A stretch of 64,000 nt of DNA from Phycisphaerales bacterium. Its GTDB lineage: Bacteria > Planctomycetota > Phycisphaerae > Phycisphaerales > UBA1924. Position numbers and translations under genes: made by a program. This document shows positions 1 to 64,000 of the stretch, piece after piece. The notes beneath the pieces were generated by a model. The model worked only from the letters and a program-made list of their open reading frames with translations, did not search any database and had not been told where the DNA came from. The DNA lies in assembly GCA_029213305.1 (NCBI GenBank), contig JARGPA010000014.1, positions 1-64,000 on the forward strand, in the 5' to 3' direction. Positions within the stretch are counted from its first letter, which is position 1, and each line of letters opens with the position of its first letter.

Positions 1-965
1 TCGATCGTGCGTTTCATGCCTTCTTCGAATCCGACTTTCGCTTCCCAGTTCATCAGTTCTTTCGCTCTTGAAACATCCAAGCATCGACGAGGTTGGCCAT
101 CGGGTTTGGTTGGGTCCCATTGAATTTTGTCGGCGATTGTTTCTTCTGTCGCAAACCCTGTGAGTTTCGCGATCATGTTGACCAAGTCTTTGATCGTGAT
201 CTCCATGTTCGTACCCAGATTAATTGGGGTTGGGTCATCCATCTTCTCAGCGGCTGTCAACAGTCCATCGGCGCAATCGTCGATGTATAAGAACTCGCGC
301 GAAGCACTCCCTGTTCCCCAGACAGGGAGGAAGTCATCGCCGCGATCGAGTGCTTCGACGCATTTGCGGATGAGCGCGGGGATCACATGCGACGAGTCGA
401 GATTGAAGTTGTCCCACGGGCCGTAGAGATTCACAGGGAGTACAAACGCGGACTTCATGCCGTACTGAAGTTTGTACGCGTCGAGCATCTGCCATGCGGC
501 TTTCTTCGCAACTCCGTATGGAGCGTTCGTCACTTCTGGATATCCATTCCAAAGATTATCTTCTTTGAATGGGATTGGAGTCATATTTGGGTATGCACAA
601 ATCGTACCGGTTTGGATGAACTTCCCGTCGCGTTCGATAAGACCATCCACGCGCGCTTGCTCGATGAGATGGAGCGCCATGGCCATGTTCGCGTAGAAGT
701 ATCGTCCAGGGTTTTTCATGTTCGCGCCGATCCCCCCAACTTCTGCAGCGAGATGCACAATCATCGTTGCGCGATCAGAACCGAAGCAATCGTTGTAAAG
801 AGACACACACGCGTCCTTTTCAGTCAGATCGTACTTTGCAGATCGTGGGATAAAGATCTGATTATCTTCAACGCCCCGAGCGTGGAGCCCTTCGACAATG
901 TGTCGTCCTAAGAACCCTGAACCACCTGTGATGATAATGCGTTGATCTGACCAGTTAAGTGACAT
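1..965 (-). CDS. fcl: GDP-L-fucose synthase-like NAD-dependent epimerase/reductase (partial, 3' end outside window)
   Basis: A short-chain dehydrogenase/reductase protein of which 321 codons are visible; the C-terminus lies beyond the left edge. It opens with a Rossmann dinucleotide site, GGSGFLGRH near residue 13. The catalytic pair appears as APYGVAKK (YxxxK), and the segment GTICAYPNMTPIPF is typical of GDP-4-keto-6-deoxymannose epimerase-reductases. The family makes GDP-L-fucose from the product of GDP-mannose 4,6-dehydratase, and a gmd gene sits at 6684-7742 on the same strand, so the two together would supply GDP-fucose for the surface polysaccharide. The ATG at 965 is the natural start. 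A related 4-keto-reductase specificity cannot be excluded. Confidence 0.88.
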   Translation of the reverse strand, partial: MSLNWSDQRIIITGGSGFLGRHIVEGLHARGVEDNQIFIPRSAKYDLTEKDACVSLYNDCFGSDRATMIVHLAAEVGGIGANMKNPGRYFYANMAMALHLIEQARVDGLIERDGKFIQTGTICAYPNMTPIPFKEDNLWNGYPEVTNAPYGVAKKAAWQMLDAYKLQYGMKSAFVLPVNLYGPWDNFNLDSSHVIPALIRKCVEALDRGDDFLPVWGTGSASREFLYIDDCADGLLTAAEKMDDPTPINLGTNMEITIKDLVNMIAKLTGFATEETIADKIQWDPTKPDGQPRRCLDVSRAKELMNWEAKVGFEEGMKRTI

Positions 966-1108
966 TGTTGATCTCCAATCCATACGAATAGTGTGTGCGG
1001 ATCATAGTGCAGAAACACGCAAAAAAACGCGTATTGATGTGATGGAAATCCAGAAGAGGACATGGAACTGAGCGTTGGATTCAACTTGTGAATACGACTT
1101 GTCCGTTG

Positions 1109-1168
1109 TCAGACAATAGGAAGAAAATCACATTGTCTGATCGTCCCCCTTTTTCATATCACGATATG
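1109..1168. promoter_or_regulatory. Two inverted repeats in a divergent promoter region
   Basis: Between the fucose synthase gene (minus) and the EEP gene (plus) lies a perfect 9-bp inverted repeat, TCAGACAAT at 1109-1117 and ATTGTCTGA at 1132-1140. Just after it is a 6-bp palindrome, CATATC-ac-GATATG, at 1155-1168. The second ends about 40 nt before the likely start codon of the EEP gene, so it could be an operator or a leader hairpin. No regulator is identified. Confidence 0.35.
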
Positions 1169-1208
1169 ATGAATTGAACCGATGTAATCGTTTTAGTTGA
1201 GTCAATCC

Positions 1209-2462
1209 ATGAGTAAACGATCTGAAAACAACCAAGCTCGATCTCTCGGCCTTATCGCGTGGGTGCGTCGACGGGTTTTGCCCAAACTTGCGAAACTGTG
1301 TGCATTCATCGGCTTGGCCATACTCGCGTTTTGGGTTTGTGGGCGCATACTCACGGATCAACACCTTTGGTCACAGTACATTTGGTGGATCCCTCCATTA
1401 TGGATGTTGGGTGCTGCATGGGGGTTTCTTGTTGCTTCTGCAGCGCTCGCTATCTTCTCTCGTCGACCCAGTGGGTTGTTGATTCGGCCGTTACTTCTCA
1501 TTGCGTGTATTGGGTGTACTGGATATCTATTGATAGGAGTTTGGCGCGTGCAACGCGTCGTTCTTCAAAGTCCTGATTCAGTAGACACGATTCGTATCAT
1601 GCATTGGAATATCTCTGCGAATAAGACTCGAAAAGATGGTTCACTCGATTGGATTCCTCAAGCAGAACCTGACATCGTACTACTCGCGAACGCAAGATGG
1701 GGAAAAGATCAACTCGCGTTGCTTGAGTTGCTTTCCGAGCTTGCGCCTGAAGAGCAAACCCATGAAGTGGTGCATGGGTTCCATGTCCCAGGTAAGATTG
1801 GACACTTCAGAGTTCATTCAAACGCAATGGTTGCTTCTCGTTATCCGATCATGAGAACTGGAATGATGACGATGGGAGAACTCGTCGATGAAGATTCACC
1901 AATTCGAACCAGCGGAGATCGAGGGTGGATCTTCTTTGCAGAGTTAGATATTCAAGAATATAAAAAAACCACACCGGTTGAAGAAACACCCCCTGTTCCT
2001 TTCGTGATTTGGTTTGTTGACTTGCCCAGCGATCCAACTGTTTGGCGCTATGAGTCGATGACTCAGGTGAAACAAAACATTGATCAATGGGCCGGCCGAT
2101 CATTTATTGTAAATCCAGAAACCACAGGTAAACGAGTGTGGATTGCATCGAACGAATCGCAGGAGTTCCCAGAACCTGATCTTGTAATGGGTGATTTTAA
2201 TACTCTGAGAGGATCAAACTCTCTAGACATTCTCGCGCCCAACATGATCGATGGATTCGACAAAGCAGGGTATGGCCGCGCTCGATCTTGGACTCCTCAG
2301 GTCAAAAACAAGTTTCTACGCCAACCATTCAAACTCGCTGATTGGCATATTGATCTCGCATTAGTCAATCCTGATTGGAAACCAGTGGGATATCAACTCA
2401 GAGACCCTACAGGCAATGGATACATGCCTCACAAGATGCAAATTCTTGATCTCGTCCAATAA
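1209..2462 (+). CDS. Membrane-anchored endonuclease/exonuclease/phosphatase-family protein
   Basis: About 417 residues. Three hydrophobic helices lie in the first 115 residues, followed by an exported-looking EEP-fold domain. EEP signatures are visible: MHWNIS near the domain start, DIVLLANARW, the metal/phosphate loop GDFNTLRGSNS, and HIDLALVN near the end. The usual terminal SDH motif is only MPHKM here, so catalysis is less certain than for the related protein at 13940-14953. The ATG at 1209 was chosen; a TTG at 1197 would add four residues and neither has a strong ribosome site. The family covers phosphodiesterases and nucleases; the substrate is unknown. Confidence 0.75.
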   Translation: MSKRSENNQARSLGLIAWVRRRVLPKLAKLCAFIGLAILAFWVCGRILTDQHLWSQYIWWIPPLWMLGAAWGFLVASAALAIFSRRPSGLLIRPLLLIACIGCTGYLLIGVWRVQRVVLQSPDSVDTIRIMHWNISANKTRKDGSLDWIPQAEPDIVLLANARWGKDQLALLELLSELAPEEQTHEVVHGFHVPGKIGHFRVHSNAMVASRYPIMRTGMMTMGELVDEDSPIRTSGDRGWIFFAELDIQEYKKTTPVEETPPVPFVIWFVDLPSDPTVWRYESMTQVKQNIDQWAGRSFIVNPETTGKRVWIASNESQEFPEPDLVMGDFNTLRGSNSLDILAPNMIDGFDKAGYGRARSWTPQVKNKFLRQPFKLADWHIDLALVNPDWKPVGYQLRDPTGNGYMPHKMQILDLVQ

Positions 2463-2553
2463 TCTTGTTGAACTCCGTTTTATATCCAACCGAAAAACAG
2501 GTACGGTCAAAATCGATTCCTGTATCGCAGTTTAAAATCATATCGAGGAAACT

Positions 2554-3924
2554 ATGAACATTCGTAATCTCTGTGTTGTCGCTGCTTTTGTAGTCATCGG
2601 CCTAATAAATCCTTCAGTTATAGGTGATGATTCCCAAACTGGGATTACATTGAACCATGATGGAAGTTTCAACTACCAAGGGTATTTAGAGTTTGAAGGA
2701 GTTCCTGCAAATGGAATCTATTTCTTTGAGGTTCATTTACTTGATAACAATGGGAACGAAATCGATCCTCGATTTGATATGCCTGGCCCGATCACGGTCA
2801 CGAATGGTTTATTCGACATGGACATCCTGATGGGTGGTACTCCAGTAGATGCTGATTTCTTTTGGCGCCATTACGGGAATATTGCCAAATCCATGCGAAT
2901 CAGCGTAGGACTCATCGAGGGGGGGCCTTATGAAACATTGAGTCCTGATGTTGAACTTGGGAGTTCGCCTCACGCGCTCCACTCATTGTTTACAAGTGCG
3001 ATTCAGTTTCCGTACTCCGACTCCTTTGGAAGTGATATGGGTGACCAAAGCACCATGATTACACTCACCCATGAGTTTGGAGGCACACTTATCAATCTCA
3101 ACGCGAGTATTGCAAACTCAAACTCGTTCATGACAATTAACGGAGCAGATCCGTCTGGGGAGGATTACGGTTCACAGAACGGAGCATTACAAATTGACGC
3201 TCTAGATAAACGAGCAGGCCTAGTCTCCATTGCGAGTGAGTTTGCGATTGTCGGCGTGATCCAAACACCAAATCCATTATCGACAGCTTCGATTTTTGGA
3301 CAAGTCTCCCCAGGAGTTGAAGCACTCGGTATCTGGGCACTCAATGTAAACAGCAACACCAGCGCTGCACTCGCAGGACCAAACTATGCAGGAGACTTTG
3401 AAGGAGACATACTCGCACGAAATGATTTAAGAGTACAAGGAGAACCGACTCGCGATTTCGCGACGGACAACCCATCTCCGATTGGGCCGCTAGCGTACGG
3501 GTCTATCTCAGCTTCGGGGCTCATCACATCAGGAACAGCGAACATGTCGTGTTTCTGGGATGATGCCAGCTCACTCTATGTCATCAGTGTCGATGGCGAA
3601 TCTATGAACTTTTCAACCCATATCGTGTCTATCAGTGTCGTCGACACTGCCGAACCTCGCTTGGCAACATTCAATCACGCAAGTGGTAAGATTGTTGTAA
3701 AAATATGGGATATCAACTCTGGAAATATCGTCGTTCAAGACAACTTCTCGATCGTGATCTATGACCCAGCCGCGACCACACTCAACCGTCTCCCAGCGCC
3801 CGATGGCACGGACGAAGACAAGTACACCGAACAAACTGGTGCACAGTTGATCCAGACCCAACCACGCAATGAGCCGGTTGAACCGTTCGAAAACTACGGA
3901 TCAGGAATCAATACAGAAAACTAA
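2554..3924 (+). CDS. Secreted hypothetical protein of Phycisphaerae repeat type
   Basis: 456 residues with a signal peptide (MNIRNLCVVAAFVVIGL, cleavage probably near residue 24). Residues 35-150 read as a compact beta domain: a FNYQGYLEFEG opening, a GLFDMDILMG strand and a LSPDVELGSSPHALHS ending. This pattern recurs at the N-terminus of secreted or tail-fibre-like proteins in planctomycetes. The rest is rich in small and polar residues with no catalytic motif I recognise. A good ribosome site (GAGGAAACT) precedes the ATG. It converges on the MBOAT gene with a 14-nt gap. Function unknown; probably a surface or extracellular protein. Confidence 0.7.
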   Translation: MNIRNLCVVAAFVVIGLINPSVIGDDSQTGITLNHDGSFNYQGYLEFEGVPANGIYFFEVHLLDNNGNEIDPRFDMPGPITVTNGLFDMDILMGGTPVDADFFWRHYGNIAKSMRISVGLIEGGPYETLSPDVELGSSPHALHSLFTSAIQFPYSDSFGSDMGDQSTMITLTHEFGGTLINLNASIANSNSFMTINGADPSGEDYGSQNGALQIDALDKRAGLVSIASEFAIVGVIQTPNPLSTASIFGQVSPGVEALGIWALNVNSNTSAALAGPNYAGDFEGDILARNDLRVQGEPTRDFATDNPSPIGPLAYGSISASGLITSGTANMSCFWDDASSLYVISVDGESMNFSTHIVSISVVDTAEPRLATFNHASGKIVVKIWDINSGNIVVQDNFSIVIYDPAATTLNRLPAPDGTDEDKYTEQTGAQLIQTQPRNEPVEPFENYGSGINTEN

Positions 3925-3938
3925 CCATGTATCTGTGA

Positions 3939-5603
3939 TTAGAACTGGAAGTAGATGAAAGCGCTCGATTGTGAAGGCCAGCCGTAGAAGAACAGAATAC
4001 CGAGTGTTGCATAGATCACAACCCGGATCGGCCATGGGGTGCTGTTGAGTCGCTCGTCCCATCTCTTTGATACAAATCCAACAAGATGAAGCATGCAGAA
4101 TAGTGTTATTGCAAGGAGTGCGGTGACTGGACTTCCTCTTCCCAACCCGATCGCTCCTAGTGAGAGGCGGCCGTCGAACAGGACATACTTTTGCATGCAA
4201 TATGCAAGATCATTAAAATCGCTGACACGGAAGATCAACCAACCAAGAAGCCAGAGATAGGTCGTCGCGCCCCATCTAAAAAATGTTCCCACTTTCGTGT
4301 GAAGTACACGATAGAGAGTTGTGTCTTTTGGTGCGATTGCTTGAAGCACACGATTCAGACACAAGAGAACACCTTGGTATCCACCCCATATGACGAAGTT
4401 CCACGAGGCGCCGTGCCAGAGTCCGCCGAGCAACATTGTGAGCATGAGATTGATATATGTGAACGAAGGACCCTTGCGTGAACCACCAAGTGGTATGTAC
4501 AGATAGTCTCTCAACCATGAGGAGAGTGAGATGTGCCATTTGCGCCAGAAGTCGATGATAGAAGTAGAGAAGTAGGGGAAGTTGAAGTTGAGTGGGATCT
4601 CGACTCCAAACACGCGAGAGATCCCTCTTGCGATGTCTGTGTATCCCGAAAAATCGCAATAAATTTGCACTGCAAAGAGCGCTGCGCCGAGCATAATCAC
4701 GATACTGGATTGTCCACCCGGGTTCTCGAAAATAGTGTTGACCATTGGCGCGACATTATCTGCAATCAGCACCTTCTTAAATAGGCCTACCAGCGCGAGG
4801 TTCATTCCTGATCGCATTGATTGCCCTGTAACTGTCCAGGGTTTATCGAGTGTGGGAAAGAGTTGTTGTGGACGAAGGATCGGCCCTGCGACTAGCTGAG
4901 GAAAGTACGCAACAAAGAGTGCAACTTTAAGAAGAGATCGCTCTGCTTTGATGTCCCCCCGATACGCATCGATCGTGTAGCTCATTGTCTGGAATGTATA
5001 GAAACTAATTCCGACAGGGAGCGTGACTTTGAGAGCCGGAGCGGCCCACTCGATTCCTGATTGAGCAACCACAGTATCGATTGAATCGATAAAGAAATTA
5101 AAGTACTTGAAGAAGGCCAGCATCCCAAGGTTTGCGATGATGGAAGTGATCAGGAACGCTTTTTTACGGCCTTTATCCGAAAGCTTGAAGTAAAATCCAT
5201 ATGCAATGGGACCGATTACTGAGAACATGAGCCCGAGGGAAATCGCAGCGTAGTTTTCAGTGTTGAGAGTTACAAGAGGATTATCAATAAACGCGCTCAA
5301 CCCTTGCGTTTGAAGCTCAGGCCAATTCGGAAGCATGAGCCCGAGGGTTGCCACTCCCATAATGGAAGCCATTTTAATTCGCTTCTTCGCAGAGAGCCTG
5401 TGATTGTCAATCCCGAGTGCTGCGGTATAGTCGATGAGAGTTGAGAGAATTATGAGGAGTACGAAGCGAGCGTCCCACCAGCCGTAGAAGATGTAGCTTG
5501 TGATGAGTAGGAAGAGCTGCTGTTGTCTTGCGTTTCGGTTCCAGATGAGCCAGCCGAGAACAATGATGAAGAGAACGAGAAACTCGGGTGTTTGGAAGAG
5601 CAT
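3939..5603 (-). CDS. MBOAT-family polysaccharide O-acyltransferase (AlgI-like)
   Basis: 554 residues, strongly hydrophobic, with about 11-13 membrane segments. The MBOAT hallmark WHGASWNFVIWG, holding the catalytic histidine, is in the second half. The nearby segment YFSTSIIDFWRKWHISLSSW is also typical of AlgI/DltB-like enzymes. Family members move acetyl groups across the inner membrane to a periplasmic partner that modifies a polysaccharide. The upstream gene ends exactly where this one starts (no gap), and its SGNH-like product is the expected partner. Acetyl as the donor group is inferred from the family. Confidence 0.93.
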   Translation of the reverse strand: MLFQTPEFLVLFIIVLGWLIWNRNARQQQLFLLITSYIFYGWWDARFVLLIILSTLIDYTAALGIDNHRLSAKKRIKMASIMGVATLGLMLPNWPELQTQGLSAFIDNPLVTLNTENYAAISLGLMFSVIGPIAYGFYFKLSDKGRKKAFLITSIIANLGMLAFFKYFNFFIDSIDTVVAQSGIEWAAPALKVTLPVGISFYTFQTMSYTIDAYRGDIKAERSLLKVALFVAYFPQLVAGPILRPQQLFPTLDKPWTVTGQSMRSGMNLALVGLFKKVLIADNVAPMVNTIFENPGGQSSIVIMLGAALFAVQIYCDFSGYTDIARGISRVFGVEIPLNFNFPYFSTSIIDFWRKWHISLSSWLRDYLYIPLGGSRKGPSFTYINLMLTMLLGGLWHGASWNFVIWGGYQGVLLCLNRVLQAIAPKDTTLYRVLHTKVGTFFRWGATTYLWLLGWLIFRVSDFNDLAYCMQKYVLFDGRLSLGAIGLGRGSPVTALLAITLFCMLHLVGFVSKRWDERLNSTPWPIRVVIYATLGILFFYGWPSQSSAFIYFQF

Positions 5604-6662
5604 TTAGTTTTGCTCCCGAGCTGTTTGATCGAAATGACTCCGGAGTGCTTGTCCGAGGATCGCACTAAACTTTCTAGCTCCACCCCGATTCGGGTGGATT
5701 GCATCTGCGAACTCATCAGAGGATAGTGTCTTTGTGAGATCGATTACAACAACTCCAGTACTCTGGGATATCTCGTTCATTGCTTGAGCGAATGCAACCT
5801 CTGCATTTGAAAAAGCTTCGTCTGCTAGTGGGTTTGTTGGCGCAATGACGAGAATCGGAGTTGTACTTGTTTGCAATATCTGTTGAATTGTGCTTTGGAT
5901 GAACGCAATCCCATCAATGTTGTCATCCTTGGTTCTCTCATCGAGATTAAAAGCAATTTGATCGAGATGCCGTTGGAGTTTCTGTCCTGCGATATCCTGA
6001 TTGATTTGATATGGTGCGTTGAGCTCAAGTGGTTTGGGTGGAAGAACACCCTTGCGAGTTCTCACACGCACCTGATCATTCAAATGTCGAAGCGGAATTG
6101 ATCGGAGTGAAACAAGTGTTTGAAAATCTGTTGCATCTAAACGTGATCTTGCGTCAGGACTGAGTCCTGGGATAGTTTGTTCGTTGAGCCAATCAGCTTG
6201 ATTATGGAAGTTCGCAAATCGCATCGCAGATGCTACTTCCGGGTTGATTGGTACGATGCGCCCAATAGTTTCAGGCCGGAGAATCCAGACAAGGATTTGA
6301 GGGTTGCTCTCTAACACTCGTCCAATGTAGAGTCTCCCAGAGAGGAGATCGAGACTGTTTACTGCTTGGTTTTCTACTGCAAATCCGGAATCGAGTTCTT
6401 GTTGAACACTTGTTGCTTCGAGGCCTTCAACGCCTACTGAGTTACTGACAAGTACAACCCTGTTCGAATCCACAGGGGACGAGTCGAGTCGCTCTTCAAG
6501 TTTCACAATCCGCGAGAGATCTCCGGGGAACCCTATTCGTGGAATGATGAATACTGAAAGAACAACATATGCGATAACAACACCCGCAAGAATCGGGATC
6601 GCGATCGTACAAAGTTCAGCGATCGCGCGAACCGATTCTAATTTAGGTTTTGCTTCCGGCAT
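5604..6662 (-). CDS. SGNH/AlgX-like membrane-anchored acetyltransferase partner of the MBOAT protein
   Basis: 352 residues with one N-terminal membrane helix (about residues 17-37) and a predicted periplasmic domain. A nucleophile-block-like VLVSNSVGVEGL occurs near residue 70, and the C-terminal FADAIHPNRGGARKF gives the Asp-x-x-His pair of SGNH hydrolases. Proteins of this layout (AlgJ/AlgX/DltD type) take acyl groups delivered by an adjacent MBOAT protein and transfer them to a glycan. The stop codon directly abuts the MBOAT start, so translation is probably coupled. The target polymer is not known. Confidence 0.75.
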   Translation of the reverse strand: MPEAKPKLESVRAIAELCTIAIPILAGVVIAYVVLSVFIIPRIGFPGDLSRIVKLEERLDSSPVDSNRVVLVSNSVGVEGLEATSVQQELDSGFAVENQAVNSLDLLSGRLYIGRVLESNPQILVWILRPETIGRIVPINPEVASAMRFANFHNQADWLNEQTIPGLSPDARSRLDATDFQTLVSLRSIPLRHLNDQVRVRTRKGVLPPKPLELNAPYQINQDIAGQKLQRHLDQIAFNLDERTKDDNIDGIAFIQSTIQQILQTSTTPILVIAPTNPLADEAFSNAEVAFAQAMNEISQSTGVVVIDLTKTLSSDEFADAIHPNRGGARKFSAILGQALRSHFDQTAREQN

Positions 6663-6683
6663 TCACTATGTAATATAGCTCGC

Positions 6684-7742
6684 TTACTGATCGTGACCAG
6701 TAAACTCTGGCAACTTATGTCCAGCATCCTTGAGTGTCTTCTCGCGTGAAGCAAGCTCCATGTCGTGCTCTACCATCATCGCGGCGAGCTCTTCAACAGT
6801 TGTTTCTGGAACCCATCCTAGTTTTTCCTTGGCCTTTGTAGGATCGCCCAAGAGCAAATCAACTTCAGCAGGGCGCAGATATCTTGGATCAAACTCAACA
6901 TGGTCGTCGAAGTTGAGGCCGACAGAGTTGAAGGCCATCTCTGCAAACTCGCGCACAGAGATCGTGCGTCCAGTTGCAACAACATAGTCATCCGCTTCAG
7001 GCATTTGAAGCATCATCCACATCATCTTGACATAGTCTCCAGCGAATCCCCAATCGCGTTTCGCGTCGAGGTTACCGAGGTAGACTTTGTCTTGCATACC
7101 GAGTTTGATTCGGCCGACCGCGCGAGTGATCTTGCGAGTCACGAAGGTTTCGCCGCGACGAGGGGATTCATGATTAAAGAGAATACCACATGACGCGTGC
7201 ATTCCGTATGATTCACGGAAGTTGACAGTTGCCCAGTGCGCCATGACCTTTGCACACGAGTATGGTGATCGAGGCCAGAAAGGTGTGGATTCTGATTGAG
7301 GAACTTCGAGCACCTTGCCGTACATTTCTGACGAGCTTGCTTGGTAGTAACGAACCTGTTGTCCTGACTTGTCTTGGAAATCACGGATCGCTTCGAGCAG
7401 ACGAAGTGCGCCCATACCCACTGTGTCCGCGGTATAAATAGGCATGTCAAAAGAAACACGGACATGTGATTGAGCGCCGAGATTATAAACCTCGTGAGGC
7501 TTAACCGTATCGATCACTTTGTTGATATTGTTTGCGTCACACAAGTCGCCGTAATGCAGTTTGAGCTTTGCGCCATCGAGATGCGGATCTTGGTAGATAT
7601 CGTCGAGTCGTTCCGTGTTAAAGGATGAAGCTCTTCGGATAATGCCGTGAACCTCGTACCCCTTTGAGAGGAGGAACTCTGCGAGGTAAGATCCGTCTTG
7701 TCCGGTGATCCCGGTAATCAGTGCGCGTTTCGTGTCGCTCAT
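6684..7742 (-). CDS. gmd: GDP-mannose 4,6-dehydratase
   Basis: 352 residues, the usual length. It has the NADP site [15 protein letters not shown] at the N-terminus, SSSEMYGKV with the catalytic Ser/Glu region, and the [10 protein letters not shown] motif (YxxxK). The segments [18 protein letters not shown] and [18 protein letters not shown] are near-invariant in Gmd. It converts GDP-D-mannose to GDP-4-keto-6-deoxymannose in the cytosol, the first committed step to GDP-L-fucose. It lies 21 nt upstream of the acetyltransferase pair on the same strand, and the fucose synthase at the left edge completes the pathway. Confidence 0.97.
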
Positions 7743-7940
7743 AGTGAGTATCTTCCGCTGGTTAACTAAAGTCCGTGTTGATTATCACGACGATTGATCG
7801 TGTGAATGGTATTGTTGGAACATCGGCTCACAAAGCCAGCATATTGATCCAGAATTCCAATCGAATCAGAACCTTTTGTACGAAGATTCAATACGAAAGA
7901 TCATGATTGGAACCGATCGCGTCCACAATTCGAGGAATTC

Positions 7941-9311
7941 TCAGAGAGAATCGCCTTCAGAGCTTTCGTGCTGAATCTGAGTCTCAACTGGATTCGCATT
8001 CAACAACGATCCTGTTGTCAGAACCGCGAGCATCCCAGCGAGTGCACATGACCCGATAACCAACCATCTCATCGACAACTCTGGACGTTTTACTCTGTTT
8101 GATCGCGCGAGGATCAATAGGAACATGATCAACAACATGGGCTCATGGTACCTTTGCCAGCTCGCATGGTTTGCGCTTTGCGCGAGCACAAACGCGATGA
8201 ACGCGCCGATCCATATCCATGCGTCTCGACGATTGACAAGATTGAACCATACAACAAGGAGCACTGATCCTGAGATTGACCCAAGGACATAGACTGGAGA
8301 TCGTTGAGCAATCACTGGGAGCTTGTTGATGAGGTTCCACCAGCCGCTATATCGCCCAGCGTCGTATGAGTATGACGACTCTGGAACAATACCAAGCGCC
8401 ATACCGATGAGTGCTGCAACAAGCACCCAAGACCATTGATGTTTCCATGTGTCTTTGATTGATTCCCAAAGCATTGGAACAAAGAAGACACTCAAGATTG
8501 CAAGTTGTGTGAGTATAAATCCAGGCGTTGCGAGATTTGGACCTTGATGAAGCCCTTGAAAAGTAGGGGGAACAAGTCCACCCCAGGTTGCAACGAACCA
8601 AACAATCGCAGACGCCGCCGGTATCGTTAGTCCAACTGCAATAACCGTCCTACCAGAACGATTGATCACATTAGAGAACAGCTTCGAAGGCGATGGAGCT
8701 TCTTCGATTGTCCCCAACCACGCGCTGAACCAGATCACTCCGGCGATCCAGATGTGAATCTGTCGGATCCACACAAGCGCAAAGAGGATGACACTTGAGA
8801 GCGCCCATGTTTTCCATGTTGCATGCTCTTTGAGTGAGAGCATCAATATCAACAAAACCCCAAACCATCCTGCATTGTCTGGGAGCAGCCAGACCCCTGG
8901 ATAGAACACATACATCGATGTGATCATCGGGAGCATCAGAATGGTGGATACTTTTCCAAATCGATTCGCGAGAACCCAAGTCAAGAATCCAAACATCGCA
9001 AGAGTCCAAGCACTTGCAATGAGTTGAATACCCATATGTCCGAATCCAACTTTCACAAACGGAGAAAGCAACAAGTGATACCCTGGGGTTGTCGCGGATG
9101 GATAATCAGACAGATCTGGGCTTGGGAGTTGTTGGGAGAACTGTTGGATTGCTAACCAGTGATAATTCAGGTCATCAGCTGCGCCTCGGCCTGAAAGATT
9201 AGAAGTCAAGATGAGACCCCAACTCATCACGGTGACCAATCCGAGGACGATCAATACTGACCAAATCCGATCAGAAATTGATACTTGAGATGTTGTACTG
9301 ACTAAATCCAT
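7941..9311 (-). CDS. Polytopic membrane protein, GT-C glycosyltransferase-like
   Basis: 456 residues with about 10-12 membrane segments. The first periplasmic loop holds GRGAADDLNYHW followed by PSATTPGYHLLLSPF. An acidic pair (DD) in the first large loop plus a proline-rich TTPGYH segment is the layout of GT-C lipid-linked-sugar transferases, so a polyprenyl-phosphate sugar donor is plausible. It is divergent from a polyprenyl-phosphate phosphoribosyltransferase gene, whose product could be the donor lipid. No close family could be named. Its ribosome site lies in a small hairpin (9318-9336). Confidence 0.55.
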   Translation of the reverse strand: MDLVSTTSQVSISDRIWSVLIVLGLVTVMSWGLILTSNLSGRGAADDLNYHWLAIQQFSQQLPSPDLSDYPSATTPGYHLLLSPFVKVGFGHMGIQLIASAWTLAMFGFLTWVLANRFGKVSTILMLPMITSMYVFYPGVWLLPDNAGWFGVLLILMLSLKEHATWKTWALSSVILFALVWIRQIHIWIAGVIWFSAWLGTIEEAPSPSKLFSNVINRSGRTVIAVGLTIPAASAIVWFVATWGGLVPPTFQGLHQGPNLATPGFILTQLAILSVFFVPMLWESIKDTWKHQWSWVLVAALIGMALGIVPESSYSYDAGRYSGWWNLINKLPVIAQRSPVYVLGSISGSVLLVVWFNLVNRRDAWIWIGAFIAFVLAQSANHASWQRYHEPMLLIMFLLILARSNRVKRPELSMRWLVIGSCALAGMLAVLTTGSLLNANPVETQIQHESSEGDSL

Positions 9312-9317
9312 CGCTCA

Positions 9318-9336
9318 CCCTATCGGCTCAATAGGG
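9318..9336 (-). promoter_or_regulatory. Hairpin overlapping the ribosome binding site of the GT-C-like gene
   Basis: On the minus strand CCCTAT, a 7-nt loop and ATAGGG form a perfect 6-bp stem. The downstream arm runs into AGGGTGA, the apparent Shine-Dalgarno sequence 5-6 nt before the ATG at 9311. The fold would hide the ribosome site, which suggests translational control but could be incidental. Confidence 0.4.
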
Positions 9337-9434
9337 CATTTGTTCTTGGATTGATCAAGAATGTTGATCTTCTGCGCAGGTTTTGTGTGAACTCTTGAGT
9401 CGATCCACTCGTTATGTCGATGGCTGAGTAACAC

Positions 9435-10463
9435 ATGACGAGTGAATCCATCCAACCTGAAACACCCCAGAGTAACGATCCATCCACGGGAAAATTAATC
9501 CCTGGACTCATCCGTCTTGCTCGACCACATCAATGGTCAAAGGGAATCTTTGTGTTGATAGGGCCTCTGTTTGCGATTGCAGACGGCAAACTCCAAGACA
9601 TGCCTCGTATGGAACTTGCTCTAGCAACTGGACTTACATTTTTAGGGTTCTGTCTAGCAGCCTCTGGGTGTTATGTTTTTAACGATTTAGCAGATGTCGA
9701 TCGTGATCGAGCACATCCCAGAAAGAAAAATCGGCCTTTAGCTAGCGGGCAAGTCCCGATCTCGATTGCCAAGTTCTTTGGTGTCGGATTGCTTGTTGCG
9801 AGTCTATTTTGTGTGATTGGAGTCCCATCAGAGCTCAGAATCTGGGTTTTAGGGCTCATCGTGTTCTACATCATCAATGTCATGCTCTATTCGTCAGGAC
9901 TCAAGCACATCGTTATTGTCGATGTGTTGAGTTTGTCGTCTGGATTTGTGATTCGTGTATTAGGTGGCTGTGCCGCAGTCGGAATTGCCCCTTCGACTTG
10001 GTTACTCAACGCAACCCTGTTCTTGAGCATGTTTCTGGCTTTTGGCAAACGACTTGGCGAACGTCGACACATGGGTTCTGACGCAGATGCGATGGCCGTT
10101 CGCGATGTCCAACAACACTACACTGATCAAATGTTGCGGATGTTCGTCGTAGTAACCGGTGTCGCAACTCTTTTAACTTACACAGGTTACGTACAGAGCC
10201 AAGAACTCGATTATATGTACATTTTTGCAAGTAGACAAGCCGGTCTACCTGATCTCAACTCGGGTGGATTTGGTATGAACTTGCTTTGGATTACTGTCGC
10301 TCCAGCGACACTAGCACTACTCAGAACGATCACGCTTTTGATGCGTGGCCGATATGACGACCCAACTGAACTCGCGATCCATGACAACATGGTTCGACTC
10401 GCGGGGCTTATTTTCGTAGCCACCACAGTAATCGTGATCTGGATTCATGCGAATCCTCTCTGA
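9435..10463 (+). CDS. UbiA-family decaprenyl-phosphate phosphoribosyltransferase-like enzyme
   Basis: 342 residues with about eight to nine membrane helices. The N-terminus IRLARPHQWSKGIFVLIGP and the first Asp-rich motif NDLADVDRDRAHPRKKNRPL match the subfamily that moves 5-phosphoribose from PRPP onto a polyprenyl phosphate (the Rv3806c/UbiA branch) rather than the quinone branch. HYTDQMLRM lies at the expected second conserved region. The product, polyprenyl-phosphoryl-phosphoribose, is a precursor of lipid-linked arabinose or ribose donors in actinobacteria. The oxidoreductase pair (DprE1/DprE2) for arabinose is not in this window. Divergent from a GT-C-like gene. Confidence 0.8.
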   Translation: MTSESIQPETPQSNDPSTGKLIPGLIRLARPHQWSKGIFVLIGPLFAIADGKLQDMPRMELALATGLTFLGFCLAASGCYVFNDLADVDRDRAHPRKKNRPLASGQVPISIAKFFGVGLLVASLFCVIGVPSELRIWVLGLIVFYIINVMLYSSGLKHIVIVDVLSLSSGFVIRVLGGCAAVGIAPSTWLLNATLFLSMFLAFGKRLGERRHMGSDADAMAVRDVQQHYTDQMLRMFVVVTGVATLLTYTGYVQSQELDYMYIFASRQAGLPDLNSGGFGMNLLWITVAPATLALLRTITLLMRGRYDDPTELAIHDNMVRLAGLIFVATTVIVIWIHANPL

Positions 10464-10512
10464 TTTCCTCGATTTCTTGAATCTTTTTGCGTGTGGTATG
10501 GTAATTCTTGCA

Positions 10513-10680
10513 TATCCCTTCGGCGCATTTCCTGCGCTCCAATGGGGATAGATCTATGGACTGACACTCGTCAGTGTCGATAGGGAACCTTCGACAGGTA
10601 CCCAGATCAAGTGGTATCCCGTGACCCCCATGACGCGTATGTGGGTTTCGGTGTGTTCATCAGCGGGCTGGTATTCAGCC
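10513..10680 (+). promoter_or_regulatory. Hairpin-rich leader upstream of the secreted protease
   Basis: The 267-nt gap before the protease gene holds consecutive potential stems. TATCCC (10513-10518) pairs with GGGATA (10545-10550) around an inner hairpin GCGCA-tttcc-TGCGC (10523-10537). GACACT-cgtc-AGTGTC follows at 10563-10578, GGGAACCT-tcgac-AGGTACCC (one mismatch) at 10583-10603, and GGCTG-gtatt-CAGCC at 10666-10680. A second TATCCC at 10615-10620 could compete for GGGATA. This resembles a structured 5' UTR; it does not match a riboswitch class I recognise. Confidence 0.45.
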
Positions 10681-10730
10681 AAAGACAGCTTGGTGCAGCA
10701 ATGCTGGACCTAACAACGGAGTATTTTGAT

Positions 10731-13700
10731 ATGAAAAGGGATCATGGAAAGCTCGTATCAGTGAGAACACTGACGGGCATCGTCGGTGCCATGGTGGGCA
10801 TCTCGGCATTTGCGACTGGATCTGCCATTGCGCAGAGCAGTTATATGGAAGAGCCTGCGGCTGCGACACCTGAAGAAGGCGTGGACTTTGCACAACTCGC
10901 AGCAATGGCCGGCCGCGGTGGGGGCGCTTCTGCTTCAAGTGACGGCCTCAAGTCTTGGAAGGATGTTTCCAAGGACTATGAACGAGTCGTCTCAACTGCA
11001 GACGGGAACTCGTTCTACAACTTGTTCATCAATCGTAAGACGAACCAAGTTCTCGCAGAACTTCCACGCGGTTACGAAAAGCAAAATCACTTTTTCGCGA
11101 TGACTGTCGCGGGCGGTGAAATCTTCGCAGGCCTACAGGCGGGTGATCTGTACACGAAGTGGAAGCGAATCGGTAATCGTCTCGCGTTGATTCAACCTCA
11201 GATCGCAGTGCGTTCAACAGGAGATCAAGAATCAAAGGACTCAGTCGAGACTGTTTGGACTGATCGCGTCTTGCTTGATGTCGCAATCGTTTCAACAGGA
11301 CCTACGGGTCAACCAGTGATCGATCTCGACGACTTGCTCGTTGGTAAAGCTCGCACATTCTTTGGCCCCTCTGCGCTTGCGCTCAACAAGAGCTTGACAA
11401 CTGTGAATGAAATCAAAGCATTCCCAGGCAATATTGAGCTCGAGTTTGAAGGCCCAGTTGCAGGCGGGACTATGAAGAAGTTCCACTACTCTATCTCACA
11501 TATCAAAGGCACTCGTGGGTTTAAACCGCGCCAAGCAGATCAACGAGTTGGGTATTTCGTAACAACATATACAGATCTTGGTCAATACGACGCGAAAGAA
11601 AAGAACCGTCGCTTGATCAACCGTTGGCACATTGAGAAAGCTGATCCGAAACTAACTCTGAGTCCTCCAAAGGAACCCATCGTGTACTACATCGAGCACA
11701 CGGTGCCGATTCGTTATCGCCGTTGGGTTCGCCAAGGGGTTGAGAGCTGGAACGATGCGTTCCGCAAGATTGGAATCGAAGGCGCGATCCAAGTTCAATA
11801 CCAGGACAAAGCATCTGGCGCGAACATGGATAAAGATCCTGAAGATGTTCGTTACAACTTCGTCCGTTGGATTTCTAACGACGTTGCAACCGCGATCGGA
11901 CCTTCACGCGTGAACCCGATGACGGGACAGATTCTCGATGCAGATGTTGTGCTTACTGATGGTTGGGCGCGTGTATTTACTTATCGTTGGGAGGACCTTC
12001 TCGGTTCTCTCGCAACCGAAGGGTACGCACCTGCGACACTTGATTGGCTCGAAGAAAATCCCAAGTGGGATCCACGTTTGCGACTTGCAACTCCTGAGCA
12101 ACGCGAACGAATGTTAATTGAGCGCGAAGCATGCTCAATCGCTGAACACAACGACGCATTACATAATGCATCGCAAAGCGACAACGGGTTCATCCCAGGC
12201 ACAAGCATGATTGGCAACAACGAGTTCGACGGACTCAACGGCCGAGCATCACAGGTATCTGGCATGTGTATGGCTGCAACAGGTAAAGCGCTTGATCTCG
12301 CGTCGATGCGTATGTACTTGAGCATGATCGAAATGTTTGCACTCGACGCACAAGCTGCATCGATGTCAACAAGTGAAACAGGCGATCCAGAGATCGATCC
12401 TGAAACACTTGAGATGATCCGCAAACAGCTCGAAGAAAACCCTGGTCTGAAATCAATGATTCCACCTGAATATCTGGCGATGCTTGAAAAAGGCGACGAG
12501 CCAGAAGAAAAGGATGAAGCAGAAGAAGACGAGGGAGAAACTGAAGGCGACGCAACTCCTAAGAAGGAGCAAGGCGACATGATCGACGGCGTACCAGAAT
12601 GGTTCGTTGGACCGATGCTCGCAGAACTTGTTGCGCACGAAGTTGGACACACCCTCGGGCTGCGCCACAACTTTAAGGGCTCAAGCTCATACTCACTCGA
12701 AACCATCAACTCTGATGAGATGAAAGATGTGAAGCCTTGGTCATCATCAGTGATGGACTACAACGGCATTAACATTCAAATGCCAGGATACGGCGATGTC
12801 CAAGGAAACTACTCCTCAGACGGAATCGGTCCATATGACTACTGGGCGATCGAGTACGGTTACGGCAGCGGCGATCTTGACAAAGTACTCTCACGCGTTT
12901 CAGAACCTGAGCTCGCGTACGGTACTGACGAAGACACCTTCGGTCCTGACCCTCGTGCTCGTCGTTATGACTTGAGTGAAAACCCATTGGATTACGCGAA
13001 CAGCCAGATGGAGCTTGTAAAAACGATCCGAAGTGGACTCGTTGAAAACTTTGTTCAAGACGGAGAGTCATGGTCAAGAGCTCGTAGAGGATACTTGATC
13101 ACACTCAACACACAGATGCAATCACTCTCAATGATGAGCAACTGGGTTGGATCTGCATATGTTTACCGTGATAAGAAGGGTGACCCGGGCGCTCGCGCTC
13201 CGATCGAGGTTGTCCCTGCAGAGCGCCAACGCGCAGCGATGAAATTCGTGATTGAAAACTCATTCATGGATGACGCATACGGTATCACCCCTGAGCTTCT
13301 TGCTCATACTACTGTCGATAAGTGGTGGGACGATATTAACACTGTGTTTGCAGATGCTGCAATGCCTATCCATGATCGTGTGATGGGTATGCAAGCTTCA
13401 GCATTGACAATGTTGCTCAATCCACAAACAGTTCAACGTGTGTATGACTATGAACTGTTTGTCCCGGCTGACCAAGACGCACTCACTCTTGCAGAGTTGA
13501 TGCAATCAGTCACAGAGTCAATCTGGACTGAAATCGGTGAGAAACCAAGCATGAAGTTTACTGAACGCAAGCCGATGATTTCATCACTTCGTCGTAACCT
13601 TCAGCGTGAGCATCTCAGCAGACTCCTTGATATGGCTTTCGAGAACCGAGGGTTCAACTCCTCCGCGAAACCAGTCAAGATGCTTGCAACTATGCATCTT

Positions 13701-13838
13701 CAGTTCATCAAAGACAATGTTGATGAAGTTATCGCGAACGGCGACAAGCTTGACACATACACAAGAGCACATCTCCAAGAGATCTCTACTCGTGTAGGCA
13801 AAGCGCTCGACGCGAACTACATGTACCGCGACAACTAA
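10731..13838 (+). CDS. Secreted zinc-dependent metalloprotease (DUF5117/DUF4953-type)
   Basis: 1035 residues from the ATG at 10731, which has a CGGAG ribosome site; an open frame continues upstream to 10611 but lacks support. An N-terminal signal peptide ends near ATGSAIAQ. The metzincin-like zinc motif HEVGHTLGLRH is near residue 636, and SSVMDYNGINIQMPGYG about 40 residues later supplies the Met-turn-like segment. The family is a large group of secreted proteases common in Planctomycetota and Bacteroidota. An acidic low-complexity stretch (Glu/Asp-rich, about residues 585-615) sits just before the zinc motif. A strong terminator follows. Substrate unknown. Confidence 0.9.
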   Translation: MKRDHGKLVSVRTLTGIVGAMVGISAFATGSAIAQSSYMEEPAAATPEEGVDFAQLAAMAGRGGGASASSDGLKSWKDVSKDYERVVSTADGNSFYNLFINRKTNQVLAELPRGYEKQNHFFAMTVAGGEIFAGLQAGDLYTKWKRIGNRLALIQPQIAVRSTGDQESKDSVETVWTDRVLLDVAIVSTGPTGQPVIDLDDLLVGKARTFFGPSALALNKSLTTVNEIKAFPGNIELEFEGPVAGGTMKKFHYSISHIKGTRGFKPRQADQRVGYFVTTYTDLGQYDAKEKNRRLINRWHIEKADPKLTLSPPKEPIVYYIEHTVPIRYRRWVRQGVESWNDAFRKIGIEGAIQVQYQDKASGANMDKDPEDVRYNFVRWISNDVATAIGPSRVNPMTGQILDADVVLTDGWARVFTYRWEDLLGSLATEGYAPATLDWLEENPKWDPRLRLATPEQRERMLIEREACSIAEHNDALHNASQSDNGFIPGTSMIGNNEFDGLNGRASQVSGMCMAATGKALDLASMRMYLSMIEMFALDAQAASMSTSETGDPEIDPETLEMIRKQLEENPGLKSMIPPEYLAMLEKGDEPEEKDEAEEDEGETEGDATPKKEQGDMIDGVPEWFVGPMLAELVAHEVGHTLGLRHNFKGSSSYSLETINSDEMKDVKPWSSSVMDYNGINIQMPGYGDVQGNYSSDGIGPYDYWAIEYGYGSGDLDKVLSRVSEPELAYGTDEDTFGPDPRARRYDLSENPLDYANSQMELVKTIRSGLVENFVQDGESWSRARRGYLITLNTQMQSLSMMSNWVGSAYVYRDKKGDPGARAPIEVVPAERQRAAMKFVIENSFMDDAYGITPELLAHTTVDKWWDDINTVFADAAMPIHDRVMGMQASALTMLLNPQTVQRVYDYELFVPADQDALTLAELMQSVTESIWTEIGEKPSMKFTERKPMISSLRRNLQREHLSRLLDMAFENRGFNSSAKPVKMLATMHLQFIKDNVDEVIANGDKLDTYTRAHLQEISTRVGKALDANYMYRDN

Positions 13839-13860
13839 GCGATACATTGAATCTAACCTT

Positions 13861-13896
13861 AAACGGGCGGCTCACTTGAGCCGCCCGTTTTTTCAT
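13861..13896 (+). terminator. Rho-independent terminator after the metalloprotease
   Basis: A perfect GC-rich hairpin (ACGGGCGGCTCA, 2-nt loop, TGAGCCGCCCGT) is followed by a T run, starting about 24 nt after the stop codon. Confidence 0.95.
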
Positions 13897-13939
13897 AGTC
13901 CCTTTAGGACTCTGTCGCAATCGTTCGATAGTAAAGCAG

Positions 13940-14953
13940 ATGAACACTGAGAAACCCCAAAGCACAAAGCATTCAAAGACAACCAACATTGCTGTTTGGG
14001 CGATTATTCTTCTCGCGACTCTCGCTTGTTTTGCGTGGATACTCGGGAGTTGGTTATACCCATTCGATATCGTCGCGTCTCAGCAGATGCTGCTGAGTGT
14101 TCTTGTTTCAATTCCATTGATTCTTTTCTTGATCCTTCGTCGTTATAGAGTGTGCGCAGTGCTCGTGGTTCTGTTAATTGTGTCGATATCACCCATTGTG
14201 TCCAATCGACACTTGGTATTACCACTTGTGGACATAAGTACGAAACCTAAAAACTCATTGCGTGTGATTTCTTTGAACATTCATCCTGAAAACGAATCGT
14301 GGGATCTGGTTGTCCAGGAGTTGCTCGCCTACGAAGCAGATTTAATTGTGCTTCTTGAAGTGCCTGCGGAGCTTAGCCGATCGATCAAAGATCGAGGTTA
14401 CCTCGATTCAACACCTTATTCACATTGGGTCCGTCGTCCTTGGATAGACAATCTGAGTTCACCTTGTTACATGATCAGCCGTTGGCCGATCGATGCACTC
14501 CCTGCTCCGCTTGACCCTGCTTATCCAGATCTCCAACTGTATCGTCGGCTCAAACTCCCGGGTGGAGACATTGCAATTGGTTTAGCCCATCCACTTTCGC
14601 CGAGAAACTCTCAACGATGGGACGAGGGTAACTTGATGATCGAATCTCAAGCTCGTGCGGTGAAAATGATCAACGAGCAGTTTGACATGCCTTTGATTGT
14701 TGCAGCTGATCTTAATGCAGGACCTGCACAACAGCGCGCCAGATCATTCAGGTCTGTAGGATTATCGATGAGTAAACCATTGCTCAGATTCGGCGGCAGT
14801 TTTCCAGCAAATTCACCAACCCCGTCTGCAGCAATGGTGCACCTAGACGATGTGTGGACGCTTGGCGATATCGCGCCAATCGCATGGGACACATTCGAAG
14901 TTGTAGGGAGTGATCATCGTGCGGTTATTGTTGATTTGAAGATCGGCGATTGA
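13940..14953 (+). CDS. Membrane-anchored endonuclease/exonuclease/phosphatase-family protein
   Basis: 337 residues. Three N-terminal membrane helices (about residues 14-90) precede an EEP domain. Motifs are RVISLNIHPEN, ADLIVLLEV, the metal site VAADLNAGPAQQ, and the final VVGSDHRAVIVDL with the catalytic Asp-His pair, so this copy looks active. It has the same architecture as the protein at 1209-2462. Proteins of this YafD/VanZ-like layout are widespread but mostly uncharacterised. The last 29 nt overlap the 3' end of the convergent flippase gene. Confidence 0.85.
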   Translation: MNTEKPQSTKHSKTTNIAVWAIILLATLACFAWILGSWLYPFDIVASQQMLLSVLVSIPLILFLILRRYRVCAVLVVLLIVSISPIVSNRHLVLPLVDISTKPKNSLRVISLNIHPENESWDLVVQELLAYEADLIVLLEVPAELSRSIKDRGYLDSTPYSHWVRRPWIDNLSSPCYMISRWPIDALPAPLDPAYPDLQLYRRLKLPGGDIAIGLAHPLSPRNSQRWDEGNLMIESQARAVKMINEQFDMPLIVAADLNAGPAQQRARSFRSVGLSMSKPLLRFGGSFPANSPTPSAAMVHLDDVWTLGDIAPIAWDTFEVVGSDHRAVIVDLKIGD

Positions 14954-16580
14954 TCATGTTAAAAATTCTTGATCGCTCAGGTGCATCGAGCACAATCGTG
15001 AAACTTGCGATTGAGTAGATTATACCGAATAACAATACAGAACCAAAGATCCATGCACGATCAATCGTTGCTCTTCGTTCGAAGTTGATAGTTCCTCGCA
15101 TACCAAGGTCGCTCAGATGCCCGCTGAAATACAAGACTGCCCAAGCTCCTGCGAGTGCGATGATTGTCGCTATGAGCGGACGGGTAAGCGATAGCAATAG
15201 CGATGACGCTTTGATGTGTAAACACTTCCCAGCAATAATTGGTAATCCGAAGAGGTGAATCACAACAAACACGAGCGCAAACATAGTCGGAGGCGCATAC
15301 ACGACCAAGTGCTCGGGCAAGACAAACATAAGAATAACAGAAGACAATGGGGCGAAAATACCCCCGGCAAAGATCCAAGGCGCATAAGCTTTGATGTATC
15401 CCGATCCATAAAGAATGATCATCCATGTATCAGAGATTGCTCGTGCAACGAGTGCAATCGCGAGGATTCTGGACATATAAACCGCGATAGGCATTACAGT
15501 ATTGTAATTCTCAAGCGAACTACCCACCCAGAGATCAAAGATAGGCCAGCCATAGAAGAAAATGACCACTGCTGCAGGGATCGCGATCATCGAAGTTAGT
15601 TTGGTTTGAATGCTGATGAGTCTTTGTAGCTTTCGTCTTGACTCTTCGTCATCATCTCCCGACGCGAGCCTCGCGCTTACAGCATCTGAACCGAACTGAA
15701 CACCAGTGGTGCACATTCTGATGTATGCTACGAATCGAAACCCGACACCCCATGCGGCATTTGCGAGAGTTCCATTAAACAAGTTGAGCAAGAGAGGTGG
15801 AATCTGCTCGTGAAGATTCATCGCAACTTGCACGCCTGTGTTCCATGAAAATGTCGACAAGACTTGCGATCTAGCCTCTTGATCACTCCCTTTAATTCTG
15901 AACATCAGACGATGATCCTTCGAGACCATCACAACCGCAGCGATCAGCATCCCGATTGTCGCGAGCGATGCCCAGGTTACGCCGTGGAGAGTAAGTCCAA
16001 GTGCGGGATCATCAATTGCGATCACATACCCAAGGATAAAAACCGAAACAATGTTGCTTGCTCTGACTCCGATATACCAAATGTTGTATCCGATGAACTT
16101 CTCTTTTACCAGATACATATTGAGAATCGGCGCGAGCAAAATCATCGCAGCGGTATAACACCCTTGTCCGATGACGAACCATCTTGCAGGGGTTACAAAC
16201 TCTTCTGAAATCTTAAAACTCGGGATGAGAAAATAAACAATCGCAAAGCTAACAACTGAAAGCCCTGTGCAAACTACAGAGATCAGGCAGATGGTTGCAT
16301 AGTTTTTCCGAAAGGATTCATCGTCAGAGTGGTATGCTTGCCCGAGTTCTCGCACGAGTGATTGTTGTATGATCTGACGAAAGATCCCCGCGAGTCCGAT
16401 GTTGGCGCCGAGCAGGGTGATGATCCCGAAAGCTGAATCCCCAAGCCATCGCAAAGTCAACGGAACAACAATCAACCCAAGCGAAAGGGTGATGAGCAGT
16501 CTTGTGTAGTTTGAAAAGATCCGCAGTAGATGATTCTTGGTTTCAGACAATCGAGCACCCGCCCTCAACAGAGATATCAA
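14925..16580 (-). CDS. wzx: Polysaccharide flippase, MOP/Wzx-like
   Basis: 551 residues with about 12-14 membrane segments across the length. The N-terminus (FSNYTRLLITLSLGLIVVPL, then LRWLGDSAFGI) is typical of Wzx/PST flippases of the MOP superfamily, which move undecaprenyl-linked repeat units across the inner membrane. It starts with TTG at 16580, overlapping the polymerase stop codon as TTGA, so flippase and polymerase are translationally linked. The 3' end overlaps the convergent EEP gene by 29 nt. Substrate specificity cannot be read from the sequence. Confidence 0.88.
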   Translation of the reverse strand: MISLLRAGARLSETKNHLLRIFSNYTRLLITLSLGLIVVPLTLRWLGDSAFGIITLLGANIGLAGIFRQIIQQSLVRELGQAYHSDDESFRKNYATICLISVVCTGLSVVSFAIVYFLIPSFKISEEFVTPARWFVIGQGCYTAAMILLAPILNMYLVKEKFIGYNIWYIGVRASNIVSVFILGYVIAIDDPALGLTLHGVTWASLATIGMLIAAVVMVSKDHRLMFRIKGSDQEARSQVLSTFSWNTGVQVAMNLHEQIPPLLLNLFNGTLANAAWGVGFRFVAYIRMCTTGVQFGSDAVSARLASGDDDEESRRKLQRLISIQTKLTSMIAIPAAVVIFFYGWPIFDLWVGSSLENYNTVMPIAVYMSRILAIALVARAISDTWMIILYGSGYIKAYAPWIFAGGIFAPLSSVILMFVLPEHLVVYAPPTMFALVFVVIHLFGLPIIAGKCLHIKASSLLLSLTRPLIATIIALAGAWAVLYFSGHLSDLGMRGTINFERRATIDRAWIFGSVLLFGIIYSIASFTIVLDAPERSRIFNMINRRSSNQQ

Positions 16581-17971
16581 TAATCCGAATACGCTTCATC
16601 GTAGTTGTATTCTGAATCATAAGTCGCATCAGAATCCCAACTGAGATCATCCCAAGATCCTTCTTCTACCTTGATCCATCCGATGAGCTTGAGCGCCCAC
16701 GAGATGATTTTCATCAATACAAACGCAGAGATAATGTTGAGCAAAGCAAGGAAGAAGAACGTGCCAAGCTCTCCTCGCGCGAGTGCGATGAACTGCCCAA
16801 TAGCGGCGCCCATTGGAAGTACAATAAATGGATTTGATGAAAACCAGATCACTGCTCGATCAAAGAACCGGATAGAGAAACCGAGGATGATTGGATACAG
16901 CCAGAGTGCAATGAACGGATTATCGTTTGCGATGTGTCCGATGACCCCGGGTCCAATATTCCAACCTTCTCCTTTGCCTGAGACTTTGACTTCAGTTTCA
17001 GGCATTGTGAACCCGAGCGCATCAGGTTTTCCCACCCAGATAGATCGAGGGATTGGGAAAGACAGTACGAGTCTCAACGAATGCAGTGTGTCGTATGGAT
17101 GTGAGTCCGGACGAGACTCGATCAACCACATGCTGTTGAGACCTGCTCGTTGGCCGTAGAGTACGTCTTTGATCCCTTCTCCAGCGGACGCGTCTTTGAG
17201 TGTCGAGATGTTTTGCATCGCAGATTGATCGCGAAACTCACCCGATCGAGCAGATGTGACGAGTGCGAGCAAAATGAGACCTGCAATGGAAACGACACCC
17301 ATTCGGAAGAAGATTGTCTTGAACGGAAAGTATCTCCAGTGACTGAAGTAGAGCGCCCAGAGAACTGCGAGTACAACCCCGAGCAAATCTCGTCGGCCAA
17401 AGTTCTGTGCGAAAGTGAGCCCCATTGACAGAAGAATGATGGCCGCCGCAGTAAACAAGAAGAAGGGATTCAGCAACCTTGGGGCGGCTGCCCATGTTGC
17501 GAGTCCCGCTGCAATCGCATAGAGGCCATATGCAAGTCTTTGGAATCCAGGTCCAAGCACCGGGGTATAGACAAGGACATACTGACTCAGAATCCCAACC
17601 CCAATCATGACGGCGGCGATCATCATCAATCCAAATGGAGAATAGACCGCTTTGTTCTCTGGTTTGCGTTGAAAGAACTTGTCTACATGTCGGGTTGAGT
17701 ATTGGTACGAAACAAAGAAGATCACCATAAACACAGTGAGCATTGCCGAAAATATGACCGAGGTTCCATCAACATCTGTTGGATGAAAAAACGCGGTGTC
17801 ATTCGTAAGCACACTCGCAGCGGTCCCCGTAATTTGGAAAATTATCATCCCAGCGAGAAAGAAGTTCCTCAACGAGACCAGTTCTTCCTTCCCTCTTGAT
17901 ACCTGCGTCATGACATAGATCGCGATGAAGATCGCCATGCCAATCAGGTAAAATGAGGTAAGCGTGCCCAT
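16577..17971 (-). CDS. O-antigen/exopolysaccharide polymerase-like membrane protein (Wzy-type)
   Basis: 464 residues, about 11-12 membrane segments, with a large periplasmic loop (about residues 255-345) containing RAGLNSMWLIE and LRLVLSFPIPRSIW, as seen in oligosaccharide repeat-unit polymerases. Wzy proteins join lipid-linked repeat units in the periplasm, and the adjacent flippase supports this role. The C-terminal tail is unusual: after the last helix about 28 residues are highly acidic and contain five tyrosines in the last 14-15 positions (ending DEAYSDY). The ATG at 17971 is clear. Confidence 0.78.
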   Translation of the reverse strand: MGTLTSFYLIGMAIFIAIYVMTQVSRGKEELVSLRNFFLAGMIIFQITGTAASVLTNDTAFFHPTDVDGTSVIFSAMLTVFMVIFFVSYQYSTRHVDKFFQRKPENKAVYSPFGLMMIAAVMIGVGILSQYVLVYTPVLGPGFQRLAYGLYAIAAGLATWAAAPRLLNPFFLFTAAAIILLSMGLTFAQNFGRRDLLGVVLAVLWALYFSHWRYFPFKTIFFRMGVVSIAGLILLALVTSARSGEFRDQSAMQNISTLKDASAGEGIKDVLYGQRAGLNSMWLIESRPDSHPYDTLHSLRLVLSFPIPRSIWVGKPDALGFTMPETEVKVSGKGEGWNIGPGVIGHIANDNPFIALWLYPIILGFSIRFFDRAVIWFSSNPFIVLPMGAAIGQFIALARGELGTFFFLALLNIISAFVLMKIISWALKLIGWIKVEEGSWDDLSWDSDATYDSEYNYDEAYSDY

Positions 17972-18027
17972 ATTGGACTCCAGATCGAGAAGAGTGTCAC
18001 TAAGTGGGAATTATCGGCCAATAAAGT

Positions 18028-18055
18028 GTTTTTTAGGAGAAAACCTCTAAAAAAC
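18028..18055 (-). terminator. AT-rich inverted repeat between the GT4 gene and the polymerase gene
   Basis: GTTTTTTAG (18028-18036) and CTAAAAAAC (18047-18055) form a 9-bp stem with a 10-nt loop in the 194-nt gap. It could be a weak terminator of the upstream glycosyltransferase operon, but the stem is AT-rich and no GC core supports it. Confidence 0.35.
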
Positions 18056-18165
18056 AACCTGATTTATGTCTTTTCTATCGCTGTACGAACCACACTCTTC
18101 GAAGGTTTAGTCAAAGTGCTCGACATGTCGATATCGAACGCTTTGTTGATCTTCAACTGATCGAG

Positions 18166-19311
18166 TTACATGGACTTATACATGGTCTTGTACTCTTCGC
18201 GGACTTTATCAACTGCCATTTCTCGGTGTGCCCATTCTCTGGCGCTCGCGGCGCGAACGTTGTAACCTTCACGATCTTCGATGATTTTCTCAAGAGCATC
18301 TGCGAATGCTTCAGGAGTATTGTCCACGATAACTCCGCCTCCGGAAGCTTCGATCTCAGGCCAAGTATCAGTCCCCTTGGTTGTTAACACTGTTGTTCCA
18401 GACGCAAGTGATTCAAAGAATACGAACCCGAAGTTCTCTTGACTCGTTGGTAGTGCAAAGACATCGCAAACTCCGAGCAGCGCGATCTTTGCAGCACCAG
18501 AAGCAAATCCAAGGAAATAGGTAAGTTCTTCAATCCCCTCAGACTTTGCAAGTTCAACCATTTGGGAAACATAAGAATCATCTCCTGTTCCCGCGATCAC
18601 AAGTTGATGTTTCACTTTTCTTGTATTCAGAATCGCAGACGCTTTGATTAAACGATCAACGCCTTTTTTGTAGTTGATACGGCTCAAAAACAACACCTTA
18701 GGAAGTTCTTTGTCGAGCTTCTCGAATGCGTCGTACGCGATTGTAGCGTCGGGCATATTCACATACTCTTCAAGATCGAAAGGCAAAGGAACCACTCGGC
18801 CCTTAGATCTTTTGAACCATGCTGACGCTTGATCGAGTTCTGCTTGAGCAGTGCAATGCACAATCGAAGCATCCCTGAGAAGTTTTCTGCCCCAGGTTTT
18901 CAGATACATTACCTTCTTGAGCTTTCGTTGACTCATGCACCAATCGTCGAGCATGCCGTGCACGCTTAAGATGTAGGGTATTCCTTCTTGTTTACAGATT
19001 GCTGCAACTTGTGGGTTCGCAACGGTCCACATAGAGTGAAGATGAACCACATCGTATTTCTTGATGATATCTCTGAGTTGATTTTTTTGATCTGAGTTGA
19101 GAGATTCGCTTGAGCTTGAATCTCCCTCAAGATGATGAACCCGCGTAGTTGTTGTTTCAGGATCAAGCCAGTCTTGTGGAACTCCCGAAGCATCGAAGGT
19201 TGCTAACCCGATGTCGTCATCTCTTTGGGACATCGTGCATAGATCGAGAACTGCTTTGACGACACCGCCGTCTTCGAGTCGCATAGTGGGTTTAAAATGT
19301 AACACTCTCAT
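18166..19311 (-). CDS. Glycosyltransferase family 4
   Basis: 381 residues with a GT-B fold. The N-terminal acceptor domain includes DVVHLHSMWTVANPQ and YILSVHGMLDDW. The C-terminal donor domain has FLSRINYKKGVDRLIKA, LVIAGTGDDSYV and the E-x7-E nucleotide-sugar motif in PTSQENFGFVFFESLASGTTVL. Such enzymes add one sugar to the lipid-linked repeat unit at the cytosolic membrane face. It is the last gene of the 18166-22957 operon and overlaps the sulfotransferase stop codon by ATGA. The sugar is unknown. Confidence 0.93.
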   Translation of the reverse strand: MRVLHFKPTMRLEDGGVVKAVLDLCTMSQRDDDIGLATFDASGVPQDWLDPETTTTRVHHLEGDSSSSESLNSDQKNQLRDIIKKYDVVHLHSMWTVANPQVAAICKQEGIPYILSVHGMLDDWCMSQRKLKKVMYLKTWGRKLLRDASIVHCTAQAELDQASAWFKRSKGRVVPLPFDLEEYVNMPDATIAYDAFEKLDKELPKVLFLSRINYKKGVDRLIKASAILNTRKVKHQLVIAGTGDDSYVSQMVELAKSEGIEELTYFLGFASGAAKIALLGVCDVFALPTSQENFGFVFFESLASGTTVLTTKGTDTWPEIEASGGGVIVDNTPEAFADALEKIIEDREGYNVRAASAREWAHREMAVDKVREEYKTMYKSM

Positions 19312-20291
19312 TGATCGACCGCCTGGTTTTGCGTGTTTGTATCTGAAGAATTTATTGAGACAGCTCGGCCTTCAAAACCAAATCTTTCCTGATACTCGTT
19401 GAACTGTTTCATCATCTTTGGAGGCAACTCAAGCTCGTCTCCATCATTCACTCGTTCTGAAGAGAGCATATCCTTTGCGAGTTGAATCCATTCATCAGAA
19501 GCGGGGATGTCGAAGTGGTCCGCGATTTGATGACAGGTCCCTGCGGGATCTGATGTGAGTTGGGTATATGTAATCTCAAGGAGTCGATCTCCGAGACGAT
19601 CACGCCAGCGATCGAGTTCGCCGATACTAACGAGCCATTCGTAGGCGCCGCGCTGTGTGCTTGTTTTGAGCTGATTTATCTCATCACCAAAGTACCCAAG
19701 TGCTGGACCCTCTTGCTTGAGCGCTTTCCATTTGGCGTCGTTTTCACCCCACCATTGGTTATAGTTTGGTTTGATTGCTAGACGATATGTAGGTTTAGTT
19801 GCAAGACGATTAATTGATCGAACAACACTCAACCCGTTTCGCACGATGTGAATTACTTTATATCCGGGTTCGATTGCTTCTATCCAGCCCAGCTTCCCTG
19901 CGTTGTGTGGAGTTTTTTCAATCACACACTGATGAGTTCCCTTCGTCCCGGTTCTCGCAATTGTCTTATCGAATCGTTTTTTCCCGCGCTCTGTAACATC
20001 GTCTACATCCATAAAGAACCGAGTGTCTTCGGGATCCGAATGGAGTCCAGTAACATCCATACGCGAGTCGATTGCTTGCCAAAGGTGGTAGGGCTCGCGG
20101 AGATACATTGCATTCTTATTCGCAGAGAGCACCTTTCCAAGTATCGTCGTTCCTGAGCGCCCACACCCAACGATGAACCGGACAGGTAGACGATGCGATT
20201 CTGATCTTGGAAACGCGCATTGCAATCTCGCTTGGGCGCGGAGCTTGATGAGTTTCACCGAGCGTAAATATGGAAGGAGTGTTGCGTTCAA
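19308..20291 (-). CDS. Sulfotransferase family protein
   Basis: 327 residues. The PAPS 5'-phosphosulfate loop reads FIVGCGRSGTTILGKVLSA, and the 3'-phosphate site is HIVRNGLSVVRSINRLA. Enzymes with these motifs move sulfate from PAPS to a hydroxyl or amine of a carbohydrate. Its place inside the glycosyltransferase operon suggests that the exopolysaccharide is sulfated. The donor could come from the CysC/CysDN cluster at 33.8-37 kb. The start is TTG, within a TTGA overlap with the upstream GT2 gene. Confidence 0.9.
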   Translation of the reverse strand: MNATLLPYLRSVKLIKLRAQARLQCAFPRSESHRLPVRFIVGCGRSGTTILGKVLSANKNAMYLREPYHLWQAIDSRMDVTGLHSDPEDTRFFMDVDDVTERGKKRFDKTIARTGTKGTHQCVIEKTPHNAGKLGWIEAIEPGYKVIHIVRNGLSVVRSINRLATKPTYRLAIKPNYNQWWGENDAKWKALKQEGPALGYFGDEINQLKTSTQRGAYEWLVSIGELDRWRDRLGDRLLEITYTQLTSDPAGTCHQIADHFDIPASDEWIQLAKDMLSSERVNDGDELELPPKMMKQFNEYQERFGFEGRAVSINSSDTNTQNQAVDQ

Positions 20292-21190
20292 GATTCTTCC
20301 CTTTGATTTACTTTTCCATCACCAGATGATTCTCCTCGATCTGCAGCGAGTAAATCTGGACGATTGAGTTCACGCACTTTGAGCACGATCATATATTCAT
20401 ACATTGCTTGGAGTCGACAATAGGTCCAACCAGCTCGCCCATCGAGAAATCCTCGACTCAATACATACATGTAGACAAACTTGAGCATGGGTCTCATGGG
20501 CATTCGGAACGAAATGTTCTTGAGCTCAAGACGACGGGTATTACGATCCGTTGAAAAGAGGTTTCCAAACCTAACAGGGTTATCCTTTAGTGCTCGAACA
20601 GTTTCCACAGCTTCATAGCTCGAATACCGGTTGTGGCGCTCGATCCATTCGCGGATTCCCTTTGAGAAGTTATAATGGATGAAGTGCTTATTGAGATACC
20701 CTATAGCACCGTCAACGATTGGGACAGGGTTCGCGTCGCGCGCGAATCGGATATGAGGTGGCTGGAAAAAACGCATAATATTGCCTGGCGGCATTGCGTG
20801 TTTGAGCCATCGACCTTTAAAAATGTTCTTTCGACCACAATAGAACGCGACAGGATCATTGTTCTCTTTTGACTTTGATCCGTTTTCCCAGTCCGCCGCG
20901 ATTGATTCGATCTCATCTCGCAACTCAGGTGTCATCCGTTCGTCTGCGTCGAGATAGAACACCCAACGATACTTGAACTCGATGTTGTCCATCGCCCAAT
21001 TCTGATGATTGCCTCGCCCGTCATATGGGCGTTCAAACCATCTCGCGCCAGATGCTTCACTGATTTCTCTTGTTCTATCATTTGAGAGTGAATCAAGTAC
21101 AACCACATCGTCTGCCCATGAAACAGATTCGAGCAATCCTGGAAGGTTTTCTTCTTCGTTGAGTGTTTGGATAAAAATGGAAATCGTCAT
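20288..21190 (-). CDS. Glycosyltransferase family 2 (WaaE/KdtX-like)
   Basis: 300 residues, GT-A fold. The opening TISIFIQTLNEEENLPGLL, then VVVLDSLSNDRT and FYLDADERMTPEL (DxD), define a family 2 inverting transferase. The WADDVVVLDS and GARWFERPYDGRGNHQNWA segments place it near the WaaE/KdtX group, which transfers glucose in LPS cores, but the donor here is not fixed by that. ATGA overlap with the acetyltransferase upstream; TTGA overlap with the sulfotransferase downstream. Confidence 0.92.
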   Translation of the reverse strand: MTISIFIQTLNEEENLPGLLESVSWADDVVVLDSLSNDRTREISEASGARWFERPYDGRGNHQNWAMDNIEFKYRWVFYLDADERMTPELRDEIESIAADWENGSKSKENNDPVAFYCGRKNIFKGRWLKHAMPPGNIMRFFQPPHIRFARDANPVPIVDGAIGYLNKHFIHYNFSKGIREWIERHNRYSSYEAVETVRALKDNPVRFGNLFSTDRNTRRLELKNISFRMPMRPMLKFVYMYVLSRGFLDGRAGWTYCRLQAMYEYMIVLKVRELNRPDLLAADRGESSGDGKVNQREES

Positions 21191-21813
21191 ATAACATCTC
21201 CATCCACATCAGTTGGACTAACAACATTCAACTCTTGATCTGGAGCATCACGAAGTACGCGATCCCTTATCGGTTTTGCAGGAGAACCCACGCAAACCTT
21301 CCATGCGGGCAAATCAGTAAACACACTCGATCTTGCTCCAACAACTGAGTGATCTCCGATCGTAGTCCCTGGACCCACGAACACATCCGCGGCTATCCAA
21401 ACACCCTCTCCAATCGTGATCGGCATAGGTGTTAACGGGCGTTTCACAAGTTCAAAGTCATGCGTCGCGCCACATAGATAACTGTATTGACTAATTGTTG
21501 TGTGTGCGCCGATTGATATTCGATCTACGCAGTAACAATCAACATCATCTGCGAGAGTTGCAAAGTCATCCATCTTCAAGTTCCAAGGCCCCCAAACCTT
21601 TGCTTTGGGATACACGCGAGACTTCATTGTGACATCCGCGCCAAATGACCTGAGCAGGAATGCACGCCAACGGTGGCATGGCCGCGGGCTCCATCGAAAG
21701 AGGGTCGCTTGAACAAATCCCCAGAGCACTCGCAAAAGACGATTCTTGAGACTATGAGGACTTGGGGTGTTTGAGATATCAACCCCGGGATTTTGTGTAG
21801 GCTGTTCGTTCAT
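21187..21813 (-). CDS. WcaF-like hexapeptide acetyltransferase, copy 1
   Basis: 208 residues. The N-terminal WcaF signature RWRAFLLRSFGADVTMKSRV is followed by left-handed beta-helix repeats (VWGPWNLKMDDFATLADDV, ISIGAHTTISQYSYLCGATHDF) and the catalytic-loop histidine. Members O-acetylate sugars using acetyl-CoA. It is the third of three adjacent related genes in the operon, joined to both neighbours by 4-nt overlaps. A C-terminal extension of about 20 residues distinguishes it. Confidence 0.9.
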   Translation of the reverse strand: MNEQPTQNPGVDISNTPSPHSLKNRLLRVLWGFVQATLFRWSPRPCHRWRAFLLRSFGADVTMKSRVYPKAKVWGPWNLKMDDFATLADDVDCYCVDRISIGAHTTISQYSYLCGATHDFELVKRPLTPMPITIGEGVWIAADVFVGPGTTIGDHSVVGARSSVFTDLPAWKVCVGSPAKPIRDRVLRDAPDQELNVVSPTDVDGDVI

Positions 21814-22355
21814 ACACGAGGCCCCTTATACGGGCGCTCACGGCGAGACTTTGCGGGATGGCCTGTCGCGATTGTCCAAGGGGTGATCGTGCCCCAAACT
21901 GTTGAACGCGCTCCGATGAGCACTCCGTTGGGGATTGATTGTCCCCCAAGCACAACACTTTCAGTTGCGATCCAGACATCATCGCCAATTGTGATTGGCG
22001 CACGCTCTTCGGGTTTCTTGGGATCGTTATTCTTCCAACGAGCACTCGAAACAAAGCAGTATTGACTTATCACGCTGCGAGCACCGATCTCAATAGGTGC
22101 ATGTGCCCAGATGATTGCGCCTTCTCCGATCGAGCTTTTGCGCCCGATGCTCAGATTCCATGGTGCGGAAATTTTGACCCCCCCTCTCACACGAGAGGTT
22201 GGATCAAGCTTTGCGCCAAACATCTGTAGAACCATCCGACGGGTCTTGTACGCTGGGCTAGGAATGAGTTTATAGATAGTTTGCGAAACGATACCCCAGA
22301 TCAACGATCGCGCTGAACTGTTGCCTGATTGAGATGGAGAACAGATGGCATCCAT
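21810..22355 (-). CDS. WcaF-like hexapeptide acetyltransferase, copy 2
   Basis: 181 residues from the ATG at 22355; a TTG three bases upstream is also possible. The WcaF-type N-terminus (TRRMVLQMFGAKLDPTSRV) leads into hexapeptide repeats such as ISAPWNLSIGRKSSIGEGA and IEIGARSVISQYCFVSSAR. Where copies 1 and 3 have a catalytic T-H-D triplet (GATHDF, AGTHDY), this copy reads SSARWKN, so the usual catalytic histidine may be missing or shifted. The gene overlaps its neighbours by 1 and 4 nt. Confidence 0.87.
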   Translation of the reverse strand: MDAICSPSQSGNSSARSLIWGIVSQTIYKLIPSPAYKTRRMVLQMFGAKLDPTSRVRGGVKISAPWNLSIGRKSSIGEGAIIWAHAPIEIGARSVISQYCFVSSARWKNNDPKKPEERAPITIGDDVWIATESVVLGGQSIPNGVLIGARSTVWGTITPWTIATGHPAKSRRERPYKGPRV

Positions 22356-22957
22356 CAAGCAACATTCTCCTCTTGGTTGTTCTCAACAGGTTCTAAGGCA
22401 TAAATCTTTGCGGGGTTTCCGTTGTAGCAAGCCCCTGATCGAGTGTCGGAATAGATCGCAGCGCGAGGCATTAAGATTGTGCCGTCTGAGAGTGTTACAT
22501 TTGGTGCGACAAAGCTCGCGGCGCAAAGCACACATCGTTTTCCGATCGTGATCGGCTGACGAAGCAATGTAAATGCTGGATCTGTATAGTCATGCGTGCC
22601 GGCGCATATATGGACGAGTGGACCGATCTCGGATTGATCCCCGATCTCGATATCTCCAAGGGCGTACAAAATTGCTCGTTCGTGGACAACGACATCATCT
22701 CCGATCTTTATGTGCCAAGGGATGATGACTTTGACTGATGGATGGATTTTAACTCGTTGGCCTACTGAAGCTCCAAACATTCTGAGCATGAATCGACGGA
22801 ATCCCCATGCCCAGGTCGGCGAGAGTTTCCAGAAGAGAAGCTCGCATATTCCCCAGCCAAGCCGAATAATTTTGGCTTTCATCGACCACGGGGACTTCCG
22901 AGGCGGTTCTGCAACTGGTTCAGCATTGCTTGGATTGGTTTGGGTTGATTGATCCAT
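22355..22957 (-). CDS. WcaF-like hexapeptide acetyltransferase, copy 3 (first gene of operon)
   Basis: 200 residues. After a 25-residue polar N-terminus comes WGFRRFMLRMFGASVGQRV, then beta-helix repeats (VIIPWHIKIGDDVVVHERA, IEIGDQSEIGPLVHICAGTH), the catalytic His in AGTHDYTDP, and a closing NGNPAKI. It is the first gene of the minus-strand operon 18166-22957, with an AGGACG ribosome site before the ATG. The 250-bp region upstream is shared with the divergent pyruvyltransferase operon. Confidence 0.9.
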   Translation of the reverse strand: MDQSTQTNPSNAEPVAEPPRKSPWSMKAKIIRLGWGICELLFWKLSPTWAWGFRRFMLRMFGASVGQRVKIHPSVKVIIPWHIKIGDDVVVHERAILYALGDIEIGDQSEIGPLVHICAGTHDYTDPAFTLLRQPITIGKRCVLCAASFVAPNVTLSDGTILMPRAAIYSDTRSGACYNGNPAKIYALEPVENNQEENVA

Positions 22958-23004
22958 ATCGTCCTATAACTCATTCGTCTGTCAGTTCTCACTCTCATCT
23001 ACTA

Positions 23005-23201
23005 TCGGCAGAGGAGGAAGATCGGTCAATTTGAAACCGAAATCTAATCCTTGAAGAATTCGTGATATTTTGCTGCACTTGATCCCTGCTTGATTCCTAC
23101 GAGAGATCTTCCCAATACCATAGAATCTGACTGGGTCGGCAGAGCTATTTAGCCGATCAACTTGGTGTAATTTGTCTATTCAACAGATAGAGATCGGCAG
23201 A
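23005..23201. repeat. Three direct copies of TCGGCAGA in a divergent promoter region
   Basis: The octamer TCGGCAGA occurs at 23005-23012, 23136-23143 and 23194-23201 in the same orientation, within the 250-bp gap between two divergent polysaccharide operons. Three copies in so short a region is unexpected by chance and may mark binding sites of a shared regulator. Confidence 0.35.
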
Positions 23202-23207
23202 CCATCC

Positions 23208-24350
23208 ATGACGGAGTTTCTCCCTAAAACCGCAAATCGCCCAAGAATTGGGGTGCTTACAGGATATTGGTCTACCAATATCGGAAACGCATTCTTCCAA
23301 CTCGGAGCAGTATTCGCACTCGAAAAGGCATATCCAGGTGCACATGTTTTTCCAATTGGCGATCAAGCAGGATATTGGAACACATCCCAGGGGAATCCTC
23401 CAAACTCCCTCGATTACGCAAAACATCTAGAGCTTGATGCAATTGTGATCCTGGGGCCGTATGTGCGTCCGGAAATGACAGGGATTGTCTCAGATCTGAT
23501 TCGCACTCAACATGAGAAGGGCGCCAAGATTATTGTGCTCGCCGCGGGGATGATGCAGTATGACCAAGGGACGATCGATATCAGCCGATCACTCATGAAA
23601 GAGTGTCCGCCTCATATATTTACAACTCGCGATACGGAAACCTACGACGCTTTGGGGGATCTCGCAGAGTTTGCATACGACGGCGTTGATGTCGCAACCT
23701 TTGTCTCAGATTTGTTTCCAAAGATTCCAACTGATATTGAACCATATATCGCGATGAACTTCGATCAAATTCCTGAACCTGTGATTTCGCCTGCGGAGTT
23801 GTTTACTGGTTCTGCTGATCGTTCGTTTAACTTTGAAGATCAAGAATGGCGCGTCCGACATCCTAAGCGTCGAACCGAACTCTGTTACAAACATCGCGCT
23901 TACATCTTTCTTGATTGTCTCTTAGGACTAAACAACGGTCCCAAACGAATCGGTGACAAACTCATTGTTCGTACAGATCACCGATACAACCCGTTCTTAA
24001 TGAAGAAGAACTATCGCGCTCCGATGATGTACTCCGGTGATGTTCCGTACTCATATCTCAACATTTATGCAAATGCTGATCTAACAATTTCGAATCGTGT
24101 GCACGCGTGTGTTGCAACCGTTTCGTATGGAAACCCTGCGATGCTCTTCACTCGTTCACCCAGAGCATATTTACTCAAGCGTCTCGGGCTCGATAAAATC
24201 AAGGACGAACCGCAACGGGTTGATCTTGGATTCCTGAGTGACGAGAAGGCAAAGCTCATCGATTGGCTCGGCGCTCGACTCCGCGAAGTCTTCGGAGAAC
24301 CTACAGAATCCCATCAACAAGAAGTCGTCTCCGGTAACTCGCATGGCTGA
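23208..24350 (+). CDS. Polysaccharide pyruvyl transferase family protein
   Basis: About 380 residues from the ATG at 23208; a TTG at 23172 would add 12. The N-terminus RIGVLTGYWSTNIGNAFFQLG and the C-terminal LTISNRVHACVATVSYGNPAMLF carry the conserved His-containing donor region of the CsaB/WcaK-type family, which places pyruvate ketals on sugars using PEP. Some members have other roles, so pyruvylation is inferred. It opens a plus-strand four-gene operon and overlaps the next gene by 8 nt. Confidence 0.8.
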   Translation: MTEFLPKTANRPRIGVLTGYWSTNIGNAFFQLGAVFALEKAYPGAHVFPIGDQAGYWNTSQGNPPNSLDYAKHLELDAIVILGPYVRPEMTGIVSDLIRTQHEKGAKIIVLAAGMMQYDQGTIDISRSLMKECPPHIFTTRDTETYDALGDLAEFAYDGVDVATFVSDLFPKIPTDIEPYIAMNFDQIPEPVISPAELFTGSADRSFNFEDQEWRVRHPKRRTELCYKHRAYIFLDCLLGLNNGPKRIGDKLIVRTDHRYNPFLMKKNYRAPMMYSGDVPYSYLNIYANADLTISNRVHACVATVSYGNPAMLFTRSPRAYLLKRLGLDKIKDEPQRVDLGFLSDEKAKLIDWLGARLREVFGEPTESHQQEVVSGNSHG

Positions 24351-25689
24351 GAAAAAAACTAAGGTTGTCATCCTCAATCAGTACTATGTTCCCGATGTTG
24401 CATCGACAGGGCATTTACTCCATGAACTCGCGGTAGAACTTGCGAAACTCGGTTTCGAGGTTGAGGTTCTCACTGGGCGCCCGAGCTATGGCCCAAAGGA
24501 TACTTGGCAAGATTGTCCGCTCAAAGAAACTGTTGATGGTGTGAAAATTCATCGTCTCAAGGTTGCTCGATTCGATAAGAACTTTCTCCCGGGACGAGCG
24601 TTCAACTACCTTACTTTTGTGATCCCGATGGTTCTTTCGGTACTTCTTAAATCAAAAAAAGACACTGTGTATCTCTACACAACCAACCCACCATTCCTAG
24701 GTGCGATCGGTTGGCTCGTCTCTCTTTTTCGCAGACATCATTATGTCACATTGCTCCATGATGCGCATCCACAACTAGGAGTATGGGTTGGAACCTTTAA
24801 AAAAGGTTCGATGATTGAACGAGTCTGGATGGCGCTCAATCGCCGCAAATATAAACGCACAAACGAAGCAATCGTACTCTGTAGCGCCGCAAAGAAGCTT
24901 GTCGCAGAAACATACCCAATCACTTCAGAACATATCCATGTCATCCCGAACTGGGCTGACGGCGAAGATCTGTTCCCGATACCAAAAACTGATTCTCAAA
25001 TCGCACAAGAGAATGGTTTTGTTGACGACTTCATTTTGCTGTATTCAGGCAATATGGGTTTGTATTATGATTTTGATACTGTACTTGAAGCCGCGAAGCT
25101 TCTTGAAGATGAGCCGTTCAAACTCGTGCTCGTCGGCGGCGGTGGTAAAAAAACTCAGATCGAAAACTATATCAAAGAAAATAACATGACCAATGTTGTC
25201 ATGCTTCCATACCAACCGTTTGAACGACTCAACGAATCACTCAACTCGTGTGATGCATCGCTCGTTACCATTGCAGAGGGAATCGAAGGCATTAGTTTCC
25301 CGAGCAAGCTTTACACATCTCTCGCGGTTGGAAAAGCAATCGTTGCGTTGTCAGAAGATTGGTCTGAACTTCGACAGATTATTGAACACAACAACTGTGG
25401 AATATGGTCTGCACTCGGAGACTCTGAGGGTTTAGCATCCCAACTTCGCGGTATGATCCGCGATAAAGAAACAACAAAATTGATGAGTAGTAACGCGCGT
25501 GTTGTCTTTGAAAAGGGATACACACGACAAGTCTGCGCCGCAAAGTATGCTGAAGTGCTCAAGCTCGCAGATCCTCAATATACCAAGCAAGAAACAGATC
25601 AACGACGCGACGAACTCCAAAAATGGCTCGCGGGTGGCGCAGCAGTCGTTGACATGGTTGAACCGTCAGATACAGAGACTGAATCATGA
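24343..25689 (+). CDS. Glycosyltransferase family 4 (WbuB/WcaI-like)
   Basis: 448 residues from the ATG at 24343. The open frame extends to 24238, but that part lies inside the pyruvyltransferase gene. The opening KVVILNQYYVPDVASTGHLL and VLTGRPSYGP are typical of the WbuB-like GT4 group. The C-terminal GT-B donor domain has LLYSGNMGLYYDFDTVLEAA and an E-x7-E-like segment AEGIEGISFPSKLYTSLAVG. A cytosolic sugar transferase for repeat-unit assembly is likely; the donor is unknown. Confidence 0.92.
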   Translation: MAEKKTKVVILNQYYVPDVASTGHLLHELAVELAKLGFEVEVLTGRPSYGPKDTWQDCPLKETVDGVKIHRLKVARFDKNFLPGRAFNYLTFVIPMVLSVLLKSKKDTVYLYTTNPPFLGAIGWLVSLFRRHHYVTLLHDAHPQLGVWVGTFKKGSMIERVWMALNRRKYKRTNEAIVLCSAAKKLVAETYPITSEHIHVIPNWADGEDLFPIPKTDSQIAQENGFVDDFILLYSGNMGLYYDFDTVLEAAKLLEDEPFKLVLVGGGGKKTQIENYIKENNMTNVVMLPYQPFERLNESLNSCDASLVTIAEGIEGISFPSKLYTSLAVGKAIVALSEDWSELRQIIEHNNCGIWSALGDSEGLASQLRGMIRDKETTKLMSSNARVVFEKGYTRQVCAAKYAEVLKLADPQYTKQETDQRRDELQKWLAGGAAVVDMVEPSDTETES

Positions 25690-26474
25690 GTGAAGAAACA
25701 ACTCAACAATCCTCAGACAAACTCAGAGTTGTTTTCGTGACTGAAGACGACCCGTTGTATGTCATCAAGTTCTTTGAAGTGTTCTTTGACGAGTACCCTG
25801 CGGATCAGATCGAAATCGTCGGAGTCTCAGTGCAAGAAGCTTTCCACGAACCAAAGTGGAAAACGGCGAAGCGCATATTTAATTTTTATGGGCCGATAGA
25901 TTTCTTTAGACTACTTGCTCGATATTTCAAGGTCAAACTTCGCGGTGACTCAATCGTCAAACTTGCGAAATCGAAGGGGCTCCCGATTGTTGATTGCGGA
26001 TCTGTGAATGACCCTGCATATATTGATCGAATAAAAGAGATCAACCCAGATGTTGTCGCGTCAGTTGCGGCCCCTGAGATTTTCAAAAAGGGAATTCTTG
26101 ATTCACCCAAAATCGGATGTATCAATATTCATTCTGGAAAACTCCCAATCTATCGTGGGATGATGCCCAACTTCTGGCAACTCCTCCACGGCGAACAACA
26201 CGCAGTTGTAACTGTCCACGAGATGGTTGAGAAACTCGACGCAGGTGATATTTTGGGAACCCTCGAATGGCCTCTCAAAGAACATGATTCGCTCGATCGT
26301 GTGATCACAGGCACTAAGCAAGACGGCGCACGATTAATGATGGGTATCATGCTTAAAATGAAATCCGGCGAAGCTGAAACTACTCCGTTAGATATGAGCA
26401 CAAAGAAATATTTTCGGTTCCCACAACGCAAAGATGTCAAGGCATTCCGCAAACGCGGGCACAGGATGATTTGA
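25686..26474 (+). CDS. Formyltransferase-fold protein, probable sugar N-formyltransferase
   Basis: 262 residues. The N10-formyl-tetrahydrofolate-dependent fold is indicated by CINIHSGKLPIYRGMMPNFW, where Asn-x-His and LPxYRG match the active-site segment, followed by VTVHEMVEKLDAGDIL with the catalytic-loop Asp. In polysaccharide loci such enzymes formylate an amino sugar nucleotide. No sugar aminotransferase is in the window, so the substrate may come from elsewhere or the enzyme may act on another amine. ATGA overlap with the upstream GT4. Confidence 0.8.
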   Translation: MSEETTQQSSDKLRVVFVTEDDPLYVIKFFEVFFDEYPADQIEIVGVSVQEAFHEPKWKTAKRIFNFYGPIDFFRLLARYFKVKLRGDSIVKLAKSKGLPIVDCGSVNDPAYIDRIKEINPDVVASVAAPEIFKKGILDSPKIGCINIHSGKLPIYRGMMPNFWQLLHGEQHAVVTVHEMVEKLDAGDILGTLEWPLKEHDSLDRVITGTKQDGARLMMGIMLKMKSGEAETTPLDMSTKKYFRFPQRKDVKAFRKRGHRMI

Positions 26475-27334
26475 TGAGCAAGTTCAAAACAACCCAAGCC
26501 GCGATGTCTATAGATGTCGAAGATTGGTTCCAGGTCGAAAACCTAAAAGGGATTATCGCTCGAGACACATGGGACGATCGGGATCTTCGCGTCGAAGCAA
26601 ATACCGATCGAATGCTCGAACTCATGGATACCCACGGCGTGAAGTGCACCTGTTTCATCTTGGGGTGGGTTGCTGAAAAATGCCCTGACTTAATCAAACG
26701 AATCGCAGACGCGGGACATGAAATCGCAAGCCATGGCTACGGCCATGACCTTATTTATAACCTTTCACAAGATGAGTTTCGCGAAGATATGAAACGGGGA
26801 ATTGGGATCGTTGAAGATCTGACTGGTGCAAAGATTCGCGGATATCGCGCCCCGTCGTTTTCAATTACTGATTGGTCGATAGACATTCTTCAAGAACTTG
26901 GACTCACCTACGACAGTTCTGCATTCCCAACTGTTGCACATGATCGATATGGAAAACTCGAAGGCATGAACTCTGGGAATCCAATCGTAGAGATCCGTCC
27001 TGGATTTCATGAAGTATGCGTCTCGGTACTCAAGGTTGGTAAAAAAGGAATCCCATGGGCTGGAGGCGGGTATTTCCGACTCTTCCCATATCCACTCTTT
27101 AAGTGGGGGGTCCGCCGGATTCTAAAATCCGATCAGCCATACATCTTCTATATCCACCCATGGGAAGTTGATCCCGGACAACCCAAAATGAGCGGGCTCA
27201 AAAGATCACACAAGTTCAGACACTATAACAATCTCACAAAGTGTGACGCAAGGTTTAACAATCTACTCGGATCATTTGAGTGGCGCCCAATTGGCGAATT
27301 CCTCGACGAGTATTTGGATCAGTCTCGATCTTGA
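26474..27334 (+). CDS. Polysaccharide deacetylase of the exosortase-linked (DUF3473) type
   Basis: 286 residues; the ATG at 26474 shares one base with the preceding stop. NodB-fold motifs are AAMSIDVEDWF (catalytic/metal Asp), HEIASHGYGHDLIYNLS (metal His pair) and KIRGYRAPSFSITDW. A C-terminal DUF3473 region follows (YIFYIHPWEVDPGQPKM ... KFRHYNNL). This branch is known from exosortase/PEP-CTERM exopolysaccharide loci, and PEP-CTERM proteins are encoded at 28898 and 37112. The role is de-N- or de-O-acetylation of the exopolysaccharide. The 3' end overlaps the convergent gene by 16 nt. Confidence 0.92.
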   Translation: MSKFKTTQAAMSIDVEDWFQVENLKGIIARDTWDDRDLRVEANTDRMLELMDTHGVKCTCFILGWVAEKCPDLIKRIADAGHEIASHGYGHDLIYNLSQDEFREDMKRGIGIVEDLTGAKIRGYRAPSFSITDWSIDILQELGLTYDSSAFPTVAHDRYGKLEGMNSGNPIVEIRPGFHEVCVSVLKVGKKGIPWAGGGYFRLFPYPLFKWGVRRILKSDQPYIFYIHPWEVDPGQPKMSGLKRSHKFRHYNNLTKCDARFNNLLGSFEWRPIGEFLDEYLDQSRS

Positions 27335-28575
27335 GTAGAAAACACCATCGCAGTTTGTGATCCGTATATCGGATAATCCGCAATACATCGATAACCACGC
27401 AATGTGTTACTATTAAAGTTGAGTGTGTTGCAGACTTCCTCGATCATTTTTCGATAACGAGGAACATGTGAAGATCCAAATCGATTTAAACCGTTCCCTA
27501 AATTTTCAATCGATTCGAGCAGATCAAGTTGGTCCATGTCGCGAGCAGGGTTATTGATATCTGCTTGGCCGCTAATCGTTGTGTCATAGATTTTGAGTTC
27601 TGGGTATGATCTATTGTATAGATCTTTATGAACAAACACATCGAAATGCATCCGACGAGATGGGATATTGATGTCGCTCGAAGCCCATGCTTTGCGATTG
27701 CGTTCGTCAGGAATGTAACGAGGGATCTCGGCGCGATTCACTTCGCATGTTACGAGATCGACTGAACTCGAAGCGCCAAACGAGTTTTCCTGAAGCAGAT
27801 AATGCATGAGTTCACCTGCTTGATCTACTTCGAGTACTGGAGTTGGTGTCGAGCAGTACTGCGAGAGTGTCGCGCTTGCAACACCATCAACTCGATCACC
27901 GGCGAGTGTGTATGTCTTTCGTCCTGAATGTTCTTCAATCTGACGATGCGAAGTGAACTTCACACGAACCCCAGGTCGCAATCGATGTAACCCGATAACT
28001 GCTTTGATCCAAACAACATCGATATGTTCGCCGTCATCACTCGGATAAAAAATCGCGGCTTCAGCATACACATCCGCCTGCGCGCCCTTGAGCTGGCTCA
28101 TCGCTCGAAATGCTGCTTGTTTTCTTCGGAGTTCAAACTCGCGTCTAGCTTCTGGTACCCAGGCGCTCAGGATTGCTTCAAGTGCGCTTCGATCTCCAAT
28201 CTCGGATTGAATGAGTGACTCAAATCGATCTACTGCCCCATTTGCTTCAAGGAGATCGTCAGCATTAACACCACACTTAGACGCAGCCTTCAACAGACGA
28301 CGCATTGGTTCAGGTCCTGGGACACGATGAACGACAGACATCGGGTCAGAGGCACGAAGCGCCTTGAGGATGCGCGATGTGAGAACTTTGTCTACTCCAA
28401 GTTCCTTTGCTAAACGTTGTGGGCCGCTATCCCCGCCGGGGATTTGGTCGAGCACACGAACAAATCCTGCGAGTAAATCTTCGCCTGCAGCATTGATACG
28501 AATTTCCAAACTCCCCATCGAAGGAGTGTTTGATATCAGAGTCTGGGGATTTGATTGAGTTCTTGATTTAGACAT
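27319..28575 (-). CDS. Hypothetical protein with putative N-terminal helix-turn-helix
   Basis: 418 residues from the ATG at 28575; an upstream GTG at 28680 is less likely. Around residues 40-80 the segment GPQRLAKELGVDKVLTSRIL has the spacing of a winged or simple HTH motif (IclR/Fis-like in feel), followed by a helical region. The larger C-terminal part (about 140-418) has no motif I recognise. It is encoded divergently from a PEP-CTERM gene whose promoter carries a four-half-site operator-like array (28701-28735), so a regulator role is plausible but unproven. Confidence 0.6.
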   Translation of the reverse strand: MSKSRTQSNPQTLISNTPSMGSLEIRINAAGEDLLAGFVRVLDQIPGGDSGPQRLAKELGVDKVLTSRILKALRASDPMSVVHRVPGPEPMRRLLKAASKCGVNADDLLEANGAVDRFESLIQSEIGDRSALEAILSAWVPEARREFELRRKQAAFRAMSQLKGAQADVYAEAAIFYPSDDGEHIDVVWIKAVIGLHRLRPGVRVKFTSHRQIEEHSGRKTYTLAGDRVDGVASATLSQYCSTPTPVLEVDQAGELMHYLLQENSFGASSSVDLVTCEVNRAEIPRYIPDERNRKAWASSDINIPSRRMHFDVFVHKDLYNRSYPELKIYDTTISGQADINNPARDMDQLDLLESIENLGNGLNRFGSSHVPRYRKMIEEVCNTLNFNSNTLRGYRCIADYPIYGSQTAMVFSTQDRD

Positions 28576-28700
28576 ATTTGTGTTTGTGTACTGTATCGCG
28601 CTTGCTCGTATGAATTTGATTATTTCAGAATCAACACACATTAAAACCGCGTTCACTGGTTCTGATACCTGATTATACACGAAAACTCAGTAAATTGATA

Positions 28701-28747
28701 GTTTCTTGGGAGTTTCCCTGAAACTTTCTTGAAACTTTGTGTATACT
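28701..28747 (+). promoter_or_regulatory. Promoter with symmetric four-half-site operator before the PEP-CTERM gene
   Basis: GTTTC at 28701-28705 and 28712-28716, and GAAAC at 28720-28724 and 28731-28735, form two nested inverted pairs centred exactly on 28718 with an 11-bp period on each side. A probable -10 box TATACT lies at 28742-28747. A -35-like CTGAAA at 28718-28723 sits inside the array, so a bound regulator would block RNA polymerase. The gene starts at 28898. Confidence 0.55.
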
Positions 28748-28897
28748 TAAACGATCGAATGATCAATCTCCAGATTGCTCGATCCTCGCAGGACGCACAA
28801 AACCTCAGTTGAATTCATCAAGAACGAATCGATTGAATTCAAAAATCCCATCGACTCTTAAACGAACGAGTCGGATTCAAACGAAAGAGAGAGCCTT

Positions 28898-29614
28898 ATG
28901 AAAAACTCACTTCTAGCCTCAACAATGTTGATCGCATGCGTTGCAAGTGCATCAACAGCTGATGTCACTACAACCTTTGACAATGGAACCGAAGGATGGT
29001 CAATCTCAGGTAGAGATACCATCGATCAAACCGGTGGTAATGACGGCGCGAACATGCACGGTAACTTAATCGACGTGTTCGGCGCAGACATACGCAACAA
29101 CACAAACGGTGATTTTCTCGGAGATCTTTCTCGTTACGGTAGTTCAATAGAACTAAGCATTGACATCAAGACAAACTCGCTCGATTTCTTCGGACAACAG
29201 GTCCCGCGCGAGTTGGTTGTTGAGCTCCGCGATTACGACAACGATAACGGATACCCATGGACTTCCGTCTGGTTCTCCCTCGGAGCAATTGGTGTTGATT
29301 TTAACAGCGAATGGACAACTTACTCCGTTACGATCGATGACACTGCATCACTCGTTCTCCCCGGCGGGTGGGGCGGAACCGGTGATGAAGATCCGAATAC
29401 CTTCGAACCAATTCTCCCAGTCGGACGCACCTTCGATAGTGTGATATCAAGCGTTGATGAAATTGCATTTACAACGTTCGTTCCAGGATTCTTCTTTGGT
29501 TTCACAAACATGGATCTGCAAGTAGACAACATATCCATCAGTACGGTACCAGCTCCTTCATCCCTTGCGCTTATTGGGCTCGGCGGAATCGTTGGCACAA
29601 GAAGAAGACGATAA
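28898..29614 (+). CDS. Secreted PEP-CTERM protein with laminin-B-like domain
   Basis: 238 residues. A signal peptide (MKNSLLASTMLIACVASAS) is followed by a beta domain starting TTFDNGTEGWSISG, a pattern of laminin-B/carbohydrate-binding-like folds that ends near NMDLQVDNISI. The tail VPAPSSLALIGLGGI plus GTRRRR is the Phycisphaerae version of the PEP-CTERM sorting signal read by an exosortase. It is probably anchored or released at the cell surface in contact with exopolysaccharide. AGAGAGAG ribosome site before the ATG; strong terminator after it. Confidence 0.9.
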   Translation: MKNSLLASTMLIACVASASTADVTTTFDNGTEGWSISGRDTIDQTGGNDGANMHGNLIDVFGADIRNNTNGDFLGDLSRYGSSIELSIDIKTNSLDFFGQQVPRELVVELRDYDNDNGYPWTSVWFSLGAIGVDFNSEWTTYSVTIDDTASLVLPGGWGGTGDEDPNTFEPILPVGRTFDSVISSVDEIAFTTFVPGFFFGFTNMDLQVDNISISTVPAPSSLALIGLGGIVGTRRRR

Positions 29615-29652
29615 ATCGACAAACCCTCATGCTATCAATTTTGATTGATAAA

Positions 29653-29684
29653 ACAAGCGGACCCAATGGGTCCGCTTGTCGTTT
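29653..29684 (+). terminator. Rho-independent terminator after the PEP-CTERM gene
   Basis: A 12-bp perfect stem ACAAGCGGACCC, 3-nt loop, GGGTCCGCTTGT lies 38 nt after the stop codon, followed by a short T-rich stretch. Confidence 0.88.
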
Positions 29685-29701
29685 ATATTAAGCCTTAACG
29701 A

Positions 29702-30739
29702 TCAGCTCATCACAGGGTCGGCAGGAGGTTGGTGCCATTGAGCATCTTCGGTTTTTCCACCTTCAATATACCACTGAGTCATTCGATCGATACCTTCTTT
29801 TAAAGGCACCTTGGGTTGATATCCAACTCCAAGCAACTTGTCTGCTTCAAACTTCGTCTCGGTTTTAAACATCTTCTTGACACGAGCAGTTGAGATCGGG
29901 AGATTTTTCCCTGTGAGTTTAATCACAACATCAAATGGCAACCCAAGCAACATCCCAACCCAGTAAGGTAGTGCGGGGGCAGGCTTCTTGCTTAAACAAC
30001 TGCTTACTGTGTTTGAGATTTCAGTACTCGTAAGATCAGGCTTATCAATGTAGTTGAAAATTTCGAAGGCTTCTATTTCACGATTTGGTTTGTCGTCCTG
30101 CATTCCCTTGAGGAAGAGTGTTGCGTGAACAATGTTCTCAACATAACTTAACGACTTGATGTTTGTACCTGCCCCGAACCGTGCGTATTTTCCAGAATCA
30201 ATCTGTCGAATCAATGAGTACATGTTCGCAAAGTTGTTGACACCAAAAGTAACTGTTGGGCGAATGATGAGTGCGCGTCGGCCGTCACCTTGATTTACCC
30301 AGTTGTTAAAAACCGATTCGCCCTTGAGTTTCGATCCGCCATAAGGCGAGTTGGGTGCTGTCGGCGCTGTCTCATGATGTGGGGTTTGTGCGTCGCCGTA
30401 GACTGCGACTGTTGAATAGAAAACAAGTTCTTTCACCCCTGCTCGATCCATTGCATCACACACCATTTGTGAACCATGTTCGTTTACTGAGTAATAAGTG
30501 TCGTGTGCAATTCCGAAATCATGATGAGCCGCCGCAAGATTCACGACCATATCCACACCTTCCATTGCACGATCGAGTGCTTTGGGATCGCGGATATCAC
30601 CTTTCACATATAGAGACTCTGCGGCTTGTCCCGACGGATCGATCAAATCAATCGTGACAAGCTCGTGCCCGAGCGCTGCGAGATCTCGATGAAAATAGGA
30701 CCCAATAAATCCTGAGCCACCGGTAATTAGTATCTTCAA
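29702..30739 (-). CDS. NAD-dependent epimerase/dehydratase family protein
   Basis: 345 residues. The N-terminus KILITGGSGFIGSYF is the NAD site and NSPYGGSKLKGES gives the YxxxK catalytic pair. The second half (IVHATLFLKGMQ; FNYIDKPDLTSTEISNTV) resembles 3-beta-HSD-like/extended SDR enzymes acting on nucleotide sugars or sterol-like substrates. The start is TTG at 30739 with an AGGGG ribosome site 6 nt before it. The substrate is not determined; its location suggests sugar-nucleotide conversion for the adjacent glycan loci. Confidence 0.85.
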   Translation of the reverse strand: MKILITGGSGFIGSYFHRDLAALGHELVTIDLIDPSGQAAESLYVKGDIRDPKALDRAMEGVDMVVNLAAAHHDFGIAHDTYYSVNEHGSQMVCDAMDRAGVKELVFYSTVAVYGDAQTPHHETAPTAPNSPYGGSKLKGESVFNNWVNQGDGRRALIIRPTVTFGVNNFANMYSLIRQIDSGKYARFGAGTNIKSLSYVENIVHATLFLKGMQDDKPNREIEAFEIFNYIDKPDLTSTEISNTVSSCLSKKPAPALPYWVGMLLGLPFDVVIKLTGKNLPISTARVKKMFKTETKFEADKLLGVGYQPKVPLKEGIDRMTQWYIEGGKTEDAQWHQPPADPVMS

Positions 30740-30870
30740 TGCATGCCCCTTAGAAACACAATCCGTCCCGACATCATGTTCATATCATACGACAAACACT
30801 GCTTAATGTTCAGTATGATTCTCATATCGTTATCGTCGGCACAATCCCGCGTCCGCTCATTGGTTATCGA

Positions 30871-32709
30871 TTAAAACCCGCCAAACATATGTGGGGCAAG
30901 GGTCACACAGATGATTCCACAGAGTATCGTCAATGGACCTCCAAATCGAGTGTAATCGAGCCATTTATACCCCCCTGGCCCCATCACCATCAAGTTCGTC
31001 TGATATCCGATCGGAGTAGAAAACTCACAGCTCGCCGCAACAGTGATTGCGACAATAAACGGCATTGGGTTAAGCCCTTGTTCAATCGCGATTGCGACTC
31101 CGATTGGGAACATCAAAACCGCAGCTGCATTATTCGTCATTGAGGCAGTGAACACAGTGGTCAACAAATAGATCGCAGCGAGAAGCGCCCAAGGCCCCAT
31201 TGAAGAACACATTGAAATGATTGTGAGTGAGATATCTTCCGCAAGCCCGGTGTTCACCATTGCCTTTCCGATTCCGAATGATGCGCCGATCACTGTGAGA
31301 ATTTGAAAATCAATCCCTCGTCTTGCTTGGGGACCTGTGCAACATCTTGTGAGGATCATCAATCCCGCTGCAAACATCGCAGCGGTCATAGGTGGGAACA
31401 CTCCAAACGAAATCAACACAACTAACAATGCAAGGATTGCGATCGCTGCCCATGCACGATCGTGACGCAGAGCAGCGGGGGTAACGCGCTCATTGACGAG
31501 ATAAAAATCTTCCGTTGAACCAAATCGCTCGGAAAAACCGGGAGGCGCTTCGAGAAGCAAAGTGTCTCCAGGACGGAGTCGGATCTCGCCGAGCTTGCCT
31601 GGGATTTGTTGCCCTTGTCTCCGAACAGCGACGACTACAGCGCCATATCGAGTACGAATACCTGATTCACGAATTGTGATTCCAACCAATGAAGAGTTGT
31701 TTGAGACGACCGCCTCGACGATTCGAAGATTTGGACGATAAGTAGCGGGATTTTGTGCAGATCCCTCTTCACGCTGCTCAACTGTAGAGGGCACTAACCC
31801 CTTAATTTGCTGAAGATCGACAACCGATTCGAGTTGTCCTACAAACACAAGAACATCGTTTGGTTTGACAACCTGTTGTGGAGATACTGCAACAATCGAA
31901 TCGTCGTCTCGCTCGATTCGAGAGAGGAAAAGCCCAGGCAAGTTACGAAGATTGGCAGCTTCTACTGTCTTCCCAACAATCGGGCTCTCTGGATTCACTT
32001 TGAGTGCAGCATGATACCCTTGCCCTTGTGTTTCAGCATCTTCGATCGGATTCGTGCGATCAGGCAAAAGCTTGCGCCCAAAGATCAATATGTAAGCAAC
32101 ACCAATGATCGCAATTGGCAATCCCACTTTCGCAAGAGTGAACATGCCAAACTCAAGCGCGGGGTTATCTGCGGTAACCGGTCCGCCGTCAGTTGTGAGA
32201 TTTGCATCATCTAACAATTTCGCTGTGATAACATTCGTCGAAGTTCCGATGAGTGTACATACGCCGCCGAGAATTGATGCAAACGACAAAGGCATGAACA
32301 ACTTGCTCGGCGCGATTTTGCATCGTCGAGCAACTCCTGCAAGTGTCGGGAGAAACATCGCAACGATTGGTGTGTTATTAATAAACGCGCTCATAAATGC
32401 GACAGGGATTGTTAATCGAACCTGTGCAGATCGTTCGTCTTTGGGACGACCCAAGAGCACCGCGGTCAACCGACTCATAGCGCCAGTTTCTTTCATCGCA
32501 GCCGCGACAATGTACAACATCCCAACAGTAATCAATCCTCGATTAGCAAATCCTGCAACTGCTTCATCCGGTTCGAGCACCCCTGTTATCAATAAGATCA
32601 CAAGAACACCCATCATGATGATGTCAGGCGCAAAGCGACCCATTGCCATTGTGCCCACCATGAGCACAAGCAATATTCCGGTCAGGATGGCTTCCCAGTT
32701 CGCGAGCAC
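30871..32709 (-). CDS. SLC13-family permease with two RCK-C (TrkA-C) domains, probable sulfate transporter
   Basis: 612 residues: membrane segments in residues 1-180, two regulatory RCK-C domains at about 205-385, then further membrane segments. SLC13 substrate-site motifs are MSAFINNTPIVAMFLPT with GTSTNVI in the first half, and SMTNNAAAVLMFPIG with FSTPIGYQTNLMV in the second. This layout matches SLC13 sulfate permeases. The adjacent CysQ and CysC genes on the same strand support sulfate as substrate, though other anions are possible. GTG start at 32709. Confidence 0.85.
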   Translation of the reverse strand: MLANWEAILTGILLVLMVGTMAMGRFAPDIIMMGVLVILLITGVLEPDEAVAGFANRGLITVGMLYIVAAAMKETGAMSRLTAVLLGRPKDERSAQVRLTIPVAFMSAFINNTPIVAMFLPTLAGVARRCKIAPSKLFMPLSFASILGGVCTLIGTSTNVITAKLLDDANLTTDGGPVTADNPALEFGMFTLAKVGLPIAIIGVAYILIFGRKLLPDRTNPIEDAETQGQGYHAALKVNPESPIVGKTVEAANLRNLPGLFLSRIERDDDSIVAVSPQQVVKPNDVLVFVGQLESVVDLQQIKGLVPSTVEQREEGSAQNPATYRPNLRIVEAVVSNNSSLVGITIRESGIRTRYGAVVVAVRRQGQQIPGKLGEIRLRPGDTLLLEAPPGFSERFGSTEDFYLVNERVTPAALRHDRAWAAIAILALLVVLISFGVFPPMTAAMFAAGLMILTRCCTGPQARRGIDFQILTVIGASFGIGKAMVNTGLAEDISLTIISMCSSMGPWALLAAIYLLTTVFTASMTNNAAAVLMFPIGVAIAIEQGLNPMPFIVAITVAASCEFSTPIGYQTNLMVMGPGGYKWLDYTRFGGPLTILCGIICVTLAPHMFGGF

Positions 32710-32753
32710 TGTTGAGTTATCCTTACCTTCTTATCTAAGACTAGTGTTGAAGT

Positions 32754-33785
32754 TCAATCTGCATCGACCCCGATACCGAGCTCTTTGATCGCTTTGAGTA
32801 ACAACCCGTGTATCCGCGGGGGAGCACAAACGATCCCTTTATTCTTCTCGAGCCCTCGGCCGTGAGAAAAATCGAGGTTGTGTCCGAAGATATCGGTCAC
32901 AAAAGCCCCTGACTCGCACGCAATACAACATCCTGCGGCATGATCCCAAATCCGTTCAACATATCCCTTCCTTGTCGGCAATCTGAGATATGCATCTGCT
33001 TGTCCACGCGCAACAACCGCGTATTTGCACTGGGAATCGAGTCTTGCGGGCTCGCCTGCTTTCCCAAGATTGTTTGATTCGATCCAATCGAGAATCCGAT
33101 CTGTATCCGAAACATTGGTATGAGCTTTCTCGACCGATGCACAAACTGAAATTTCTTCAGATTCAATGTGATCCAATCGAGTAATCCGGATTGATTCCGC
33201 ATTCCCGTCGTCACATCGGGTTTCCCAAATACCTTCGCCTTGGATTGCGTAGTACAAACATCCGTGATCATCTCGTTCATCGAATGGGATCGACATATCT
33301 ACCGCAAGGTTCGGACAACCCATGACACCGATTGTTGGTGTCCCATTCTCAATAAATCCAAGCGCTACTGCGTATTGCTGATTTCTCAAGAACCCCTTTG
33401 TCCCATCGATCGGATCAAGAGTCCAATACCGATGATGAGATGTATCACCTGCACCTAGATCAATCGCGTCGAGTACTGCGTCAGGAGTTGCGTCTTCCCA
33501 AACTTCTTGAACCGCCGCGACGACTGCATTGAGGATCAACACATTGTCTTCATCGCGAAGGAATGATGATGACTCTTCTGCGATCATAACATATTCGCCG
33601 ATATGTTCTTTTAGTACTGTTGCGACAACTGCTTGAGCAGCGTAATCCGCAACTGTAACAGGGCTTTTGTCATCTTTCGTGATCGAACGAACTGCGTCTA
33701 GGTTCTTCTGAACTTCTCTACAAACAATGGACGCTGCGACAACTGCTTGGCGGCCTGCTTGAGCATATTCTGCATGATCGATCAT
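32754..33785 (-). CDS. cysQ: 3'(2'),5'-bisphosphate nucleotidase (HAL2/CysQ-type)
   Basis: About 343 residues from the ATG at 33785; a TTG at 33803 is an alternative. Inositol-phosphatase-fold motifs are VMIAEESSSFL (first metal Glu), YWTLDPIDGTKGFLRNQQYA (DPIDGT metal loop) and ERIWDHAAGCCIACESG (WDxAAG). The enzyme hydrolyses 3'-phosphoadenosine-5'-phosphate, the inhibitory by-product of sulfotransferases. It lies between the permease and CysC genes, which fits PAPS turnover. Confidence 0.92.
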   Translation of the reverse strand: MIDHAEYAQAGRQAVVAASIVCREVQKNLDAVRSITKDDKSPVTVADYAAQAVVATVLKEHIGEYVMIAEESSSFLRDEDNVLILNAVVAAVQEVWEDATPDAVLDAIDLGAGDTSHHRYWTLDPIDGTKGFLRNQQYAVALGFIENGTPTIGVMGCPNLAVDMSIPFDERDDHGCLYYAIQGEGIWETRCDDGNAESIRITRLDHIESEEISVCASVEKAHTNVSDTDRILDWIESNNLGKAGEPARLDSQCKYAVVARGQADAYLRLPTRKGYVERIWDHAAGCCIACESGAFVTDIFGHNLDFSHGRGLEKNKGIVCAPPRIHGLLLKAIKELGIGVDAD

Positions 33786-33852
33786 GTTGGTCGTTCCTGT
33801 CAAAGCTGATGAGCTTCATAAATGTGCATCTAGTAAGCGATAAGTAAAAGGG

Positions 33853-34497
33853 TTACTCCGCTGAGATAATCTTATGGCGAACCAACGCTTCAACCAGCTC
33901 ATTGGCGGCTTGCTCAGCGCTTAAAGTTCCAGTATCGACAACAATCTCAGGGTTCTTGGGTTCTTGGTATGGATCGTCGATCCCGGTGAATCCTTTGATT
34001 TCCCCTGCCCTTGCCTTCTTATACAGCCCTTTCGGATCGCGTTGTTCACAGATTTCGATCGGAGTGTTGATAAAGACTTCAAGAAATTTAAGCCCTGCAT
34101 CATCGTGGATCTTGCGGACTTGATCGCGATCTCGTTGATATGGAGAGATAAAACTCGAGATCGTAATGACTCCAGAGTCTGCAAAGAGCTTCGCGACCTC
34201 TCCAATTCGGCGAATATTTTCCTTCCGATCGTCTGCTCCGAACCCTAGATTCGCGTTGAGTCCGTGTCTCACATTGTCTCCATCGAGTCGATATGCGAGC
34301 ACACCGCGTGAATTCAACGCTTTTTCGAGTGCGACACCAACTGTGGACTTTCCTGATCCTGAAAGCCCTGTCAGCCAGAGTGTGCATCCGTCATGTCCGA
34401 GTACTTTTGCTCGATCTGCCCTGTTCACTTCGCCGTCGTGCCAAACAATGTTCGTGGATTGGCCACTCGATGATGGATTGGGTTGTTTTGTGCTCAA
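33853..34497 (-). CDS. cysC: Adenylylsulfate kinase
   Basis: 214 residues from a TTG at 34497 with a GGAG ribosome site 6 nt upstream; the frame also opens at a TTG at 34557 without such a site. Features are [14 protein letters not shown], the Walker A loop [43 protein letters not shown] and [19 protein letters not shown]. All are diagnostic for APS kinase, which phosphorylates adenylylsulfate to PAPS. Here it is a separate gene, not fused to CysN. It diverges from cysD-cysN. Confidence 0.96.
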
Positions 34498-34652
34498 TTC
34501 AGACTCCGATGCATGAAGGAATGCGTAAAGATGGACAATATCGGTCCTATGCTCCAAGGGCAGCTATTCTCTCTGCGAGAATGCTCAATTCTGGACTATA
34601 CTTCGGTCAATTGCTTTCGAAAATCCCGGCTTATCGCTTGGGAAGCAAGAAA

Positions 34653-34664
34653 CATCGGCCGATG
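34653..34664. promoter_or_regulatory. 12-bp perfect palindrome between cysC and cysD
   Basis: CATCGGCCGATG at 34653-34664 lies in the 246-bp divergent region, 80 nt before the cysD start and next to the AT-rich AATAAAATATAGAT that could hold a -10 box. It is a candidate operator controlling sulfate activation genes. Confidence 0.35.
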
Positions 34665-34743
34665 AATAAAATATAGATATCGTCGAACATGTGGGTGATT
34701 GACACCCTAGACACTTTCGTTCACTTTGCGGAGAATTTCGGGT

Positions 34744-35673
34744 ATGTCCCAAATCGCCGACTCACAAGCTCACTACCGGCTAACGCACCTCAAAGCCCTC
34801 GAAGCAGAGGCTATACACATCATGCGCGAGGTCGCAGCCCAGTTCGAGAAACCCGCACTGATGTTCTCAGGCGGCAAAGACTCGATCGTCATGGTTAAGC
34901 TCGCTGAAAAAGCGTTCCGCCCGGCGAAATTCCCGTTCCCACTCCTTCACATCGACACTGGGCATAACTTCCCAGAAGCGCTCGCGTTTCGCGATCATCT
35001 CGTCGATAGCATCGGAGAACGACTCATAATCCACAAGGTCCAAGACCTAATCGATAAAGGCATGGCCACGGAAGATCCCGGGCCGTTCCCGTCGAGGAAC
35101 CGAGCACAGATCCCAACATTGCTCGACGCGATTGAAACATATCAGTTCGATGCACTCTTTGGAGGCGCACGGCGCGACGAAGAGAAAGCACGCGCCAAAG
35201 AACGAATCTTCTCGTTCCGCGATGACTTTGGGCAATGGGATCCAAAGAACCAACGACCTGAGCTCTGGAATCTATACAACGGCCGAAGCCGAATGGGAGA
35301 GAACATCCGTGTCTTCCCCATTTCAAACTGGACAGAAATGGATGTCTGGCAATACATCATGCTCGAAGAAATAGAGATCCCAGATCTCTACTTCTCGCAC
35401 GAACGCGAAGTAGTTGAGCGCCGAGGACAACTCGTCCCAGTAGGTGACGCACCCTTCGGACCAAGAGATGGTGAAGAAGTTGTCAAACGAACTGTTCGAT
35501 TCCGTACCGTCGGCGATATGAGCTGTACCGCCGCGACTGATTCACCTGCTGCAAATCTCGAAGAAATCGTCGGGGAAGTCGCAGCCGCAAGAGCATCCGA
35601 ACGCGGCGCTCGCATGGACGACAAGAACAGTGAAGCCGCGATGGAAGATCGCAAGAAGGAAGGGTACTTCTAG
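34744..35673 (+). CDS. cysD: Sulfate adenylyltransferase subunit 2
   Basis: 309 residues from the ATG at 34744, which has a GGAG site upstream. The PP-loop motif MFSGGKDSIVMVKLA binds ATP. LLHIDTGHNFPEALAFRD, FGGARRDEEKARAKER and SNWTEMDVWQYI are hallmarks of CysD. With CysN it forms adenylylsulfate from ATP and sulfate, driven by GTP hydrolysis. It is followed after 3 nt by cysN. Confidence 0.97.
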   Translation: MSQIADSQAHYRLTHLKALEAEAIHIMREVAAQFEKPALMFSGGKDSIVMVKLAEKAFRPAKFPFPLLHIDTGHNFPEALAFRDHLVDSIGERLIIHKVQDLIDKGMATEDPGPFPSRNRAQIPTLLDAIETYQFDALFGGARRDEEKARAKERIFSFRDDFGQWDPKNQRPELWNLYNGRSRMGENIRVFPISNWTEMDVWQYIMLEEIEIPDLYFSHEREVVERRGQLVPVGDAPFGPRDGEEVVKRTVRFRTVGDMSCTAATDSPAANLEEIVGEVAAARASERGARMDDKNSEAAMEDRKKEGYF

Positions 35674-35676
35674 GAC

Positions 35677-37026
35677 ATGAGCACCAACACGCAACCCAAA
35701 TCAGGTACCGATTTCTCGACAGATCCGAACACGAATATGGGCATGGATTTTTCCACAGACGCATATCTCGATATGGATTTGCTTCGATTCTTGACATGTG
35801 GCTCAGTTGATGACGGCAAATCAACACTCATTGGGCGCTTGCTGTACGATTCAAAGTCAATCTTCGAAGATCAGCTTGAAGCTGCTGAAACCGCGTCGCT
35901 CTCTCGCGGCGATCAACGAATGGATCTCGCACTACTCACAGATGGACTTCGCGCCGAACGTGAGCAGGGGATTACCATTGATGTTGCGTATCGCTACTTC
36001 GCGACCCCGAAGCGAAAGTTCATCATTGCTGATTGTCCAGGCCATGTTCAGTACACACGCAACATGGTAACCGGTGCGTCAACAGCAAACCTCGCGTTGA
36101 TCTTGATCGACGCACGCCACGGAGTGATCGAGCAGACGCGTCGACATTCATTCATCACTTCACTTTTGCGAATTCCGCATTTGGTTGTGTGTGTGAACAA
36201 AATGGATCTCGCAGATTGGTCACAAGAAACATACGACAAGATCCGTGAAGACTTTGAAGAGTTCGCAGCGCGGTTCGAAATTACTGATATCACTTTCATT
36301 CCGATGTCTGCACTTACCGGCGACAATGTTGTGAACCGATCCGAGAACATGGATTGGTACCAAGGCCCGTCATTACTACATCATCTTGAAAATGTACACA
36401 TCGCAGGCGATCGCGACATGATCGATCCTCGTTTCCCAGTACAGTGGGTTGTTCGTCCCCAGGGCGATGAGCATCACGACTATCGCGGGTACGGCGGCCA
36501 AGTCGCATCAGGAGTATTCCAGGTTGGTGATGAAGTTGTTGCACTCCCATCGGGAATGGAATCAAAGATCAAATCGATCGATATCGGAGGCGACTCTCAG
36601 CAGTTTGCTTCGCCTCCTCAGAGTGTGTCGATTCAGCTTGAAGATGATATTGACATCTCTCGCGGCGACATGCTCTGTCGACCAAATAACCAACCCACCT
36701 CGGGTCAAGATATCGATGCGATGGTTGTATGGATGACGGACACACCAATGCAAGTTGGGAAGAAGTACACCATCAGACACACTTCGAATGAAGCGCGATG
36801 CATCGTTAAGAACTTAAACTACCGTCTTGATATCGAAACACTTCATCGAGTAGAAGAAGCATCAGATCTCAAACTCAACGAGATCGGAAGAATTTCAATC
36901 CGAACAACAAAGCCTTTGTTCTATGATCCGTATCGCCAATGTCGAGTTACTGGAAGTTTCATCATCGTTGACGAGCAAACCAACAACACTGTTGGTGCAG
37001 CGATGATCATCGGCGAAACAAACTAA
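35677..37026 (+). CDS. cysN: Sulfate adenylyltransferase subunit 1 (GTPase)
   Basis: 449 residues. GTPase motifs are GSVDDGKSTLIGRLLYDS (G1), EQGITIDVAYRYF (G2), DCPGHVQYTRNMVTG (G3) and NKMDLAD (G4), followed by EF-Tu-like beta domains. It couples GTP hydrolysis to CysD-catalysed adenylylsulfate synthesis. The protein stops after the beta domains, so no APS kinase is fused; that is the separate cysC. The N-terminus has an extra polar stretch of about 28 residues. A strong terminator follows. Confidence 0.97.
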   Translation: MSTNTQPKSGTDFSTDPNTNMGMDFSTDAYLDMDLLRFLTCGSVDDGKSTLIGRLLYDSKSIFEDQLEAAETASLSRGDQRMDLALLTDGLRAEREQGITIDVAYRYFATPKRKFIIADCPGHVQYTRNMVTGASTANLALILIDARHGVIEQTRRHSFITSLLRIPHLVVCVNKMDLADWSQETYDKIREDFEEFAARFEITDITFIPMSALTGDNVVNRSENMDWYQGPSLLHHLENVHIAGDRDMIDPRFPVQWVVRPQGDEHHDYRGYGGQVASGVFQVGDEVVALPSGMESKIKSIDIGGDSQQFASPPQSVSIQLEDDIDISRGDMLCRPNNQPTSGQDIDAMVVWMTDTPMQVGKKYTIRHTSNEARCIVKNLNYRLDIETLHRVEEASDLKLNEIGRISIRTTKPLFYDPYRQCRVTGSFIIVDEQTNNTVGAAMIIGETN

Positions 37027-37051
37027 AAACAAACTCATCTACAAAACATAG

Positions 37052-37091
37052 ATCGGCTGGAACACGCAATGTGTTCCAGCCGATTTTTTTA
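37052..37091 (+). terminator. Rho-independent terminator after cysDN
   Basis: A 14-bp perfect stem (ATCGGCTGGAACAC ... GTGTTCCAGCCGAT) with a 5-nt loop is followed by seven T residues, 25 nt after the cysN stop. Confidence 0.95.
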
Positions 37092-37111
37092 TACTTTGTA
37101 GAATGAATCAT

Positions 37112-37795
37112 TCAGCGACGACGACGGAACCCCATCGCACCACCAAGACCCAACAGCGCCAATGAACCTGGTGCAGGGACGGTGAACTGAATGTTATCAA
37201 ACGCCATTGAACCGCCGACATTGAAGACGACTCGATCGAAATCGCCAGCAACTTCAAACTCTGAGATCATGTTGATCGAGTTGTTGCCGTAGATTGCGCC
37301 GTTGTCGTATGATCCGCTTGCTTCGAACTCACCGAAACCGATTGACTCGATGAGTGCACCGTTCAAGTAGAACGAAACAAGCGAATGCTCAAGGGTGTCT
37401 GATTCAACATCTACAACTGTGAAACCAAAGCTGCGAACGGTGAAATCGAAATCAAACTGAAGCTCACCCGCTGGACGGCCGCCTTCGTCATCCGGATCGC
37501 CGTTATCATTCTCTTGAATGATCAAAACATTTCCGAGTTCTGTGTTCAGATCAGTATTACCCATCGACCATGGACCTTCGAGATCTGGATCGCTTGTTGA
37601 GCTCAGGCCGGTATCAAAGATCGCGGCTAGATCGAATGGTTGGTTCAAGTTCATTGCTGAAATGTGAACTCCCATACCTGCGTACTGTTCTGCGACGATT
37701 TCGCCGTGAACGAGCCCTGAGAAGTCGATTTGCTCAGATGCATTTGCAACTGAAACAATACCGGCTGCCAGCGCGATTGCTGTCGTGTATTTCAT
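37112..37795 (-). CDS. Secreted PEP-CTERM protein
   Basis: 227 residues from the ATG at 37795, preceded by an AGAGAGAGAA ribosome site; an upstream in-frame start at 37849 is unlikely. A signal peptide (MKYTTAIALAAGIVSVANAS) leads into a beta-rich domain (FDFTVRSFGFTVVDVE ... GDFDRVVFNVGGSMAFDNI), a pattern seen in PEP-CTERM proteins of unknown function. The tail VPAPGSLALLGLGGA plus RRRR is nearly the same as in the protein at 28898-29614, so both should be processed by the same exosortase, whose gene is not in the window. Confidence 0.9.
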   Translation of the reverse strand: MKYTTAIALAAGIVSVANASEQIDFSGLVHGEIVAEQYAGMGVHISAMNLNQPFDLAAIFDTGLSSTSDPDLEGPWSMGNTDLNTELGNVLIIQENDNGDPDDEGGRPAGELQFDFDFTVRSFGFTVVDVESDTLEHSLVSFYLNGALIESIGFGEFEASGSYDNGAIYGNNSINMISEFEVAGDFDRVVFNVGGSMAFDNIQFTVPAPGSLALLGLGGAMGFRRRR

Positions 37796-38211
37796 TTGTT
37801 CTCTCTCTTGTAACTCTCTAAAACTAAGGACGTCCCTCATCACACCCACATGTCCCCTGGGCGTGATTCGACGAATAATTTAGCATGTAGCCCATTCATC
37901 TCAAGAGCACAATTTGAAAAAACCACCGTTTTCAGGGGTTTTTGGCCAACTAGTGTTGAAATGGTTCCAATTCCATAGTATTAGGGCTGGAAGAGCTCTG
38001 AAATCTTTCTTTATCGGACCTGTCGCACCGTTTGTTGTCCATCAATTGTCTGATATTGCTCTCAACAACTCCTCATTTCAGACACAGATCCGCGTGTGCT
38101 CAGTATTCATTAATGCACAAATGGAACGCAATTTCTATTGGTAAAAACTCCTTGAACTAACCCTTCTTCAACATTCCAAAACATCTTCACTTTGGTGCAT
38201 ACGCTTGAGTT
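37796..38211. other. Gene-poor intergenic region (416 nt)
   Basis: This gap holds the promoter and leader of the PEP-CTERM gene on the minus strand and the upstream region of the MBL-fold gene on the plus strand. A 76-residue open frame (37914-38144) has no ribosome site or family signature, so no gene is called. Nothing else convincing is seen. Confidence 0.6.
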
Positions 38212-38958
38212 ATGCCTACCCCTCAACCAGCCCGTCAAATGGATATCCGAGTACTTTCGATCGGCACCCTCGCGGCTCACCCGCTCTGGGAAGAGCGCCA
38301 TCCAGTACGAACGGGACACTCTACAACGACGCTCGTTCAGACCAATGATGCAAAGATCATTGTTGATCCAGGACTTCCTGCGACAGTACTCAAAGCAAGA
38401 CTCAATGAACGATCAGGACTAACTCCAGATCAGATCACTCATGTATTTCTAACGAGTTTTAATCCAGAGTGCCGCAGAGGAATCGAACTCTTTGATAAAG
38501 CCCAATGGCTGATATCAGAAAAAGAGCGGGAATCAGTTGGGGTTCCCATTGCACAATCGCTCGCTCGAATTGCTCAATCCAAAGAAGTTGCTCAACAAGC
38601 AAACGAAGAGTTTGATGAATCTCAACAATCTATGCTGCAAGTTCTGCAACGAGATGTCGCAGAACTCTCAAGGTGCATCCCAGCACCGGATTCGATCGTT
38701 GAAGGCGTTGATCTGTTTCCTCTCCCCGGATTCTCACTTGGATTATGTGGACTACTCATTGCAGAACCCACACGAACAACCCTTCTCTGCGGAGATGCGA
38801 TTCCAACTGTCGAACATCTCGAGGAAGGGAAAGTGCTTCCGACATGCGCGGATCGAAAGCTCGCACAAGAGAGTTTCAAAGAAGCAATCGAAATCGCAGA
38901 CTCACTTATACTTGGGCGCGATAACATTGTGATTAACCCGACCCGCAAGGGGATTTAG
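38212..38958 (+). CDS. Metallo-beta-lactamase-fold protein lacking the metal ligands
   Basis: 248 residues. The order of strands and loops fits the MBL fold: TGHSTTTLVQ, IIVDPGLP, ITHVFLTSFNPECRRGIELF, PLPGFSLGLCGLLI and TLLCGDAIPTVEHLEEG. Where active members have HxHxDH, this protein reads SFNPEC, so all three histidines are replaced and Asp is Glu. The later PGH is PGF. It is therefore probably catalytically dead or has another role. No operon partner is obvious: the next gene, 67 nt downstream, is a sulfotransferase. Confidence 0.8.
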   Translation: MPTPQPARQMDIRVLSIGTLAAHPLWEERHPVRTGHSTTTLVQTNDAKIIVDPGLPATVLKARLNERSGLTPDQITHVFLTSFNPECRRGIELFDKAQWLISEKERESVGVPIAQSLARIAQSKEVAQQANEEFDESQQSMLQVLQRDVAELSRCIPAPDSIVEGVDLFPLPGFSLGLCGLLIAEPTRTTLLCGDAIPTVEHLEEGKVLPTCADRKLAQESFKEAIEIADSLILGRDNIVINPTRKGI

Positions 38959-39025
38959 TTGCCCTATCTTATTTTGCGAATATTGAGAATCACACTTTGA
39001 ATATAAGTCGATAGTTAAACTACCT

Positions 39026-40525
39026 ATGGCCATGCACCCGCAACAACATAAAAAGCTCTACGAAGTCTGCACAAAGATCTATCAAGCGATAGAGCAAGGA
39101 AAGACCGCGCCTGCAATTAAAAAACTCGATGAGCTTAATGCGAAGTTCCCGAACCAACCCATGATTCTTTCATTGATTGGAAGAGTAAATGGGAAAATGG
39201 GTCGCCATAAAGAATCTATTGATGGGTATGGACAAGCAGTAAAAGCTGATCCAAAGAATCCAGAGTCTCGGTTCGATTATGCACTCGCTCTCCAAAAGGG
39301 CGGCGAGTATGAACAATCTCTCGAAGAGTATGAAAGAACCTTGTATTACGCTCCAAATCATTTTCTCGCATTGCGACACAAATGCTCTGTTCTTACAGAT
39401 CTTGATCGAAACGACGAAGCGCTAGACATTTTAAATAAGCTCAAAGCTTCGATTAAGGGAAGAAAAACCACCCCTGGACAAAGACTCGCCGTCGCCGTCT
39501 CACAAGCTCGACTTGCACCCAAAGTTTGCGACGCTCAAGAATCGATCGAAGAAATCCAAAGCGCCATGATCGAAAAAGATGATGACATTGGTGTTCGCGT
39601 CGCAGGGTATTGGCAAATGGGGCGACTCTTTGATCATCTCAAAGAATACGACAAAGCATTTGAATCATACAAGCAATGTAAAGAAATTAAAAAAGACAAA
39701 TGGGACCCGGATGAACATTCACAACGAGTTGATCAGTTGATTAACTGTTGGTCAACTGATGCAAATATCCCATTTTCCGACATAGATGGATCAAGACTAA
39801 TTTTCATCGTTGGAATGATGCGCTCAGGCACTTCCCTCACTGAACAAATGATTTCTCAAGTCCCGTCAGTTACTCCCGGCGGAGAGATGAACGCGATCTC
39901 ACGACAAGTCTCTCGTGTTGATCAAACAACCATGGCCCACGCAAGGCCGTACCCTCTGACACAACGGGTTTACACACAATCAACCATAAACACAATGGCA
40001 AAGAACGCGATGGTTATGTTTAATGAGATCGCCAAAGAGGGTTATCTCACTGATAAACAGCCGTACAACTATCCGTATGTACCATTAATTTCACACATGT
40101 TCCCCGGCTGTAAAATCATTCATTGTGTTCGAAACCCATTAGATTGTTTGTTATCTAACTACACACAAGCTTTTTCTCGACCTCACATGCAAACACATGA
40201 CATGTATTGGCTCGGTCGTTTCTTTCGAGATTACGAGCGCCTCATGAAACATTGGCACACACTTCCTGAAGTTGACATGATTGATCTTCAATACGAAGAG
40301 CTTGTACAAAATCCTGAATTCGAATCAAAGCGTGTCATGGAGTTTCTCGAAATTCCATGGAATGAAGACATCTTGAACTTCCATAAATCTAAAAGAACTG
40401 TATCAACTGCGTCGCGTGATCAGGTCCGTCAACCTGTTTATACAAGCTCAGTTCAGAAGTACAAGCGCTACGAGAAGCATCTCGATGAACTCAAGCGTGG
40501 CTTGGGTATGCTCGATACTGATTAA
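39026..40525 (+). CDS. TPR-repeat sulfotransferase
   Basis: 499 residues. Tetratricopeptide repeats fill about residues 1-240 (for example KMGRHKESIDGYGQAVKADP and KGGEYEQSLEEYERTLYYAP). The sulfotransferase domain follows with LIFIVGMMRSGTSLTEQMI as the PAPS 5'-loop, IIHCVRNPLDCLLSNYTQAF as the 3'-phosphate site, and VDMIDLQYEELVQNP. TPR-sulfotransferases are abundant in marine planctomycetes and proteobacteria; their substrates are mostly unknown. This is a second consumer of PAPS in the window. Confidence 0.93.
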   Translation: MAMHPQQHKKLYEVCTKIYQAIEQGKTAPAIKKLDELNAKFPNQPMILSLIGRVNGKMGRHKESIDGYGQAVKADPKNPESRFDYALALQKGGEYEQSLEEYERTLYYAPNHFLALRHKCSVLTDLDRNDEALDILNKLKASIKGRKTTPGQRLAVAVSQARLAPKVCDAQESIEEIQSAMIEKDDDIGVRVAGYWQMGRLFDHLKEYDKAFESYKQCKEIKKDKWDPDEHSQRVDQLINCWSTDANIPFSDIDGSRLIFIVGMMRSGTSLTEQMISQVPSVTPGGEMNAISRQVSRVDQTTMAHARPYPLTQRVYTQSTINTMAKNAMVMFNEIAKEGYLTDKQPYNYPYVPLISHMFPGCKIIHCVRNPLDCLLSNYTQAFSRPHMQTHDMYWLGRFFRDYERLMKHWHTLPEVDMIDLQYEELVQNPEFESKRVMEFLEIPWNEDILNFHKSKRTVSTASRDQVRQPVYTSSVQKYKRYEKHLDELKRGLGMLDTD

Positions 40526-40575
40526 ACAACATTCGTCAGCGATGCTAAAGTGTATTGTGCATCCTACCCTCTGCA

Positions 40576-41376
40576 ATGAAGATCCTTTTAACAAACGACG
40601 ACGGTATCCATGCTCCTGGGATTGAGAGCCTCCATCAACAACTTGTTGGATCTTCAACATTCCCTGATCCATTCGGAGAGGTGTTTACAGTTGCTCCGCT
40701 TACTGTTCAGTCCGCAACCTCCCACGGGATCACATTCCATACCCCATTGATGACGAAGAACGCAGAGATCAATGGACACCCTGGGATAGCAGTTGATGGC
40801 CGACCAGCAGATTGCTCAAAGCTTGCACTGACGAATCTCTGGCCTCAACACTTCGGGAATGGATCTCGTCCCGACATGGTGATCTCAGGAATGAATGCAG
40901 GAGCAAACTGCGGGATCAATGTAATCTACTCAGGGACTGTCGCCGCCGCGATCGAAGCCGCGTTCCTCGGAGTCCCCGCGATTGCGGTGAGTCTCCATCT
41001 CGATAAAGCAAAACCCGATTACGAGCTTGGAGCAATCCATGCTCGACGAGCAATCGAAACCATCATCGCAGGTGGACTCCCAGAACAACATGAAATTCTC
41101 TCAATCAATATTCCCGCAACTGAGTATCTCAATGACAACACGGAAACCGTTGTTTGCCCGATGAATACTCACGCGCTTGTTGATCAATATGAACAACGAC
41201 ACTCACCAGGGGGCGCAGAGTATTATTGGTCAAGCGCCTACGGGTTAGATTTCAGAGGCACAGATGATGGGACAGATGTTCATGAGCTCTTTGAACGCAA
41301 GATCACAATCACTCCATTAAGCTTTGATATGACAAATCATGCGAGACTTTCATTTTGGAAAGATCGTGTCGAATAA
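40576..41376 (+). CDS. surE: 5'/3'-nucleotidase SurE
   Basis: 266 residues from the ATG at 40576. The N-terminal metal site KILLTNDDGIHAPGIESL, the Asn-containing VQSATSHGIT region and ISGMNAGANCGINVIYSGTV define SurE, a metal-dependent nucleoside monophosphate phosphatase. It starts 50 nt after the TPR-sulfotransferase gene and may be co-transcribed; a terminator follows. Broad nucleotidase activity is known for the family, so a link with PAP removal is only speculation. Confidence 0.95.
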   Translation: MKILLTNDDGIHAPGIESLHQQLVGSSTFPDPFGEVFTVAPLTVQSATSHGITFHTPLMTKNAEINGHPGIAVDGRPADCSKLALTNLWPQHFGNGSRPDMVISGMNAGANCGINVIYSGTVAAAIEAAFLGVPAIAVSLHLDKAKPDYELGAIHARRAIETIIAGGLPEQHEILSINIPATEYLNDNTETVVCPMNTHALVDQYEQRHSPGGAEYYWSSAYGLDFRGTDDGTDVHELFERKITITPLSFDMTNHARLSFWKDRVE

Positions 41377-41432
41377 AAAAATCAGTCGGCTATCCAAGAA
41401 GAACAACCGACCGACCATCTCTACTTTCCGAG

Positions 41433-41466
41433 CGAGCTTGAAAACCCAAGCTCGTTTGTTTTTTTA
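41433..41466 (+). terminator. Rho-independent terminator after surE
   Basis: CGAGCTTG, 6-nt loop, CAAGCTCG, then TTTG and a long T run. It runs into the 3' end of the convergent HDOD gene. Confidence 0.85.
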
Positions 41467-42339
41467 TACCGTTTCTTCGTTAAGAGCTTCTACAAGCTTA
41501 ACAACGAGATCTTTGATCATCGCTTCTGTAAGATCCAGATCGTCGATTACTTCTTGGTGAATCTTTGGTTCTGGGTTATCAAGCTTGAATCCGCCATCAA
41601 TCATTGATGCAATCACATCCGCCGCGTGCACAATGTACACGATCTTCTTCGCTTCAGATGGTGCTTCAGTTGGGTTATGGTGGTATCCCGCAGCTGCAAC
41701 GAATGGTGCAGGGAACTTCCATTTTTCACAAAGTCCCTTACCAAAGTCTTGATGATTCGCACCAAACACTTCTTCTTCAGTATCAAGTAAGGATACGCTT
41801 GGTTTCCCTGATGAATCTGCGCCGCAACGATCGATTGCGTCGATCAAAGTTGAACGGTCATACTGCATCTCAACCATAATACCAATATCATGGATTAATC
41901 CCGCGAGGTATGCTTCGTCACCTAGACCCATTCCTAAACGATCTGAAATCATTTTACTTGCGATTGCTACCGCATTTGAATGATCCCAAAGTTCCTTCGC
42001 ACTGAAGAATGGTGTGAGTTCGCCGCCACGGAAGAGCTTTGCAAGCGAAGCAGCGATCGCGATATTCTTCACTGCGTTGAGCCCGAGCATCACGATTGCA
42101 CGATTGATCGACGCAATCTGTCCAGGTAAACCGTAAAACGATGAGTTGACCACTTTGAGAATTCGTGAGCACAACGCAGGGTCGTTACTAATCACTTCAT
42201 GAAGGTCTTGAGCACTGCTTGAAGGATCTTCAACAAGATCAATAATCTTGAGCGTCACTTCTGGGAGTGTTGCAATGTGTGAAATTTCTTTGAGGGCGCT
42301 TGCAACTGATTGTTCGCGTTTTTCCTGAGTAGTCGTCAT
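41464..42339 (-). CDS. HDOD domain protein
   Basis: 291 residues. The HDOD domain covers about residues 15-225, with IATLPEVTLKIIDLVEDPS, NDPALCSRILKVVNSSFYGL and AGLIHDIGIMVEMQYD, where the HD pair is kept as HDIG. HDOD proteins act in signalling, often linked to motility, stress or cyclic-nucleotide control, though most lack a shown enzyme activity. No GGDEF, EAL or receiver domain is attached. It is the only gene on its strand here, separated from neuC by 144 nt. Confidence 0.92.
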   Translation of the reverse strand: MTTTQEKREQSVASALKEISHIATLPEVTLKIIDLVEDPSSSAQDLHEVISNDPALCSRILKVVNSSFYGLPGQIASINRAIVMLGLNAVKNIAIAASLAKLFRGGELTPFFSAKELWDHSNAVAIASKMISDRLGMGLGDEAYLAGLIHDIGIMVEMQYDRSTLIDAIDRCGADSSGKPSVSLLDTEEEVFGANHQDFGKGLCEKWKFPAPFVAAAGYHHNPTEAPSEAKKIVYIVHAADVIASMIDGGFKLDNPEPKIHQEVIDDLDLTEAMIKDLVVKLVEALNEETV

Positions 42340-42483
42340 TATGCACTCCCGTGTATTGCTAGATGGTGTTCATCTTCTCATCGACACACAGGAGTATCTA
42401 CTTTGGTCATGATTGTCGAATACTCATAATAACATCATGAATAAGAATCAATAACCAATTTGGACCCAAATAAACCTTAGTTT

Positions 42484-43629
42484 CTAGTAACTATTGCACT
42501 TTCGAACCAGCTGGATATCTGCAAAGTCAATGCTTGCAAGGATCGTAGATATCCGCTGGGCGCTATCCCCATTTCCATAAGGATGAGATCCTCTGACCAT
42601 CTCTGAACTGGTTATCGAACTAAACGCACTTCGTATAGATTGAACATCCTCGTCGGCGTGTCGTGTCCATCCTTCACATCGTTCGCGTCCAGATTGACGA
42701 TTCCCGATATCAACACTCGGGCAACCAATCGCGGCTGCTTCGATCAACCCTGCGGATGAGTTTCCAACAAGCGCCCCTGTCGGCGCTATGCGCTTAAGCA
42801 ATCCAACGAACTGATCTCGAGGCATCCCGGGTCGCACTTGAACATCGATCGGCGCAGACTCAATCGCGTCCATAATCCCACGTCGTCCAGGATCAATGTT
42901 TGGATGCAAAACCAATACACGTTTGTTGTTCATTGCTTCAAGGACAGTGTTCATCGCTTCTTGCTCTTGTGTGTCATCTCTTCCGATCGGATGCATTAGC
43001 ACAACACACTCAGGAGAGCCAAGATCTGCGAACGCAGCATCACCCATCGAAGGAACTTCCGAGAGTCCATCAATCGCAGACGACCCAACAACATGGACAC
43101 TCTCTGGATCTTCACCCATCTTGATAATGCGGTCGCCGCTTGTTTGTGTTGCTGGAAAATGGATGTGTGCTAGCTTTGTGATCGCGTGGCGCATTGCTTC
43201 GTCTGCGACCCCTTCGGCGCGATCTCCGCCATGGATGTGCGCGAGTGGATATCCACCGATGCTCGCTGCAGACGCCGCGGCGAATGCTTCGATCCGATCT
43301 CCGAGCACTACAACCACATCAGGATCATTCATCTCCAACGAGCGTCCAAATCGAGTAATCCCTTTTCCGAGTGATTCGACATCAGCGAGTCTTCCAACCT
43401 TTCCTGCAGTTTGCATCGGGATAGTGTCTGCGATTCCAAACTCCGCTTTTACTTCGCGAAATGTAACCGCCGGCTGAACAAGATGCGATCCCGCGACAAC
43501 AACTCGCAACTCGCAGTTTTCTTGCTCATGGATCGCGTACATAACAGGCCGAAGGAGCCCGAACTCGGCGCGAGTTCCTGTGACCACCATGATCTTCTTC
43601 AAGTCGTTATTCGTTTGATCACTCAACAC
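42484..43629 (-). CDS. neuC: UDP-N-acetylglucosamine 2-epimerase (hydrolysing), NeuC/LegG family
   Basis: 381 residues. MVVTGTRAEFGLLRPVMYAI and LAHIHGGDRAEGVADEAMRHA are typical of the hydrolysing branch that gives N-acetylmannosamine (or a diacetyl-6-deoxymannose analogue) and UDP. LVGNSSAGLIEAAAIGCPSV is the nucleotide site. The start may be GTG 43629 or TTG 43626; the latter makes a TTGA overlap with the neuB stop. It is the last gene of the nonulosonic acid operon. Sialic versus legionaminic substrate cannot be separated from sequence alone. Confidence 0.92.
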   Translation of the reverse strand: MLSDQTNNDLKKIMVVTGTRAEFGLLRPVMYAIHEQENCELRVVVAGSHLVQPAVTFREVKAEFGIADTIPMQTAGKVGRLADVESLGKGITRFGRSLEMNDPDVVVVLGDRIEAFAAASAASIGGYPLAHIHGGDRAEGVADEAMRHAITKLAHIHFPATQTSGDRIIKMGEDPESVHVVGSSAIDGLSEVPSMGDAAFADLGSPECVVLMHPIGRDDTQEQEAMNTVLEAMNNKRVLVLHPNIDPGRRGIMDAIESAPIDVQVRPGMPRDQFVGLLKRIAPTGALVGNSSAGLIEAAAIGCPSVDIGNRQSGRERCEGWTRHADEDVQSIRSAFSSITSSEMVRGSHPYGNGDSAQRISTILASIDFADIQLVRKCNSY

Positions 43630-44792
43630 AAATCCTCTCGCACAATCGGAACATCCGCCTCGATTGCTCGCGAGGATCGTTGTCCAACGACTGTATCAAT
43701 CTCAAACGCCAATATCCCAGTGCCAGGGCGCTTGATGGTGAGCATCTCGCGTGTGATTGTTGTATTAGGCTTAATCTCGCAAGCACTGACCACAGATTGA
43801 CGCGAAACCTCGCGCACATCGCGTTCGCAATCAAGCACTCGTTTTTCAACTAATACTTTGCCCGCGAGGAAAATGTTATCCGCTCCTACAACCGGATACG
43901 CCTCCGAGTAGAGATCCCTAGGTATGGATTCAAGCAATGACATATCTGAATTTACAAAGTTGGACTGGGCAACTGTGTCGACTAGTCGCCGAAAATATTC
44001 GCGTCCAACTACCGCAAAACGAGACAGTTCTAAATACTCCCGAAGCTGCATCGTAAGTAGGGATGCTTCATGATCCGGTCCGTGACGATTACGATCGTCA
44101 GTTATGTGCTTTTCAAGCAAACACGCACCGGCACACACGGCCGAGTTGCCGGTTCGATGTGATCGCGAATGATCGCTATAGCCGGTCGGCAAGTCTGTTC
44201 GTTCAGCTATTGCACGAACACCACCCAGAGCCAACTCGGGAGCCGGATAACAACTCACACACTGCAACACCGCCAACCGATCCTTCGCATCATCGAGCCA
44301 CTCAACTGCACGCACAACCTCATCAAGCTCGCTCGCACCAGTGCTCACAATAATCGGTTTGCCCGTCGCCATCAACGCTTCAAGCAATGGACGATTCACA
44401 ATGTCCGGACTCGCCGTCTTATACGCGTCCCACTCGAGGGTCTCCGCGATCTCAACGAGTTCCATACTAAATACCGTCACGATCGCATGGATTCCTCGTT
44501 CGTGAGCGCGTTCAACTACTAATGACATTTCGTCGATCGTGAGTTCGAGTCGCCGCAGCATCTCAATCGGATCGGTTTCTCCTGCATTTTTCTGATACGC
44601 CGCGAGTTTGGACGCTTTACTCATCAATCGATCAGTTTCAAAGAACTGGAGTTTCACCGCATCCGCGCCTGCGTCCGCAGCTGCGTCCGTGAGTGATAGG
44701 GCACGCGCCACCTCGCCGTCGTGATTCACTCCAATCTCCGCGATAATATAAGGGGGTTGATCTAACCCGATCTTGCGATCACCGATCTGCAT
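43623..44792 (-). CDS. neuB: N-acetylneuraminate/nonulosonate synthase with SAF domain
   Basis: 389 residues from the ATG at 44792. The PEP-condensing barrel has YIIAEIGVNHDGEVARAL, ADAVKLQFFETDRLMS, TGASELDEVV and GYSDHSRSHRTGNSAVCAGA, with EKHITDDRN for the metal/PEP site. A C-terminal SAF (antifreeze-like) domain follows (CEIKPNTTITREMLTIKRPG). It condenses PEP with N-acetylmannosamine or a related sugar. It overlaps both neighbours, so the three genes are tightly coupled. Confidence 0.94.
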   Translation of the reverse strand: MQIGDRKIGLDQPPYIIAEIGVNHDGEVARALSLTDAAADAGADAVKLQFFETDRLMSKASKLAAYQKNAGETDPIEMLRRLELTIDEMSLVVERAHERGIHAIVTVFSMELVEIAETLEWDAYKTASPDIVNRPLLEALMATGKPIIVSTGASELDEVVRAVEWLDDAKDRLAVLQCVSCYPAPELALGGVRAIAERTDLPTGYSDHSRSHRTGNSAVCAGACLLEKHITDDRNRHGPDHEASLLTMQLREYLELSRFAVVGREYFRRLVDTVAQSNFVNSDMSLLESIPRDLYSEAYPVVGADNIFLAGKVLVEKRVLDCERDVREVSRQSVVSACEIKPNTTITREMLTIKRPGTGILAFEIDTVVGQRSSRAIEADVPIVREDLC

Positions 44793-45522
44793 GCACAACT
44801 CGCTCTCTCATCTGTTCATTCAAGATCGTTTCAGCAACAATCTGATCGATCCGCGAGTCGATATCAATCACTTCGCCTTCACGAGTGATGATCCCACGTC
44901 GATCGTTCCCAAGAAAACAGTGAGGCCCACTCGGCGCATCAACTCGACACATCAACGCGTCAGGAGTAAGAGCGACTACGCCCCCATCAGGGATCAATGC
45001 AGAAGGGAGATCTTGTCTGCGGAAACAGTTGTGATACAACACATCCCCTTCCCAAGGTTGCACCTCACCCGATTCATCAACACGCACTGTCCACCACGGA
45101 TGGTGCTTCCCAACTTGTGTATAACTCTGAACCGAATCACACTTGGAATCGCACAACATCGATACCGCATCGTCGATAAGAGAATCTGGACGCACGGGGA
45201 CATTTGCATACAAAATCACAATCGGAACATCGGGGGATCCAATTGATTCAAACGCATGCCTCGCCGCATTATCAATCGTTGCAGTATCATGAGCAAGCTC
45301 CTCTGGACGATCAATCACTGTGCACCCCAGATTTTGTGCGCCATTCTTTACTTGCTCATCATCTGAAGAAACAACTACTTGTCTAATAGAGTTTGATGAC
45401 AGAGCGAGTTCAATTGTCCATTGTGCGCAAGGTTTCCCAGCAAGCAACATCGAGTTCTTTCCAGGGAGCCCCTTCGAACCTGCACGCGCTAAAACAATTG
45501 CAATCGCATTATCAGTATTCAT
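44779..45522 (-). CDS. neuA: Acylneuraminate/nonulosonate cytidylyltransferase
   Basis: 247 residues. AIVLARAGSKGLPGKNSMLL is the CTP-binding signature, followed by VVVSSDDEQVKNGAQ, RPEELAHDTATI and ILYANVPVRPDSLIDDAV. It activates the nonulosonic acid to its CMP form, the donor used by glycosyltransferases such as Maf proteins. It lies 11 nt after the Maf fusion gene and overlaps neuB by 14 nt. Confidence 0.93.
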   Translation of the reverse strand: MNTDNAIAIVLARAGSKGLPGKNSMLLAGKPCAQWTIELALSSNSIRQVVVSSDDEQVKNGAQNLGCTVIDRPEELAHDTATIDNAARHAFESIGSPDVPIVILYANVPVRPDSLIDDAVSMLCDSKCDSVQSYTQVGKHHPWWTVRVDESGEVQPWEGDVLYHNCFRRQDLPSALIPDGGVVALTPDALMCRVDAPSGPHCFLGNDRRGIITREGEVIDIDSRIDQIVAETILNEQMRERVVHADR

Positions 45523-45533
45523 CGAGTTCTCAC

Positions 45534-48500
45534 TTACGCTGCGTGATCTTCAAGAACTGATGAGTTTCTTGATTTAACTTCAACCCTTGAAGATCTTTGC
45601 TTACTGCACATTCGTTGATAGGCTTGCTCGATTCCCTCACGGAATGCATTGATCGGAGAGTTTTCTCCTCCAATAAGTCGTCCTATTCGATCGACGATCA
45701 TCCCATCGCAACGCACATACATCGTTGATCGATTGATCTGATCTTGACGATCCCGTGGATTAGGCAACGGCTTAATCCTCTGATCTGATATCCGTTGAGG
45801 TAACGAATCAATCACAGCGCTCCCACAGAGCATTAACCATTTGTCATAGAACGATTCAACCTGCTCATACACAGCGTCACACTTCGTGATTCGCGGCACA
45901 AACCAGAGTCGGTTGTTGATGTCTGCACGCTTCGCATCAAAGATAGATTGAATCCGCTCATACAAATCATCAAACCGATCAAGGCTTGTTAGTTTTGAAT
46001 ACGCCTCTCGATCCTCCGAGAGCACATCAACCGACAAAATGTCAAGCCCAGACTCAATCATGGCCCTTGCATCCGCACCTTGGCGCAAGAGGTCTGTCCG
46101 CATTTCAACGCACGCGACCCCGTCCTCCTTTGCTAACTGCACAAAGCTCATTGCTTGTGAGTGCATTAGTGGATCGCCTACTCCATCAAACACAATCGCA
46201 GTGTCTTCGCGTAGTTGTCCGATGTCATGCATGAAGGAATGCGCATCAGCAATCGAAAGTACAGGTCGTTCAATCGGTTCGATTGAGTTGCGTTTCCAGA
46301 TACCCCAATCGCCGCTCGCGAGTCTTCCTGTACATGTTTCAAGTACCACTGTTCGAGGACAGATACGATTTAACTTCCGATGAGCAATGCAATAAGCGCG
46401 GACACAGATTAACGAATCCGCTTGATGTGTATTATGATCTGAATTGAGATTATCGTACGCATCCTTCATCGCAGCACAACGAATTGTTGAGTCCGCAATC
46501 ACTCGAACCCCTGCGTCTCTTAACTCATGATCAATCTCAATACAAACACCTTTTCCGATTGGATCAAACTGAGGTGCAATAGGAACATACCCAACCAATG
46601 TCCCTAGCGTCGCGAAGTGGTTTGCTTGCTCATGCGCATTGATCATTGAGTCCGCAAGCGCTTGAACAGTACCTCGATCAACAACAAGCGTTCCAATACC
46701 TGGAACTGCTTGGGAGAACGCGATTCGCTTTTCAGAATCTTGATGTCGATATCGCGATACCGTTTGATCTACGAGCTTTGGATCTACCATTGCCCAATCA
46801 GCTCCGACGATTGCGCACGCATCGATTCCGTGTTCATCAAACACTTTTGACATCAATACTGGATGGAACAACTCGTCATACACACTCAACATCCCGATTG
46901 AGCCGCGCCAACATTCGCTCGATTGCATTCGTGCGCTACCAACCCGTTGAGCGTGTTGTCCAAAAGTGTTCGGATCTACTTGAACGATGCTCATTTTTTT
47001 GCGTGGAGTAAACGATCCCAATACTTGCTTTATTGCATCGGGATCAGGGGTAACAATCGTAATTGCATCGAGTTGTTCTGAATGGTCAAGTCTTGCAATT
47101 GTGAGTTGCAGAACATTCATTCCGCCTGTGATGATGGATCTCAAGTCCCGCTTCGTACCCAATCCGCCGATATTGGGATCTGCGATGATTACACCATGGA
47201 TGCATTGTTGGGTTTTCGTTTCGATTTGAAGTTCTCTTGTTTCGGTGGATCCGACTCCGTCTTCTTCGCCTCGCTCATTGGTTTGTTTTTCAACCAAACC
47301 CAGAAACGCATCGCGACCTGCGCACAACTGTTCAACTACTGCATCTGCTGCGTCTCGGGTCCATTCTACATTTTGAATATCTCGTTCGATCTGCATTCTC
47401 TGTCGTTCAATTGCGCTTGCTCCTGGATTCAACTCAATTGTTCGATCCTGGCGCATTCGATTCAAAACACCAACCTGATTTACGGATTCGCAGAGTTTAA
47501 ACGCAACTCCCATTTTCACTACACGATCTCGAATCCCTTGAACCTCATGAATCAGTTCGTTCACTCGATTTTGGTTGCTGTGATTCTGAATCATCTTTTG
47601 CAACAACTCAACAGATTGATTACTCAAGTACGAAATGAGCTTTGCATCTTCGATGATCGAATTAATCCGTTCATGAATCTTTTTCTTACGGTTTTCGTCA
47701 TCAAATCGATAACTTTCCGTGTCTACCAACTCGATCTTTGAGCTTGAACCATAGCTTTGGATCGCGTCTTTTAGAGTCATGGTTATTGTGTGACTCTTGA
47801 GCACTCCGCCTTCAGTTGCGTCGATCACTTTGAGACCTGCTTCTTCATCGCTTTGGAAACCGGATTCAAACTGTGCAAGGTAGGTTGCCATCTGTTCGTC
47901 GAGATAGATATCTTTGTTATGGACATCTTTCTTTTTGCGTAGTAATCCGCGCATTCGAACTATCCGTTGCCATTCCATCATCTCAAGTGTGTTGTGTGCG
48001 TTGAGTTCACCTGACCAAACTTGATGGATCGCAGCTCCTGCTGAATAATACTGCCCGTCAGTAAATCCGAGGTCTTGGCCGATGAAAATAACGGGATCAC
48101 AACCGAGATATCGAGCAAAGTAATAACACAAATGCGCGACTGTGCCGCCCATAGTTAGTGTCCCGAGATCACGCTCTAGATCTTCTCCGAGTACATCATC
48201 AAGCAGCTCATCTGTTACACAAAGCACCTCACCAGGGAACGCGTCGAGAATCGCAGGGTTTGCCTTTGCTTCAACAACGAGTCTTATTCCTTCAACATCA
48301 CTCTCAGTGAGTCCTTCATAGAATCGCTTTGAAATTTCGTGATAATCAAGGGCTGCAACAAAGTCAGGCTTGATCCCTTTCTTGAGCATCTGTTTGAGCA
48401 CTGTTTGTACCGCAATAACAACAACAGACTCACGCAATGTTGAATCTGTGAGCAGATCAAGATTTCGCGACAAGCTGGGTCCGGCCGATACAACAACCGC

Positions 48501-49277
48501 GGGTTTTCCAACACAGGTATCTTTTAACGGTGCCACCCCTGCAGTTGAAGAATAATGATCAAGGTTCATCAACGCATTTCGAAAACTTGTTCGCGCGTTT
48601 GCAAGAGTTGTGATTACATGTGTGCGTGTCGCGCTCAGAATATCGCTAAAAGTTCGACCGAACTCAGCGCTCTCTTTCCCAAGTCGTTTCTGACTCGGCG
48701 GATGATTCACGATTTCTGCTCCGAGACCAACAACTGCTTCGATCCCTTGAAATATTTTACTCAGAGTTGCAGAGTCGTTGGATTGTGTGAGAATGAACAC
48801 TCTTCGAGTTTCGAACATCGTAGAGTAATCAACACGAGAGAGTACAGATCGTAGCAACTCAATGTCAGGCTCAAAGCAAACAACAATCCCACAGTTACCC
48901 AGTCGCTCAAGCAATGTGCCGCAATGGTAACCAATGCCAAATCCACTAATCGCAACACAAGCGATTTTGCTTGGATCGTATCGTTCTGCGAATCGCTTTG
49001 CTTCTTGCATCGGTTTCCGCTTCGAGGCCATCGCAATTCCATCGAGTTCAAGCCCGAGTATTCCTTCATCGGTACTTATAAACTCCGCGAGTCGATTCTC
49101 TGTTGCATGAGCAACTTGATTCGCCGCCAACGGACTACAGATTGCGAGTGCCTGCAGATTCTTTCTCAAGATTGAGTCATCTGCGCCAAAATCACTGTTC
49201 GATGCAACAACCTTACTGTTGTCTGCGTTCTTCTTTGTATCTTCAACAAAGAGTGCGTTGAGTTGCGAATAGTCCAT
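45534..49277 (-). CDS. Fusion of a Maf-type glycosyltransferase, an SpsF-like nucleotidyltransferase and a degenerate radical-SAM/SPASM domain
   Basis: 1247 residues from the ATG at 49277, which has a perfect GGAG ribosome site 6 nt upstream (GTG at 49295 is an alternative). Residues about 15-600 match motility accessory factors (DUF115/MptE-like): GKPAVVVSAGPSLSRNLDLL, PDFVAALDYHEISKRFYEG, VIFIGQDLGFTDGQYY and a helical end. Residues about 690-925 resemble SpsF cytidylyltransferases (VLQLTIARLDH, ITIVTPDPDAIKQVLG). Residues about 970-1240 follow a radical-SAM plus SPASM pattern (IVFDGVGDPLMHSQAMSFV; ESGLDILSVDVLSEDREAY). The CxxxCxxC site keeps only its first Cys and the SPASM cysteines are lost. 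First gene of the neu operon; probable flagellin glycosylation. Confidence 0.82.
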   Translation of the reverse strand: MDYSQLNALFVEDTKKNADNSKVVASNSDFGADDSILRKNLQALAICSPLAANQVAHATENRLAEFISTDEGILGLELDGIAMASKRKPMQEAKRFAERYDPSKIACVAISGFGIGYHCGTLLERLGNCGIVVCFEPDIELLRSVLSRVDYSTMFETRRVFILTQSNDSATLSKIFQGIEAVVGLGAEIVNHPPSQKRLGKESAEFGRTFSDILSATRTHVITTLANARTSFRNALMNLDHYSSTAGVAPLKDTCVGKPAVVVSAGPSLSRNLDLLTDSTLRESVVVIAVQTVLKQMLKKGIKPDFVAALDYHEISKRFYEGLTESDVEGIRLVVEAKANPAILDAFPGEVLCVTDELLDDVLGEDLERDLGTLTMGGTVAHLCYYFARYLGCDPVIFIGQDLGFTDGQYYSAGAAIHQVWSGELNAHNTLEMMEWQRIVRMRGLLRKKKDVHNKDIYLDEQMATYLAQFESGFQSDEEAGLKVIDATEGGVLKSHTITMTLKDAIQSYGSSSKIELVDTESYRFDDENRKKKIHERINSIIEDAKLISYLSNQSVELLQKMIQNHSNQNRVNELIHEVQGIRDRVVKMGVAFKLCESVNQVGVLNRMRQDRTIELNPGASAIERQRMQIERDIQNVEWTRDAADAVVEQLCAGRDAFLGLVEKQTNERGEEDGVGSTETRELQIETKTQQCIHGVIIADPNIGGLGTKRDLRSIITGGMNVLQLTIARLDHSEQLDAITIVTPDPDAIKQVLGSFTPRKKMSIVQVDPNTFGQHAQRVGSARMQSSECWRGSIGMLSVYDELFHPVLMSKVFDEHGIDACAIVGADWAMVDPKLVDQTVSRYRHQDSEKRIAFSQAVPGIGTLVVDRGTVQALADSMINAHEQANHFATLGTLVGYVPIAPQFDPIGKGVCIEIDHELRDAGVRVIADSTIRCAAMKDAYDNLNSDHNTHQADSLICVRAYCIAHRKLNRICPRTVVLETCTGRLASGDWGIWKRNSIEPIERPVLSIADAHSFMHDIGQLREDTAIVFDGVGDPLMHSQAMSFVQLAKEDGVACVEMRTDLLRQGADARAMIESGLDILSVDVLSEDREAYSKLTSLDRFDDLYERIQSIFDAKRADINNRLWFVPRITKCDAVYEQVESFYDKWLMLCGSAVIDSLPQRISDQRIKPLPNPRDRQDQINRSTMYVRCDGMIVDRIGRLIGGENSPINAFREGIEQAYQRMCSKQRSSRVEVKSRNSSVLEDHAA

Positions 49278-49461
49278 CAGGTTCTCCAAGCTCACGAACA
49301 GTTTGTTTGTCGATAAGCCTCATCTTCAATTTCCCAGTGCGCAACGAATAAGTCGATTGCGAACCCCCTTTGTTATCGGCCTTTAATACACCAAGACTCC
49401 ATCTTCAAGGAACCAAATCCCCATTTGAACTCGAATAGAACCCCAAAGGAATATCATCATC

Positions 49462-50091
49462 ATGCAAAGCCCGCTCTTCGAGCCCTCCAATCTCCCATCA
49501 TTGCCTCAACAGAGCTTTTTCGAACAATGGGTGTTCCAATCGCCTCTCTTACTTTCAGTGATCATTTTGGCGGTCGGCTTCTTCGCATACATGCTTCTTC
49601 GAAACTCAAAGCATTCGAAGAAAATCGGCATACCTTCACTCGGAGTTGCATCTGCAATCGCAGGGGGCGTATTTGCACTGGGTTCATTCATCACGACTGA
49701 TCGTGAGCAACTTCAAACCAGAAGCCAAGAACTTGTTGTCGCAACAGCAAACGCGGATCAATCTGCTCTTACTCAACTACTCGATGATCGCGCCTCGATC
49801 AAAACAGCGTTTGGGTCCGCTGATAGCAAGGACAAAATCTTATCTCTTGTCGCTTCGAGAGCTGCTCCAACGATTCAATCTGCAACTATCCGCGAGATTC
49901 GAGTTGGGGTTTACGGCGACCAAGTTGCTCGAACACAAATAAAAATCCGTGTTGCAGGCGAGATGGTCCCCTCCAATAGCTGGTGGCAAGTTGATTGGAC
50001 AAGACCCGATACTGAAACAGAAATGTGGGTTGTTACTGATATCGAACCGCTCTGGATCCAAGGCATGACCAACCCTGCGGGAAATCGCTAA
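49462..50091 (+). CDS. Hypothetical two-helix membrane protein
   Basis: 209 residues. Two membrane helices (about 30-47 and 55-77) precede a soluble domain of about 130 residues with an alpha segment (ELVVATANADQSALTQLLDD) and strands ending IEPLWIQGM. The layout resembles SnoaL/NTF2-like pockets but no motif proves this. Family not recognised; no enzymatic residue pattern is seen. It lies between the divergent Maf fusion gene and a convergent lipoprotein gene. Confidence 0.7.
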   Translation: MQSPLFEPSNLPSLPQQSFFEQWVFQSPLLLSVIILAVGFFAYMLLRNSKHSKKIGIPSLGVASAIAGGVFALGSFITTDREQLQTRSQELVVATANADQSALTQLLDDRASIKTAFGSADSKDKILSLVASRAAPTIQSATIREIRVGVYGDQVARTQIKIRVAGEMVPSNSWWQVDWTRPDTETEMWVVTDIEPLWIQGMTNPAGNR

Positions 50092-50126
50092 TCATGATTG
50101 AGAACACTGGATCGTTGGTTAACAAA

Positions 50127-51119
50127 TCATTTTTCAGGGATCGCAACAAGCTGACTGGATTGCAAACGCGTGATCTTCCCGCTTTCTGTACGGACAGTCT
50201 CATTGATTCCTTGACCGTTGAGCAGATTATTCGGGAATCGTTCTCTTAACTCTCTCAACTGTCGTGACTGAGTTGGAGGCAATGTCGTTGCATCAAAGTC
50301 ACGCTCGCTGAAGACACCGACGGTGACCATACTTCGCGCGGGCGCGTGATAATAGAACGCCATAACTCCCTGTCCTCTGAGTTCGCTCGCAGCGTTTTCA
50401 GCTGCTTTTCTAAACTCAATTAGATCTTGAGCACTCGGCATCTGATAATCATCTCGTCCATAAATACCTATCTGCAAGGTATATACCGCGTTCTTCCCGT
50501 ACCGTTCTTTCACTCCACGAAGATCACTAGATGTGTCAGTACCTCTTAGTGCATCCCCAGAAGGAGGGACGACAACTGCACCTTCGAACAACTTAACACC
50601 CATCAGATCAATCGCTTTTACTTTTTTGAGATCTGCAATTGCCTTCGGATCGTTCCGATCGAGATATTCCCCATATGCGATTACGAGTCCTGAGTTGCGT
50701 CGATCGATGTACGCACCATCGAGCCCTGCCTCTTCTTGAATGATTCGAAGCATTTCAACTGCTCGTTTCATCTCGCCGCGCTCAACGGATGACAAGATAA
50801 TTGACCAACCACCTGCGCTTGCTTGCGAGGCGTTCTTTTGATCCGCGCCTTGCTCCCAAACCTTCCCAAGAGAAGGATCAAAGAATGGATCACTTGAATC
50901 TGGCTCACTTTGCGGCGCAAAAATTGCAGTAGAATGATCTGTATAATACTGTGTGTCGCTCTCATCTCGAGGCTGATCAGAACCGCACCCAACCGCCAAA
51001 AACGAGCTCAGGATCAAAAAAACCACACACGAGCAAGTTCCTCTTTGGATGTTTGGATATACGAACAAACTAAAAACCCCCTTGTGATGGTCGAATTTAC
51101 AAATCGTTCTCAAATTCAT
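50127..51119 (-). CDS. Lipoprotein with two SPOR-like repeats (hypothetical)
   Basis: About 330 residues from the ATG at 51119; the frame opens further upstream at 51176. A long signal region ends in a lipobox, FLAVGC, so the mature protein should be lipid-anchored. Two similar segments follow: GWSIILSSVERGEMKRAVEM ... GLVIAYGEY, and VYTLQIGIYGRDDYQMP ... SMVTVGVF. Each has the beta-alpha-beta pattern of SPOR-type peptidoglycan-binding units. That assignment is inference from pattern only. It lies divergent from flgM. Confidence 0.65.
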   Translation of the reverse strand: MNLRTICKFDHHKGVFSLFVYPNIQRGTCSCVVFLILSSFLAVGCGSDQPRDESDTQYYTDHSTAIFAPQSEPDSSDPFFDPSLGKVWEQGADQKNASQASAGGWSIILSSVERGEMKRAVEMLRIIQEEAGLDGAYIDRRNSGLVIAYGEYLDRNDPKAIADLKKVKAIDLMGVKLFEGAVVVPPSGDALRGTDTSSDLRGVKERYGKNAVYTLQIGIYGRDDYQMPSAQDLIEFRKAAENAASELRGQGVMAFYYHAPARSMVTVGVFSERDFDATTLPPTQSRQLRELRERFPNNLLNGQGINETVRTESGKITRLQSSQLVAIPEK

Positions 51120-51255
51120 GGAATCTTTTCCAAGGTCCCGAAGTGTGTTATACTTTGTAAGTGTTTTATTTATCATTAGTTAACCTAAGAAATCGAAATT
51201 CACTTGTTATTATAGCGATTCAAGATGATCCGTCGATACACATATCAAGGGATGG

Positions 51256-51330
51256 TTGGAACGGTGGTTTCAACAACTATATGTAGTGGTTGCCCAGGTG
51301 GTGGGCACAGATCATGGGCACCAAAGGTGC
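51256..51330 (+). promoter_or_regulatory. Hairpin-rich leader before flgM
   Basis: Three short stems precede the ribosome site: TTGGAAC-ggtg-GTTTCAA (51256-51273, one G-U), GCCCA-ggtgg-TGGGC (51292-51306) and GCACC-aaa-GGTGC (51318-51330). The last ends about 10 nt before the AGAGG site of the gene at 51352. A structured leader is likely; no known riboswitch class fits. Confidence 0.35.
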
Positions 51331-51351
51331 AGAAGAAAAGAGGCTTACTCT

Positions 51352-51657
51352 ATGAGTGATATTTCTCCAATCAATACATCAATCGCGAATCGCGTGGGAA
51401 GGATCTCAACAGATCCAACGATCGCATCAAACAGAAGCGCAGATGAAGTCCGAGGCCGTGGTGGGGCTCGGCCGAATGATCGCGTTGAGTTCTCGCGTGT
51501 TTCACAGTATCTCAATCAACTCCAGTCGGAACCAGCTCCAAGAACAGATCTCATCAATCGTGTTCGCGACGAGATCCAATCAGGGACTTATCTCACTGAT
51601 GATAAACTCTCCGCGGCGGCTGATGAACTACTCGATGATCTCAACTTCGAACTCTAA
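51352..51657 (+). CDS. flgM: Anti-sigma-28 factor FlgM-like protein
   Basis: 101 residues from the ATG at 51352, 8 nt after an AGAGG ribosome site; the frame extends upstream without support. The N-terminus is polar and disordered-looking. The C-terminal half reads RTDLINRVRDEIQSGTYLTD then LSAAADELLDDLNFEL, the sigma-binding helix pattern of FlgM. FlgM holds sigma-28 (FliA) inactive until the hook is complete. It shows that the organism is flagellated and supports a flagellin target for the Maf fusion. A terminator follows. Confidence 0.85.
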   Translation: MSDISPINTSIANRVGRISTDPTIASNRSADEVRGRGGARPNDRVEFSRVSQYLNQLQSEPAPRTDLINRVRDEIQSGTYLTDDKLSAAADELLDDLNFEL

Positions 51658-51702
51658 TAGATCTACTTAAGAAATCTGTTCACGAGTACATCAATGAACT
51701 CT

Positions 51703-51738
51703 AAGTCGGCGTCAGGCATCTGTCGCCGACTTTTTTAT
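51703..51738 (+). terminator. Rho-independent terminator after flgM
   Basis: AAGTCGGCG at 51703-51711 pairs with CGCCGACTT at 51724-51732, with a T run directly after. Confidence 0.85.
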
Positions 51739-51779
51739 ATCCGTACACCAGATGACATGGTTGCAGTTAGAGACTCGTT

Positions 51780-52820
51780 TCACTTCCAAAGTTGTTCAAA
51801 CGCAATGAGGCCTGCACCGACGAGTCCTGCGTCATCACCGAGTACACTTGCTTCTACACGAACATTTCTAAGTGATTCAGGGAACACTTCTCGGCGTACT
51901 GCATCTCGAACAATATCGACAAATGGTTTACCAATTGCTTCTACTAAACCGCCTCCCAGAACAACCTGATCCAGACTGAGAAGGGTTACTGCAGACGAAA
52001 TCGCAATCCCTAGACGATCTGCAGCATCATTCACTACAGTCTGAACGAGATCGTCACCTTGCTCGTATGCAGTCGCAAGAACCTTCGATTTGATCTTATG
52101 AAGCTTTCCATCTGTTAAACTAGTCACAAGCGAATGATGATTTGATCGAATGAGTTTCACAAGCTCGTGCGCGATCGCTGTACGAGAACAGTTGTGCTCA
52201 ACTGATCGAGAACCAAGATGTGCAGATGGAAGTAAAATCATGTGTCCGATTTCACCCGCAGAGTAGTGTGATCCTCGATGGAGCTCTGAGTTGATGATTA
52301 GTCCGCCACCAACTCCAGTACCAACCCATACTCCGAGCATATCAGAAGTCTTGTTTCCGATTCCTGCTCTCCATTCGCCGTACACCGCGATGTTTACATC
52401 ATTGTCAGCATAGACAGGAACACCCAAACGATCTGAAAGCGCCATGACAACAGGAGCATCCGTCCATCGCAGATTTACGGCTTCGACAACAACTCCACGA
52501 TCCGGATCAATCGGGCCTGGAACTCCGAGTCCTGCAGTATGAATAGAAGACATCGGGATTTGTGCATTCTCACACGCTTGACGCGCTGCAGCTGCAACCC
52601 GATCCATCACCGACTCGAATCCTCCATCGGGTTCTGTTTTTATCTTTGATCGCCCGAGCACTTTTCCAAACTGATCAACAACGCCTGCTTGTATGTTTGT
52701 GCCTCCGAGATCGATCCCTAGCGCGAGCATTGTCGATTCTTGATCAGGCACCAACACCTCATCCGAGCTCACGCTATCTTGTGTCTCGCTTGCATTTTTT
52801 TGCGTTGTATCGTCACCCAT
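51780..52820 (-). CDS. ROK-family sugar kinase (glucokinase-like)
   Basis: 346 residues from the ATG at 52820, with a GGAG site 7 nt upstream. The phosphate loop LALGIDLGGTNIQAGVVD follows a 30-residue polar lead. TAGLGVPGPIDPDRG, YADNDVNIAVYGEW (catalytic Asp) and GVWVGTGVGGGLIINSELH fit ROK kinases, with EIGHMI as the sugar-contact Glu/His. The usual zinc motif CxCGxxGCxE is replaced by LGSRSVEHNC, so the structural zinc is probably lost. Glucose is the likeliest substrate, but ROK kinases also phosphorylate N-acetylmannosamine, notable given the nearby neu genes. Confidence 0.9.
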   Translation of the reverse strand: MGDDTTQKNASETQDSVSSDEVLVPDQESTMLALGIDLGGTNIQAGVVDQFGKVLGRSKIKTEPDGGFESVMDRVAAAARQACENAQIPMSSIHTAGLGVPGPIDPDRGVVVEAVNLRWTDAPVVMALSDRLGVPVYADNDVNIAVYGEWRAGIGNKTSDMLGVWVGTGVGGGLIINSELHRGSHYSAGEIGHMILLPSAHLGSRSVEHNCSRTAIAHELVKLIRSNHHSLVTSLTDGKLHKIKSKVLATAYEQGDDLVQTVVNDAADRLGIAISSAVTLLSLDQVVLGGGLVEAIGKPFVDIVRDAVRREVFPESLRNVRVEASVLGDDAGLVGAGLIAFEQLWK

Positions 52821-52912
52821 TTCATATCTCCATTGAAACCGACTCCGGTCATTGCGACCCAGTATAGTTCGATAACTCATCCATAACAGGGTGAAACTTA
52901 AGTATCAAGACT

Positions 52913-53881
52913 TCAACAAAGCTGAGTGTACATTACTTCACGAATTTGAGATCCAGAATTTTGAAACGACTGTTCGTTTATCGACGGATTTTGATCACGA
53001 ATACAATCAATACAAAATAGTGTTGACCCGCTCCCCGAAACATGAACAGGGCTTCCAATCAAAGTTGTAAGCTCGTCTTTGATCAATCCAAGATCCGGAG
53101 CAACACTGATCGAAGCGCTCGAAAGATCATTAAACAGAGTCGACGAATCAAACTCTGAACTGAGCGCGACAGATCGAACAAGTTCTTGATCAACATCGTG
53201 TTTCATTCGTTCGTGCTCCATCTCATCAAACACTTGATAAACTTGCGCCGTTGAGCACCCGAAACTCATAAAGAAGAGTGTGATGGGTTTTCCTTCTTGG
53301 TTTCGTTCGAGCCGAGTAATCTGTTCTCCTGTTCCTTCAACGATTGCAGGTCGAGGAATCGGGTGTTCCAGATCAATAAAGTAGGGCACATCCGACCCAA
53401 GCAGGCTTCCCAACTTCATTAACTCTGTTTCAGTCATCCCTAACTCAAACAATGAGTTGAGCCCAACAAGCACCCCAGCAGCATTTGCAGACCCACCCCC
53501 GAGCCCGCCGCCAGCGGGGATGTTTTTAATGATGTTCAGTTCGATTGGTAACGTTCTATCGAGTGTTGATTCTAAGAGTTTGTGCGCGCGAACTCCTAGA
53601 TCGTCATCTATAGACCATTCTACTGATTCGTGTTGAACACGAATTTTGTTTCCATCAATATCCGCTCTTCGACTCCATAGCACTGAATATCGTGAATCAG
53701 ATCCTAGATCAAGTCGTTGGATTTGTATTTGATCGCACAGATTGATCGAGTGCATCCATGAACAAATCGGGTGCATCCCTCGTACTTGATGTTCGTCAGA
53801 TTGGATTTGTTCACCAACAGAGAGAACCAGGTTCACTTTTGCGTACACAACAGATTCATACATATCGATCGATGAACTCAT
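52913..53881 (-). CDS. ispE: 4-diphosphocytidyl-2-C-methyl-D-erythritol kinase
   Basis: 322 residues from the ATG at 53881. VVYAKVNLVLSVGE is the N-terminal substrate site, IPAGGGLGGGSANAAGVLVG the GHMP ATP loop, and SPVHVSGSGSTLFCID the third motif. It acts in the non-mevalonate isoprenoid pathway, making precursors also for the polyprenyl carriers used by the glycan loci. The next gene upstream is divergent (Nif3-like). Confidence 0.95.
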   Translation of the reverse strand: MSSSIDMYESVVYAKVNLVLSVGEQIQSDEHQVRGMHPICSWMHSINLCDQIQIQRLDLGSDSRYSVLWSRRADIDGNKIRVQHESVEWSIDDDLGVRAHKLLESTLDRTLPIELNIIKNIPAGGGLGGGSANAAGVLVGLNSLFELGMTETELMKLGSLLGSDVPYFIDLEHPIPRPAIVEGTGEQITRLERNQEGKPITLFFMSFGCSTAQVYQVFDEMEHERMKHDVDQELVRSVALSSEFDSSTLFNDLSSASISVAPDLGLIKDELTTLIGSPVHVSGSGSTLFCIDCIRDQNPSINEQSFQNSGSQIREVMYTQLC

Positions 53882-53993
53882 AGACAAACTCTAGCCCTGA
53901 CGAGCCGAGCCCATTGCGTCTCCATAGAATCAAACAGTGATTGTCGTGAATCACAATGTCCATTAGGTACTCAGCGACACAGAGGTGACAAAA

Positions 53994-55148
53994 ATGCTTG
54001 TTCAGAACCTTACAGACGCAATGGAGCTTATTGCCCCGCTCAAGTACGCAGAGAGTTGGGACAAGGTTGGGCTCGCATTAGGGGTCCCATCTCGTTCAAT
54101 CACTGGTCCTGTGCTTCTCACTATCGATCTGAGTGAACGAGTACTCAACGAAGCGCTTGACCAACAAGCAGGTGCGATCATCGCGTATCATCCACCGATT
54201 TGGAATCCTCTCGAAGTCCTAACGAATCAAACACATACCCAACGGATAATCCGAGGAGCAGCAGAAGCAAAGATTGCGATTTACTCGCCGCACACGGCGC
54301 TTGATTCAACCAAAGACGGCGTGACTGATTGGCTCTGCGAAGGAATTAGTTCAAACCCCGGAGAATCAAAACAAGGATCAATCCAAGGCGATTGTCGTGC
54401 GCTCACTCCATCTATAGGAGGCGATCATGATCGAGAAGTAAAAGTCATCACTTTCGTCCCAACAAAAGATGTTGACAAACTCCGCAACGCGATGGGAACT
54501 GCAGGCGCAGGTGGGATAGGGAAATATCGACTCTGCTCGTTCAATACCCAGGGTGAAGGAACTTTCTTGCCGCAAGAAGGCACAAACCCTGTGGTTGGGG
54601 AAATCGGTTCACTCGAAAGAGTTGCAGAGACTCGAATTGAGATGGTTTGCTCAAAGCGAGCACTCCCATTAGTAATTGAAACTCTCAAAGAGTTTCACCC
54701 ATACGAAACCCCTGCTTATGACATCGTAGAGTTGATGCCCGAACCTCTCAGATCAATCGGTGGCGGCCGAAGACTTGTGCTCGATCAAGCAGCGACAATT
54801 TCACAACTAGCAGATCGTTTAAAATCACATTTGGATCGTTCTCGAATCCGATATGCACTCGCAGTAGATGAAGATCATAAGTTCAGAACAGTCGGAGTCG
54901 TACCGGGCTCTGGAGGCTCAATGGCACAACTTGCAAAGCAAGAAGGATGTGAGCTTCTAATAACGGGAGAAATGACTCATCATGAGATCCTTGCTGCAAG
55001 CCAATCAGGTTTGAGTGTCTTGCTCGCAGGCCATACCAACACAGAGCGTGGGTACCTTCCTCGGCTCAAAGAGAAGCTTGAAAAACTGCTCCCTGATGCT
55101 CAGTTTATTCTGAGTCAGTCTGATCAAGATCAGATTAAAGTCGGGTGA
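53994..55148 (+). CDS. Nif3-like dinuclear metal centre protein (YbgI/YqfO type)
   Basis: 384 residues from the ATG at 53994, which has an AGAGGTG ribosome site; a GTG at 53985 is also in frame. Both halves of the Nif3 fold are visible: ESWDKVGLALGVPS, IIAYHPPIWNP and YSPHTALDSTKDGVTDWL, then LLITGEMTHHEILAA with AGHTNTERGYLPRL. The inserted domain (about residues 145-250, FVPTKDVDKLRNAMGTAGAG) is the PII-like insert of long members. Metal-dependent hydrolase activity is suspected in the family; the substrate is uncertain. Confidence 0.92.
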   Translation: MLVQNLTDAMELIAPLKYAESWDKVGLALGVPSRSITGPVLLTIDLSERVLNEALDQQAGAIIAYHPPIWNPLEVLTNQTHTQRIIRGAAEAKIAIYSPHTALDSTKDGVTDWLCEGISSNPGESKQGSIQGDCRALTPSIGGDHDREVKVITFVPTKDVDKLRNAMGTAGAGGIGKYRLCSFNTQGEGTFLPQEGTNPVVGEIGSLERVAETRIEMVCSKRALPLVIETLKEFHPYETPAYDIVELMPEPLRSIGGGRRLVLDQAATISQLADRLKSHLDRSRIRYALAVDEDHKFRTVGVVPGSGGSMAQLAKQEGCELLITGEMTHHEILAASQSGLSVLLAGHTNTERGYLPRLKEKLEKLLPDAQFILSQSDQDQIKVG

Positions 55149-55652
55149 TTATTCCGAACTGTTGTTCGTATTGATCGTACCAATGATATTAATTGGCGCT
55201 TCGGGTACTTTTACCTTTGCATCAAACAGTACTTCTGAAAGCCGCCCTGGCGGGATGTACTGCGCCGCGCCTATAAGACGATACTCAACTTCATTTGCTG
55301 TGTTGAGAGTATCAATCGGGAGCACCGCTGGAAGATAAAAGACATGGGAAGAAAAAGTATGGAGCGTGGTTTCAGGACTCCGAACCCCTCGAAATACTTC
55401 TGTACCATTCATCTCAACGCGATATGAAATCTGCTTGAGTGGGATAGGTTCCTTGTTTGGATTCTTTGCTTCGATGGAAAACTGAATAATCGTGCGATTA
55501 CCATCGTCTTCGAGTTGTCGAACCCCGACCGCTGAAAAAGTGGGGGCTGACGATTTGTTGCAGCCTGTCATCCCAACCAAAGCGATTGAGAAACAAACAA
55601 GCAAAATGGTGCGAGCACCAATCCAACACTGCATATTCTGAGCTGTATTCAT
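55149..55652 (-). CDS. LEA14/WHy-type lipoprotein (hypothetical)
   Basis: 167 residues from the ATG at 55652; GTG codons lie just upstream. The signal peptide ends in LVGMTGC, a lipobox. The mature part FSIEAKNPNKEPIPLKQISY followed by VEMNGTEVFRG has the pattern of LEA type 2 (WHy) beta domains found in small bacterial lipoproteins. Function unknown. It converges with the Nif3-like gene with no gap. Confidence 0.7.
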   Translation of the reverse strand: MNTAQNMQCWIGARTILLVCFSIALVGMTGCNKSSAPTFSAVGVRQLEDDGNRTIIQFSIEAKNPNKEPIPLKQISYRVEMNGTEVFRGVRSPETTLHTFSSHVFYLPAVLPIDTLNTANEVEYRLIGAAQYIPPGRLSEVLFDAKVKVPEAPINIIGTINTNNSSE

Positions 55653-55739
55653 CACATACGAGCGTAGCACACCTGCCCGTGAGTTGCATCACACACACGT
55701 GAGATTCATCGAACTGTTCTTGAGTTGATGGATCCAGAA

Positions 55740-56252
55740 TTAGTCAATCACTGTTGTCCCAACCCCTTCAAGGACTTGGGCTTGCGTTGGCATTGTGATC
55801 CAAGAAGGATTGTCTTTACTCTGAGCAATCAAGGTATCGATATCAACCTCTTTACTGTTATGGATGAAACTACCCCAGTGAATCATCAACCAACCCATTA
55901 CCAAGCACCCAACCCAGGCGCCCAACTCAGCGCTGCGTTGCTTTCGGATGATTAGTAAAATCCCCACAGATAACAAGACGGTGCATCCCTTCCAAAGTGC
56001 AAGGATTGCAGGGGATTGATACTCCATCATCGCACGCGCTAACGGGTTCATCTCGTTCATCCCGGTGTGAGTGATGTATAAGATTGTGAGATACAAGTCG
56101 AAGGCGCTCATGATTGCGATTGCAATCGCAAGCATGATTACTCGAAACGAGCGATGAACAAAGAGGGAGCGGATCTGCTTGAACACATCCACTAATCCAT
56201 GTTTCGTATCATCGACTATTCTTTGACTAGATTCATCCAGAACGGACTTCAT
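55740..56252 (-). CDS. Small membrane protein, DUF5658-like
   Basis: 170 residues from the ATG at 56252. Three membrane helices lie at about residues 30-115: the first carries MSAFDLYLTILYITH, then MNEMNPLARAMMEYQSPA and GWLMIHWGSFIHN. The Asp in the first helix with the NEMNP loop is the pattern of DUF5658-type proteins. No function is known. It is divergent from the large repeat protein gene. Confidence 0.65.
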   Translation of the reverse strand: MKSVLDESSQRIVDDTKHGLVDVFKQIRSLFVHRSFRVIMLAIAIAIMSAFDLYLTILYITHTGMNEMNPLARAMMEYQSPAILALWKGCTVLLSVGILLIIRKQRSAELGAWVGCLVMGWLMIHWGSFIHNSKEVDIDTLIAQSKDNPSWITMPTQAQVLEGVGTTVID

Positions 56253-56355
56253 TGGCAACTCTAATCGCACATTCAACACCAGGGGTTCAGCCGAAAGAGC
56301 GATTCCACCCAATACACATACTGTCTGTACTACCTAGAAAACCGAATGTCTGATT

Positions 56356-56389
56356 TTCGGACGAACTTCGTCCGAATGCAATCATTGCA
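56356..56389. promoter_or_regulatory. Double perfect palindrome in a divergent promoter region
   Basis: TTCGGACGAA-c-TTCGTCCGAA (56356-56376, 10-bp arms) is followed directly by TGCAAT-c-ATTGCA (56377-56389, 6-bp arms). Both are perfect and share a single C spacer. They lie between the DUF5658-like gene (minus) and the large repeat protein gene (plus), and look like operator sites or a strong hairpin. Confidence 0.5.
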
Positions 56390-56482
56390 TCCCTTCCGCG
56401 TATAACTCTGTATAGTGATAAGTATTCACGGATACCTGGTAAACTGCTCGGAGAATGTCAGATCTCACATATTCACACAATC

Positions 56483-59400
56483 TTGATCGCTTGCACACTC
56501 GGATTCAGTGTTTCAACTGTCTCTGCTCAAAGACTGAGCAACAACCAAGTTGACAACCCGATTTACATCGCGGATTCTCCGACTGCTTCGGACACGCTCA
56601 TCCGGATCCCTGAGCTTCTTGCTCAAGGAAACATCAGCGAAGCAACAAGACTCGTTGATACAACAATCGTGAACCTTGGTGATCGTCTAATCGAATCTGA
56701 GAACTCAGGTATTTTCATAGATGTCCGACATCGATTTCATCAGTTTGTGCTCGATCATCCAGAACTACTCCAAGCATATAGAAAAGATATTACTCCCAGA
56801 GCAAAGGTATGGCTTAAGGACGGTGAGTGGAGAAACGCTGCTAGAAATGCATGGCTCACAACCCCGGGTCTAATCGCAAACCTGCAACTCTCACAAACGC
56901 TCATTGAATCTGCTCACTTCAATGCAGGAGCCCGGATTCTCCGTGAGCTCTCAATCCATCCTGACGCAAGTAAGTATGCAATTGAAGCAACTCGCTTATC
57001 CCTCACAGTTGCAGGATATCTCGATACCACAGATTCTTGGGAGTTGTATCAACAATGGGCTTCCATTGCTCAAATAGAATCAATCGACTCGAACAGGCCA
57101 GTACAAAAACCGATTCGAACAGGACAATCCTATGATTCAATCGTATGGGATGCAGGCAGGAAATCGATCTCTCTTTCGCTTGAAGGGATCGTTCCTGACG
57201 CGATGGGAAAAGAGCCTTTAACTCCTGTTTCGCAGATCGATCAGATTCAGAATATTGAAAGACCTCGCGCCTCTGGCGCCAACATCACTCCTACAGCGTG
57301 GGTCGCTCCGGTTGTTTCTGGGAACATGCTCTATACCAATGACGGCGTAACCGTCTCGGGATTTGATCGTTTTTCGCTTCGTCCGATCTGGAGAATATCT
57401 ACTTCTATAAACGCAGATGCAGAGGACATCCCAAAGAGTGCAGATGCGCGAGCTCGATTGGGTCGAATCATCGAAGATTCAACTACGCTAACTGTAGATG
57501 GAAAGAGTTTGTATGTTCCAACAGGAATTCCAAGGAATGGACAACGAGCTGCCGACGATCGATTACTAAAGATCAATGCTCAAACTGGGCACATTGATTG
57601 GGCAATACAACTTCATCAACTCGATGAATCCCTCAGGGAATCATCAATTCGTGGACAAGTGATTGTCGATCAAGGAAATGTAATTGTTGGCGCTCGAACA
57701 AACAATCGGAAACAACGATTGATCAGTTTCTCTGTCGTTTGCTTGGATGGAGCAACAGGAGAGTTGCTCTGGATTAGACATATCGCATCTGCTGGGTCAC
57801 TCCCGTTCCAACAAATGGGACAACTTGCTCATTCTCCAACTCTTTATAACGGAGTAGTCTATTGGACTGATCATATTGGTCTTGGGTTTGCAATAGAATC
57901 CGCGACGGGTCAAGTCCTGTGGGCACGTCCACTCCCTCCACCTGATCTGTATGCGAGATTTAGCAGACCTTCATACTCGAACAATACCCCTGCGATTACA
58001 GAGCACGGGTTGTTCACGCTTTCAACTGATGGATCAGAAATTCTACAACTCAATCTCCAAACCGGAGAAACGATCGCCAAGCGCCAAGCAGAACCTGTCG
58101 GCGAAGCATACTACCTACTCCCAGTCGGCGAACGACTCGCGTGTATCAGTCAATCACGGGTGATCTATTTTCCGATGAATCGATTTGCATCCGCAACTCG
58201 TACGCGTTCAAAGATTTTGGGTGACGCGAGTGGAATCCGCGGCCGAGTTGTTGTTGCAAACGACAAACTTATTGTCCCTGTTAAAGAAGGGGTAGAAGTT
58301 CTCAATCCGAATCGCGCTCAAGAATCTGAGTTTATTCCACTCAACAACAGCGGCAATATCATAGCTCTCGAGGGACAACTCATTGTTGTAGACGACATGT
58401 ATGCATCGAGCTTCCTTGCTTGGGATATCGCGTCTCAGATCCTTCAAGAACGAATCGCTCATGACCCAACTTCTGCGATTACGCTTGCAGATCTTGCGTA
58501 TCGCGCTCGTCAGTCAGATCAAGTTGTACCTACAGTTGAATCTGCATTTCGTGTTATAAATAAACTACCGATTGAACAACGACAAAGCCTTAAGAACATG
58601 TTGTTCGATGTTGTGCTTGATATGGTAGAGCCTTCTCGACATTCTCAATCATCAATCCGATCCGAAGATGTCTTGGACACAAACGATCAACGCGATCTAC
58701 TTACTTTGCTTGGGACTATCGCACAATCTCATCGTCAAGTTGTCGCACATCGAATGGCTCTCGGATCTTGGCACAATCTCCGTGGTAACAAATCAGATTC
58801 GATCCGTGCGTATCAAGACATTCTTGATCAACCGTCTCTGAGTTCTTCAATGTGGGAAGGCGCAGGGATCGCAGTCCGCGGCGGACTCGAAGCAACACGG
58901 AGAATCCGCACGATTCTAGAAGAGACTGGGTATTCCCCTTATCGCCCGTTTGATAAACTCGCGAGTACTGAACAAACTTTCATTAACAACGATACAGACC
59001 CTAAACTCTACGAACAGCTCGCAAAGCGATACCCATGGGCAACCAGCACTCCTGAGATTTGGCTCAACGCTGCGAAGCTCTGGAAAAATCTCAAGCAAAC
59101 ATCAGTTTCGATTCATGCATCGAACGAAGGACTTGATGTTGCAAAAGCGCTCAAAGACTTCGGGTTATCAACAAATCAACTGACGATTGATCGTCTCGCG
59201 GAACTTGCAATCAGTGGTATGATTCAAACGAATCGCTCGATGGATGCACAGGTTCTCGCGACTGAGTTGAGCAAGGAATACCCGAATCTCAATCTACAAA
59301 TCGACGGACAATCCATATCGAGTGATCAAATTGCTCAACGCGCCAAAGACGCGATACAGCTTCCAAAGATTGGTGATAAGTTTATTCGAGATGACCAACC

Positions 59401-60700
59401 AGTTCTGATTACTGGGTCTCCTATCAAACCTGCAACTCGAGTTGATCAAGGAGGTGTTGTTCTTTTTTCTCCGCAACTTGGCCGCGTTGAGTATGTGAGA
59501 GCAGGAAGAAACATCTTTGAATCCGTTTGGTCGCGAAAATCACAAACAAACGAAACTCCAGTTATTCCTTGGCAAGATGAAACAAGAACACTCATCCTTT
59601 GGCCAGACGGCTCAAACAACGATAACACAGGAACACTCGAAGCAATCGAAACAACAACAGGACGGGTTGTTTGGTCAATCAGTAATGTTCACACAAAGCT
59701 CGTTGAAAACAGCACTCGTGTCCCAGATGATCTTGCTCGTGTCGATGCACAGTTCACGACTCCTACACAAGGAATCTCTCCTGTCAATCAGTTGATTACT
59801 GTCACAGACGGACACAGTATTATTCTGTCAGATCGAATTGGGAGAGCAATGGGTGTCGATCTATATACAGGTCAACACCTTTGGAATGTGGATCTCCCTG
59901 CAAATCGAGTGTATGACATGGATCTTCGCGGCGGAGTACTCGGAATTTGCGGCGTCTTGATTCGAGATAAAACCTCCAAACAAAATCAAGGAGAAAGCGT
60001 TTCGATTTCTGCATCGATTGATCCACGCACAGGAGAATCAATCCAGGTGCTCGATCGTTTCGGACAACTCCCAAGATGGATCAGAGTTGGGAACGATGGA
60101 AAACTATTCGTCGCGACAACTGAACGACTTTTAGCGATCGACACAAGCGAGGGAGATATCGATTGGGTAATCAACGATGAAGGAATCGTTGAAACAGAAG
60201 CAGGATGGATATTTGGAGACTCGATCTATGTGCTCGACGGCAACTCAGATCTCTGGGCATTCACTCTCGATGAAGGAACTCATCCTATCAATCCACTTGA
60301 TATGCGAGAAAAAGTAATCGGGAATGGATGGATGCAAGCAAGTTCGGATATCCGTCACTTTGGGATTGCTAGCGCTCGTGGATACCTTGCTTATGATCAA
60401 GATCATCATCTCATCGCGAGTGACTCGATCAACAGTAATCAACGTATGATTGATGTTGCTTGGGGACTCAATCGCTGCGTGTTTGTTGAGGATTCAATTA
60501 ACACAGGACAAGAATCGACTGCGAAACTGTACTTGCTTGATCAAGAGAATGCGCAACTGCTCGACACATTGAATATCGTGCTTCCAATTTCACTTGATAG
60601 ATCTCCAACATCAATCACCCCAATTAACGGCGGAGTGATCGTTGGATACACCGAAGTTTCAATCTTCATTCGAACAATGAAAAGTCCATCAACGAGTTAA
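56483..60700 (+). CDS. Large secreted quinoprotein/PQQ-like beta-propeller protein with helical middle region
   Basis: 1405 residues from a TTG at 56483, but the true start is unclear: the signal-like sequence (IACTLGFSVSTVSAQ) continues open upstream to CTG/ATT codons, and the ATG at 56455 is out of frame. Residues about 280-690 are propeller repeats with the W/G pattern of PQQ/BamB-like blades (LLKINAQTGHIDWAI, VCLDGATGELLWIRH). Residues about 700-950 look like TPR/helical repeats. Residues about 990-1400 form a second propeller (LEAIETTTGRVVWSI, AMGVDLYTGQHLWNVDL). No PQQ-enzyme catalytic motif is seen. It is probably periplasmic or at the cell surface; function unknown. Confidence 0.75.
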   Translation: MIACTLGFSVSTVSAQRLSNNQVDNPIYIADSPTASDTLIRIPELLAQGNISEATRLVDTTIVNLGDRLIESENSGIFIDVRHRFHQFVLDHPELLQAYRKDITPRAKVWLKDGEWRNAARNAWLTTPGLIANLQLSQTLIESAHFNAGARILRELSIHPDASKYAIEATRLSLTVAGYLDTTDSWELYQQWASIAQIESIDSNRPVQKPIRTGQSYDSIVWDAGRKSISLSLEGIVPDAMGKEPLTPVSQIDQIQNIERPRASGANITPTAWVAPVVSGNMLYTNDGVTVSGFDRFSLRPIWRISTSINADAEDIPKSADARARLGRIIEDSTTLTVDGKSLYVPTGIPRNGQRAADDRLLKINAQTGHIDWAIQLHQLDESLRESSIRGQVIVDQGNVIVGARTNNRKQRLISFSVVCLDGATGELLWIRHIASAGSLPFQQMGQLAHSPTLYNGVVYWTDHIGLGFAIESATGQVLWARPLPPPDLYARFSRPSYSNNTPAITEHGLFTLSTDGSEILQLNLQTGETIAKRQAEPVGEAYYLLPVGERLACISQSRVIYFPMNRFASATRTRSKILGDASGIRGRVVVANDKLIVPVKEGVEVLNPNRAQESEFIPLNNSGNIIALEGQLIVVDDMYASSFLAWDIASQILQERIAHDPTSAITLADLAYRARQSDQVVPTVESAFRVINKLPIEQRQSLKNMLFDVVLDMVEPSRHSQSSIRSEDVLDTNDQRDLLTLLGTIAQSHRQVVAHRMALGSWHNLRGNKSDSIRAYQDILDQPSLSSSMWEGAGIAVRGGLEATRRIRTILEETGYSPYRPFDKLASTEQTFINNDTDPKLYEQLAKRYPWATSTPEIWLNAAKLWKNLKQTSVSIHASNEGLDVAKALKDFGLSTNQLTIDRLAELAISGMIQTNRSMDAQVLATELSKEYPNLNLQIDGQSISSDQIAQRAKDAIQLPKIGDKFIRDDQPVLITGSPIKPATRVDQGGVVLFSPQLGRVEYVRAGRNIFESVWSRKSQTNETPVIPWQDETRTLILWPDGSNNDNTGTLEAIETTTGRVVWSISNVHTKLVENSTRVPDDLARVDAQFTTPTQGISPVNQLITVTDGHSIILSDRIGRAMGVDLYTGQHLWNVDLPANRVYDMDLRGGVLGICGVLIRDKTSKQNQGESVSISASIDPRTGESIQVLDRFGQLPRWIRVGNDGKLFVATTERLLAIDTSEGDIDWVINDEGIVETEAGWIFGDSIYVLDGNSDLWAFTLDEGTHPINPLDMREKVIGNGWMQASSDIRHFGIASARGYLAYDQDHHLIASDSINSNQRMIDVAWGLNRCVFVEDSINTGQESTAKLYLLDQENAQLLDTLNIVLPISLDRSPTSITPINGGVIVGYTEVSIFIRTMKSPSTS

Positions 60701-61194
60701 GACGCTGGGACATCCTCAACAGTTCTTGGATCAAGACCGCTTTCGATTGCAGTGATTTTATTGACTCGACGAAGATGTCGTCCGCCTTCGAAATCTGCGC
60801 TCATCCAAACCTCAAGAACCTTGTCTATCAATCGTTCGCCGAGCAAGTCTGCAGAGAGACAGAGCACATTTGCGTCGTTGTGAGATCTTGATAACTGAGC
60901 AGTGAGTTCATCATGAACAAGAGCAGCGCGTAGCCCGCTCACTTTGTTCGCTGCAATGGACATCCCAATCCCAGTTCCACAGATCAGTACGCCTCGATCT
61001 GCTTTACCAGTATTGATTTCTTGCCCGACTAAATATGCTTGCTCAGGGTAATCACAGTTCCCTTCGCACGAGAGTACGACGCTTGCTTCATATCCGAGTT
61101 GTATAAGTGTGTCGCATGCTCGTTGAGCTGTCTGCATTCCACGATGATCAGCACCAATGATGACACGGAGCTTGCTGTGAGTTGAATCAGTCAT
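60697..61194 (-). CDS. rpiB: Ribose-5-phosphate isomerase B
   Basis: 165 residues. IIGADHRGMQTAQRA, CDYPEQAYLVG, GVLICGTGIGMSIAANKVSG with the catalytic Cys, and SRSHNDANVLCLSADLLG define RpiB/LacAB. It interconverts ribose-5-phosphate and ribulose-5-phosphate. It overlaps the upstream fusion gene by ATGA and converges on the repeat protein gene with a 4-nt overlap. The pairing with a TsaC/YwlE-type protein mirrors the ywlC-ywlE-ywlF order of Bacillus. Confidence 0.95.
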   Translation of the reverse strand: MTDSTHSKLRVIIGADHRGMQTAQRACDTLIQLGYEASVVLSCEGNCDYPEQAYLVGQEINTGKADRGVLICGTGIGMSIAANKVSGLRAALVHDELTAQLSRSHNDANVLCLSADLLGERLIDKVLEVWMSADFEGGRHLRRVNKITAIESGLDPRTVEDVPAS

Positions 61195-62333
61195 GAAACG
61201 AGTTCCTCAATCTTTGTTCGTATCAGGTTCTCAAGATGGTCCGCGACCTGTCGATACACCTCAGTCGATTGCCCAATCGGGTCTGAAATCGGGTGAGTTG
61301 CATCAAGGGGAAAAATCTTATGCACCGCTTCAGGGGCAAGCTGCATCACAGCTTGTGCGTGTGAAGGCGTCATTGTAAAAATCACTTGTGCTCGTTCGAT
61401 CAACTCAGGAGTAATCATCTGTGATCGATGTGATGTGAGATCGATCCCGCGCTGAGAGAGTACATCAACCGCTTCGCGAGAAGCTGAATACCCGTCCCCA
61501 GCTGCAATCCCTGCTGATTCTGCAGAGAGTGAGATCCCAGATGGTTCTCGATTTCGGATCTGTGCGTGTGCGATCGCTTCAGCCATTGGGGATCGACAGG
61601 TGTTTCCAGTACACACAAATAGAATATGTGTATTGAGCATCCCGAGTACCTCATCTTGAGCAACTGGACCGTCTTGACTGACCCAGAACTGACCATTAAG
61701 CCCGATCCGCACTGTTGTCGAACCCTTCTGATGGAGGGTAGGTCCATCATCGATAATGATCGCAGGATGTTGATCAGTTCCTTTCACACGATCTAAGAAA
61801 TTGAGATCAATTTCAGTCCCTAGGTTTAGGGGTTTTCCCCAACATGTGGATCCAAGTGATCGTGCGAGTGTTGCGCCTCCACTTGAACGGATAACACTGC
61901 GTGAAACTGGATGATCAGGGATTCGAACTGCGATTGATTGTCCGTTGTCGATTAGCCCTCTAGACAGGTCGAAAAAACGACAAATTTGATCAATTTGCTC
62001 CTCTGGTTGTTCAAAAACTAATCGCGCAGACCCAGGGAGCAGTCTCTGAAAGAGTCTTTTACTCACCCTTGATGGAAAGACACATCGCTCTTCGAGTTGT
62101 TCACGATCAGCAAGATGCAGAGTAAATCGAGGATCAGAATCAGGTTGTGGATGCCCTGTGAGTTCGTCAAGTAAGCGCGCTGATGAATCACTCTGATCTA
62201 CGAAGACGCCGTACAGTGTTTCTGTAGGCAGAATAACCGGTGCGCCATCACGGATTGCATTGCTTGCTTGAACGAGTAAAGTATTTCGTTCATCCGGGGT
62301 CATCGTCATGATGTGTCGGCTCAAACCGTTCAT
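61191..62333 (-). CDS. Fusion of a TsaC/Sua5-like domain and a low-molecular-weight (arginine-type) phosphatase
   Basis: 380 residues. Residues about 15-215 follow the YrdC/Sua5 fold: APVILPTETLYGVFVDQ at the start, ARSLGSTCWGKP near the usual SANxSG site, and GSTTVRIG. The Lys-x-Arg ATP site of active TsaC is not visible (LTGHPQPDSDPRFTLH), so this half may be inactive or changed. Residues 236-380 are an LMW phosphatase: HILFVCTGNTCRSPM with nucleophile Cys241 and Arg247, and the general acid in PISDPIG. The Thr in CTGNTCRS is the residue typical of protein-arginine phosphatases such as YwlE. Overlaps rpiB by ATGA. Confidence 0.88.
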   Translation of the reverse strand: MNGLSRHIMTMTPDERNTLLVQASNAIRDGAPVILPTETLYGVFVDQSDSSARLLDELTGHPQPDSDPRFTLHLADREQLEERCVFPSRVSKRLFQRLLPGSARLVFEQPEEQIDQICRFFDLSRGLIDNGQSIAVRIPDHPVSRSVIRSSGGATLARSLGSTCWGKPLNLGTEIDLNFLDRVKGTDQHPAIIIDDGPTLHQKGSTTVRIGLNGQFWVSQDGPVAQDEVLGMLNTHILFVCTGNTCRSPMAEAIAHAQIRNREPSGISLSAESAGIAAGDGYSASREAVDVLSQRGIDLTSHRSQMITPELIERAQVIFTMTPSHAQAVMQLAPEAVHKIFPLDATHPISDPIGQSTEVYRQVADHLENLIRTKIEELVS

Positions 62334-62392
62334 TGATAAAGAGTAGCATCATTTTTGTCGTGTTGCGATCTGTGCCATACACAAGTTTTTTC

Positions 62393-62607
62393 ATTCATAT
62401 GAATCGAATGAATTGAACAATGTGGACGAGTTGTAAAGAGAATGGTTGACAACGATATACTCTAGTGATTAGGGTATAGGTTGAAGTACGAACCGAGGTG
62501 AGGTTCGATTGTGGAAAACCCTATTTGGAGTTCTCCATTACTCGATACTCTTCTCATTGTTAACACACACTCCGCAACGAACTCCACCTTGTTGCGAATT
62601 ATCCGAA
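62393..62607 (+). promoter_or_regulatory. dnaA upstream region with DnaA-box-like sites
   Basis: The 286-nt gap before dnaA contains a site matching the DnaA box TTWTNCACA on the minus strand (TGTGGAAAA, 62510-62518) and weaker ones at 62421-62429 (TGTGGACGA) and 62599-62607 (TTATCCGAA). There is also a perfect palindrome ATTCATATGAAT (62393-62404), a hairpin CGAACC-gaggtga-GGTTCG (62489-62507) and a TTGACA at 62446-62451. Likely the dnaA promoter with autoregulation; an origin is possible but not shown. Confidence 0.4.
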
Positions 62608-62619
62608 AGTCGTTTACGA

Positions 62620-64000
62620 ATGCCGGACCACAACTATCAGGTCTTGGACGATGTTCTTGCGCATATCCGTACAGAACATCCCACGGTTGCCCGCAGATGG
62701 TTTGATGATCTCGAACCACTCGGGATTGTCTCAGGAACTTTTGGAGTGCGTGCACACTCTGATCTCCACAGAGATTACATCCGTCTCAACGGGCTCGACG
62801 CCTTCAACGACGCTGTTCGGAGTGTCACAGGCCAACTCATCGCTGTTCGTTTGCTAGGTCCAAACGATGAATGGACATCTGCAACCAAAAACGCGCAATC
62901 TACCAAAGACCAACTCGAACAACAATCGAGTGATTCAAGCGAACCCAAAGTTCAGGTCGAAGTACGGCCACAAACTTCATCGTTCCCGGCCTCGCGCCCT
63001 CTACCTGGTAACAAACCGTCAAGTAGAGCACATGTTTCGAGTGAAAGAGCATGGCTCGATCATGAAGAATCACTCCCGATTAACCCAGATTATGGCTTTG
63101 ATCAGTTTGTCATCGGTCCAAACAACCAAATGGCCCACGCAGCTGCAGTTGCAGTTGCAGACAATCCTGGACACGCCTACAACCCGTTGTTCATCCACGG
63201 CGGCGTAGGGCTCGGAAAAACCCACCTGCTCCAAGCAATCTGTCTCAAAATCAAGCAGCGCCATCCAGGTATGGTCATGCATTATGTTTCCTGTGATGGG
63301 TTTATGACTCAGTTCATGAACGCAGTCCAATCAGGTCGTATGGTTGAGTTCCGTCATACATTCCGCGATATTGATTTGCTTGTTGTCGACGATATCCATT
63401 TCCTCGCGAAACGAGATCGAACGCAAGAAGAGTTCTTCCATACCTTTAACGCACTCTATCAAGGTAACAAACAGATCATCATGAGCTCTGATGCTCCCCC
63501 TGAAGAGATCCCTGATCTTGAAGATCGGATGGTCTCAAGGTTCCTATGGGGTTTAGTTGTGAAAGTGGATAAACCGAGCTTTGAGACTCGTGTTGAGATC
63601 CTCAAGCGCAAAGCTCACAATCGAGGACTCACACTCCCTGAGAATGTCGCATCTGAAATTGCACATCACATCGATACAAACATCCGTGAGCTTGAAGGTG
63701 CTATTACAAAGCTCCAAATCGTCGCAAGTATTGAAAAGAAACCGATTGATTTGGATCTAACTCGGACAGCGTTGGGAGAAGAGTTTGCTTCTTCACTTGT
63801 TGTGGAAGGAAACGGCCCAACTATTGAACAGATCATTTCTGAGATCTCCGCCTTCTATCACATCAAACGCAGTGACCTGTTGGGCAAACGCAGACATAAA
63901 TCTGTTGCTCATCCGAGACAAATCGGGATGTATCTCACGAGACAGAACACAAAGCATTCACTCGAAGAAATCGGCGCCCACTTCGGTGGCCGAGACCACA
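62620..64000 (+). CDS. dnaA: Chromosomal replication initiator DnaA (partial, 3' end outside window)
   Basis: 460 codons are visible. Domain I starts at the ATG at 62620 (VLAHIRTEHPTVARRWFDDL); a polar linker domain covers about residues 85-165. The AAA+ domain has AYNPLFIHGGVGLGKTHLLQ (Walker A), DLLVVDDIHFLAK (Walker B), MSSDAPPEEIPDLEDRMVSR and NIRELEGAITKL. Domain IV begins SAFYHIKRSDLLGKRRHKSV and holds VAHPRQIGMYLTRQNTKHSL, the DNA-box-reading signature; the sequence stops at GGRDH. The ribosome site is weak (GAAAG). Confidence 0.97.
   Translation, partial: MPDHNYQVLDDVLAHIRTEHPTVARRWFDDLEPLGIVSGTFGVRAHSDLHRDYIRLNGLDAFNDAVRSVTGQLIAVRLLGPNDEWTSATKNAQSTKDQLEQQSSDSSEPKVQVEVRPQTSSFPASRPLPGNKPSSRAHVSSERAWLDHEESLPINPDYGFDQFVIGPNNQMAHAAAVAVADNPGHAYNPLFIHGGVGLGKTHLLQAICLKIKQRHPGMVMHYVSCDGFMTQFMNAVQSGRMVEFRHTFRDIDLLVVDDIHFLAKRDRTQEEFFHTFNALYQGNKQIIMSSDAPPEEIPDLEDRMVSRFLWGLVVKVDKPSFETRVEILKRKAHNRGLTLPENVASEIAHHIDTNIRELEGAITKLQIVASIEKKPIDLDLTRTALGEEFASSLVVEGNGPTIEQIISEISAFYHIKRSDLLGKRRHKSVAHPRQIGMYLTRQNTKHSLEEIGAHFGGRDH

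Follow-up and report, generated by a model that had tools for sequence, protein, structure and literature searches.

The 64-kb window (the whole stretch of 64,000 nucleotides that was analysed) carries on its minus strand a single reading frame of 1247 aa, which starts with an ATG at 49277 and whose stop codon ends at 45534; an in-frame GTG at 49295 is an alternative start that would give 1253 aa. This frame heads a gene run that continues with NeuA-, NeuB- and NeuC-like genes (Table 1). An earlier note had described the frame as a fusion of a Maf glycosyltransferase, an SpsF-like domain and a radical-SAM/SPASM-like domain, and Pfam, AlphaFold and Foldseek bore out this three-part make-up. A homologue of the fusion was found in 57 of 61 genomes, ranging from its own genome (included in the count) to the level of the order, so the fusion is not a product of chance or of a frame error. 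An Rfam search of the window returned no match at gathering scores.

Table 1. Features of the fusion gene and of the neighbouring nonulosonate genes in the window.
Feature	Position	Strand	Evidence
Whole fusion protein, 1247 aa (Maf + SpsF-like + pseudo-radical-SAM/SPASM)	45534..49277	-	single frame
Maf N-terminal domain, ~residues 48-230	48588..49136	-	weak PF20157 match below cut-off; AlphaFold; Foldseek 5mu5
Maf central (MptE-like, PF01973) domain, residues 234-407	48057..48578	-	Pfam
Maf C-terminal helical region, ~residues 408-668	47274..48056	-	DSSP of model
Disordered linker, ~residues 669-687	47217..47273	-	pLDDT <50; ~15% identity in genus (661-690)
SpsF-like nucleotidyltransferase fold, ~residues 691-965	46383..47207	-	Foldseek 6oew; profile match; relatives' Pfam matches
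GGLGTKR, residues 704-710, SpsF loop site without catalytic Arg and Lys	47148..47168	-	alignment
Pseudo-radical-SAM barrel, ~residues 966-1150	45828..46382	-	Pfam and other profile matches; Foldseek
CTGRLASG, residues 982-989, region of lost CxxxCxxC	46311..46334	-	alignment
SPASM/twitch remnant without four cysteines, ~residues 1151-1225	45603..45827	-	alignment; profile match
NeuA/PseF-like CMP-nonulosonate cytidylyltransferase, intact GSKGLPGK loop	44779..45522	-	profiles; loop alignment
NeuB/PseI-like nonulosonate synthase with SAF domain	43623..44798	-	profile matches
NeuC-like UDP-GlcNAc 2-epimerase	42484..43629	-	above NCBIfam cut-off

The first part of the fusion is a full Maf-type glycosyltransferase. 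PF01973 matched residues 234-407 with an E value of 1.8e-37 (129.2 bits against a cut-off of 34.6), NF050051 matched residues 111-620 below its cut-off, and the top Foldseek match was the Magnetospirillum Maf 5mu5 (E 1e-18), which shows that the overall Maf fold is present. The fusion shares with 5mu5 this fold, the PF01973 core and adjoining genes for nonulosonic acid synthesis, but the 5mu5 chain has 666 residues, whereas the fusion has about 560 further residues C-terminally. The solved Maf consists of three domains, and the roles of the outer ones are described as unclear in passages of the paper (PMC11339370). Counting only genes outside the frame of the C-terminal module, we found NeuA-, NeuB- and NeuC-like genes in 47, 41 and 31 of 52 named loci, and in 23, 18 and 20 of 27 order-level loci. 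Flagellin is present in 55 of the 61 genomes, including that of the window, which has five flagellin_N matches. The Maf of the fusion probably puts a sialic-acid-like sugar (nonulosonic acid) on the flagellum. A strict tie of the module to flagellin does not hold, given two genomes (G042 and G054, 97-98% complete) that have a short, diverged fusion and lack flagellin; no Neu genes were found in the 8.3-8.5 kb examined near these fusions.

The prediction of nucleotidyltransferase and radical-SAM folds in the C-terminal half survived structure prediction, because the AlphaFold model of residues 684-1247 was confident (pLDDT 92.3, pTM 0.92) and Foldseek matched it both to the cytidylyltransferase 6oew (TM-score 0.70 by target) and to the radical-SAM barrels of CteB, SuiB, SkfB, BlsE, MoaA and viperin. 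No Pfam nucleotidyltransferase family matched the middle of the window's own fusion protein; in an alignment of 23 members, NTP_transf_3 matched 8 and CTP_transf_3 matched 2. The alteration of the SpsF loop to GGLGTKR was confirmed by alignment, which places Gly and Asp at the Arg and Lys columns of the GSTRLPGK phosphate loop. The loop Arg (GSTR) and the QAR Arg are kept in 0 of 69 copies and the PGK Lys in 2, the lost Lys being mostly Asp in fused copies. By contrast with this loop, the fold of 6oew is retained, and so are a number of residues conserved in its second half. RG is found in 47 of 48 fused and 20 of 21 separate SpsF-like domains, the Arg of YRLT in 47 of 48 and 21 of 21, and the Asp of TID in 45 of 48 and 18 of 21; the Asp of GDCP is kept in 46 of 48 fused but only 10 of 21 separate copies. 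The nucleotidyltransferase catalysis of this domain has very probably been lost, yet it may keep a residual binding or catalytic role, since RG, the Arg of YRLT and the Asp of TID remain.

In the radical-SAM part, Pfam Radical_SAM matched residues 1023-1133 below its cut-off (E 0.0099); within the 23-member alignment, Radical_SAM and SPASM each matched 18 members. The Cys of CTGRLASG had been taken in the earlier note for a surviving first Cys of CxxxCxxC. This was mistaken: it aligns three columns ahead of that position, and none of the three motif cysteines is left, because the fusion has R, G and G in their columns. The two ordinary radical-SAM proteins that were aligned alongside both have CxxxCxxC, but none of the 49 fused or 24 separate copies does, so that a search for homologues with the motif intact found none among the 73 aligned copies of module type. 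An intact motif occurred only in L098, L102 and L103, which yielded neither an SpsF-half match nor a Maf in the stretch examined (L102 was left out of the cysteine alignment). The four SPASM/twitch cysteines are all missing from the window's fusion, as the note had stated; at least three of them are kept in 22 of 24 separate copies, compared with 1 of the 48 fused copies in which the region is covered. Fusion does not necessarily cause this loss: all four cysteines persist in L100, a fused copy on its own branch, and they are lost in the separate copies L035 and L040. Radical-SAM catalysis has very probably been lost.

Elsewhere in the Planctomycetota the C-terminal part is often its own gene after Maf, and the parts do adjoin as distinct genes, in the form of Maf plus one two-domain gene. 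Because related bacteria keep the parts in this way, the C-terminal half looks like a genuine, conserved accessory module and not a sequencing accident. Among 19 loci examined across the phylum, the Maf gene adjoins the module in 10 and is fused to it in 2. The module occurs in at least 31 of 294 phylum genomes (24 in one stretch, 3 in two stretches and 4 as the SpsF half alone), with at most four candidates scored per genome in nearly all genomes and with G308, a PF01973 genome with an SpsF-half match, excluded. All 31 lie within the 63 genomes that have PF01973 (p 1.2e-24, with related species treated as independent); 6 of these 63 score below the PF01973 cut-off, and 32 have no module among the matches listed. 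The separate partner L090 is matched by 27 plasmid records, none across more than 80% of its length and most annotated as radical-SAM. A tree indicated at least two changes between the fused and separate states. Because the motif is absent from all 24 separate copies, loss of the radical-SAM site most simply predates fusion, and catalysis was probably lost before the parts were joined. The proposal that the parts turned non-catalytic while being fixed to Maf does not fit these separate copies, which already lack CxxxCxxC.

The nearest named architecture is TIGR04321 (spiro-SPASM, NCBIfam), which has the same two-part build. It is the only listed model to match all 23 aligned members, and the best separate planctomycete gene matches its positions 75-506 of 510. 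Its cut-off of 250 bits was not reached by the window's fusion (25.2 bits) or by the best match across the 294 phylum genomes (158.4 bits), and the window's C-terminal half scores slightly higher to TIGR04311 and TIGR04317. A score probe in which cysteines were replaced by Ala cost TIGR04321 19 to 23 bits at the SPASM cysteines and 9.3 bits at CxxxCxxC, which suggests that this model retains the former strongly and the latter only in part; for TIGR04317, CxxxCxxC cost about 18 bits. The named radical-SAM-like family TIGR04347 (pseudo-SAM/SPASM) showed a similar drop of 9 to 10 bits but is a different family, matching 5 of 23 members. With the BtrN-type radical-SAM/twitch structures 4m7s and 4m7t, the separate partners share Cys columns 169, 187, 232 and 235 (4m7s chain), which we take to be ligands of the BtrN auxiliary cluster; unlike that type, none of the 73 module copies has CxxxCxxC, and the window's fusion lacks the four twitch cysteines too. 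In the open-licence literature we found no paper on spiro-SPASM, on Maf-type flagellin glycosylation in Planctomycetes, or joining SpsF, radical SAM and flagellin glycosylation; a literature search on radical-SAM pseudoenzymes found no paper using the term pseudoenzyme. One Treponema SPASM protein appears as a table entry in passages of PMC4403809, and passages of PMC3438082 make no mention of SpsF or radical SAM. The earlier note knew of no description of the arrangement; the C-terminal architecture at least is not entirely new, since TIGR04321 models it.

Considering these data, we favour as fairly probable that the protein is a Maf glycosyltransferase with a built-in, non-catalytic accessory module, moving nonulosonic acid onto flagellin. 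The downstream NeuC, NeuB and NeuA would make nonulosonic acid, and the fusion's Maf would transfer it to flagellin from the CMP form, the donor. The module would descend from a separate gene of the kind that in other members of the phylum often adjoins Maf, whose product combines a degenerate cytidylyltransferase of SpsF type with a degenerate radical-SAM/twitch protein. The module itself would perform no chemistry but would dock on Maf and hold its substrate, most probably in that it presents flagellin or assists in holding the CMP-sugar; the scaffold or sugar-recognition function proposed in the earlier note is likewise an inference. The AlphaFold model of residues 48-1247 (pTM 0.82, which is not an interface score) suggests a defined mutual placement of module and Maf. 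After fusion, a covalent tether and a tight interface could make the iron-sulphur cluster dispensable. More tentatively, a dedicated pseudoenzyme partner, combining a dead CMP-sugar synthetase with a dead radical-SAM protein that has one-cluster cysteines in most separate copies, might be an essential second subunit of planctomycete flagellin glycosylation, which in Phycisphaerales was fused to Maf and lost even the cluster.

Peptide-modifying radical-SAM/SPASM enzymes have a fold that handles peptide substrates, and their appearance among the Foldseek matches is consistent with an acceptor-side adaptor that would bind flagellin or its chaperone and deliver it to Maf, not touching the donor. 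This adaptor reading, a narrower version of the explanation we favour, seems to us rather unlikely. Aeromonas Maf1 binds flagellin directly, which is in its favour, and glycosylation there comes ahead of chaperone binding, according to the abstract of PMC4065374; against it, passages of PMC11339370 describe another Maf that modifies flagellin co-expressed with it in E. coli, and they mention no partner protein. We think it improbable that only the radical-SAM part is dead and that the SpsF-like domain still binds nucleotide or works, making the CMP-sugar or handing it to Maf. The cytidylyltransferase fold and the retained RG, YRLT Arg and TID Asp, with the GDCP Asp in fused copies, would suit such a role, but the loop Arg is absent from 69 of 69 copies and the Lys from 67, the GDCP Asp is present in just 10 of 21 separate copies, and the next gene is NeuA-like with an intact loop, so a second synthetase would be superfluous.

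It is very doubtful that the C-terminal part is evolutionary debris from read-through of a lost stop codon. In G049 and G060 Maf and its partner share a frame and only one stop codon splits them, which makes fusion easy to reach; debris would decay, however, and the module is conserved. Mean identity to 17 genus relatives is 50, 49 and 49% for the C-terminal parts, on a par with the 48 and 50% of the outer Maf domains, alongside 70% for the PF01973 core and 15% for the linker. The module also holds many invariant residues, and 37 fused rows of the tree form one supported clade; outside the genus the module diverges faster than Maf. That a misassembly or an overlooked frameshift joined three unrelated genes has next to no probability and was rejected, as dozens of assemblies show the identical order in a single frame and we found no supporting evidence.

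A radical-SAM-derived module is linked to one transferase family by its co-occurrence with Maf, by gene neighbourhood and by two or more switches between the separate and the fused state, and this tie of the module to Maf predicts that its removal should impair flagellin glycosylation. On the more tentative reading of a dedicated pseudoenzyme partner, an enzyme, an iron-sulphur pseudoenzyme and a plain protein module would be successive stages traceable across living species. Because the steps of catalytic loss are present in living species, it can be asked what use is made of a dead radical-SAM scaffold, at first with its iron-sulphur cluster and later without it.

The fusion gene occupies one minus-strand frame at the coordinates given in the earlier note, and is followed on the same strand by genes matching NeuA, NeuB and NeuC, all four being spaced by small gaps or overlaps. 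Pfam matches in these downstream genes (CTP_transf_3, NeuB and Epimerase_2) are above cut-off, and the run is a synthesis set for a nonulosonic acid. The window's genome contains five flagellin_N matches; the three listed lie on contigs 31 and 6, and the window's contig is 11.

Coordinates of the fusion gene, its neighbours in the window and related loci (L-numbers) in other genomes
Feature	Position	Strand	Remarks
Fusion gene	45534-49277	minus	1247 residues from ATG, 1253 from GTG upstream
NeuA/PseF match	45522-44779	same as fusion	strong NCBIfam match, below cut-off
NeuB/PseI match	44798-43623	same as fusion	strong NCBIfam match, below cut-off
NeuC match	43629-42484	same as fusion	NCBIfam match over cut-off
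FlgM-like anti-sigma factor	51256-51657	opposite to fusion	PF04316 match just under cut-off; about 2 kb past fusion gene start; 22 of the 52 named loci also have such matches close to the fusion
TPR and sulfotransferase protein	39026-40525		past NeuC gene
Activated-sulphate-like genes (adenylylsulfate kinase, CysD, CysN)	33853-37026		by eye; with TPR and sulfotransferase gene
Secreted proteins with PEP-CTERM-like C-terminal tails	28898-29614, 37112-37849		by eye
L041 (genome G042), short fusion	2607-5498		964 aa; MptE-like part reduced
L042 (genome G054), short fusion	2738-5233		832 aa; MptE-like part reduced
L100 (genome G238), Maf-partner fusion	4604-8110
L092, partner gene with a Maf gene on either side	3316-8362

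Pfam places PF01973 at residues 234-407 of the fusion (E = 1.8e-37), and the PseD flagellin-modification model aligns with residues 111-620 at 81 bits, under its cut-off. Taken alone, the C-terminal half scored weakly (Radical_SAM, E = 0.0099; spiro-SPASM, 25 bits), with TIGR04311 and TIGR04317 slightly above TIGR04321. When this part was aligned with 22 separate relatives, TIGR04321 matched 23 of the 23 members, Radical_SAM and SPASM 18 each, NTP_transf_3 eight and CTP_transf_3 two. The predicted structure of residues 684-1247, made from the window's protein and 51 relatives, was confident (pLDDT 92.3, pTM 0.92). In the PDB, Foldseek matched it best to 6oew, a cytidylyltransferase (TM-score by target, 0.70), and then to radical-SAM enzymes such as CteB, SuiB, SkfB, BlsE, MoaA and viperin, which bears out the SpsF-like and radical-SAM folds proposed from sequence. 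A second model, of residues 48-1247 (pLDDT 89.4, pTM 0.82), best matched the Maf structure 5mu5 and contains a disordered linker spanning roughly residues 669-687; its pTM suggests that the SpsF-like and radical-SAM/SPASM-like module may occupy a defined position on Maf.

We compared the radical-SAM half across 75 proteins (49 fused and 26 separate). CxxxCxxC was found in L098 and L103 only, both ordinary radical-SAM proteins; none of the 49 fused copies has it, nor does any of the remaining 24 separate ones. The stretch examined around five of those 24 (L040, L095, L097, L099 and L108) contains no Maf; their genomes nevertheless match PF01973. The first motif cysteine, which the earlier note took to be left in the window, is gone as well: the cysteine of CTGRLASG falls in column 49, and the motif columns 52, 59 and 62 hold R, G and G. 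Arginine stands at the first motif position in 41/49 fused and 11/24 separate copies. The four SPASM/twitch cysteines were located by alignment with BtrN (columns 169, 187, 232 and 235). At least three are kept in 22 of the 24 separate copies (exceptions, L035 and L040); among 48 fused copies, scored without L024, which ends at a contig end before the twitch region, all four are kept in L100 alone, a single one in seven and none in 40.

In the SpsF half, none of 69 copies keeps the arginine of GSTRLPGK and two keep the lysine, whose position holds Asp in 25/48 fused and Arg in 8/21 separate copies; RG, the arginine of YRLT and the aspartate of TID are nearly always kept. This half therefore lacks the phosphate-loop side chains, yet retains some conserved residues. 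The window's NeuA neighbour keeps its loop, GSKGLPGK. Within the genus, the module parts are as conserved (50, 49 and 49% identity) as the outer Maf domains (48 and 50%; PF01973 core, 70%), which argues against the module being evolutionary debris. At family level the module diverges more quickly than Maf does (identities of 32, 32 and 30% versus 38, 63 and 44%).

Across 61 genomes, the window's own and others up to the level of its order, the protein was matched in 57. In two order-level families (f5 and f6) Maf and partner are encoded separately in 10/10 matched genomes, with Maf first wherever both share a contig (G041 has them on two); in G049 and G060, they lie in a single frame with one stop codon between. 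Of 20 stretches sampled across the phylum, one was filler; in the other 19, a Maf gene adjoins the partner in ten, the two are fused in two, and seven have no Maf in the stretch examined, three of these (L098, L102 and L103) being ordinary radical-SAM proteins. A genome scan gave 52 named loci, titled mostly as Phycisphaerales, Phycisphaeraceae, Phycisphaerae or Planctomycetota MAGs (two just 'bacterium'), which partly overlap the other genome set and are not an independent sample. Maf and module share one frame in 47; of the other five, three (L142, L148 and L151) are truncated at sequence ends, L133 has an interruption within Maf, and in L159 the two are separate.

From the 75 rows we removed three partial copies and eight close relatives, and a quick maximum-likelihood tree of the other 64 placed 37 fused rows in one supported clade (98, starred). 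L100 branches apart, so the separate and fused states changed at least twice. Fusion and fission look alike to the tree; we read both changes as fusions because separate copies are more widely spread. The genome of L100 also has a second, separate Maf/partner pair, L106.

Among 294 phylum genomes, PF01973 was matched in 63 (57 over cut-off) and the module in at least 31, all within those 63 (Fisher p = 1.2e-24, counting related species as independent). The 31 is a lower bound, nearly all genomes having been scored on at most four candidates, and omits G308, an SpsF-half match among the 63. Among the matches listed, the module was counted from one stretch in 24 genomes and from two in G045, G330 and G322; in G062, G094, G154 and G230 it was counted by the SpsF half alone, in frames that also contain PF01973. 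Neu genes close to the module but outside its frame occur in 47/52 named, 23/27 order-level and 6/19 phylum loci. Of the 61 genomes, 54 have both flagellin and the protein (whether fused or split) and three have neither (p = 0.002); G025 alone has flagellin without the protein. The protein occurs without flagellin in G008 (56% complete) and in the nearly complete G042 and G054, which speaks against a strict flagellin role. Neu genes were not found in the stretches read around the short, diverged fusions of G042 and G054, which may have turned to another use.

TIGR04321 (spiro-SPASM), which is named after spirochaetes and is not known to occur outside them, has the same architecture as the C-terminal part of the fusion; a score probe suggests, indirectly, that its model retains CxxxCxxC only in part and the SPASM cysteines strongly. 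Our search of open-licence literature found neither a paper naming this architecture nor a description of Maf joined to a spiro-SPASM-like protein, and we regard the fusion as a variant of these known kinds. According to two papers, Aeromonas Maf1 directly binds flagellin, with glycosylation coming before chaperone binding (PMC4065374), and the roles of the Maf outer domains are described as unclear (PMC11339370). Our best reading makes the fusion a Maf transferase that carries its own non-catalytic partner, which we infer may help to hold the donor or acceptor.
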